35,341 nucleotides of DNA from contig JAJFTD010000186.1 in NCBI GenBank assembly GCA_021373255.1, positions 1 to 35,341 of the forward strand, in the 5' to 3' direction. This DNA is from a bacterium. Its GTDB lineage: Bacteria; Armatimonadota; UBA5829. The notes under the pieces were generated by a model that worked only from the letters and a program-made list of their open reading frames with translations, was not told the DNA's origin and did not search any database. The position numbers and the translations under genes were made by a program. Shown piece after piece: positions 1 to 35,341 of this stretch (its first letter is position 1; each line of letters opens with the position of its first letter).

Positions 1-1
1 A

Positions 2-1054
2 ACCGGCAGCGATGAGTTAAAGTCGATTCTCCCGCTATTGAAACCGTTTGTTTGGGATTTATTCAAGGCTGAGTATATTGACGAGGCCACTGGTCTGCTG
101 GTTAGTTCTACGGAGGGCTATTGGGAAAGACCCTGGCTTGGCAAAGCGTGTGAGTTTAGCCAGAATGCGTGGGCTGTGATAGCCGTCAAATCGTATGTTG
201 AGCTGGCGGCGAAACTGGGTTTCGAAGACGATTTCGATACACTGAACGCTAAGGCTGATGATCTGTTTAGCAGGTTCTCGAAGTTTATTGTCGACGGCCG
301 GTTCGTGAAGAGGTTGGCCCCAGGCGGAGATGTGCAGTGGAAGGGTCTTGTCGTGCGAGGGATGTCGATGGGAGCCAATACATATCATGGCCAATTTGCC
401 AAAGCCATTGACCTCAAAGAAATAAAAGCAGAGCTAGACCCCGACGTGCAGACGTGTGTGTCCTGGCTATGGGGCCTTATGTCGCCGGATGACACGGTAT
501 GTAAAATCACAGCCGGAGAGATCTGGAAGTTATATAACCAGGACTGGAACAGCGGTGGCTTAACCAGGTATAACGTATTCAGCGATTGCGACCGTGAGTC
601 GGCAGGTCCATGGTTTCTTGCATCATTGATGGCAGCACGAGCTTATGCATTGCAGGATGATTGGGAAAAAGTTAGCTGTATCATCGACTGGGCGAACCGG
701 GAGTTCCTCGGTTGCGGCTGGAGTGAGCGCATATCTCGATGCCATCCCGATGATGACCCCGAGCGCTATGTGCACGAGATATTGAACTGGCCCGCTGGAG
801 AATGGTTGATGCTGGTATATCGTGAAGGTGCTGGACTTTATCCGACAGAGCGAGGGCTTTCTATTACTCCTCATCTTCCTGAAGAATTCTCCGGGCTCAA
901 GATCACTAACTTCAAATATCAGGATAAGCTGTATAACATTACCTATCACGGTATCGGCAGCGAAGTTGAACGCATAGAGTTTAATGGAGAAGCTGTGATT
1001 GGCAGTATTTTGCCTGTCCAGAGTGGCAATGTGGATGTATTTCTTGGCACATAG
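2..1054 (+). CDS. Six-hairpin glycosidase-like protein, 3' part only
   Basis: The frame is open back to base 2 with no stop, so the gene begins outside the window; the TTG at 38 is only the first start-like codon. The visible ~350 residues look like the C-terminal half of an (alpha/alpha)6-barrel glycosidase (the fold of GH65, GH78, GH94 and others) followed by a small beta domain. Helical pairs are rich in W, Y and F, a conserved-looking stretch ESAGPWFLASLMAARAY lies near 575-650, and the end has the GLYPTERGLSITPHLP type of sequence that often closes such barrels. I cannot assign a family or substrate. It is followed directly by a strong terminator, so it ends its transcription unit. Its position next to GH99-like, lyase and GH31 genes suggests a role in the same polysaccharide-degrading locus. 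Confidence 0.6.
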   Translation, partial: TGSDELKSILPLLKPFVWDLFKAEYIDEATGLLVSSTEGYWERPWLGKACEFSQNAWAVIAVKSYVELAAKLGFEDDFDTLNAKADDLFSRFSKFIVDGRFVKRLAPGGDVQWKGLVVRGMSMGANTYHGQFAKAIDLKEIKAELDPDVQTCVSWLWGLMSPDDTVCKITAGEIWKLYNQDWNSGGLTRYNVFSDCDRESAGPWFLASLMAARAYALQDDWEKVSCIIDWANREFLGCGWSERISRCHPDDDPERYVHEILNWPAGEWLMLVYREGAGLYPTERGLSITPHLPEEFSGLKITNFKYQDKLYNITYHGIGSEVERIEFNGEAVIGSILPVQSGNVDVFLGT

Positions 1055-1107
1055 GCCGCTATATGATCTAAAAACAATCAGATAAACATAGAATTGCATA
1101 AGCAACG

Positions 1108-1137
1108 ACCCCGCCCGAGAAATCGGCGGGGTTTTTC
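1108..1137 (+). terminator. Rho-independent terminator
   Basis: An 8-bp perfect GC-rich stem, ACCCCGCC at 1108-1115 pairing with GGCGGGGT at 1125-1132, has a 9-nt loop and runs straight into a TTTTT tract. It lies 53 bases after the stop of the partial glycosidase gene and separates it from the next unit. Confidence 0.9.
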
Positions 1138-1203
1138 ATTCAACCTCATAGTTCGGCCCCTCCTCTCATAACATTGCATGGGCATACTATATTCCAGTAT
1201 GAA

Positions 1204-1251
1204 CCAGATTATCGTAGCATGAGTGCTAATCTGGAAATTGGTAGAATCTGG
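1204..1251. promoter_or_regulatory. Cluster of CCAGATTA operator-like sites
   Basis: CCAGATTA at 1204-1211 faces TAATCTGG at 1227-1234 across 15 bases, and a shorter AATCTGG lies at 1245-1251. Between the arms TAGCA and TGCTA form a second small dyad (1215-1228). The same octamer recurs at 1695-1702, 10262-10269 and 10334-10341, all in the non-coding DNA before the GH99-like and lyase genes. The pattern suggests binding sites for a shared regulator; the identity of that regulator is inference. Confidence 0.5.
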
Positions 1252-1255
1252 TATG

Positions 1256-1512
1256 TTTTGCATTTGCATTCACACAGAAATAAATGCACGGATCTAGATA
1301 AAACGGGATAATTAAAGCCCTCTTAGGAGCTGCGTACAACTGCACAAAGAGTAGCCTATTAGTTTGTGAACGATAACTTTATGTGCTTGATTTGTATTCA
1401 TTACCCCTTAAAAGCCAAGCGAGCTTGTAAGTATTCATGCAGGGCGCTCTATCGTAGAATCGGTGCTGAAGATTTGTAATTAAGAATAATACTTCCTAAA
1501 GCACAAATGGTG
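1256..1512. other. Non-coding stretch with no recognisable gene
   Basis: AT-rich sequence between the operator cluster and the promoter. Short open frames here have no ribosome site and no recognisable protein. I see no RNA gene and no strong hairpin. Confidence 0.4.
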
Positions 1513-1541
1513 TTGACAAAGGCAAAATCACATGGTATAAC
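1513..1541 (+). promoter_or_regulatory. Sigma70-type promoter of the GH99-like gene
   Basis: A perfect -35 TTGACA (1513-1518) and a -10 TATAAC (1536-1541) are separated by exactly 17 bases. The core GTGTTGACA, the 17-bp spacer and GGTATAA are shared with the promoter at 10220-10248 before the lyase gene. Transcription would start near 1548 and give a leader of about 375 nt before the GTG at 1922. Confidence 0.75.
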
Positions 1542-1554
1542 GCATACGAAACTA

Positions 1555-1592
1555 ACCAGAGCAGGCCACATGAACAATCAGCAGACCACATG
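1555..1592 (+). promoter_or_regulatory. Putative operator at the transcription start of the GH99-like gene
   Basis: ACCAGAGCAGGCCAC at 1555-1569 lies 42 bases after the start of the -35 box and matches ACCAGATTAGGCCAC, placed 41 bases after the -35 box of the lyase promoter. It runs into a direct repeat, GCAGGCCACATG (1561-1572) and GCAGACCACATG (1581-1592), with a 20-bp period (two helical turns). CAGAGCA (1557-1563) and TGCTCTG (1591-1597) also form a dyad around it. The position just downstream of the likely start site suits a repressor. Confidence 0.6.
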
Positions 1593-1921
1593 CTCTGAAT
1601 AAATGTTACTGGCTTGATTGCACGCTATACCTGGCCTGACAATCCTTTCGATTCTTTACTTTTATTATGTGAATTAGGACGAGGGGGTGGTGATCCAGAT
1701 TAAACCAGAAGTGCAACAACACAGCTTTAGATGTCAGATGTGGCCGGATTTTTATCTGATATGGTTGTTGTAGTTCTAGAATCTCGATGCTGGCATTGTC
1801 TGGCGTGACAATTGATTCTACTGTGAAGACAGGCGCTGGGCGTAACTCATGCCATATGGCATCACGTTGTATGCCCAGCACTAGAATCTCTGAATATTGC
1901 GCACGGAAAGGAGAGAGTGGA
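1593..1921 (+). other. Long structured 5' leader of the GH99-like gene
   Basis: This untranslated leader contains another CCAGATTA (1695-1702), an inverted GGCCACAT half-site (ATGTGGCC, 1738-1745) and a nested hairpin. In the hairpin GCTGGGC (1835-1841) pairs with GCCCAGC (1873-1879), enclosing the perfect 14-bp palindrome ATGCCATATGGCAT (1849-1862). The hairpin ends 42 bases before the start codon. An in-frame ATG at 1787 lies in this stretch but has no ribosome site, and the extra 45 residues would precede a good signal peptide, so I treat the stretch as non-coding. Confidence 0.5.
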
Positions 1922-4900
1922 GTGATAATTACTAAGAGAAGTGTTTTACTTATCTCAATGTGCTGCATGGTCTTGTGCATGATGTGCTCAGGCGCCATGG
2001 CGTTAAGCACCAAAGTAATGGCTCATTATTACGCCTGGTACAGCAATAAGTCATTTGAGGGCTATTGGACGCATTGGCAAGAGAATGACCACAATCCGAA
2101 TGTAGATGACATTAGTGCTGCGTTCTGGCCTGCAACAGGAGCGTTCAGCGCCAAAGACCCGCAGGTTCTCCAGCAGGATATGAAGGGGCTGAGAGATGCG
2201 GGTATCGGCACGATAATCTGCTCTTGGACGAACAACTACGACGATGAGAATCTCGCCGCCTTGCCAGTTTTGAATGCCGCGGCTCCTTATGGGATCAAAG
2301 TTTGTTTTCTCCTCGAGCCTTATGCATGCACCACGGCTCAGCAGATGATCGATGGGGCCAAGTACATAATCGATACATACGGCTCGCATCCTGCATTCTA
2401 TCGCGAGAGCGGTAAGCCTTTGTTCCTCGTTTACAACTCTGGCAACTACAGCGCTTCCGAATGGGCAGCAGCGATCGATCCCCTTGACGGGACTGGTTAT
2501 GAAAGCACATTCCTGGCGGAATATCTTTCTTCAAGCACTACCCATAGTCTAGTTTTGAATGGCCATTTTGATGGAATCTTCACCTACGCTCCAAACAGCT
2601 CAACTAACCCAAACACCTGGGCAAGTGAAGTAACATGGGCTAATTCGAACAACAAAATGTTCTTGCCTGGAGTCTCTCCGGGTTATGACGATAGACAGGT
2701 ACGTTCACCTAACTCCTATGTTCTGCGCAACGGCGGAACATTTTACAACACCAACTGGTCAAAGGCTGTATCTTCTGGCGCGACCTACGCTGCGGTTATA
2801 TCCTGGAATGAGTGGCATGAGGGCACACAGATTGCTCCTGCAGTGCCAAAGACTATAGATACGCGAACATATCAGGACTACACTCCAGATATACCTACCT
2901 GTTATGTTGATCAGACAAACAGTTGGGCGGCGATCTTTGACTCAGGCAACAGCGGCGTAATTCAGTGTGAGAACTACAGTGGTGGTACTTCTGCAGTCGA
3001 GGGAACAGACTACCACGATACCACAACTGGTAACGCCGGTGGTCAGTATCGCTCGCAGAATGTAGACATTTACACATGCGCTGAGGGCGGATACTATGTT
3101 GGATCGACCGTTGCGGGAGAGTGGCTGCGCTACACGGGCATCTCCATCCCGACCGCAGGCGACTACGATATCCGCGCGAGGGTTGCATGCTCTTCCAGTG
3201 GTGGTAGCCTGCGAATATGTGACGGCTCTACCAGCAATACGATTTTGACACTGTCGGTCCCATCGACAAGCAGCCGGTGGCAGACTATCTCCGGCACCGC
3301 AACCTTGAGTGCCGGTACTCACACCATCTATCTTGCCGTTGATAATGTCGGCTTCGATATGAACTGGTTTGAGATCCGGCCGCATATAGTCGATGCCGTA
3401 ATTCCGACAGTCGACACGATCACGTTCGACCCCGCGCCTGGAACATACAACACACCGACATGGTTGAGTATGGCTACTACTACTCCAGGTGCGACTATTC
3501 GCTATACCACTGATGGAACTAATCCCAGGATGAACACTCTGGGCGTATATACTACCCCGAGAATGATAAGCAACTCGACTTTCAAGGCTCGAGCTTGGGC
3601 TCCAGGATATATGCCGAGTCCTATCACCACTGGAACTTACGCCTATGTAAGCCCTGAAACTTGGGATTGGGGTTTCAGCACTTTTGAATCGACTTTGAAT
3701 GACATAAGCCTGATAGATAGTGCTGCCTACGCTAATGATGTATACAGTGGGAACAGGGGCTGTATTCGTGTATCTCCATCAACTACTGATGTTATGGGGA
3801 GCGCATGGTATGTAAACAAGGTCAATGTTTCCAATGGGGATGCAGGCTTTGCCACTGAATTCTGGTTCTCTATCGACGATGTTAAAAGTGGTGGTGCTGA
3901 TGGGCTGTCTTTCGTTATGCAGAATACCGGAAACTTTGCTGCACAGGGCTATTACAACGGCAGCGTCTCGGTGAAGTTTGATACCTATCAGAACACTGGT
4001 GATCTCAGCGACAACTCTGTCAAAATCACTGGGTATGGTAAAAACCAGTGGGAGAATATTGCATGTGATCTTACCCCATTAGGCATTATGCTCAAAGACA
4101 GTTCACCGCATCTTGCAAGGATTGAGTATGCCTATAAGAATATGACGGTGATTCTGGATGGAGTGCGCGTGCTTTCTATGCCGATAGACTTGTATGCGTT
4201 TGATGGTTGCGATGCAAGCGGCAATGCATGGATCGGTTTTGAAGCTAACAGCGGCGCTGTGTGTGAGAACCACGACGTCCTCGAATGGCACTTTAAATCG
4301 AACTTTACTTCTGTTGCTATTCCATCCATCCATCCCGGTGGCAGTATATATGATTATGCTCCTAATGTAGTTATAACAGACGCTACGGATGGTGCTACCA
4401 TCCATTACACGACTGATGGCACAGCTCCTACCGAGGCAAGCCCTGTGTATACAGCTCCGATCTCGGTAAGCAGCAGTGCTACTCTTAAAGCATTTGCCGT
4501 AAAATCCGGCATGCCCTCGAGTGGTGTATCTTCTGAGAGCTATGTGATTCAGAGCCCCGAGAGATGGGACTTTGCTTATTCGCCTGACTTTACCGGTTAC
4601 ACGAATCTGAACCTTGGGTACCACGCGGTTGTGATGAACGATCCAGCTACCACGGGCTCTGAGAACTGGGTACGGATGAATACAACTGATCCGGGCTCAG
4701 CCGGCACTGCATGGCGTTCGACGAAGATGCTCTGTGTGAACGGCTTTACTACGCAATTCCACTTCTTGATTAACAACATTATCGGCAGTGGTGCGGATGG
4801 CTTCTCGTTCAATGTTCAGAACAACAGCAGTTGGGCTGGTGGCTGGGCTTATGGGTCCGGTGATAACTCGCTGTCGATAAGATTCGATACTGCTCAGGGC

Positions 4901-6706
4901 GGCGATGGTGAGATAAGCGGTGAGTTTGTTGGTATCAGAAATGGTAACACCACTGTTCTAATGCAGGATGTTGCCGGACTTGGTATCAACTTCGAAGATG
5001 GTAAACTGCATGTTGCCCGAATCGAGTATACGGCAGACGGTAAGCTCTCGGTTTACGTTGACGGCATACTTGTGGTTGATAACTTTGAAATCACCCTGGC
5101 TGCATGTAATGCTATTGATGCGAACGGCAATGCCTGGGTAGGGTTCTTATCAAGTAACCCCAATGCTGCTGTAGGCGAAACTCCCTGGTTGAAGGACTGG
5201 AAGTTCAGGTATCAGCATTCCACAACCCCGCCGGTTTTCCAGCCCGATGGCAGCATATACGACTATCCTCAGAGTGTCTCGCTTGTGGCGCCTTACGTTG
5301 ATGGTGCTGTGATTCGATACACCACTGATGGCTCAACTCCAACCGCGACCAGTGCAATATACTCGTCCCCGATTGCAGTGAACAGCAATACCACGATAAA
5401 GGCAATTACTACCAAAGCTGGTATGCCCGACAGTGTTATGTCCACTGCGAACTACGTGATTCAGAGCCCCGAGGTATGGGACTTTGCGTATAAACCTGAC
5501 TTCACTGGTTATACAAACCTGAACATTGGTTACAACTCGGCCGTGCTGAATTCCCCGAGTATCACCGGCGACCAGACTTGGCTGCGGTTGAATCCTGCAG
5601 TTGCTAATCAATCTGGAATGGCGTGGCATTCAGTGAAGGTACCGTGTGCCGGTGGCTTTACGACGCAGCTACATTTCATGATAACTGATGCTAGTACCGG
5701 TGGATCTCAAGGCTTTGCATTCAACGTTCAGAACAACGGCCCTTGGGCTGGTGGCTGGGCTTATGGATCCGGTGTAAACTCGCTGTCGATAAGATTCGAC
5801 ACATATCAGAACGAAGGCGAGCCTAGCGGCAGCTTCATCGGAGTCAGGAATGGCAACACCGATGTGACGATGCAGGATGTCACCACATTTGGTGTCAACT
5901 ATGATGACGGCAGAATGCATGTCGCCAGGATCGAGTATACGGCGGATGGGAAGCTCACCATCTACATTGACGGTCACCTTGCGGTGAATAACTACGCGAT
6001 CAGCCTGAGTAGCTGCAACGCTGTTGACGCAAACGGCTATGCTTGGGTTGGATATACATCAAATACCGCAGGTATCTACGAGGCCTATTGGTTGAAGGAC
6101 TGGGCGTTCAGATACGTTCACACTGCAACCGATGTTAATAAGATCACCGATCTGCATGACGGTGATTATGTCCGGTTGATTGGAAAATCGGCGGTATGTG
6201 CCGGAACGACATTCACTGATGGGTTCTTCGTTGAGGAGCCTCTACGGAACTGTGGCATTAAGGTTGTCGCAGGTTCAGGCAGTGGCGTAGAGTCCGTGCT
6301 CAAGGGTGATACTGTTACCGTTACAGGCACAGTGTCCACCGGCAGCGACAATAAACTCTACATCAATGCTTCGACAATCAGCAGAGCAGGAGGCACGATC
6401 AATCCTCTTGGAATGAACAATCGTGCTCTTTCCAGTGTTGATCGCCTGCTCACGAGAATATGGGGCAAAGTTAGCCACATTGATTCCTCGAAGACATTCT
6501 TCTATGTCAACGATGGAAGCAACCTGAGCGATGGTGGCAATTATGCCGGTGTGAAGGTTGACTGCTCTATGCTGACTTCTCCGAACCCGGTTACATCGAT
6601 TGTATCCGGTTTGACCGAAGGGCAGTTCGTAGTAGTCACGGGTGTGGTTGTCAACACGAACGGTGTCCCGACGATCAGACCTCGTGAAGCGGCTGATATT
6701 CAGTAA
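1922..6706 (+). CDS. Exported GH99-like glycosidase with CBM6-like, repeated lectin-like and OB-like modules
   Basis: Start GTG 1922 was chosen over ATG 1787: AAAGGAG lies 9 bases upstream, and the protein then begins with a clean signal peptide (K-R, hydrophobic core, cleavage after SGAMA at residue 27). Of 1594 residues, ~30-330 resemble the GH71/GH99-type (beta/alpha)8 hydrolases. The WNEWHEG motif carries E297 and E300, the EWHE spacing of the paired catalytic glutamates in GH99 endo-mannosidases. Residues ~334-487 look like CBM6/35. Then come three tandem pairs of a chitobiase C-terminal-like module (YTTDGTxP; ~495-577, 799-879, 1103-1181) and an L-type-lectin-like module (~577-797, 879-1098, 1181-1400). 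Two OB-like domains (YVRLIGK..., TRIWGKV...) end the protein. It is presumably a secreted or surface glycan-binding hydrolase; the substrate is unknown, and GH99-like mannan activity is only a lead. Confidence 0.8.
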   Translation: MIITKRSVLLISMCCMVLCMMCSGAMALSTKVMAHYYAWYSNKSFEGYWTHWQENDHNPNVDDISAAFWPATGAFSAKDPQVLQQDMKGLRDAGIGTIICSWTNNYDDENLAALPVLNAAAPYGIKVCFLLEPYACTTAQQMIDGAKYIIDTYGSHPAFYRESGKPLFLVYNSGNYSASEWAAAIDPLDGTGYESTFLAEYLSSSTTHSLVLNGHFDGIFTYAPNSSTNPNTWASEVTWANSNNKMFLPGVSPGYDDRQVRSPNSYVLRNGGTFYNTNWSKAVSSGATYAAVISWNEWHEGTQIAPAVPKTIDTRTYQDYTPDIPTCYVDQTNSWAAIFDSGNSGVIQCENYSGGTSAVEGTDYHDTTTGNAGGQYRSQNVDIYTCAEGGYYVGSTVAGEWLRYTGISIPTAGDYDIRARVACSSSGGSLRICDGSTSNTILTLSVPSTSSRWQTISGTATLSAGTHTIYLAVDNVGFDMNWFEIRPHIVDAVIPTVDTITFDPAPGTYNTPTWLSMATTTPGATIRYTTDGTNPRMNTLGVYTTPRMISNSTFKARAWAPGYMPSPITTGTYAYVSPETWDWGFSTFESTLNDISLIDSAAYANDVYSGNRGCIRVSPSTTDVMGSAWYVNKVNVSNGDAGFATEFWFSIDDVKSGGADGLSFVMQNTGNFAAQGYYNGSVSVKFDTYQNTGDLSDNSVKITGYGKNQWENIACDLTPLGIMLKDSSPHLARIEYAYKNMTVILDGVRVLSMPIDLYAFDGCDASGNAWIGFEANSGAVCENHDVLEWHFKSNFTSVAIPSIHPGGSIYDYAPNVVITDATDGATIHYTTDGTAPTEASPVYTAPISVSSSATLKAFAVKSGMPSSGVSSESYVIQSPERWDFAYSPDFTGYTNLNLGYHAVVMNDPATTGSENWVRMNTTDPGSAGTAWRSTKMLCVNGFTTQFHFLINNIIGSGADGFSFNVQNNSSWAGGWAYGSGDNSLSIRFDTAQGGDGEISGEFVGIRNGNTTVLMQDVAGLGINFEDGKLHVARIEYTADGKLSVYVDGILVVDNFEITLAACNAIDANGNAWVGFLSSNPNAAVGETPWLKDWKFRYQHSTTPPVFQPDGSIYDYPQSVSLVAPYVDGAVIRYTTDGSTPTATSAIYSSPIAVNSNTTIKAITTKAGMPDSVMSTANYVIQSPEVWDFAYKPDFTGYTNLNIGYNSAVLNSPSITGDQTWLRLNPAVANQSGMAWHSVKVPCAGGFTTQLHFMITDASTGGSQGFAFNVQNNGPWAGGWAYGSGVNSLSIRFDTYQNEGEPSGSFIGVRNGNTDVTMQDVTTFGVNYDDGRMHVARIEYTADGKLTIYIDGHLAVNNYAISLSSCNAVDANGYAWVGYTSNTAGIYEAYWLKDWAFRYVHTATDVNKITDLHDGDYVRLIGKSAVCAGTTFTDGFFVEEPLRNCGIKVVAGSGSGVESVLKGDTVTVTGTVSTGSDNKLYINASTISRAGGTINPLGMNNRALSSVDRLLTRIWGKVSHIDSSKTFFYVNDGSNLSDGGNYAGVKVDCSMLTSPNPVTSIVSGLTEGQFVVVTGVVVNTNGVPTIRPREAADIQ
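3404..6120 (+). repeat. Three tandem ~0.9-kb coding repeats
   Basis: Units starting near 3404, 4318 and 5229 each encode one YTTDG-containing beta module followed by one lectin-like domain. Units 2 and 3 are the closest: both encode SPExWDFAY, GYTNLN, WAGGWAYGSG, NSLSIRFDT and VARIEYTADGKL at matching places, with long near-identical DNA around 4815-4895 and 5725-5805. Unit 1 is clearly diverged. This suggests stepwise duplication, with the copy that made units 2 and 3 being the more recent. Confidence 0.85.
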
Positions 6707-6717
6707 ATGAAAAATAG

Positions 6718-6749
6718 TAGCGAGAGAGGGGCATGCCCCTCTCTCGCTA
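6718..6749 (+). terminator. Perfect 32-bp palindrome after the GH99-like gene
   Basis: TAGCGAGAGAGGGGCA and its exact reverse complement abut with no spacer, so the RNA can form a very stable hairpin of up to 14 bp with a CATG loop. It lies 11 bases after the stop and 45 bases before the pseudopilin start. There is no following U tract, so it may be a partial terminator, an mRNA 3'-end stabiliser or a cruciform site rather than a standard intrinsic terminator. Confidence 0.65.
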
Positions 6750-6794
6750 TAGACAAGGATGGTTTTGGTTGTTGGTGATGAAGGAGGGCTTGCT

Positions 6795-7613
6795 ATGAAA
6801 AATGCGAGCATGAGGAAAGGTTTTACACTTATTGAGCTGTTGGTTGTTATCGCGATCATCGCGATCTTGGCTGCGATATTGTTCCCTGTGTTTCTTAAGG
6901 CGAAGATGAAAGCGCAGCAGACTATGTGCTTGAGTAATATGAGGAGTCTTGGGAACGCGATAACACTGTATCTAGATGCCAATAACGGGGCGCTTTTTGA
7001 TCAGACTGCAACAACTAAGTTTAGATACCAACCCGGCCAATATTCGAATCCATTGGGAAGTATGTGGATAGATAAATTCTCGCATCGATATAAAGAGAAA
7101 AAAAATGATGGAAAGATTGTGCCTGCGGGCATGGCAGTACCACTCATGAAGTATCTAAAGAACCTTGAGGTCTTCAAATGCCCATCAGAATGGAGAACAA
7201 GGCCGCCCGATGTAAATAACTATATAGGAGGCAATAGCTCAACTGATGCATATTTATATGGATCGACCTATTACTACAAACATGCCCTGTGCTACTATGC
7301 TAATGAGCATGCCCGCCCTACTAAGTTATCAGATATTATGTATCCAACCCGTGTCACCCTTCTTTACGAGGAAGACTGGCACAGTGGCAGTGGAAGACCA
7401 TTCTTCTGGGATCCCAAATATTATGCAGATAAGCCGCGTCCGAACAAGACGGTAGGAGTGGTATTCGTTGACGGGCATGTAGGCAAAATAGTTGTACATT
7501 TCGGTACATCCAGCGGATATGATGGTAACTGGTATGCATACGGAAATGGAAAGGATGCCGCAGGATTCGGTTATTACAGTGACGTGTCTAAGGGTGCACG
7601 TGACGTAGAATGA
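6795..7613 (+). CDS. Type IV pilin-like (pseudopilin) protein, DUF1559/H-X9-DG-like
   Basis: Start ATG 6795 is preceded by AAGGAGGG at 6 bases; the earlier ATG at 6759 has no such site. Of 272 residues, the N-terminus [16 protein letters not shown] is a class III prepilin leader cut after the glycine, with the usual +5 glutamate and a single hydrophobic helix, followed by a coiled-coil-like [21 protein letters not shown] segment. The C-terminus keeps VFVDGHVG, the DGH element of H-X9-DG proteins, but the histidine expected ten residues before DG is not there. Such proteins are abundant in Armatimonadota, Planctomycetes and Lentisphaerae; their roles are mostly undefined, and proposals involve T2SS-like pseudopili or surface display. 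It probably shares an mRNA with the regulator that starts 6 bases later. Confidence 0.85.
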
Positions 7614-7619
7614 GGGTGT

Positions 7620-8816
7620 ATGAACAAGAGAAGCATTCCTGAAGTTCGTACGATGGCAGTGGAGAAAGTCCGCAATCTTGTGGTTGATTATATTAACGAT
7701 AAGGGTCTCGAACCAGGCGACAAGATTCCATCTGAGCGCGTGTTGTCCGAGCACCTGGGTATCAGCCGTACAACGATTGCGAAAGCTATGGCAAGTTTCA
7801 TTGATGAGGGTATTCTTGTGCGTAGAGAACGCTCTGGGACTTATGTGCATGGAAATATGCTTGAGTCTCAAGTGAAGAATGAGTCATCAACGATTGCCGT
7901 AGTCATGCCCTGGCTGAGTGAAGTTGCGCCAGGGCAGTTGGACTGCCCAACAATTCAAACACGTGTTCCGAAGCAGATACCCAGCAGAAGGGATACATTG
8001 GCGCTGCAAGTGGCTCATGGGGTGCTTGCATTTGCCCAGGATCACAACTGCAGGGTTGTGGTGAAATCGTACGATTGGATCCACAGTGAATTTGAAAATA
8101 TCTGCAGTGGCTCTCGTGGAGGCATTGATGGCGCGGTCGTTATTCCTGAGTATATGGCTGAGCATTCCCCACATTATGAAGCCATTGTGGAGTCAGGGTT
8201 TCCACTGGTTTTTGTGGACCATTATTATCCCGGAGCCAGAATAGACTCTGTTGTGACTAATAACATATCTGCTGCACGTGATGCGACAAGGTTTTTAATT
8301 TCGCGAGGCCATAAGAGAATTGCGTTCTTTACAGACTTCGTGTGTGTTGTGAGCTCGACCGTTGATCGTGAGACCGGATATAAGATGGCGTTGGATGAAG
8401 CCGGTATAGATTACGATGAGGATATCATCCGCAGCCAGGAGATCGTGCGGAACGGTACGTGGAGTTATGAGCTTGCACTGGAGCATTGCCTGAATCTTAG
8501 AGATCCCGTTACAGCGGTCTTCTGTGCAACTGATGAAGTCTTGCTCACTACATACGCATGCATGTCGAGAATGGGAATACGTGTCCCCAATACAGTCGAA
8601 CTGGTCGGCTTTCTCGATGAACATATACCTGAGATGATGTTTGCCCCGTTTACCCGCGTGGTACAGGATACATATGGACTTGGAATGAATGCCGTGCGTT
8701 TGGTTCTAGATCGGGTAGCAGAAAATGCCGCACGCGAACCTCAGCACGTAGAGCTTCCTGGGGTGCTAATGCCATCGATCATCGAGGCAGCTCCGGTATT
8801 ACCCAGACTTGCTTGA
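7620..8816 (+). CDS. GntR/LacI hybrid transcriptional regulator (copy 1)
   Basis: 398 residues. Residues ~10-80 form a GntR-type winged helix (YINDKGLEPGDKIPSERVLS, then ISRTTIAKAM as recognition helix and LVRRERSGTYV as wing). From ~90 to the end there is a LacI/periplasmic-binding-protein-like sensor domain (GAVVIPEY, GFPLVFVDHYY, SRGHKRIAFFTD, VTAVFCATDEV). This is the architecture of Bacillus subtilis AraR, a sugar-responsive repressor; the effector here is unknown. ATG 7620 lies 6 bases after the pseudopilin stop, with GAGGG overlapping that stop. It is paralogous to the gene on the opposite strand at 8741-10000, and the two 3' ends overlap by 76 bases. It probably controls the surrounding glycan genes. 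Confidence 0.88.
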   Translation: MNKRSIPEVRTMAVEKVRNLVVDYINDKGLEPGDKIPSERVLSEHLGISRTTIAKAMASFIDEGILVRRERSGTYVHGNMLESQVKNESSTIAVVMPWLSEVAPGQLDCPTIQTRVPKQIPSRRDTLALQVAHGVLAFAQDHNCRVVVKSYDWIHSEFENICSGSRGGIDGAVVIPEYMAEHSPHYEAIVESGFPLVFVDHYYPGARIDSVVTNNISAARDATRFLISRGHKRIAFFTDFVCVVSSTVDRETGYKMALDEAGIDYDEDIIRSQEIVRNGTWSYELALEHCLNLRDPVTAVFCATDEVLLTTYACMSRMGIRVPNTVELVGFLDEHIPEMMFAPFTRVVQDTYGLGMNAVRLVLDRVAENAAREPQHVELPGVLMPSIIEAAPVLPRLA

Positions 8817-10000
8817 TCTTCGTTCCAATTGGATATTTCGGTATCGTATGCACACGGCATCAACGTAGCCGGAAGTGTAATTCGCTGGATTTCGGATGGC
8901 GCCTTATTCGATATGCGTTCCAGGACAAGGCGTGCGGCTGTCATTCCCATGCCGTAGGTGTCCTGGACAACGCGTGTGAATGGAGCCGCCATCATATTCG
9001 GCATGTATTCATCGTAGAAACCGGCTATTTCGAGCGTCTTATTAATCTCTATCCCCAGTTTAAGGGCAGATTGATATGCCGTAAGCAGCGTTTCATCAGT
9101 GGAGCAGAAGATTGCGGTTACTGGATCCTTAAGGTTCAGGCAGTGTGACAAAGCGAGCTCATAGCTCCATGCATTGTTACGCATAATCTCCTGGCTTCGC
9201 ACTATATCTTCATCATACTCTATACCGGCATTTTCGAGTGCTTCCCTATAACCCTGCTCGCGGTCAACAGTGGAACTTACGACACAGACAAAGTCGGTAA
9301 AGTAGGCAATGCGCCTGTGGCCCTTTGATATAAGATACTCGATGGCTTGGCGAGCGGCTGAAACGTTGTCTGTGGAGACAGAGTCTATCTTGGCCTCAGG
9401 ATAATAATGATCAGCAAAGACCAACGGGAATCCGGATTCAGCCATAGCTTCGTAATGTGGGGAATGTGATGGCGAGTATTCAGGAATGACAACCATGCCA
9501 TCGACTTCGCGGAACGATCCGTTGATTATATTTTCGTATTCGGTATGGAGCCAATCATACGATTTTACTACGACTTTACAATCGCGCTCCTGCGTAAATC
9601 CCAGAACACCGAGTGCGACTCTCATCGTCATTACATCCTGCCTCGGAAATCGCCTGGGGACTTTGGTCTGTGATATGTCAAAGTTAATGGATCCGTTAGC
9701 ATCTTGCTTGAGCCAAGGCATAACGACGGCAATGGTCGGCCTGTCGTGTTTGTGATATGTGTTGAGACCCCCGACATACGTCCCCGAACGCTCCTTGCGC
9801 ACAAGGGTTCCGTTTTCAATCAATTCAGCCATTGCCTTTGCGATAGTAGTGCGGCTGACTTTAATGCGGCTTGAGAGCACGCGTTCGGCCGGAATCTTAT
9901 CGCCTGGTTCGAGGTTGCTTTCGTGGATGTAATTGACTATGAGTGCTCTGACCTTTTCAACGGCCATTGTGCGGATCTCAGGGATTGGTTTCTTGTTCAT
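8741..10000 (-). CDS. GntR/LacI hybrid transcriptional regulator (copy 2)
   Basis: Start ATG at 10000 is chosen because MNKKPIPEIRTMAVEKVR matches the start of copy 1 (MNKRSIPEVRTMAVEKVR); an in-frame ATG at 10030 would add ten residues that copy 1 lacks. 419 residues: GntR winged helix, ~10-80, then a LacI/PBP-like ligand domain. Similarity to copy 1 is high throughout, including the almost identical segment FTDFVCVVSSTVDRE. After LPATLMP it carries about 30 residues that copy 1 does not have, encoded partly by the strand opposite the end of copy 1. It has its own promoter (10046-10074) and is divergent from the lyase gene, the usual layout for a regulator and its target. Autoregulation is plausible. 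Confidence 0.88.
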   Translation of the reverse strand: MNKKPIPEIRTMAVEKVRALIVNYIHESNLEPGDKIPAERVLSSRIKVSRTTIAKAMAELIENGTLVRKERSGTYVGGLNTYHKHDRPTIAVVMPWLKQDANGSINFDISQTKVPRRFPRQDVMTMRVALGVLGFTQERDCKVVVKSYDWLHTEYENIINGSFREVDGMVVIPEYSPSHSPHYEAMAESGFPLVFADHYYPEAKIDSVSTDNVSAARQAIEYLISKGHRRIAYFTDFVCVVSSTVDREQGYREALENAGIEYDEDIVRSQEIMRNNAWSYELALSHCLNLKDPVTAIFCSTDETLLTAYQSALKLGIEINKTLEIAGFYDEYMPNMMAAPFTRVVQDTYGMGMTAARLVLERISNKAPSEIQRITLPATLMPCAYDTEISNWNEDQASLGNTGAASMIDGISTPGSSTC

Positions 10001-10045
10001 AAATATACCTGTTTGGCTCTGATCTGTCACGTTACAACCATTCAG

Positions 10046-10074
10046 AGTATATCATATAGAATGGCCACATGCAA
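10046..10074 (-). promoter_or_regulatory. Promoter of regulator copy 2
   Basis: On the minus strand a -35 TTGCAT (10074-10069) and a -10 TATACT (10051-10046) are separated by 17 bases. The spacer contains the inverted GGCCACAT-type site, so the regulator could bind its own promoter. Confidence 0.6.
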
Positions 10075-10219
10075 CCAACTAAGGGCTGCAGGGCACTGAG
10101 CCATGCCATATAAAACAAGGATTCACAACGTCTGAAAAGGCCAGCCAAGCGGCATATCTGCAGCCTCACCACGAACAATATAGACCAAGGATCTTTATAC
10201 TTAGTAGAGCCTAAAGGTG

Positions 10220-10248
10220 TTGACAGGTAAGCATGCCTGTGGTATAAA
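10220..10248 (+). promoter_or_regulatory. Sigma70-type promoter of the lyase gene
   Basis: A perfect TTGACA (10220-10225) and TATAAA (10243-10248) are 17 bases apart. The context GTGTTGACA ... GTGGTATAA copies that of the promoter at 1513-1541. The leader to ATG 10391 is about 135 nt. Confidence 0.78.
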
Positions 10249-10260
10249 ACAGGCAAACAT

Positions 10261-10301
10261 ACCAGATTAGGCCACTCAGGAGCTGGTGGACCGATGTGGC
10301 T
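10261..10301 (+). promoter_or_regulatory. Putative operator at the lyase transcription start
   Basis: ACCAGATTAGGCCAC (10261-10275) is at the same place relative to the promoter as ACCAGAGCAGGCCAC before the GH99-like gene. GCCAC at 10271-10275 faces GTGGC at 10296-10300, giving a dyad of the GGCCAC half-site. The position over or just after +1 is what a repressor site would have. Confidence 0.6.
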
Positions 10302-10390
10302 GCAATTTTGATTTATAAGTGCTGAGCATGTGTTAATCTGGACAGATATGCATCGAACGAAAAGCGAATAAAAACAGAGGAATAAACATT

Positions 10391-11716
10391 ATGCCACATA
10401 GTATTTGTAAGGAACTAGTTCTTGTTCTGTTGTTCGGGTTCTTGCTTTCGCAGATGGTATTAGCTGCTGGTGAGAGTCATAGAGGCCACTATAATGTGGA
10501 TACATTCGGCGCTAAAGGCGATGGGAAAACAGATAACACCAAATCGTTCCAGAAGGCCCTTGATGCAGCATCGAAAGATGGCGGCGGAATAGTCGATGTG
10601 CCTACCGGTCAGTTTTTGATCAAGGGACATTTGAATATTCCGAAATATGTAACTCTAAAGGGCACCATGCAGGCCCCTCCTGCCGCTATGCCTGTTGGAA
10701 TCGACAACCGAACCGAGCGCGAGATAAGTGAGTCCATGACCAATTGCAGCACTCTACTGGCTGTAGAGAACAAGGGTAATGAAGATGGAACCCCTTTCAT
10801 TCAGATGAATACACAGAGCACCATCACCGGCATACGCATCTATTATCCTGATCAGAATGATACAAACCCCATACAATATCCGTGGTGCATCAGGGGCAGC
10901 GGCGATAATAATTCGCTGATTAACGTAATGGTGCTGAACCCCTGGAAAGGAGTCGATTTCGGAACAAAAGAAGTCGGCAGACACTATATACATGGGCTGT
11001 ATGGTCAGCCGCTTAAAGTCGGGCTCTATATATCACGGTGTTATGATGTCGGTAGGGTCGAGGATGTGCATTTCTGGTGCTTCTGGAGTTTGAAAGCTCA
11101 GGATTGGACCAGAGAAAACGGCGTCGCATTCATGATCTCGCGCACTGATTTTCAGTTTGTCAGCAATTCGTTTTGCTGGATGTATCATATAGGATTTCTC
11201 TTCACGACTGGAGACATGGGCCCGGCGGGTTGTGGAGGCGTGATGCTGACCAATTGCAGTGCCGATGGCCAGGGGTTAGGGGTTGTGATTGAAGATTCCC
11301 AGTGGCATGCGGGCATTACATTCAACAACTCCTTCATCTGGGGGAAAGTCATTGTGAAACCGACAAACCACGGGCTGGTGCGTTTCAATACTTGCACTTT
11401 CAATCCATCAGCCATTGATCCGGCGCATAACATTGAGGCTTCAGGCAATGGAGATGTGAGCTTTAACCAGTGCAACTTCATATATAGAACGACACCGTCT
11501 ATTGTCGCCGATTGCCGGGCACTCAATGTCTCCAGTTGCGAGTTTATGGCGCTTGAAGACTGCCAGGATCGGCCAAAAGATTATGAAGCTGAAACCATTC
11601 AGCTCGGCGCTAAACTAAAAGGTGCTACAATCCTTGGGAATCGCTTTAGGATGAACTCGAATGTAAAAAATGAATCACAGGGAAAAGTGGCAATCGACAA
11701 TAATATTGTATATTAG
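10391..11716 (+). CDS. Exported pectate-lyase-superfamily (right-handed beta-helix) protein
   Basis: 441 residues; ATG 10391 has AGAGGAA 8 bases upstream. An N-terminal signal peptide (ELVLVLLFGFLLSQMVLAAG) is followed by YNVDTFGAKGDGKTDNTKSF and GGGIVDVPTGQFLIKGHLNIP, the characteristic opening of Pectate_lyase_3 / GH28-related beta-helix proteins. The remainder has repeated short beta-rung patterns (SFNQCNF, SSCEFMALEDC) and several cysteines. No catalytic residues can be named with confidence, so it could be a lyase, a hydrolase or a binding beta-helix. Its promoter and operator resemble those of the GH99-like gene. Its TAG stop is also the first three bases of the repeat element at 11714-11878, which separates it from the GH31 gene that it probably co-transcribes. 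Confidence 0.82.
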   Translation: MPHSICKELVLVLLFGFLLSQMVLAAGESHRGHYNVDTFGAKGDGKTDNTKSFQKALDAASKDGGGIVDVPTGQFLIKGHLNIPKYVTLKGTMQAPPAAMPVGIDNRTEREISESMTNCSTLLAVENKGNEDGTPFIQMNTQSTITGIRIYYPDQNDTNPIQYPWCIRGSGDNNSLINVMVLNPWKGVDFGTKEVGRHYIHGLYGQPLKVGLYISRCYDVGRVEDVHFWCFWSLKAQDWTRENGVAFMISRTDFQFVSNSFCWMYHIGFLFTTGDMGPAGCGGVMLTNCSADGQGLGVVIEDSQWHAGITFNNSFIWGKVIVKPTNHGLVRFNTCTFNPSAIDPAHNIEASGNGDVSFNQCNFIYRTTPSIVADCRALNVSSCEFMALEDCQDRPKDYEAETIQLGAKLKGATILGNRFRMNSNVKNESQGKVAIDNNIVY

Positions 11717-11878
11717 CCCGCATTATTCGTGATGAGATGGAATACCGCACTAATACCTCTCGCAGTTTCTGCGAAACTGCTGTCGGTAAGACCTGCGGTG
11801 TTTCGGGAACTTGTTCCCGAAACGGGAGACGCGCGATAGCGCGTAGAGGTATTCGGTTAAGGTGAATAATGCGAGCTA
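11714..11878 (+). mobile_element. MITE-like inverted-repeat element, long copy (165 bp)
   Basis: Ends are imperfect inverted repeats, TAGCCCGCATTATTC at the left and GAATAATGCGAGCTA at the right (one mismatch in 15), flanked or ended by TA on both sides, as for IS630/mariner-type target duplication. Inside are GCAGTTTC-TGC-GAAACTGC (11762-11780), a perfect 11-bp hairpin GTTTCGGGAAC/GTTCCCGAAAC (11800-11823) and ACGCGC-GATA-GCGCGT (11829-11844). A shorter copy lies inverted at 25045-25157. No protein is encoded, so it would be non-autonomous. Its first bases TAG are the lyase stop codon. Confidence 0.75.
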
Positions 11879-11909
11879 GAATGTGATCAAGCGGGAGGTA
11901 AACTAGAGA

Positions 11910-13997
11910 GTGGGTATTGCTGCTGCAGAGAGAGTAGAAAGTGGAATATGGAGAATCAGGCTCGGTGAACCTGAAGAGCTTACCCCTGTGCGCTTTCGTA
12001 CCGCTGAACCGATGTCGGAGGCGCTGTCGGCTCTTCCGGGTTGTGAACTTCCGTTTACGGAAGAAAGTATCAACTTTCGGACCAGTCGCAGGGGATGCGT
12101 TTTGGAACTGCCATTAGTCCCGGGCGAACAGATCTATGGCTTCGGACTGAACTTGCGTGCGTTCAACTGCACCGACACAAGAAAGACAATCCGCGTAAGT
12201 GACGACCAGACTGGAGACGCAGGCGATTCTCATGCGCCGGCACCGTTCTATGTATCCAACAAGGGATACGCGGTATTTGTGGACACGGCTCGATATGCCA
12301 ACTTCTATTGCGGCAACCTCTCCAAGGCAGTTTCAGCCGGTTCTACCAATAATGGTTCGGCTGCAGCCGCTGCCAGCACTGAAGAGTTATATAAACCGCG
12401 GGAGTTGGCGTCAAAGATGATGGTTGTGGACGTGCCGGTGGCGCAGGGCGTGGACCTTTATGTGTTCGGCGGCCCGGCAATGCAGCAGGCGATTCAACGC
12501 TATATCCTGTTTTCCGGGGGAGGGGTATTGCCACCTCTGTGGGGGCTGGGAGTTTTTTACAGAGCTTATACGAAGTCTACTGCCGACGATGTCACCAGCA
12601 TCGCGGAAGACTTGCGGCAAAACGGCATCCCTTGCGATGTTATGGGTCTTGAGCCCGGTTGGCAATCGGCGGCGTATTCATGCTCGTTCTCCTGGGGCAA
12701 GGAACGCTGGCCTGATACGCAAGGGTTCATAGATCATATGCGCGGAATGGGCTACCAGCTCAACCTTTGGGAGCACGCCTTTACCCACCCGAGTTCGCCG
12801 CTTTTCGAGCCTTTAAAAGACCATTCAGGAGACCATCTGGTCTGGGGCGGATTGGTCCCGGATTTTGCTGATGCTGGTGCTCGTGATACTTTCTGCCAAT
12901 ATCACCAAGAGCAGTTTGTCAATAATGGAATTTCAGGCTTCAAACTCGATGAGTGTGATAACCAGCCGCTCAGTGCCAGACCATGGTCGTTTCCTGAACT
13001 CAGCCAGTTTGGTTCGGGCCTCGATGGCGAGCAGATGCACTCGCTCTTTGGCCTGCTCTACCAGCAAGTTATGAATGCATCTCTTAGGAAAAGCAACGTG
13101 CGGACTTATTCCAAAGTCCGGGCCTCTCACGTGCTCGCCTCGCCACTGCCCTTTGCGCTCTACAGTGATGCATATAACCACCGTGATTTCGTGCGAGGAA
13201 TATTGACCTCCGGTTTCTCCGGGGTGTTATGGAGCCCTGAAGTCAGGGAGTCCGAATCAGTCGAAGAGCTTTACAGGCGTCTTCAGAGCAGTGTACTCTC
13301 TGCCCAGACCGTTATCAATGCGTGGTATCTGAAGAGCCCGCCGTGGCGTCAGATAGAGACAGAGAAAAACTGCAATGGGGAATACATGCCGGGCTGGGAG
13401 GAAGTGGAGCAGAGGTGCAGGCGGATACTGCAGCTCAGAATGCGTCTGATTCCGTATCTGTATTCCAGCTTTGCCGAGTATCGCTACAAAGGCATTCCAC
13501 CATTCCGGGCGCTTGTGGTCGATTACCCTGATGACCCGCAGACTTACAATCTGGATAACGAGTACCTGATAGGAAATTCACTGCTCGCTGCTCCGGTCTT
13601 TGCCGGGGAAACTGCGCGCACCGTATATCTTCCCGCGTGTGGATGGTATGACTTCTGGACTCACTCGAAGTATGAGGGCGGAAGAGAGTATGAGATCAGC
13701 GTTGACCAGGAGCATGTGCCACTGTTCGTTAGAGCTGGGACCATTCTCCCTCTGGCTGAACCGCTGGAGTACGTCGGGCCGGACTCAGTATTCGACGTAG
13801 CCTGCCTTGTCTTTGGTATGTCTCCAAGCCCTACCACTCTGTATGATGATGATGGCGTCTCTCTGGACTACGAAAACGGGCTCCAGAATGCAATCACCCT
13901 GAGCTGGACACCCGAGTCAGGGGGTTCGATAGCAAGCCAAGGTGGATTTAGTGGCAAAAGCCGCTACCGAGTCGTGGACTGGAAGACTATAGGCTAG
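11910..13997 (+). CDS. GH31-family alpha-glycosidase, cytoplasmic
   Basis: 695 residues from GTG 11910, with GGGAGGT about 10 bases upstream. There is no signal peptide. The N-terminal beta-sandwich (~1-200, GEQIYGFGLNLRAFN) leads into the (beta/alpha)8 barrel: LWGLGVFYRAY, then GISGFKLDECDN with the expected nucleophile D347, then LYSDAYNHRDFVRG, where D420 is the likely acid/base, and GFSGVLWSPEVRES. A C-terminal beta region has VPLFVRAGTILPLAEP and LYDDDG, both typical of GH31 (alpha-glucosidase, alpha-xylosidase and relatives). Substrate preference cannot be read from the sequence. It lies 193 bases after the lyase stop, with only the repeat element and the ribosome site between, so it is probably on the same mRNA and acts on imported oligosaccharides. 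Confidence 0.88.
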   Translation: MGIAAAERVESGIWRIRLGEPEELTPVRFRTAEPMSEALSALPGCELPFTEESINFRTSRRGCVLELPLVPGEQIYGFGLNLRAFNCTDTRKTIRVSDDQTGDAGDSHAPAPFYVSNKGYAVFVDTARYANFYCGNLSKAVSAGSTNNGSAAAAASTEELYKPRELASKMMVVDVPVAQGVDLYVFGGPAMQQAIQRYILFSGGGVLPPLWGLGVFYRAYTKSTADDVTSIAEDLRQNGIPCDVMGLEPGWQSAAYSCSFSWGKERWPDTQGFIDHMRGMGYQLNLWEHAFTHPSSPLFEPLKDHSGDHLVWGGLVPDFADAGARDTFCQYHQEQFVNNGISGFKLDECDNQPLSARPWSFPELSQFGSGLDGEQMHSLFGLLYQQVMNASLRKSNVRTYSKVRASHVLASPLPFALYSDAYNHRDFVRGILTSGFSGVLWSPEVRESESVEELYRRLQSSVLSAQTVINAWYLKSPPWRQIETEKNCNGEYMPGWEEVEQRCRRILQLRMRLIPYLYSSFAEYRYKGIPPFRALVVDYPDDPQTYNLDNEYLIGNSLLAAPVFAGETARTVYLPACGWYDFWTHSKYEGGREYEISVDQEHVPLFVRAGTILPLAEPLEYVGPDSVFDVACLVFGMSPSPTTLYDDDGVSLDYENGLQNAITLSWTPESGGSIASQGGFSGKSRYRVVDWKTIG

Positions 13998-14014
13998 TGA
14001 TAATCTACTAATCT

Positions 14015-14042
14015 CTGGGAGCATGGCTAACCGTGCTCCCAG
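14015..14042. terminator. Bidirectional hairpin between convergent genes
   Basis: CTGGGAGCA (14015-14023) pairs perfectly with TGCTCCCAG (14034-14042) around a 10-base loop. It lies between the converging GH31 gene and response regulator. No long U tract follows on either strand, so its efficiency is uncertain. Confidence 0.65.
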
Positions 14043-14068
14043 TCAACCTCGATTGCTATTTGTAGCAG

Positions 14069-14737
14069 TCACGCGGTGTCATTGCTGCCGGCAAGGCCAT
14101 GCTTGGCGGCGATCAGGGCAGCCTCCGTGCGGTCGTTGACCTGCAGCTTTGCCAGTATACTGCTCACATGGTTCTTCACCGTGCGCTCGCTAATAAACAG
14201 CCTTGCGCTGATCTCGCGGTTGCGACGACCTTGTCCGATCAATTCAAGCACTTCGATCTCCCTGCGGGTAAGCTCTTTGAAGAGTTCCCGATCGCTTTGG
14301 GCTTGCTTGGAGAGCCTGGAGAACTCCTCCAGCATGTGTGGGACGAGAGGGGGGTGTATGTACCCCTCACCTATATTAGCTGACCTGACTACCTCAAGAA
14401 TTCGTTCGATATTGGCATCTTTCACAACATAGCTGATCGCCCCTGCTTTAATTGCCGCGAAGAGATTGTGCTCATCGGCCGATACAGTAAGCACCACCAG
14501 CGCCGTGTCCGGCAGTTGGTCCTTTATCTGCCGGGTTGCATCTATTCCGCCGAGCCTCGGCATTACAAGGTCCATTAAAACTACATCCGGTCGTAGTGCG
14601 ATTGCTTCAGAGATCGCCTGATTGCCGTCCTGAGCCGAGCCAACAACTTCGATATCCGGTTCGGCGTTAATGAGGTGGACCAGTGAACTGCGCAGCAATG
14701 GTTCATCCTCAACGACTAATACCCTGATTGTCGACAT
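14069..14737 (-). CDS. NarL/LuxR-family response regulator
   Basis: 222 residues. The receiver domain (1-120) has acidic pocket E10-D11, phospho-acceptor D56 in VVLMDLVMP, T84 in VVLTVSADE and K106 in YVVKDA. The C-terminal LuxR-type helix-turn-helix (~150-215: LTRREIEVLELIGQG, ISERTVKNHVSSILAKL) is complete. The start ATG 14737 has GAGGAGG a few bases upstream. It is divergent from a histidine kinase 153 bases away, so the two probably form a two-component pair although they are not in one operon. The targets are unknown; the giant membrane protein gene downstream of the kinase is a candidate. Confidence 0.92.
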   Translation of the reverse strand: MSTIRVLVVEDEPLLRSSLVHLINAEPDIEVVGSAQDGNQAISEAIALRPDVVLMDLVMPRLGGIDATRQIKDQLPDTALVVLTVSADEHNLFAAIKAGAISYVVKDANIERILEVVRSANIGEGYIHPPLVPHMLEEFSRLSKQAQSDRELFKELTRREIEVLELIGQGRRNREISARLFISERTVKNHVSSILAKLQVNDRTEAALIAAKHGLAGSNDTA

Positions 14738-14769
14738 TGAGCCTCCTCGGCAAGTGCGATTATGCAGGC

Positions 14770-14798
14770 ATTGTACACCGACTGGCGGATAGCGTCAA
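14770..14798 (-). promoter_or_regulatory. Promoter of the response regulator
   Basis: On the minus strand TTGACG (14798-14793) and TACAAT (14775-14770) are 17 bases apart, about 35-60 bases before the start codon. Confidence 0.6.
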
Positions 14799-14836
14799 TC
14801 ACGTGAATGTCTTGGGAAGGATTAGCCGACCGAGCG

Positions 14837-14857
14837 TATAATTCTATTTTGTATAAT
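14837..14857 (+). promoter_or_regulatory. Tandem TATAAT boxes before the histidine kinase
   Basis: Two perfect TATAAT hexamers at 14837-14842 and 14852-14857 lie 34-55 bases before the kinase ATG. The first has TTGGGA (14812-14817) as a possible -35 at 19 bases; the second has no clear -35. One is probably the kinase promoter, but which one is not decidable by eye. Confidence 0.4.
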
Positions 14858-14890
14858 ACATGAGCTTGCCCGCTGCACTGGAGATATGAT

Positions 14891-16618
14891 ATGAACTGGC
14901 CCGGTATTGGCCTACAAGCCCTGGCGACGATCCTGGCAGCGGCGCTGTGCAATTACGCTTGGCGGCATCGTGAGATGCCGGGGGCGCCGTCGTTTGTGCT
15001 GTTGATGGCAGTAGTCTCGTTTTGGACAGCAGCCGATATGCTCCAAGCCCTTTCGGGCAAGTATTCAACTGAATTAATCTGGCTGCAGATGGGCACTATT
15101 GGCCCCGCCAGTGTGCCACCTCTGTGGCTGAACTTTGCCCTCAGGTATACAGGGCTTTCCTCAAAGACTTCTCCCGTGACCACGATCTTGCTCGCTGTTA
15201 TCCCGGTTATCAGCACAATCCTGGCCTTCTGCATTCCCACAAACCACCTGTTTTGGAGCAGGACGGAATGGTTTCAGACCGGACTGGGGCCGTCCAGATC
15301 AGATTATGGACCGTGGTTCTGGGTCCATGCGGCGTATTCGTATCTTGTCTGCCTGTTTGGGGTTGCACTATTTGTGGTCCTGTCGATGCGAAAGCCACGG
15401 CTCTACCGGCAACAGGCTATAGTTGCAATCATTGCCGCGGCAATGCCGCTGACTGCCAGTGCGATGCGCCTTTTTGAAGTGATCAAATTCGATGCCACGT
15501 CAATCTGCTTTGCGCTATCTGGAGCAGTGCTCGCGGTTGGGTTCCTGCGGCTTGGTGTTTTGGATGTGGTTCCGATAGCGCGTGATGCAGTGATCGAGAA
15601 TCTGCAGGAAGGCGTAATAATGCTTGATGCAGCTCGGCGCATTGTGGATATCAACCCGGTGGCGGAACGAATCTTCGGATTGAGCGCGTCCGGGGCTATC
15701 GGTCAGCCATCTTCGAGAGCGTTTGCTCGGTGGCCTGAAATGGCAGGTTATTACAGCTCGATGGCAAAGGTCCTGACCGAGATATCTATCAAAAGCGAGA
15801 ACCGTCAGCGATATTACAGCCTTGCAGCTATTCCTCAGACTAATCAGCACGGTCATCCCAGCGGTCTATTGGTGATCCTCCATGACATTACAGAGCTCAA
15901 GGAGAGCTACAAGAAGCTGCAAGAGCTGAGCAGGTTGAAAGACGACCTCACCCACCTGATTGTCCATGATCTCCGCACCCCCTTGGCGTCAATGACCACC
16001 GGTCTGGTTGCCATTGAAAGGATGGGTGGGCTTAGTGATTCTCAACAGGAAATGCTGGGGATAGGGATAAATCGCGGCCATGTATTGTTGGGGATGATCA
16101 ATGACTTATTGGATATTAATAGGATGGAGCATGGCGCTCTTGAACTCAATCTGGTTGAGATAAACCCGGGCGAGATCATAAATCCTGTGGTCCAACAGAT
16201 GTCCTCTCTTGCATCCGAGAAAAGACAGACCATAATGCATGTTATCGCCCCAGAAGTCAGCAGCATTGTGGCTGATGAAGACCTGCTTCGTCGAACAGTT
16301 GCGAACCTGCTGGGTAACGCCATCAGGTTTACCCCCGAATGTGGCATCATTAAGCTGGATGTTCAGCTCACTGGTGATGGGCGCTCGACTCTCTTCTCCG
16401 TGTCCGACACAGGTGAGGGAATACCCGAAGAGGCACTTGATCGTATATTCGAGAAGTTCGGCCAGGTGGAATCGCGGAAATCAGGACGGAAGATATCGAC
16501 CGGCCTCGGGCTGACCCTGTGCAAGATGGTAGTGGAAGCGCACGGTGGGCGAATATGGGTTGATAGCGAGATCGACAAGGGCAGCACTTTCTCATTTACC
16601 CTGCCAGTTCGGCAATAA
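14891..16618 (+). CDS. Membrane histidine kinase with 7TM-type N-terminus and PAS domain
   Basis: 575 residues, ATG 14891 with GGAG about 8 bases upstream. Residues 1-~225 hold about seven hydrophobic segments in the pattern of the histidine-kinase N-terminal 7TM region. A PAS domain follows (~235-340, DAVIENLQEGVIMLDAARR, DINPVAERIFGL). The dimerisation/phosphotransfer helix has H359 in VHDLRTPLASM. The ATPase domain contains the N box NLLGNAIRFTP, DTGEGIPEEALDRIFEKFGQ and TGLGLTLCKMVVEAHGG. There is no extracytoplasmic loop domain of note, so the signal may be sensed within the membrane or by the PAS domain. Its probable partner is the divergent NarL-type regulator. Confidence 0.92.
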   Translation: MNWPGIGLQALATILAAALCNYAWRHREMPGAPSFVLLMAVVSFWTAADMLQALSGKYSTELIWLQMGTIGPASVPPLWLNFALRYTGLSSKTSPVTTILLAVIPVISTILAFCIPTNHLFWSRTEWFQTGLGPSRSDYGPWFWVHAAYSYLVCLFGVALFVVLSMRKPRLYRQQAIVAIIAAAMPLTASAMRLFEVIKFDATSICFALSGAVLAVGFLRLGVLDVVPIARDAVIENLQEGVIMLDAARRIVDINPVAERIFGLSASGAIGQPSSRAFARWPEMAGYYSSMAKVLTEISIKSENRQRYYSLAAIPQTNQHGHPSGLLVILHDITELKESYKKLQELSRLKDDLTHLIVHDLRTPLASMTTGLVAIERMGGLSDSQQEMLGIGINRGHVLLGMINDLLDINRMEHGALELNLVEINPGEIINPVVQQMSSLASEKRQTIMHVIAPEVSSIVADEDLLRRTVANLLGNAIRFTPECGIIKLDVQLTGDGRSTLFSVSDTGEGIPEEALDRIFEKFGQVESRKSGRKISTGLGLTLCKMVVEAHGGRIWVDSEIDKGSTFSFTLPVRQ

Positions 16619-16766
16619 ACAACAAAATAGGTCACAGAAAAATGGTCCCCTCTTAGTAAAACACAGTGACCTTCGTACGATGTCTCCGGCTGCTATCCCC
16701 AGCTATAATGATGTGTATTAAGCATTACCCAAGCGCACTAGTAGACTGACACTGGGGGTGATCGAC
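16619..16766 (+). promoter_or_regulatory. Upstream region of the giant membrane protein gene
   Basis: TATAAT at 16704-16709 is a likely -10 box; the 17-base-spaced hexamer TGTCTC (16681-16686) is a poor -35, which would fit an activator-dependent promoter. AGGTCAC (16629-16635) and GTGACCT (16666-16672) form a 7-bp inverted repeat upstream, a possible binding site. No terminator for the kinase gene is obvious. Confidence 0.35.
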
Positions 16767-19700
16767 GTGCATGACACGAATGACTGGCTTGACAAGCGTT
16801 CTCCAGACTTGGACAAAATTGGCTATCTGCTCCACGAGCTGGATAAGTGGGTTGGAGAAGGCGTTCTTACCAGAGACACCTATAATGATCTGAGCCGGCG
16901 CTATAAAGCCGAGCAAACGGAGATCCTGCGGCTGGGCCGCGTGAATAAACTCCTTGTCGAAGCCCGGTCCGCGCAAACACAACGTCGTTTTGCTGATGTT
17001 ATCAACAAAGCGATGGAAGCAATTGAGCTTGATCAGGGTAACATAGAATGCACCTATCTCCTCGCCAGTGCCTATGAAAATTTAGGTCAGTATGCCCAAG
17101 CCCTTTCAGCTTATGAATCACTGGTCACACTCTGCCCTGGTGATGCTGCGTCCCAGAACAGTGTCGTTCGGATTCGCGAGATACTGGAGAAGCAGACTCT
17201 CGCTCAAGCGCGTGAAGAGGAGCGATTACGGCAGCAGCGTGAACAAGCCGAAAAGATGGAACGCCTCAGACAGCTCAAAGCACCTGAACTGGCAAGCCAG
17301 GCAAATGAAGCACTTGCACAAGGCAGATTTACGGATGCGCTCGATGCTGCTGTTGAATCTATCAAATATGATCCACAGAATACGGAAACATGGGCGTTGA
17401 TAGCTCGGATCTACTCTGCACAGGAGATGTGGGTCCAAGCCGAAAAAGCATGGATTAAGGCCGTACACCGCAACCCCAATGCCGAATATCAGGACGAGTT
17501 GGCTAAAGCTACTGCGGCTCGGACCTACCAGGAACGCTCGATCTGGAGCAAGCTCTGGGAGAAGGGCTCGCAGGCCGTGGAAGCATTCATGGAAGAACGA
17601 AACGTCCAGTGGGTTCATCTGCTGGGCGCGGCTATCCTGCTGTCGGGCCTTATTGGTGTAAGCGCGTGGGTGGTCACTGTTCAAAAGCTCTGGGGAATTG
17701 TCGGCCGGGCTCTAGTCGCGGTCGTGCCGCTGCTTTTGACTGCAATGTTTTACTATGCCGGATGTAAGCTGAAGTCGGTGCTCAAAACAACAGCGACATC
17801 ATTTCATATTATCGCCTCGGCTCTGCTGCCCATAGACCTTGTGATGATGAAGCACTTGTTCCCGAACACATTCATGTGGAATTGGGATCGTCACCTGTTT
17901 GCGGTGGGTCTTATCTCCACGCTGGTCTATGCCCTCATGCTTTTTGCTATACGAAGCAGAGTCCTAACGTCCCTTGCCGGTGCCGGGTTCCTGGCAACCA
18001 GTTTCTTCTTCATGCGCGGCTTCACCAGCCTTTCTCCCAGCAGCCAGGGTTTATGGTTCTCTATAGTTGGCTTTGGCTACATGCTTATGGCACGCTGGAT
18101 TCGACGCAGAGGTTGGGAGCCGCTTGATACTCCTCTTAATGTCCTGGCTCACACGGCTATGGCAGTGGCACTGGGCAACTCGATGATCGGTGGCCCCTTG
18201 GCGCATGCGGGCGGGTTAGGAGGAGCATCCTGCACCATACTTGCAGTAAGTCTGGCTTATGTCCTCGCGGCGTATCTGCTGGACGAAGCTCGCTACCTGC
18301 CCATATTTGCAGTAGTCCTTTTCGGTTTCGTGGTGTTTGCGTTAAGATCACATGGAATGGGCATTGGTCGATGGTATTTATATGGATTCTCATTTGGTGT
18401 TGTGGGTAGTGCATTCCTGGCGATGGCACCCATCAGCCGCGCACAGGACAAAGACAGATTCGCTGCATGGTACCAGTGGTTTGGCCTTTCAGTCACAGCG
18501 ATAGCAATAATTCCCGCACTGGTGCGAGGCCTAGTGCAGGCAGCTACACTACAAACGTTGCCATCTGGCCCGGAACTACTACCAAGCATTCTGACGTGCC
18601 TGATGATCAGTGTGTCATACGCCGCATGCAGCGTGTGGATGAAAAAGCCCCGGTTGATTTATGGCGCCGCAGTGGTTTTCATCTATTCCGCTGTGTTGAC
18701 AATCAAACTGGCATCGCGGCCAACTTATGAATACACGGTCTGGATGATGCTGCTTGCCGCGATTATGGCAGTGTCAGGCTGGTACCTTACGAGGCGTTAT
18801 AAAGAACACGGCAGTGCTGTCTTCAACACGGGTATAGGGCTCTCGGCACTTTCAGGAGCGATCTCTATAGGAATGTGGGCTTACCAAAGCATTTCATTCG
18901 AGCATATAAACCCCGGATACTGTGAAGCAGCCATACTGGTAATGTTCATATCCACCGCACTCTACGCATTCGCTGCACGCACTACACGCCGGGTGGCATA
19001 CATTAGTGCCGCGATTGTGTCGGGTGTTCTGGGATGGGGAACTGCATTCTCGTGGTTGGATGATCGCATCCTTGTATCAGTGCTGGGAAGAGAGGTCAAC
19101 TTCGGCCTCTACTACCTGCCGCTTGTTGTATCGCTTGTATGGATGAGGCGGGTGTTTCAAAGAAGAGGCAACGCTGAGTTCGCGGTTCCGTGTGATGTGT
19201 TCTCGTTCTTGTTGTCAATCGGTGTGTTGGCATTACAAACCCGCTACCTAGCAGAGCCCGGCGCGATGCGTCACAGCCTCTGGGTGACTCTAGCTCTCTA
19301 CTCGGCTATATTTGCCTGGCAATCGTTGGATAGAAAACGCGAGAATTTGCTTGGCACGGGCCTGAGCAGCGCATCAGTCTATGCTTACCTGTCTATTGCA
19401 GCATTCTGCGGCGCGGCGTTCCATGTGCTGGATGGAGTAGGGCTATACCACAGAATCGGATTCGTTGTGATCAGTGTCCTGCTGCTAATTGCCGCCTGGG
19501 TGCTCTTCCGGAAGCGTGAGAAAATATTAGCTAAAGCTCCATTTATCGTGGGGCTGGCTATCCTTTCGATTGATATCCTGGTCTCGATATCCATGTGGCT
19601 TGATTCACCGAGCGCATCGGATAGGTTGGTCGCATTTATAGTCACAGCCACGGCAGCCGTTGCCTGTGCCACGACTTCCGCGGTCCTGCGTAATTGGCGA

Positions 19701-22700
19701 TACCTGTGCCCTGCTATGCTGACCCTATCCATTGCCTATGGATTGGCTGGAGCACAATGGGTCATGCCTCAAATTCCTGCGATACATGTGAATTATGGTA
19801 TCTGGTATTGGCCATTGGTTATGATGTTGGCTGTTTGCGGACACATTCTACACAAGAAACAGCAGTCGAGCTTCGCGTGGGTCCTGCATTCTACTGCCGC
19901 CGTGCTTGCCGTTATCTCGCTGTGCCTGCAGTCTAATTACTCAATTCTCTCCGCGTTCATCGCATTCTTTGCCTATGGATTGCTCCTCGCTTGGGTTTCA
20001 ATGGCGGCAAGGACGTGGGCAGAGGAGAAGATAGCCAACACTCTCAGCCAGGGATCAGCCTATTTTATGGCAGCTTTACTCGGCATCGGTTGGCTGCTTC
20101 TGTTTGAGTGGATTGGTGACATCACATCCAACCATACTCTCTACAGGACAATCGCAGCTTTGACCGGAGTGGCCTGGTGCCTGATTTCGTTCAGAATATC
20201 CGTGTGGATGTCGAGCCGTGATTGGGAGTGGTGGGCACGTCCGCTGTTCTGGTCTGGAGTAGTTGCGGGAGTGGCGTGGACTGTGTGGCCGGTGGTTTGT
20301 GGCCAATCGGTTTTCCCGCTGTCACTGGCAACATGCACGCTGGCGGCTATCTTCTACACGTGGATTGCATCGAATCACGGAGACAAATCGTTTGCCTACG
20401 TGGGAATGGGCGTATTCGCTGCAGGATATATGCAGGTGTTCCTGGCGCAAGGCGGTTTATACGCCGCTCCTGCACAGCTCGCCTTGTTCTCGCTGGCCCC
20501 AATCGTGCTGGCTCTGTGCGTTGGGTATATGAGCGCACTGTTCCGGTCGCGCGAGCTTGCCTATGTGACAACAGTTGTGGCAGAAGGGTCCTGTTTCTTA
20601 TTGTTAAGGGCAGGGGTAGAAGCCACCAAGGTACACGACCTGGGGTGGTATGGACTTGGAATAGTCGTGGTCGGGTTTACGGCGTTCTTGGTGTCCCGCA
20701 TTTTAGCAAAAGGAGACTTGAAAGATCTCGCGATTGCGCCTGCGCATGGTAGTGACCTGGCTACGACCATTGCCGCCATAGTTGCTTGTGACGTTGCCGT
20801 TTCGACCAGTGCGCACAATAACTGGATTATCATCGCAACTTTGGCTATCTGTGCTGCAACTTATGCGTTATCAGCCTGCCTGCGTAAGCATCCTAAATTC
20901 CTATACGCCGCGTGTGTGGCTGTAATTATTGGGTGGGGGATGGCCATTGATCGCATGCCGACCGACTTCGCTCAGGACAACTATGTCTTGCTCTACTTGC
21001 CGTTGGTTGTGATTCTTGGGGCACTGGCGTACGGCATTCGCAGTAGAGATCGCATAGGATTATCAAAGCCACTTTGGCGGTCCGCAATGACGCTTTCTGT
21101 CGGTTGTTTCCTCTTGCAGCTTGCTTTTAACATTATGTCCCCGCATGAACTTCGAGGAGTCGCGACATTTATGATTTTTTCGGCTCTGTATGCTACTGCC
21201 TCTTACATTGATCGAAAGATCAATGCTCGTGCGGAGATGCTGACATATTTCTCTTGCGCATCATTCGTAATAGGCATGAATATTCTCCCACTCCCACCTT
21301 ACATGTTGGCACATGTAGATCCTGTGATTGCGTTAGCACACTCCGTGCTCGGCGCACTGTGGGTGGGGGCAACGGTTTATTTGCAGTCCCGCTCCCGGAC
21401 GACCTGGACACGTCCTCTACTTATCTCGGCTGGTGTTGTAGAGGCAATTGCTGTCATGATCGCAATTAGTGCTCCATTGCGCAACATAGGATGTGCAGTT
21501 GCCACTATTGTTATCGCCGCCTCAGTATTTACATGGATAGCAAATAGGACTGGAAAGCGTGCTCTGATATACGTGGCGGGATGTACTGCGCTGGTAGGCT
21601 TGGATCTCATAGATACCGCTCCGGGCAAATGGGCCGCTCTTCTGTCGGTGCTGATACCCGCTATTGGTGCGGGATTACTGGCTCAGGCTACTCGTGCCAA
21701 GGAGTATGCGCTCTGGTTCCCGATATTGCTGTGGACTGGATTCATCGCATATATAGTGCATTCTCCGTCCCCGTTGTCCCCGACCCCGGCGTTCTGCGTG
21801 GCCTTCATAATAATTATGGGGATCAGCGCTGTGCTCTTCCATCGGTTGGCGAAAATACATGATCTGCCTGCATTTGAAACGCTCGGAGCACTAGCGGGGT
21901 TGGTCGCGTACTGGTGCGTCCCTGCACTTATGCATAGAGTCATATCTATTGACCCAGTGGAACACATTGCAATAACGCTCCTGCCTTATGCCATGTTTCT
22001 GGCATGGCTCACCTGGCGTCTGAGATCATCTGATGAAAAGCCTTTATACAGGTCGTATGGTGCGGTTGCTCTGGCGTTGTCTATCGTAGGGGCTGCGGCT
22101 GGGGTGGCGTCTGGCGAGAGCTTAATGACACGAACGGTGACTCTAGCCCTGTACACATTAGCATACCTTGTGACCACGGCAAAGTTTGGCTCAACAAGCC
22201 TTGTGTATATAACAAACGCGAGTGCGCTTGTTACATGGTTTATGCTCTATCTTGCTTTGGAACTACCGTCCATCCCCGATGGATTACCATGTCTTGGTGC
22301 ATGGTTTGGGCTATTTGGAGTTATCCAAGTTACCTTGGGTGCCGCATTCAACAGGGTTAAGAAGTGTTCTCAAACGGCAGATATACAATGCACCATTGGC
22401 GCAACGCTCTGCTCAGTGTCGGCCCTTGCGGCGCTGTTTGGCACTTTGTCTACACGAATGTTTGGGGAATGGACTATTGCGGTGCTGTTGATAAGCACAG
22501 TCGCAAACAGCACAGTTGCAATGGTTCGCCGCCAGCTTAGTCTCCTGCACGTTGGGTTTGCCGGAGTGCTGATCAGCCTGTATTTGATATTCTATGATAA
22601 GCTGGACTTGAGAGTGCTGGATATCTACGCTCTCCCGATCGGTATCTATCTTCTCGCGCTGCCGGCGATAAGCCGTTATGTCGGTCGACAAGTCCGCCCG

Positions 22701-23069
22701 GGGCCGTATTACAGCACAGGACTTGCCATTATGCTCGGGTCGGGCCTGGTCACTCTGGCGCAGACGGGATGGTCGAGTTGGAACAGCTATGTGCTGTTAG
22801 GAGAGAGTGTGATCGCGTTCCTCTACGGTGTGTCCAGGCACGTGAAGGTCTTTCTTTTCTTTGGAACCGGATTCAGCGCGGTATGGGCGGCGGCTTTGAT
22901 ACGTGACTCCGTGGTCAGGCAGATGCATGGCAGCACCCTGGTTGCAGGAATACTAGGCATCATCATTGGGACCGCTTTGATAGTGTTTGCTTCCCGTTCT
23001 GAACAAAAGAGAGCTGAGATACTGGAATCCATACGGCAAGCCGCTCGTTCATTCAAAGAATGGGACTAA
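16767..23069 (+). CDS. Giant TPR-plus-polytopic membrane protein (~2100 residues)
   Basis: GTG 16767 is preferred: GGGGGTGA, close to the full anti-SD match, ends 5 bases before it. GTG 16758 is in frame but lies inside that site. Residues 1-~75 hold LLHELDKWVGEGVLTRDTYNDL, like the short N-terminal motif of DUF2157 or SCO7613-type membrane proteins. Residues ~60-270 are TPR-like (ADVINKAMEAIELDQGN, YAQALSAYESLVTL, WVQAEKAWIKAVHRNPN) with a basic/acidic coiled coil around 135-165. From ~285 to ~2080 hydrophobic segments follow one another almost without loops, perhaps 50-60 helices, and the C-terminus is short and charged. The function is unknown. The frame is intact over 6.3 kb, so it is under selection. 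The size and repeated look suggest internal duplication of a multi-helix unit. Confidence 0.85.
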   Translation: MHDTNDWLDKRSPDLDKIGYLLHELDKWVGEGVLTRDTYNDLSRRYKAEQTEILRLGRVNKLLVEARSAQTQRRFADVINKAMEAIELDQGNIECTYLLASAYENLGQYAQALSAYESLVTLCPGDAASQNSVVRIREILEKQTLAQAREEERLRQQREQAEKMERLRQLKAPELASQANEALAQGRFTDALDAAVESIKYDPQNTETWALIARIYSAQEMWVQAEKAWIKAVHRNPNAEYQDELAKATAARTYQERSIWSKLWEKGSQAVEAFMEERNVQWVHLLGAAILLSGLIGVSAWVVTVQKLWGIVGRALVAVVPLLLTAMFYYAGCKLKSVLKTTATSFHIIASALLPIDLVMMKHLFPNTFMWNWDRHLFAVGLISTLVYALMLFAIRSRVLTSLAGAGFLATSFFFMRGFTSLSPSSQGLWFSIVGFGYMLMARWIRRRGWEPLDTPLNVLAHTAMAVALGNSMIGGPLAHAGGLGGASCTILAVSLAYVLAAYLLDEARYLPIFAVVLFGFVVFALRSHGMGIGRWYLYGFSFGVVGSAFLAMAPISRAQDKDRFAAWYQWFGLSVTAIAIIPALVRGLVQAATLQTLPSGPELLPSILTCLMISVSYAACSVWMKKPRLIYGAAVVFIYSAVLTIKLASRPTYEYTVWMMLLAAIMAVSGWYLTRRYKEHGSAVFNTGIGLSALSGAISIGMWAYQSISFEHINPGYCEAAILVMFISTALYAFAARTTRRVAYISAAIVSGVLGWGTAFSWLDDRILVSVLGREVNFGLYYLPLVVSLVWMRRVFQRRGNAEFAVPCDVFSFLLSIGVLALQTRYLAEPGAMRHSLWVTLALYSAIFAWQSLDRKRENLLGTGLSSASVYAYLSIAAFCGAAFHVLDGVGLYHRIGFVVISVLLLIAAWVLFRKREKILAKAPFIVGLAILSIDILVSISMWLDSPSASDRLVAFIVTATAAVACATTSAVLRNWRYLCPAMLTLSIAYGLAGAQWVMPQIPAIHVNYGIWYWPLVMMLAVCGHILHKKQQSSFAWVLHSTAAVLAVISLCLQSNYSILSAFIAFFAYGLLLAWVSMAARTWAEEKIANTLSQGSAYFMAALLGIGWLLLFEWIGDITSNHTLYRTIAALTGVAWCLISFRISVWMSSRDWEWWARPLFWSGVVAGVAWTVWPVVCGQSVFPLSLATCTLAAIFYTWIASNHGDKSFAYVGMGVFAAGYMQVFLAQGGLYAAPAQLALFSLAPIVLALCVGYMSALFRSRELAYVTTVVAEGSCFLLLRAGVEATKVHDLGWYGLGIVVVGFTAFLVSRILAKGDLKDLAIAPAHGSDLATTIAAIVACDVAVSTSAHNNWIIIATLAICAATYALSACLRKHPKFLYAACVAVIIGWGMAIDRMPTDFAQDNYVLLYLPLVVILGALAYGIRSRDRIGLSKPLWRSAMTLSVGCFLLQLAFNIMSPHELRGVATFMIFSALYATASYIDRKINARAEMLTYFSCASFVIGMNILPLPPYMLAHVDPVIALAHSVLGALWVGATVYLQSRSRTTWTRPLLISAGVVEAIAVMIAISAPLRNIGCAVATIVIAASVFTWIANRTGKRALIYVAGCTALVGLDLIDTAPGKWAALLSVLIPAIGAGLLAQATRAKEYALWFPILLWTGFIAYIVHSPSPLSPTPAFCVAFIIIMGISAVLFHRLAKIHDLPAFETLGALAGLVAYWCVPALMHRVISIDPVEHIAITLLPYAMFLAWLTWRLRSSDEKPLYRSYGAVALALSIVGAAAGVASGESLMTRTVTLALYTLAYLVTTAKFGSTSLVYITNASALVTWFMLYLALELPSIPDGLPCLGAWFGLFGVIQVTLGAAFNRVKKCSQTADIQCTIGATLCSVSALAALFGTLSTRMFGEWTIAVLLISTVANSTVAMVRRQLSLLHVGFAGVLISLYLIFYDKLDLRVLDIYALPIGIYLLALPAISRYVGRQVRPGPYYSTGLAIMLGSGLVTLAQTGWSSWNSYVLLGESVIAFLYGVSRHVKVFLFFGTGFSAVWAAALIRDSVVRQMHGSTLVAGILGIIIGTALIVFASRSEQKRAEILESIRQAARSFKEWD

Positions 23070-23108
23070 CACCTGCAGCAAAGCCGCAATGCTGCAGCAC
23101 AAGGTGTT
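23068..23108 (+). terminator. Stem-loop after the giant membrane protein gene
   Basis: CTGCAGCA (23073-23080) pairs with TGCTGCAG (23090-23097), and AACACC (23068-23073) can pair with GGTGTT (23103-23108) across a small bulge. No U tract follows, so it may be a weak terminator or an intercistronic processing structure. Confidence 0.4.
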
Positions 23109-23178
23109 CTTGAATCAGATGAGGGCTGAGGAGGGTAAACATCTGTGGTCGCTGTCGTTCATTATTAAGGTCGCAATC

Positions 23179-24327
23179 ATGGCAGAGTCAATCGACTTTT
23201 CCCTTGCAGGGGGCGGGCTGTTATCCGAGCTCATGCAGCGCTTGAGGCTCGAAGACCGCACTTTTGTGCGTGCGCTCATATTCTTGATCATTGCCTGGCT
23301 TCCTCTACTTATCTTCTCACTTGTAGAGGGATTGGCTATAGGTAAAACCGTACGAATCCCATTTCTGGAAGATGCCGGTGTTTATGGTCGCATTCTTATA
23401 GCCATTCCGGTTTTCATAGCTGCGGAAATCCCAATAGGCAGAAGGACTCGTGAGGTATTGCGCGGGTTTATCACATCGCAACTGGTGTGCGAGCAAGACA
23501 TCCACATTTTTAATGATGCCGTCGGGCAAGCCATGAGACAGAAAGAATTAGTTATCCCTGAGATCATTATCCTGTGCGGCATCTATGCCGTTGCATCATT
23601 CAGTGAACCTGTTGCGCTAACCGAGCCAGTGACTACCTGGTACCGCGTAAGCGGCAACATTACCCCAACCGGCCATTACTACGCCTTTGTAAGCCTCCCG
23701 ATATTCCAGTTTTTGTTAATAAGATGGATTTGGAAACTGATTATATGGACGGGTTTGTTATGGCGGATATCCAGAATGAATCTGCAGCTTCTGCCAATTC
23801 ATCCAGATAAAATGGGAGGGCTAGGTTTCCTTGGGCTTGCTCAGATTCCATTCGGCTTAATTGGTTTCGCGGGAGGCGCGGTAATATCCTCGCATTTGGC
23901 AAATGGCATGATGTATCGAGGGGCATCCTTTATAGCGTCCAGCGGTCCTATAGTGGCATATGTAATTCTGGTAGTCTTGATAATTCTTGCTCCGATCCTG
24001 GTGTTCACTGATAGACTGATACAATTGAGGGCTAAAGGCATACTGACTTATGGGGGTGTCGGAGAAGAGTATGCGAGGTTGTTTGACCAGAAATGGGTCA
24101 AGGGGGTGAATCCTGAAGACGAAATAATACTGGGCAGCTCAGACATTCAATCTCTGGCTGACCTCAGAAATAGTTATGATATTGTGCAAAACATGAGTAT
24201 TATCGCTGCTGATCGCAAGACAATTACTGTGATTGTAGCTACTACTATTATTCCGATGATCCCATTATTCTTTGTGGCTTTCCCATTCGACGAGATCATA
24301 GTCAAAGTACTCGGAATACTCCGCTAA
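23179..24327 (+). CDS. Conserved-looking multipass membrane protein, unknown function
   Basis: 382 residues from ATG 23179 (MAESIDFSLAGG), with TAAGG 8 bases upstream. The open frame extends back to 22987 inside the giant gene, and GAGGAGGG at 23128-23135 could serve an upstream or non-standard start, so the true N-terminus may be up to ~20 residues longer. Six or so membrane helices are visible (VRALIFLIIAWLPLLIFSLV, ILIAIPVFIAAE, FQFLLIRWIWKLIIW, GFAGGAVISSHL, IVAYVILVVLIILAPILVF, VIVATTIIPMIPLFFVAF), with a striking motif LQLLPIHPDKMGGLGFLG. I do not recognise a named family. Overlap or close spacing with the giant membrane gene suggests they are expressed together. Confidence 0.75.
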   Translation: MAESIDFSLAGGGLLSELMQRLRLEDRTFVRALIFLIIAWLPLLIFSLVEGLAIGKTVRIPFLEDAGVYGRILIAIPVFIAAEIPIGRRTREVLRGFITSQLVCEQDIHIFNDAVGQAMRQKELVIPEIIILCGIYAVASFSEPVALTEPVTTWYRVSGNITPTGHYYAFVSLPIFQFLLIRWIWKLIIWTGLLWRISRMNLQLLPIHPDKMGGLGFLGLAQIPFGLIGFAGGAVISSHLANGMMYRGASFIASSGPIVAYVILVVLIILAPILVFTDRLIQLRAKGILTYGGVGEEYARLFDQKWVKGVNPEDEIILGSSDIQSLADLRNSYDIVQNMSIIAADRKTITVIVATTIIPMIPLFFVAFPFDEIIVKVLGILR

Positions 24328-24371
24328 GTAGTTATCAAGGCAAGCTCTGCATACGAAGATCCCCAGGTTTC

Positions 24372-25031
24372 TCAATGTAGTTCTTTGACCTCTCCAGTTT
24401 CCATATATGCGATTCGCTCACCCACGTTCGTGATGTGATCAGCGATCCGCTCCAGATATCGAGCAACCAAAATCAATTCCACTGCAGGCTGTGTTATCGC
24501 GGGTTTTTCCTGTATCAAACTGATCAGCTCATCTCTTACCTGCCTGTATAGCGCGTCTACCTCATCATCCTTGCGAGCTACCTCGGATATTACTTCTACG
24601 TTATGGTCTACAAATGCGTATAAAGAGTCGTGGAGCATCCCCTGTACAATCTGAGCCATCTTTGGTATTTTCACAAGATCTTTGATAGGGTCGATGCCGA
24701 CAAGTTTCCGGGCGGCTTTGGCGATATCCAGAGCATAGTCTCCCATTCTCTCGACGTCTTTTATTATGTAGAGCCCTGCAGCTATAGTACGCAAGTCGCG
24801 GGCCATGGGTTGTTGAAGCGCCAGGAGGCGCAGGCATCGCTGTTCTATAACCAGGTTATAACCATCCACAAGGTCATCTTTGGCGATGATCTCATCTGCC
24901 AGCATCTCATCACGCAGTTGTAGCGCGCGCACTGACCCAACAAGCATCTCCTCAACAACGCTGCCCATCTTGAGTATATCCTGCTTCATTTCCTGAAGCT
25001 CGTCTGCAAAACTTTTTCTTATGGTGTCCAT
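24372..25031 (-). CDS. phoU: Phosphate signalling/transport regulator PhoU
   Basis: 219 residues, the usual PhoU length. Two repeated three-helix units are visible: SFADELQEMKQDILKMGSVV with ARDLRTIAAGLYIIKDVERMGDYALDIAK, and the second-half match LILVARYLERIADHITNVGERI. The E-R-M/I-x-D motifs bind metal clusters in known PhoU proteins. PhoU damps PhoR signalling when Pst is saturated. ATG 25031 is preceded by GAGGAGG. It is the last gene of the pst unit, separated from pstB by the 113-bp repeat element. Confidence 0.96.
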   Translation of the reverse strand: MDTIRKSFADELQEMKQDILKMGSVVEEMLVGSVRALQLRDEMLADEIIAKDDLVDGYNLVIEQRCLRLLALQQPMARDLRTIAAGLYIIKDVERMGDYALDIAKAARKLVGIDPIKDLVKIPKMAQIVQGMLHDSLYAFVDHNVEVISEVARKDDEVDALYRQVRDELISLIQEKPAITQPAVELILVARYLERIADHITNVGERIAYMETGEVKELH

Positions 25032-25044
25032 ATTATTTCCTCCT

Positions 25045-25157
25045 CGCCTGCATTATTCACCTTAATCGAATACCGCAGGTCTTACCAACAGCAGTTTCGC
25101 AGAAACTGCGAGAGGCATTAGTGCGATATTCAGTTTGATTACGAATAATGCAGGCTA
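25045..25157 (-). mobile_element. MITE-like inverted-repeat element, short copy (113 bp)
   Basis: Read on the minus strand it starts TAGCCTGCATTATTC and ends GAATAATGCAGGCG, so the terminal repeats match each other and those of the copy at 11714-11878. The body shares the GCAGTTTC/GAAACTGC hairpin (25091-25109) and GGTAAGACCTGCGGT. It lacks the ~52-bp block with two hairpins found in the long copy; the join falls at a GGT repeated at both ends of that block. Its first three bases are the pstB stop codon, and its far end abuts the phoU ribosome site. Confidence 0.75.
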
Positions 25158-25979
25158 GCCGAACCGTCCGGTCACATAGTCTTCGGTGCGTTTGTCCCTG
25201 GGGCGAGTGAAGATCACATCTGATTCCGCAAACTCGATCAATTCTCCCATCAGGAAGAACCCCGTAAAGCTGGAAACCCTCGCCGCCTGCTGCATGTTGT
25301 GAGTGACGATTACTATAGTGATGTCTTTCCTAAGTTCGTGCATTAGCTCTTCGATTTTAAGGGTGGATATGGGGTCGAGCGCCGAGGCTGGCTCGTCCAT
25401 CAGTATAATCTCAGGCTCCACCGCCAGCGCCCTGGCTATACACAACCGCTGCTGCTGCCCACCGGAGAGGTCAAACGCCGATTTATGAAGCATGTCCTTG
25501 ACCTCATCCCAGATCGCAGCGCGAATGAGGCTCTTTTCTACAATCTCAGCAAGTCTCGAACGATCGGTTATGCCGTGAACCCTGGGGCCATAGGCGACAT
25601 TATCAAAGATGGATTTAGGGAACGGATTAGGCCTTTGGAAAACCATCCCGGTGTTCTTGCGAAGCTCCACTACATCGGTGCCGGAATCTGTAACATTCTG
25701 GCCGTCAATCCAAATCTCCCCGATAGTCTTTACGGACGGTATCAAGTCGTTCATACGGTTGATACTGCGCAGGAATGTAGACTTGCCGCAGCCGGATGGG
25801 CCGATCAGCGCCGTGATACCTCGTATCGGAATCTCCATATTGATATTTTTGAGAGCGTGGAAGCTGCCATACCATACATTAAAGTTACGCACCGATATTG
25901 TCTCTGGCGGTGTTTTACTTGCTTCCAAACCTCTGAGCTGCGACACGTTCATGTTCATCTCCATCTCGCTCACTACCAT
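25155..25979 (-). CDS. pstB: Phosphate ABC transporter ATP-binding protein PstB
   Basis: 274 residues from ATG 25979, preceded by AGGAGGG; the longer frame to 26069 reads through pstA in another frame and has no family support. All ABC motifs are present: Walker [11 protein letters not shown] loop VFQRPNPFP, signature [16 protein letters not shown], Walker [14 protein letters not shown] and switch VIVTHNM. The end [10 protein letters not shown] is the normal PstB C-terminus. The start overlaps the pstA stop by 7 bases (ATGGTAG), which indicates translational coupling. Its own TAG stop is formed by the end of the adjacent repeat element. Confidence 0.97.
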
Positions 25980-26833
25980 TTCCTTGCCCTCCTGAATCGT
26001 GTTCTGATGATTGCCGCGACCAGGTTCATGCCGAGCACCAGCACAAGCAGGACCAGCGCCGTGCCCCACTGAACCTTCGGGGGTGCGTTTGGGACCTGGG
26101 TTGAGAGCACATACAAGTGATAGGGCAACGCCATCGCCTGGTCGTATACTGATCGCGGCAGGTCGCGCAGGTAAAATGCTGCGACCGTAAATAATATGGG
26201 TGCTGTCTCACCCGCCGCGCGGCCAATCCCCAGGATCAAGCCGGTGATGATTCCAGATATGGCGTTTGGGAGAACCACCCGCACCGTTGTCTGCCACTTC
26301 GTCGCCCCCAGAGCAAGGCTCGCGTCCCTGAACGATTGTGGAACAGATGACAGAGCTTCCTCAGACGCTGTGATCACTACGGGCAGCGTGAGAATAGCAA
26401 GAGTCAGCGATCCTGATAAAAGCGATGCTCCCAAACGCAGCAGCATTACAAACAGCCCGAGCCCAAAAAGGCCATAGACAACCGACGGCACTCCGGCGAG
26501 GTTCACTATCGAAAGCCGGATCAGCCGGGTGAACGGTCCGGGCTTGGCATATTCTGACAGATAGATTGCAGCAAGCACTCCCAGCGGTAGGGCAAACAGC
26601 GTGGTGCCGAATATCAGATAAACGGTTCCCACGATAGCGGGCAGTATGCCGCCGTCTTTCATCATGTTGGACGGTGGCTGCGTGAGGAATGTCCAATTGA
26701 TTCCCGGCAGCCCGCGTGCCAGCAGCAGGTATACAACCGCCAGCACCGGGAGCACCACAAAGATAGCGGATAGGCTCAAAAGTGCAAACGCAAGGCGCTG
26801 TTTTGCCAGCGGGTGGAGTCTTGTTTTCTTCAT
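25973..26833 (-). CDS. pstA: Phosphate ABC transporter permease PstA
   Basis: 286 residues with six predicted membrane helices. The permease coupling loop [32 protein letters not shown] carries the conserved EAA-type glycine. [23 protein letters not shown] is a PstA hallmark near the N-terminus. GAGGAGGT overlaps the pstC stop, 3 bases upstream of this gene, so translation is coupled. Confidence 0.96.
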
Positions 26834-26836
26834 CGA

Positions 26837-27739
26837 CTACCTCCTCACCCTGGTACCTTGAAGGGCCAGATCAGCGATGAGGTTGATGAGAAATGTCATG
26901 GCGAAAAGAACCAGCCCTATAGCAAATAGTGAGTAGTAATGTGGCGTTCCCTGTGCAACTTCACCCATCTCCGCCGCAATAGTAGCGGTCATTGTTCTTA
27001 CGGGCTGTATGAATGAGTGCGGGATCACCGCTGCATTGCCTGTCACCATCAGCACTGTCATAGTCTCGCCTATTGCCCTGCCTATTCCAAGCATAACAGC
27101 GGCGATGATGCCGCTCTTGGCGGCGGGGACTGTCACGCCGATTATCGACTGCCAGGAAGTCGCACCTAGCGCCAGCGACCCTGCGTTGTAATCTCTAGGA
27201 ACGGCTATTATGGCATCTTCAGAGATGGATATAATGGTCGGCATAGCCATGAACGCCAACATTACAGAGCCTGTAAGTGCCGTCATTCCGGTCGGCAGAT
27301 CGAACACGTTTTTTATCCAGGGTGAAAGAACGATCATGCCGATGAAGCCGATCACAACAGACGGTATCCCCGCGAGCACCTCGACCATTGGCTTGAGGAT
27401 TTCCCGAACTCGCAGTGGCGCGATCTCAGCCAGGTAGATAGCTGCCGCGATTCCGATTGGAACCGCAATCACTACAGCGCCAAGCGTTACCACAACTGAG
27501 CCGAGTATCAAAGACAGGGTCTGGAACTGCTCCGAGAGCGGGTACCAGTCGCGTCCGAACAGGAACTTCCATGCCGAAACACTGCGGAAAGTTGGAAGCC
27601 CGTCCATGAGCAGAAATGCCATAATCAGGACCACAAAGATGATGGCAATGGCGCCGTTCAGGGTTACAAACTTTTCGATCAGCGGTTCAGTTAGTCGCCG
27701 CATTTTCTTTGCCGGATTGGCTTTCCCTTTGTGTATCAT
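26837..27739 (-). CDS. pstC: Phosphate ABC transporter permease PstC
   Basis: 300 residues, six helices, with the PstC signature segments FLFGRDWYPLSEQFQTL, LAGIPSVVIGFIGM and LALGATSWQSIIGVTVPAAKSGI (coupling loop). The ribosome site before ATG 27739 is weak; the gene starts 3 bases after the pstS stop, so it probably depends on coupling. Pairs with PstA as the transmembrane channel. Confidence 0.96.
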   Translation of the reverse strand: MIHKGKANPAKKMRRLTEPLIEKFVTLNGAIAIIFVVLIMAFLLMDGLPTFRSVSAWKFLFGRDWYPLSEQFQTLSLILGSVVVTLGAVVIAVPIGIAAAIYLAEIAPLRVREILKPMVEVLAGIPSVVIGFIGMIVLSPWIKNVFDLPTGMTALTGSVMLAFMAMPTIISISEDAIIAVPRDYNAGSLALGATSWQSIIGVTVPAAKSGIIAAVMLGIGRAIGETMTVLMVTGNAAVIPHSFIQPVRTMTATIAAEMGEVAQGTPHYYSLFAIGLVLFAMTFLINLIADLALQGTRVRR

Positions 27740-27742
27740 CTT

Positions 27743-28633
27743 CTATGACTTCTTAATCGGAGCAAAGCCGAGTTTATCAACGATGTTCTGACCTTCAGTG
27801 CTCATAACGAACTCCAGCAGGCTCTTGATTTCACCTTTGGGCTGTCCGTTGGTATACCAATAGAGCGGCCGCGATATGGGATAGGTGTGATCGATTGCCG
27901 TATCTATGCTGGGTTTGATAAAAGGCCCTGCCGCAGTCTTGGCGATTGTCAGCGCCTTGTGCTTTTTAGGATCGACATAGCCAAGCCCAACGTAGCCGAT
28001 TGTGCCTTTATCGGTTGCTACCTGGCTGGCAATGGCTTCGGAAGAGGGCATCATCAGGGTGCTCTGCGCATACTCCTCAGGCCCTTTTTCGTTGCCTCTT
28101 CTGACAACGTGCTCCAGGAAGAAAACGTGGCTGCCACTGTTTTTATCACGAGAGAGCAGCACTATTTTTTCGTCCAGGCCGCCGACCTGTTTCCAGTTGG
28201 TAATCTTGCCGGTAAAAATATTCGATAATTGATCTATGGTCAGCTTGCTGATGGGGTTAGAATGATTGACAATGACACTCAGCGCATCCAGCGCAACTTC
28301 ATGCTCGACCGGGTTTGTCCCGCGCTTCTCAGCCAGTGCCTTCTCTTCTTCTTTCATCGGCCTGGAAGACTCCGCGATGTCGGTCGTTCCTTGTATCATG
28401 GCGGCTATCCCTGTGCCCGAACCGCCGCCGGTCACCGCTACATTCGCTCCTGAGTGGGTTTTCATGTAAACCTCAGCCCACGCCTGGCCAAGGTTTACCA
28501 TCGTATCAGACCCTTTGATCTGAACTACTCCTGACTTGGCGCTATTACTGTTGCGCGATGGCTTTCCACAGCCGACAACAGCAACAAGTAAAGCAAGCAG
28601 CAATATGATGGTTGTAAGGTTTGTCTTTCGCAT
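27743..28633 (-). CDS. pstS: Phosphate-binding lipoprotein PstS
   Basis: 296 residues. The N-terminus MRKTNLTTIILLLALLVAVVGC is a lipoprotein signal with cysteine at 22. The mature part opens GSDTMVNLGQAW, then GGGSGTGIAAMIQGTTDIAESSR, the phosphate-contacting region of the PstS family, and SRDKNSGSHVFF. It delivers phosphate to PstC/PstA. GAGGAGAGG precedes ATG 28633. A Pho-box-like repeat lies 42-64 bases upstream, so it may have its own promoter in addition to read-through from the porin gene. Confidence 0.95.
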   Translation of the reverse strand: MRKTNLTTIILLLALLVAVVGCGKPSRNSNSAKSGVVQIKGSDTMVNLGQAWAEVYMKTHSGANVAVTGGGSGTGIAAMIQGTTDIAESSRPMKEEEKALAEKRGTNPVEHEVALDALSVIVNHSNPISKLTIDQLSNIFTGKITNWKQVGGLDEKIVLLSRDKNSGSHVFFLEHVVRRGNEKGPEEYAQSTLMMPSSEAIASQVATDKGTIGYVGLGYVDPKKHKALTIAKTAAGPFIKPSIDTAIDHTYPISRPLYWYTNGQPKGEIKSLLEFVMSTEGQNIVDKLGFAPIKKS

Positions 28634-28674
28634 ATTCCTCTCCTCATTCTCAAGTTCACTTACGAGTTTACCTG

Positions 28675-28697
28675 AGTCAGATTACAAGAACCTTACA
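28675..28697 (-). promoter_or_regulatory. Pho-box-like direct repeat before pstS
   Basis: On the minus strand TGTAAGGTTCT is followed at once by TGTAATCTGAC, two TGTAA repeats exactly 11 bases apart, and a CGTAA follows 33 bases from the first. The 11-nt period is that of PhoB sites. The block matches the one before the porin gene in 17 of 23 positions. Confidence 0.6.
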
Positions 28698-28745
28698 TGC
28701 CAATTGCTGCTTGCTTAATGTTTTTACCGTATGGAAAGAGCCTGA

Positions 28746-30026
28746 TTAGAAGACAGTTATCATCTCAACACGCAAACCGTTGTTGGATACAGAATTTTTC
28801 TCTTCATTGTTGATCTCATAGAAGAGTTTGAGCCTGGTGGCATCGTCAAGAAATCGAATAAATCCCAGGTTCCATGTGGTGAGCTTGCCGAATGTAGTTG
28901 CCATCGCCTTGTCGTCCAGCACGTCATACTGGGCTACGGCTTGGTGTTTTGGGCCGATGTTTTTGACTCCTGTAAGATACCAGCCGCTGACGGTGCGGTT
29001 GGTTCCGGATGTGCCATTTGGAGTGATGGTCGTGTTAGAATAATACGGTTCTTTCCCAGTGACATATTCACCTTTGATGGATGCGTCATGCAGGTAGTAT
29101 TGGAAATCGGTCCCCCAACGGGTCTGCTCCACCATCACAGCTGCTGGCGCATTGGAAACGGTTCGTACTGCCTGGGTACCGCTGTAGAGGGATGTGCCCC
29201 AATGGAAGTTATCAGTGAAGGGATATCGTATTCGCCCAACCAGGACTTTACCGGTATTGTTGTCCTCGAACCTGCCGCCATTTTCAAGGAATGAAGCGCC
29301 CGGGTCACCAGCCTTTGTGCCGGTGCCGTTGAAAAGCCCCATGGCCCACTCGGCTTTGCTCCCCTCGGTATTGAACATGCAAATGCCCTTGTCACGTTCT
29401 CCCGGAAAAAGACCATTGAAAAACGGTGTTGTCGGCAGATTTACCGTTGTGCCCGCAAAGACTTTTGGACGCTCCGGTACCTCACGAGCGGTTGATGATC
29501 TCTCGATCACGTAGCCAAACGGCCAGTTCATCTGGCCCATCCTCAAAAAGAATGGCGCCCGGGCACCGACTCCCCAAGGGTGATATTCAAGGTAAAGGTC
29601 CTTACTCTCAACCCTGGTTCTGTCGTAACCGCTAATATCTAACTGCACCACACCAATGGAGTTGTTTGTCGGTTGCCCGGTAATCTTAAATCGACCACGA
29701 CGCACATAGAACCTGTTATCAGGGGCTCTATTGTCTCCCGTATCGGCAACTCCTCCCGGAGTGTTGTAAGATTCATACCTGGCTTGCACATAGCCGGACA
29801 CTTTTATCTTCTTCAGCTTAGCGACATTTGAGATGGTAGCCTGCACGGCTGGTGAAGTCTCCTTCTGCGATTGTGCTTTCTGCAAATCGTCAATCTGCTT
29901 CTGTAGGTTATCTAGCTGCTGTTTGAGTTGCATGATTTGTGCATCCACATCGTTCTGCGCCCACGCGATGTTTGCTCCCAGGCATAATATCGCCACCAGG
30001 CACAGGGCTATTGCTGCCTTTTTCAT
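28746..30026 (-). CDS. OprO/OprP-type phosphate-selective porin
   Basis: 426 residues. Signal peptide ending NIAWA/QN, then a coiled-coil region (VDAQIMQLKQQLDNLQKQIDDLQ) like the N-terminal trimerisation segment of porin O/P proteins, then a beta-barrel: KVSGYVQARYES, FYVRRGRFKITGQ, FFLRMGQMNWPFGYVIERSS, ending in the C-terminal strand with aromatic V-F. Its place at the head of the pst unit, with a Pho-box-like site at its promoter, supports phosphate uptake across the outer membrane. AAAGGAG precedes ATG 30026. It implies a diderm envelope. An alternative is a more general anion porin. Confidence 0.88.
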   Translation of the reverse strand: MKKAAIALCLVAILCLGANIAWAQNDVDAQIMQLKQQLDNLQKQIDDLQKAQSQKETSPAVQATISNVAKLKKIKVSGYVQARYESYNTPGGVADTGDNRAPDNRFYVRRGRFKITGQPTNNSIGVVQLDISGYDRTRVESKDLYLEYHPWGVGARAPFFLRMGQMNWPFGYVIERSSTAREVPERPKVFAGTTVNLPTTPFFNGLFPGERDKGICMFNTEGSKAEWAMGLFNGTGTKAGDPGASFLENGGRFEDNNTGKVLVGRIRYPFTDNFHWGTSLYSGTQAVRTVSNAPAAVMVEQTRWGTDFQYYLHDASIKGEYVTGKEPYYSNTTITPNGTSGTNRTVSGWYLTGVKNIGPKHQAVAQYDVLDDKAMATTFGKLTTWNLGFIRFLDDATRLKLFYEINNEEKNSVSNNGLRVEMITVF

Positions 30027-30062
30027 TTTCTTTCTCCTTTATGCTTGCTCGCACTATTCTTG

Positions 30063-30100
30063 ATTATAGCGTAGTTGGGTTAGTTTACAGCAACCTTTCA
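30063..30100 (-). promoter_or_regulatory. Pho-box-like repeat and -10 box before the porin gene
   Basis: On the minus strand TGAAAGGTTGC and TGTAAACTAAC stand as 11-nt direct repeats (30100-30078), followed after 9 bases by a perfect -10 TATAAT (30068-30063). No good -35 exists, as expected where PhoB replaces it. It closely resembles the site before pstS. Confidence 0.65.
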
Positions 30101-30147
30101 CGATGATTATGTTGTGCTTATAAACAAAAAAGCGGGTCTTGAGAGCG

Positions 30148-30176
30148 TTGCGGAACGGAGGTAGCGTGTGTATAAT
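30148..30176 (+). promoter_or_regulatory. Promoter of phoB-phoR
   Basis: TTGCGG (30148-30153) and a perfect TATAAT (30171-30176) are 17 bases apart. The start would fall near 30183, leaving a leader of only about 10 nt with GAGGG before ATG 30193. Confidence 0.55.
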
Positions 30177-30192
30177 CGGTTTGTGAGGGATT

Positions 30193-30870
30193 ATGGCAAA
30201 GATATTGATAATTGAGGATGAAGCGAAGCTGGCAGATACTCTTGCTTATAACATTCGCGAAGAGGGGCATGAGGCACTGGTCGTGTTGGACGGGCTGGCT
30301 GGGTTGGAAAAGGCGCGAAGCGAGTCCCCGAACCTGATAATATTAGACCTGATGCTTCCGAAAATGGACGGTTTGGAGGTCTGTCGTCTGGTCAGGCGCG
30401 ACTCCGATGTGCCGATCATTATGCTTACGGCCAAGTCGCGGGAGTTAGACAAAGTAGTAGGCTTGGAGATCGGCGCGGATGATTATGTCACTAAACCGTT
30501 CAGCATGGTTGAGATGCTGGCTCGGATCAAAGCTACGTTGCGTAGGTCGCGCACGCAGGTTCGTCAAACTGAAGTGATCCGCGCGGGCGATCTTGAAATG
30601 GATGTCGCGCGGCATCTTGTCAGTATCAATGGCAGCATCGTGGACCTTCGTCCGAAGGAGTTCGAGCTACTTAGGGTGCTTCTGGTAAACAAAGCCCGCG
30701 TACTCAACAGGACAACTCTTCTTCAGCTTGTTTGGGGTGAAGATGAATACATCGACGCAGGTACTGTTGATGTGCATATCAGGAGGCTCAGAGAGAAAAT
30801 TGAGGCCGATCCTGGTAATCCATCAAGAGTGCTTACAGTTCGCGGCCTGGGCTATAAGTATGCGGAGTAG
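30193..30870 (+). CDS. phoB: PhoB-type (OmpR family) response regulator
   Basis: 225 residues. Receiver domain with E8-D9, phospho-acceptor D52 in LIILDLMLP, T79 in MLTAK and K101 in YVTKPF. A C-terminal winged helix of OmpR/PhoB type (DLRPKEFELLRVLL, VDVHIRRLREKIE, LTVRGLGYKY) follows. Assignment to phosphate control rests on the 3-base spacing to a PhoR-like kinase and the divergent porin-pst-phoU unit, whose promoters carry Pho-box-like repeats. Confidence 0.9.
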   Translation: MAKILIIEDEAKLADTLAYNIREEGHEALVVLDGLAGLEKARSESPNLIILDLMLPKMDGLEVCRLVRRDSDVPIIMLTAKSRELDKVVGLEIGADDYVTKPFSMVEMLARIKATLRRSRTQVRQTEVIRAGDLEMDVARHLVSINGSIVDLRPKEFELLRVLLVNKARVLNRTTLLQLVWGEDEYIDAGTVDVHIRRLREKIEADPGNPSRVLTVRGLGYKYAE

Positions 30871-30873
30871 GGC

Positions 30874-32658
30874 ATGAACCGGTTCTTGACTGTGCGCTGG
30901 CGTCTTGCGGCTGCTTTCTTTCTCGTGATACTGGTCCTGCTGTCGTTGACCGGGCTGTATTTGCTCGACTGGACTGAGGGTTATTATGTCAGGTTAATAT
31001 CCAACGACCTCCGGCGAGAGAGTCAGGCTATGGCTGGGCTCGTGCAAGCCGCCCCGCAGGATATGTCGGATGTCGTTACCAATATGGGACATGATCTGGG
31101 GCATCGCATTACCATAATACGTTCAAACGGCCGGGTGCTTGCCGACAGTGAATCGAACTTCCGGCGGATGCCCAACCACTCCAACCGGCCAGAGTTCAGG
31201 CAGGCGCTGGCCATCGGCTACGGCACTTCCACTCGCTATAGCGCAACCCTCAAGACTAAAATGCTTTATGTAGCCACATCATACGGGCCAAGGCGTGATC
31301 CCTCAGGTGTGGTGCGGATCGCGGAGCCTCTGTCCGGTCTTGACGAACTCATGACCGCAATACAGAGAACCTTTATCCTTGCAGGCTTGGCAGCAATACT
31401 CGCCGCCGCTGCCTTGAGCTTGAAGCTCGCCTCGGGCATCACAGACCCAATCGAAAGCATTGCATCTACAGCCCGGAAACTCGCGCAGGGCGACCTAAAC
31501 GCGCGTGTCTCCGCACAGCCGAAAACATCAGGTGAGCTGGGTGAGTTGGCATCCACATTCAATGTAATGGCCGAACAGTTGCAGAGTAATGTTGATGAGA
31601 TGAACCGGCAGAGTGCCAGAATGCAGGCCGTATTTGACCACACCGACAATGGCCTCATACTTGTGGACCCGGAAGACAGGATCAGAATGATAAACCCTGC
31701 GGCGTGCCGGATTCTTGGCATCGGCTGCCCGGAGACCATACAAAAGACACTCATCGAAGGCACACTGAGCCACGACCTTGCAGGCTTGGTGGAAAGGGTG
31801 CGCCGGACACACGAGCCCGCAGCCCTGGATGTCGATTTACTCACAACGAATGAGAGAGCCGTTCATGCCTACGTGGCTCCAGTTCCTCGGCCCGATAGTG
31901 TAATAGATGTGCTCGTAGTGCTGCACGATGTCACCTCCATGCGAAAACTCGATACCATTCGGCGTGACTTTGTAGCCAACGTAAGCCACGAACTGCGTAC
32001 CCCTTTGGCATCGATCAAGGCGATGGCGGAAACTATTATGCTAAGGCACGCCACCAACCCGGACGCAGTGCCTGGTTTCGCCGAGAGCATAGTTCAGGAA
32101 GCTGACAGAATGACACTGCTCGCCGAAGACCTGCTTGATCTAGCAAGAATAGAATCGCAGCGAAGAGATGCAGTCGTCGAGTCTCTGCGACTGCGAGGTG
32201 TGGTGGATGGAGTTTTTGACCGGCTGACCCGTGCGGCTGAGAAGAAATCCATAAGTCTTGAGAATGAAGTAAAGGCGGAAGAAGTCATCGATGTTGAAAG
32301 CGATCCACTTGTCCAAATCCTGATGAACCTGGTAGACAATGCAATTAAGTATACGCCCGAGGCTGGAACCGTCAAAATCTGGGCTGACCATACGCCGGAA
32401 CACATAGCAATACGGGTAAGCGACAGTGGCATCGGGATTCCGACTGAAGATTTATCGCGTATCTTCGAGCGGTTCTATAGGGTGGACAAAGCCCGGTCCA
32501 GGGAGTCGGGTGGAACCGGGCTTGGCCTGGCAATAGTGAAGCATATCTGTGAGCAAATGGGCGGGAGCATTTCCGTCAAGAGCGAGATAGGCACAGGAAG
32601 CACATTCTCCATACTACTTCCCGCTGGACAGATTACAGATGATGCGGAGAGTTTCTAA
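30874..32658 (+). CDS. phoR: PhoR-type sensor histidine kinase
   Basis: 594 residues. Two membrane helices (~12-32 and ~165-185) bound an extracytoplasmic domain. HAMP (~187-235), PAS (~249-350, RMQAVFDHTDNGLILVDPEDR), HisKA with H372 in NVSHELRTPLASI, and an ATPase domain with NLVDNAIKYTP, DSGIGIPTEDLSRIFERFYRVDKARS and GGTGLGLAIVKHICEQMGG follow. This is the PhoR/WalK architecture with a larger periplasmic part than E. coli PhoR, as in Bacillus-type and many diderm PhoR proteins. The gene starts 3 bases after phoB, so they are co-expressed. Its 3' end lies 3 bases from the convergent esterase gene. Confidence 0.9.
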   Translation: MNRFLTVRWRLAAAFFLVILVLLSLTGLYLLDWTEGYYVRLISNDLRRESQAMAGLVQAAPQDMSDVVTNMGHDLGHRITIIRSNGRVLADSESNFRRMPNHSNRPEFRQALAIGYGTSTRYSATLKTKMLYVATSYGPRRDPSGVVRIAEPLSGLDELMTAIQRTFILAGLAAILAAAALSLKLASGITDPIESIASTARKLAQGDLNARVSAQPKTSGELGELASTFNVMAEQLQSNVDEMNRQSARMQAVFDHTDNGLILVDPEDRIRMINPAACRILGIGCPETIQKTLIEGTLSHDLAGLVERVRRTHEPAALDVDLLTTNERAVHAYVAPVPRPDSVIDVLVVLHDVTSMRKLDTIRRDFVANVSHELRTPLASIKAMAETIMLRHATNPDAVPGFAESIVQEADRMTLLAEDLLDLARIESQRRDAVVESLRLRGVVDGVFDRLTRAAEKKSISLENEVKAEEVIDVESDPLVQILMNLVDNAIKYTPEAGTVKIWADHTPEHIAIRVSDSGIGIPTEDLSRIFERFYRVDKARSRESGGTGLGLAIVKHICEQMGGSISVKSEIGTGSTFSILLPAGQITDDAESF

Positions 32659-32661
32659 CTC

Positions 32662-34635
32662 CTAGCCCAACCTATGCTCCGCCGCAAGCCATTCATCAGC
32701 GTCCGGCAGGTCCATGTGCTTTAATATCGACGGAATAATCATTGCGTTGACATCATAGTTTTCATAATTGCGCGACTGTACCATCTCGGCGAAGCTGTCT
32801 TGCCCGTCAACGACACGCAAATTCTTCATACGCTCATCCAGCAGCGCTGCAAGCCGCATATATGTGCCATAACGGCCGTGGGCATAACAGCAGATGTCAC
32901 TTGCATCCAACCCGGGGTAAGCCTCTATCAAATCCAGGGCGCGCACGACGTCATACACTCGCATTGCTGCCAGGCTATCGTCAAGCCACATAAGATCGTG
33001 TGAGAACTTACAAAAAACACCCTTGGGCTCGTATTTTGGCTCGGAATTGAGTTTATTCGGCTCCAGCGATCCTATACCCGACATATCCAGGATAAGAACT
33101 GCACGCCCTGATGCGCACGTCTCCCTAATCCACTTCATGTGCGGGCGTATGCAGTTTGTTCCGCCATCCCAAACAGCCAGAGTCACGGGCAAGTCCTGAC
33201 CGGCGAAGTGGAAGTCTCGCAGCAGGATTCCGTAGTTTACTATGTCCTCTTGAGACCACCAAGAGCACTCCTGCGTGACGAGTTCGGCAGTATGGGCGTC
33301 GTTATAGAATTTTGGATTAAGGTCGCATAGCTTTCTGTGTAAAAACACGCGCTCTCGCAGCCATTCCAGCACATTTTTCTTCCGTTCATCTGCAGGCACA
33401 AGGGCAAGCTCGTTTTGCATGTTGGACAGCCTGTCCTGATTCTCTTCGTATACAGCACGAGCATTATCAAAATCGCCCCTGATCTGGCCCGACTTAGTGC
33501 ACCAGAGCTGCGAGGGCGGCAGTGGCTCTATATCATCGTCCAATGGAGTGATTTCTCGCCCGAGCAAGTGCTTTGAAAAGAACTCCGCTGCAGCTTTAGC
33601 CATAGGTCGGCTGTATTGATGGGTGCAATCATCCTCAAATATTTCCAAATGGTCAGGGTAACCGAGCATTTCCCAGAAACGCCGGCACCTGGCTACAGTA
33701 CGGCGTGTTCCCTCGATAGGGAAAAAGTCCTGCGTTGCTGCAAGTATCTTTACAGGACGGGGAGCCATCATTAACAAGGTGTCCTCGTGATCAAAACCCA
33801 ACGCCGTCATTCCCGGCCAGATTTGCTCCGCATCCTGCGCTTCCCCGGTGTACATATAGCTCTGCCGGTTCGTGACAAAAGCTGCTGGAGCTGCGGCGGC
33901 AATGCGAGGATCGCATATCATCATGAGGCATGTTTGAGTGCCTCCACCCGAGCAGCCGGTAACCCCGATCTTATTCGGATCAACCTCCGGCCGCGTCAGG
34001 AGATAATCTACGCCTCGCATTGCATCATGGACGAAATATCGGGCGATGCCATCTCCCAGCAGCCAGCATTGATTCCCCGTGTGTTCGTGCTCGCGAGTTC
34101 CCCAATGCACTGTTACATCGCCAATCGCTTTCTCAAAATAACTAAGACGCTCGCCCTGTCCGACGGGGTCTTGTGTGAGCACGACCAAGCCGGATTTGAC
34201 CAGATACCGGCATACAGTCTGATATTCGCCATAATGCTTCGCCTGATCACTGTGACCACAGAGAAACAATACGGCGCCTTGGGGTGAGTTGACATGGTTT
34301 GGAACATAGAGGTTTGCAGTAATAAACGTTTGAGGCCGGGACTCGAATATGATCTTCTCGATCCTGAAACCGTTGCACTCGATAGTGCCAACGACCCTTG
34401 CGTTAAGGGGCCAATCGCTGGGTGGGAGACCGCCGAAACTATCGATGAAGCTGGCGCGCATAAGCCGTTGGCGAGTTTCAAGCTGTTCTGCACTTGTTAC
34501 GGCATCTCGAGCTGAATCTCCCAGTGCAAATGCCACTTCGGATCGCTTGTATATGTGTGACTTCAACTGGTCACCAATATCATGCATATATACGCTTGGA
34601 CCCGCGTTTTCCAGATCATTAATGCTGATATTCAC
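32662..34635 (-). CDS. Large alpha/beta-hydrolase, acetylxylan-esterase-like
   Basis: 657 residues from GTG 34635, with AGGAG about 7 bases upstream. No signal peptide. Residues ~85-370 form an alpha/beta-hydrolase domain like the acetylxylan-esterase/dienelactone-hydrolase group: GAVLFLCGHSDQAK, VLTQDPVGQGERL, the nucleophile elbow GVTGCSGGGTQT with S229, and FEDDCTHQYS with the probable catalytic histidine near residue 335. Residues ~400-650 look like a second, degenerate alpha/beta-hydrolase unit (VTLAVWDGG, AVLILDMSGIGSLEP, ICCYAHGRYGTYMRLAAL) in which the usual serine position is a glycine or arginine (H-G-R-Y-G). It probably removes acyl groups from plant or microbial polysaccharides. 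A cre-like operator lies 120 bases upstream. Confidence 0.8.
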   Translation of the reverse strand: MNISINDLENAGPSVYMHDIGDQLKSHIYKRSEVAFALGDSARDAVTSAEQLETRQRLMRASFIDSFGGLPPSDWPLNARVVGTIECNGFRIEKIIFESRPQTFITANLYVPNHVNSPQGAVLFLCGHSDQAKHYGEYQTVCRYLVKSGLVVLTQDPVGQGERLSYFEKAIGDVTVHWGTREHEHTGNQCWLLGDGIARYFVHDAMRGVDYLLTRPEVDPNKIGVTGCSGGGTQTCLMMICDPRIAAAAPAAFVTNRQSYMYTGEAQDAEQIWPGMTALGFDHEDTLLMMAPRPVKILAATQDFFPIEGTRRTVARCRRFWEMLGYPDHLEIFEDDCTHQYSRPMAKAAAEFFSKHLLGREITPLDDDIEPLPPSQLWCTKSGQIRGDFDNARAVYEENQDRLSNMQNELALVPADERKKNVLEWLRERVFLHRKLCDLNPKFYNDAHTAELVTQECSWWSQEDIVNYGILLRDFHFAGQDLPVTLAVWDGGTNCIRPHMKWIRETCASGRAVLILDMSGIGSLEPNKLNSEPKYEPKGVFCKFSHDLMWLDDSLAAMRVYDVVRALDLIEAYPGLDASDICCYAHGRYGTYMRLAALLDERMKNLRVVDGQDSFAEMVQSRNYENYDVNAMIIPSILKHMDLPDADEWLAAEHRLG

Positions 34636-34650
34636 AACAATCTCCTATAG

Positions 34651-34708
34651 ACTTATTGAGTTGATTGGAATGATTAACTCATGCTTAAGTAGGTTCTACT
34701 CAATAAGT
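34651..34708 (-). promoter_or_regulatory. Perfect 11-bp inverted repeat before the esterase gene
   Basis: ACTTATTGAGT (34651-34661) and ACTCAATAAGT (34698-34708) are exact inverted copies 36 bases apart. Each arm is itself a small palindrome (ACT...AGT). It lies 16-73 bases before the GTG start. It could be a pair of operators 47 bases centre to centre or a leader stem-loop. Confidence 0.55.
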
Positions 34709-34754
34709 AACTTCAATAGGCTGGAAAATATTCCTTCGGCTTGGCTACTGTTTT

Positions 34755-34768
34755 TGAAAACGTTTACA
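34755..34768. promoter_or_regulatory. cre-like LacI-family operator
   Basis: TGAAAACGTTTACA fits every position of the Gram-positive cre consensus TGWAARCGYTWNCW and the general LacI-family CG-centred operator. It lies 120 bases before the esterase start and just past the end of the VOC gene. The regulator bound here is not in the window; the GntR/LacI hybrids use a different DNA-binding domain. Confidence 0.5.
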
Positions 34769-34776
34769 TAATAGCG

Positions 34777-35283
34777 TTATGTGATTTCTGACTTTTGAGG
34801 TGTCCTGCCATTGGTACCGGGCAGCTTTTTAAATATCTCGATACCAAAGCCAATCAGGGCTTCAGTGCCTAGATTTGCCCACTGTGTACCCGGCCTGATG
34901 CCGTCACCTGACTGAGCGACATCAATCCCATAAGTCTTGAGGTAATCAGTCACGCTCTCATATTCGTCCACGTTGAAGCGTATGTGATGTATGCCGGGGC
35001 CATGTTCTTTGAGATAATCGCCCCACACACTCGGGCCACCCATTGGCTGAATCAACTCTAATTCGATGGGTCCGATCTCAGCGAATGCCATTCGCGCGGT
35101 GAAATCAGCTGGCTCGCCATGATAAAATCTGCGCAGATCGGGTCTGTCCTCAGATGGCCAGTCGAATACTCGAAATGGGCCCAAGCCGAAGACTTCAGAA
35201 AGAACTTTGATCGTCGCATCAACATCGCTTACCACGACACCGACTTGAACAAGGTCATTAAAAGTTTCATGTGGTTCAATCAT
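34777..35283 (-). CDS. VOC-superfamily protein (glyoxalase/methylmalonyl-CoA epimerase fold)
   Basis: 168 residues from ATG 35283, preceded by AAGGAG at 8 bases; the frame reaches 35337 but without a ribosome site. Two beta-alpha-beta-beta-beta units are visible: VQVGVVVSDVDATIKVLSEVFGLGPF with IELELIQPM, and GIHHIRFNVDEYESVTDYLKTYGID with IGFGIEIF. Candidate metal ligands are Q at the first position (where many VOC enzymes have His), E in ELELIQ, H in GIHHIRF and E in GIEIF. The spacing resembles methylmalonyl-CoA epimerase or lyase-type VOC proteins. The reaction cannot be fixed; a role in sugar-acid or inositol-like metabolism beside the esterase is only a guess. Confidence 0.8.
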   Translation of the reverse strand: MIEPHETFNDLVQVGVVVSDVDATIKVLSEVFGLGPFRVFDWPSEDRPDLRRFYHGEPADFTARMAFAEIGPIELELIQPMGGPSVWGDYLKEHGPGIHHIRFNVDEYESVTDYLKTYGIDVAQSGDGIRPGTQWANLGTEALIGFGIEIFKKLPGTNGRTPQKSEIT

Positions 35284-35341
35284 GCTAGACTCCTTAGTGG
35301 CTATGCGGCAACGGCGCATAAGGCTACCGGTCGCCATTGAT

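Follow-up and report, generated by a model that had tools for sequence, protein, structure and literature searches.

A modular GH99 protein with three L-type lectin units and a tandem OB-fold tail in an Armatimonadota genome

The window, that is, the whole 35,341-nucleotide stretch that was analysed (contig JAJFTD010000186.1; Armatimonadota, UBA5829), holds on its plus strand an open frame at 1787-6706, with 1,639 codons. Read from the GTG at 1922, it gives a protein of 1,594 aa (1922-6706, +), to which all residue numbers below refer. This is the likelier start, and the one already used in the first-pass annotation, because the purine-rich, RBS-like stretch ggaaaggagag lies upstream of it and a hydrophobic segment resembling a signal peptide opens there. 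The protein is probably secreted, and its modules follow the order signal peptide, GH99, CBM6/35, three CHB_HEX_C/L-type lectin pairs and two OB folds:

1922..2002, + strand: signal peptide, residues 1-27 (RBS-like ggaaaggagag upstream; hydrophobic stretch ending in GAMA)
2003..2935, + strand: GH99 catalytic domain, residues 28-338 (Pfam E=1e-68; PDB E=1e-57 to 4ad1/5lyr)
3050..3376, + strand: CBM6/CBM35-type module, around residues 377-485 (CBM_6 E=3e-18; CBM_35_2 E=7e-15)
3404..3661, + strand: CHB_HEX_C_1 module 1 (YTTDG), residues 495-580 (Pfam; HMM built here)
3680..4300, + strand: L-type lectin unit 1, residues 587-793, D660 and N691 kept (Lectin_legB; AF2 model m3040745efbbb)
4319..4564, + strand: CHB_HEX_C_1 module 2, residues 800-881 (Pfam; HMM built here)
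4583..5209, + strand: L-type lectin unit 2, residues 888-1096, D959 kept, Asn replaced by G993 (lectin HMM E=4e-61; alignment A3)
5219..5476, + strand: CHB_HEX_C_1 module 3, residues 1100-1185 (Pfam; HMM built here)
5495..6112, + strand: L-type lectin unit 3, residues 1192-1397, Asp replaced by Q1263, N1297 kept (lectin HMM E=3e-67; alignment A3)
6152..6700, + strand: tandem OB-fold tail of two homologous OB domains, residues 1411-1593 (AF2, VIA, hhalign, family distribution)
6717..6748, no strand assigned: inverted repeat tagcgagagagggg...cccctctctcgcta, read from the sequence, directly past the stop codon and with no T run

The inverted repeat is a possible end of the transcript and, consequently, the gene may form a transcript of its own. 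Downstream lie a prepilin-like protein, two GntR/LacI-type sugar regulators (7620-8816, +, and 8741-10030, -, convergent, their 3′ ends overlapping), a pectate-lyase-like protein and a GH31 protein; no mannan cluster was found among the neighbours of the gene. A third regulator of the GntR/LacI type adjoins the C55 lectin paralogue of the same genome (L025:6844-8010). Farther along the window, an ORF of 2,103 aa (16758-23069, +) has no Pfam domain apart from TPR repeats towards its N-terminus, and is overlapped by an ORF of 446 aa without Pfam matches (22987-24327, +). A phosphate uptake cluster (24372-32658; PhoU, an ABC ATPase, two permeases, a binding protein and a porin O/P-like protein) adjoins a response regulator and a histidine kinase.

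The host genome is assembled in 201 contigs, with contamination of 4.6%. A chimeric assembly is an unlikely source of this architecture, as each of the three parts described below (GH99-CBM6 core, lectin clade and OB family) is also represented elsewhere in the genus or order, and a chance origin of the domain matches is excluded by their E-values. Matches to NCBIfam (DUF499_antiphage and others) were disregarded, as their scores are far below the cut-offs.

By profile and catalytic motif, the protein is assigned to GH99. The match to Glyco_hydro_99 (PF16317) spans profile positions 2-338 of 341, and the nearest solved structures in a PDB sequence search are bacterial GH99 enzymes, at E=1e-57, and human MANEA, in agreement with the GH99-like N-terminal domain proposed from the first reading. 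Residues were mapped on an alignment of 85 GH99 sequences, with BxGH99 of Bacteroides xylanisolvens XB1A (L080) as reference. The catalytic glutamate pair of the EW[H/G]E motif, which had also been noticed before, is present in NEWHEG (residues 296-301), where E297 and E300 align with E333 and E336 of BxGH99. The equivalents of BxGH99 E156, Y252, Y46, D291 and R295 are retained as well, so that the protein shares the barrel, the EWHE pair and these residues with BxGH99, BtGH99 and human MANEA.

It differs from those three enzymes at two positions. The column of BxGH99 W126, in the -2 subsite, holds Thr103 here, while the 78 comparison GH99s have Trp (57), Leu (20) or Ser (1) and never Thr; the column of H154, the histidine of HIEPY, holds Leu130, a residue equally absent from the comparison set (67 His, 10 Gln, 1 Met). 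The H[I/L]EPY motif consequently reads LLEPY, with Glu, Pro and Tyr retained. Thus, the GH99 active site, a suggested check on the first-pass annotation, is recovered among the aligned residues in its catalytic pair and the five further residues, but is altered at W126 and H154.

It has been reported that HIEPY, although common, is absent from some GH99 clades and hence is not strictly defining (PMC11025385), and that human position 189 sets the preference of the -2 subsite, with Trp for mannose and Tyr for glucose (Sobala 2023, PMC11025385). In our GH99 alignment, human position 189 falls in the W126 column, and Thr103 would therefore predict neither preference. As the Trp at 126/189 that marks the endo-α-1,2-mannanase class (Tyr in the glucose-preferring endomannosidase) is a threonine in this protein, we have not filed it as an endo-1,2-mannanase, and, with Leu130 also in place of the HIEPY histidine, specificity for mannan is not assured. 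The changes suggest that the sugar accepted at the -2 subsite may differ from the mannose of the yeast-mannan enzymes. They look derived, since a relative from the same order, Armatimonadota bacterium E14_metabat.bin.108 (locus L116), retains the equivalents of W126 and H154 (SWW, HIEPF). The GH99 domain pairs with this relative in the GH99 tree, with weak support (SH-aLRT 82) and on a long branch (1.58).

The first-pass annotation was right about every domain it named, but overlooked the CBM6-type module that sits between the GH99 domain and the first CHB module. In Pfam, this module scores 66.7 bits for CBM_6 (cut-off 28.9) and 55.5 for CBM_35_2 (cut-off 23), so either CBM6 or CBM35 fits. 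The proposed chitobiase-C-type modules correspond to three stretches of CHB_HEX_C_1 (Pfam, E=7e-50), and the proposed L-type lectins to three stretches above the cut-off of Lectin_legB (PF00139; Pfam, E=4e-26).

The repeat units have, as far as modelling (unit 1) and profiles (units 2 and 3) indicate, the β-sandwich of the legume lectins. The AF2 model of CHB1-lectin1 has a pLDDT of 78 overall and of 77-96 in the lectin blocks, with poor confidence in the CHB part. Foldseek and VIA-align placed its lectin unit among the legume lectins, for instance next to winged bean lectin (VIA Z 23.5, rmsd 2.4 over 197 residues; model residues 87-302) and the Methanocaldococcus jannaschii protein 7elv (VIA-align Z 22.6). 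That the repeats might not be lectin-like, the outcome named in the first-pass annotation as refuting it, was therefore not confirmed, either by the profiles or by the structure prediction for unit 1. With the L-type lectins at large, including ERGIC-53 and 7elv, the units have the fold in common (Z 22-23.5), and unit 1 also the ADG and FDTxxN motifs; unlike them, the units are fused here to a hydrolase, and one canonical residue is missing from each of units 2 and 3.

The residues concerned are Asp in the ADG motif and Asn in FDTxxN, the monosaccharide-binding residues of legume lectins, and both are present in 90% or more of the sequences in an alignment of 22 prokaryotic lectins. Both are kept in unit 1 only, as unit 2 has no Asn and unit 3 no Asp; units 2 and 3 had been put forward for binding assays, and unit 1 is the one that keeps the full pair. 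The lectin units seem to have neither the Glu nor the His of the plant manganese site, with K/R replacing E.

Units 2 and 3 are the closest pair, with 58% identity when their CHB modules are included and 62% over the tree columns, while unit 1 shares only 32-35% identity with the other two. In the lectin tree, the three units form a clade (97/96) with two lectins of one protein from a genome of the same genus (G243) and one from a second protein of the own genome (C55), and units 2 and 3 are nearest to each other (100/99). L-type lectins were found in 46 of 291 genomes of the phylum and, within the own class, only in this genome and G243. None of the 10 other lectin ORFs of the phylum that were scanned, some of them cut by the end of the locus, has a Pfam glycosidase, and one of them is a PA14-CHB-lectin-dockerin protein.

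The best 80 GH99 loci of the GTDB genome collection, among which L074 could not be read as a whole frame, contain no lectin module, and CHB or OB modules occur only in the window protein and L116; most sampled bacterial GH99s have about 370 aa, compared with the eight or nine further modules found here. Within these samples, the earlier remark that L-type lectins are rare in bacterial hydrolases stands. Literature searches, from which subscription papers were largely absent, returned nothing relevant on bacterial L-type lectins fused to hydrolases or on OB tails in Armatimonadota. We regard the protein as a new architecture made of recognisable modules, in a combination not met elsewhere in the survey.

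The L116/L027 protein of E14_metabat.bin.108 (contig JAUSGG010000114.1, G230) has the highest identity to the GH99-CBM6 core among the sampled relatives (44% over residues 5-498, E=3e-131). It is organised as GH99-CBM6-fn3-CHB-OB, with a CBM6-type module in the same place and 52% identical, and it shares the core, CHB and OB with the window protein, but has no lectins. Another protein of the order (L029, G229) combines GH99 with Ig-like modules and an OB tail. Given that the six lectin units form one supported clade, it was probably within the genus that lectins were acquired and then duplicated, which the lectin-free relative in the order also suggests. The simplest history, inferred from a handful of proteins, would be that a GH99-(CBM6)-OB protein of the order gained lectin-CHB repeats from the lectin proteins of the genus itself.

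As a separate observation from the survey, a GH99 domain of Planctomycetota (L091) is fused in frame to a CinA/molybdopterin-binding-like protein, an odd fusion that length alone suggests for L092, L104, L106, L107 and L121 as well.

The OB-like tail of the first-pass annotation is confirmed as an OB fold by structure prediction, but consists of two homologous OB domains instead of one. The halves match each other in hhalign at E=2e-8, and the AF2 model of the tail has a pLDDT of 88. Against known OB folds, the first half reaches VIA Z values of up to 12.7 and the second of 12.0, with rmsd of 2-3 over about 90 residues. For modelling, the lectin (A3) and the tail (A4) were aligned separately, as a joint CHB3-lectin3-OB alignment misplaced the OB rows. 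The tandem module falls outside Pfam coverage, and the OB matches there are weak: tRNA_anti-codon reaches E=0.003 in the window protein and is found in 8 of 36 members of the tail family, with a best value of 2e-5, below the cut-off. The list of structure matches contains no closer OB family, which does not in itself point to a new fold. Neither a Pfam family nor a paper on the role of the tandem-OB tail was found in the searches made.

The tail is the most unexpected part of the protein. With the window tail as the sole query, copies were found in 24 of the 28 genomes of the class, with at least 39 in the own genome and at least 50 in G221. These counts are lower bounds, as the profile (A4) finds more copies; for instance, it gives at least 92 matches in a 5.5 Mb genome of the same order (G314/G230, e.g., L202), many of which sit in ORFs 600-2100 aa long. 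When 161 genomes were drawn evenly across the phylum, all 20 positives at 1e-5 came from the own class. Among 36 GH99-bearing genomes of other phyla, profile A4 gave one or two weak matches in each of five (best 1e-9), one of them in a protein with Endonuclease_1. As far as sampled, the tail family thus appears to have distant kin outside, but to be amplified only in one class of Armatimonadota. Of 47 ORFs whose end is intact, 35 carry the tail at most 15 residues from the C-terminus, and the other 12 carry it internally. The complete carriers of the own genome start with a signal-peptide-like sequence, and the other domains of carriers include beta-helix, CBM4_9, carboxypeptidase-regulatory-like and GxGYxYP domains.

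Putting these modules together, we consider the protein to be a secreted, single-chain GH99 endo-α-glycosidase acting on glycans that contain α-mannose, targeted by its lectin and CBM modules and bearing a tail common to much of the secretome, with a probability of roughly 0.55. The GH99 barrel would cleave internal α-linkages of such glycans. By the route described for the family, which passes through a 1,2-anhydro sugar (PMC11025385, PMC12394665), E297 would remove the 2-OH proton to form this intermediate, with E300 as the acid/base. Binding of the enzyme to its glycan would fall to the CBM6 module and, at the least, to lectin unit 1, the CHB modules may serve as spacers between the lectin units, and the tail would have a task that is not specific to the substrate of this enzyme, such as keeping the protein at the cell surface or within the matrix, or exporting it. 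Use of α-mannosides by the host is consistent with, although not proven by, nine GH38 α-mannosidase matches in its genome, where no GH92 was found, and by a region (L200; G000:C163, 8000-25676) in which an OB-tail protein is followed by three consecutive GH76-like ORFs (3493-13303), each with a weak score of about 50 bits. The latter could possibly be an α-mannan locus.

The residues Thr103 and Leu130, at otherwise conserved positions, also agree with a domain that is GH99-like in action but whose rebuilt -2 pocket takes a different α-glycan, for instance a glucosylated or substituted glycan of an alga, a plant or another bacterium. The neighbours point the same way, being GH31, the pectate-lyase-like protein and two GntR/LacI-type regulators and not a mannan cluster, and a distant GH99-like enzyme from Prevotella, which has DYGE in place of EWHE, showed no activity on whole yeast cells (PMC13421300). 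However, the catalytic machinery is retained and the GH38 matches in the genome are numerous, and a different substrate seems to us the less probable, if serious, alternative. The protein might instead be mainly an adhesin, in which a slow or inactive GH99 fold, the lectins and the CBM bind glycans. Both glutamates and the surrounding residues have been kept despite the long branch, which makes an adhesin improbable, even though there are several modules of sugar-binding type, two pocket residues are changed and no catalytic Pfam domain is seen in the paralogues that carry these lectins (that of C55, truncated where its contig stops, and those of G243). An α-mannose-directed endo-glycosidase thus remains our preferred reading, and the unusual pocket makes the specificity of the GH99 -2 subsite directly testable. 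Additionally, GH99 is known chiefly from gut bacteria and the Golgi, and its union with plant-type lectins in a single bacterial polypeptide offers a natural case in which to ask how an endo-glycosidase is served by several lectins.

The tail is the more novel thread. It recurs dozens of times per genome on secreted proteins and is concentrated in a single class of a phylum with hardly any cultured members, which points to a common function at the surface or in export. It recalls the type IX tails and PEP-CTERM in its C-terminal position and its many copies per genome, but is made of two OB folds of about 180 residues and is sometimes internal, whereas those are an Ig-like domain or a short motif. 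An ordinary type IX sorting domain received no support from a search for SprA_N, of the type IX translocon, which gave no match in 28 genomes but none in its controls either, and no sorting machinery was identified for the tail. Nucleic acids or oligosaccharides are frequent ligands of OB folds, and the tail could well be a binding module for extracellular DNA or polysaccharide instead of an anchor or sorting tag; this falls somewhat short of even odds in our estimation. Its internal position in 12 of 47 proteins and the distant relatives in extracellular-type proteins of other phyla, one with Endonuclease_1, would fit such a role, while the great diversity of the carriers and the strong C-terminal bias are more like a general tag. 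The boldest version, in which the tail is an undescribed, lineage-specific export or anchor tag for much of the secretome and the GH99-lectin enzyme belongs to its cargoes and has gained a new specificity through a rebuilt -2 subsite, is speculative and rather doubtful.

In four loci of the own genome (L184, L185, L187 and L188), the OB pair is followed by a common module of about 220 residues that ends in a motif resembling VTGY.DNVR.GT.DGT.VYNFE.
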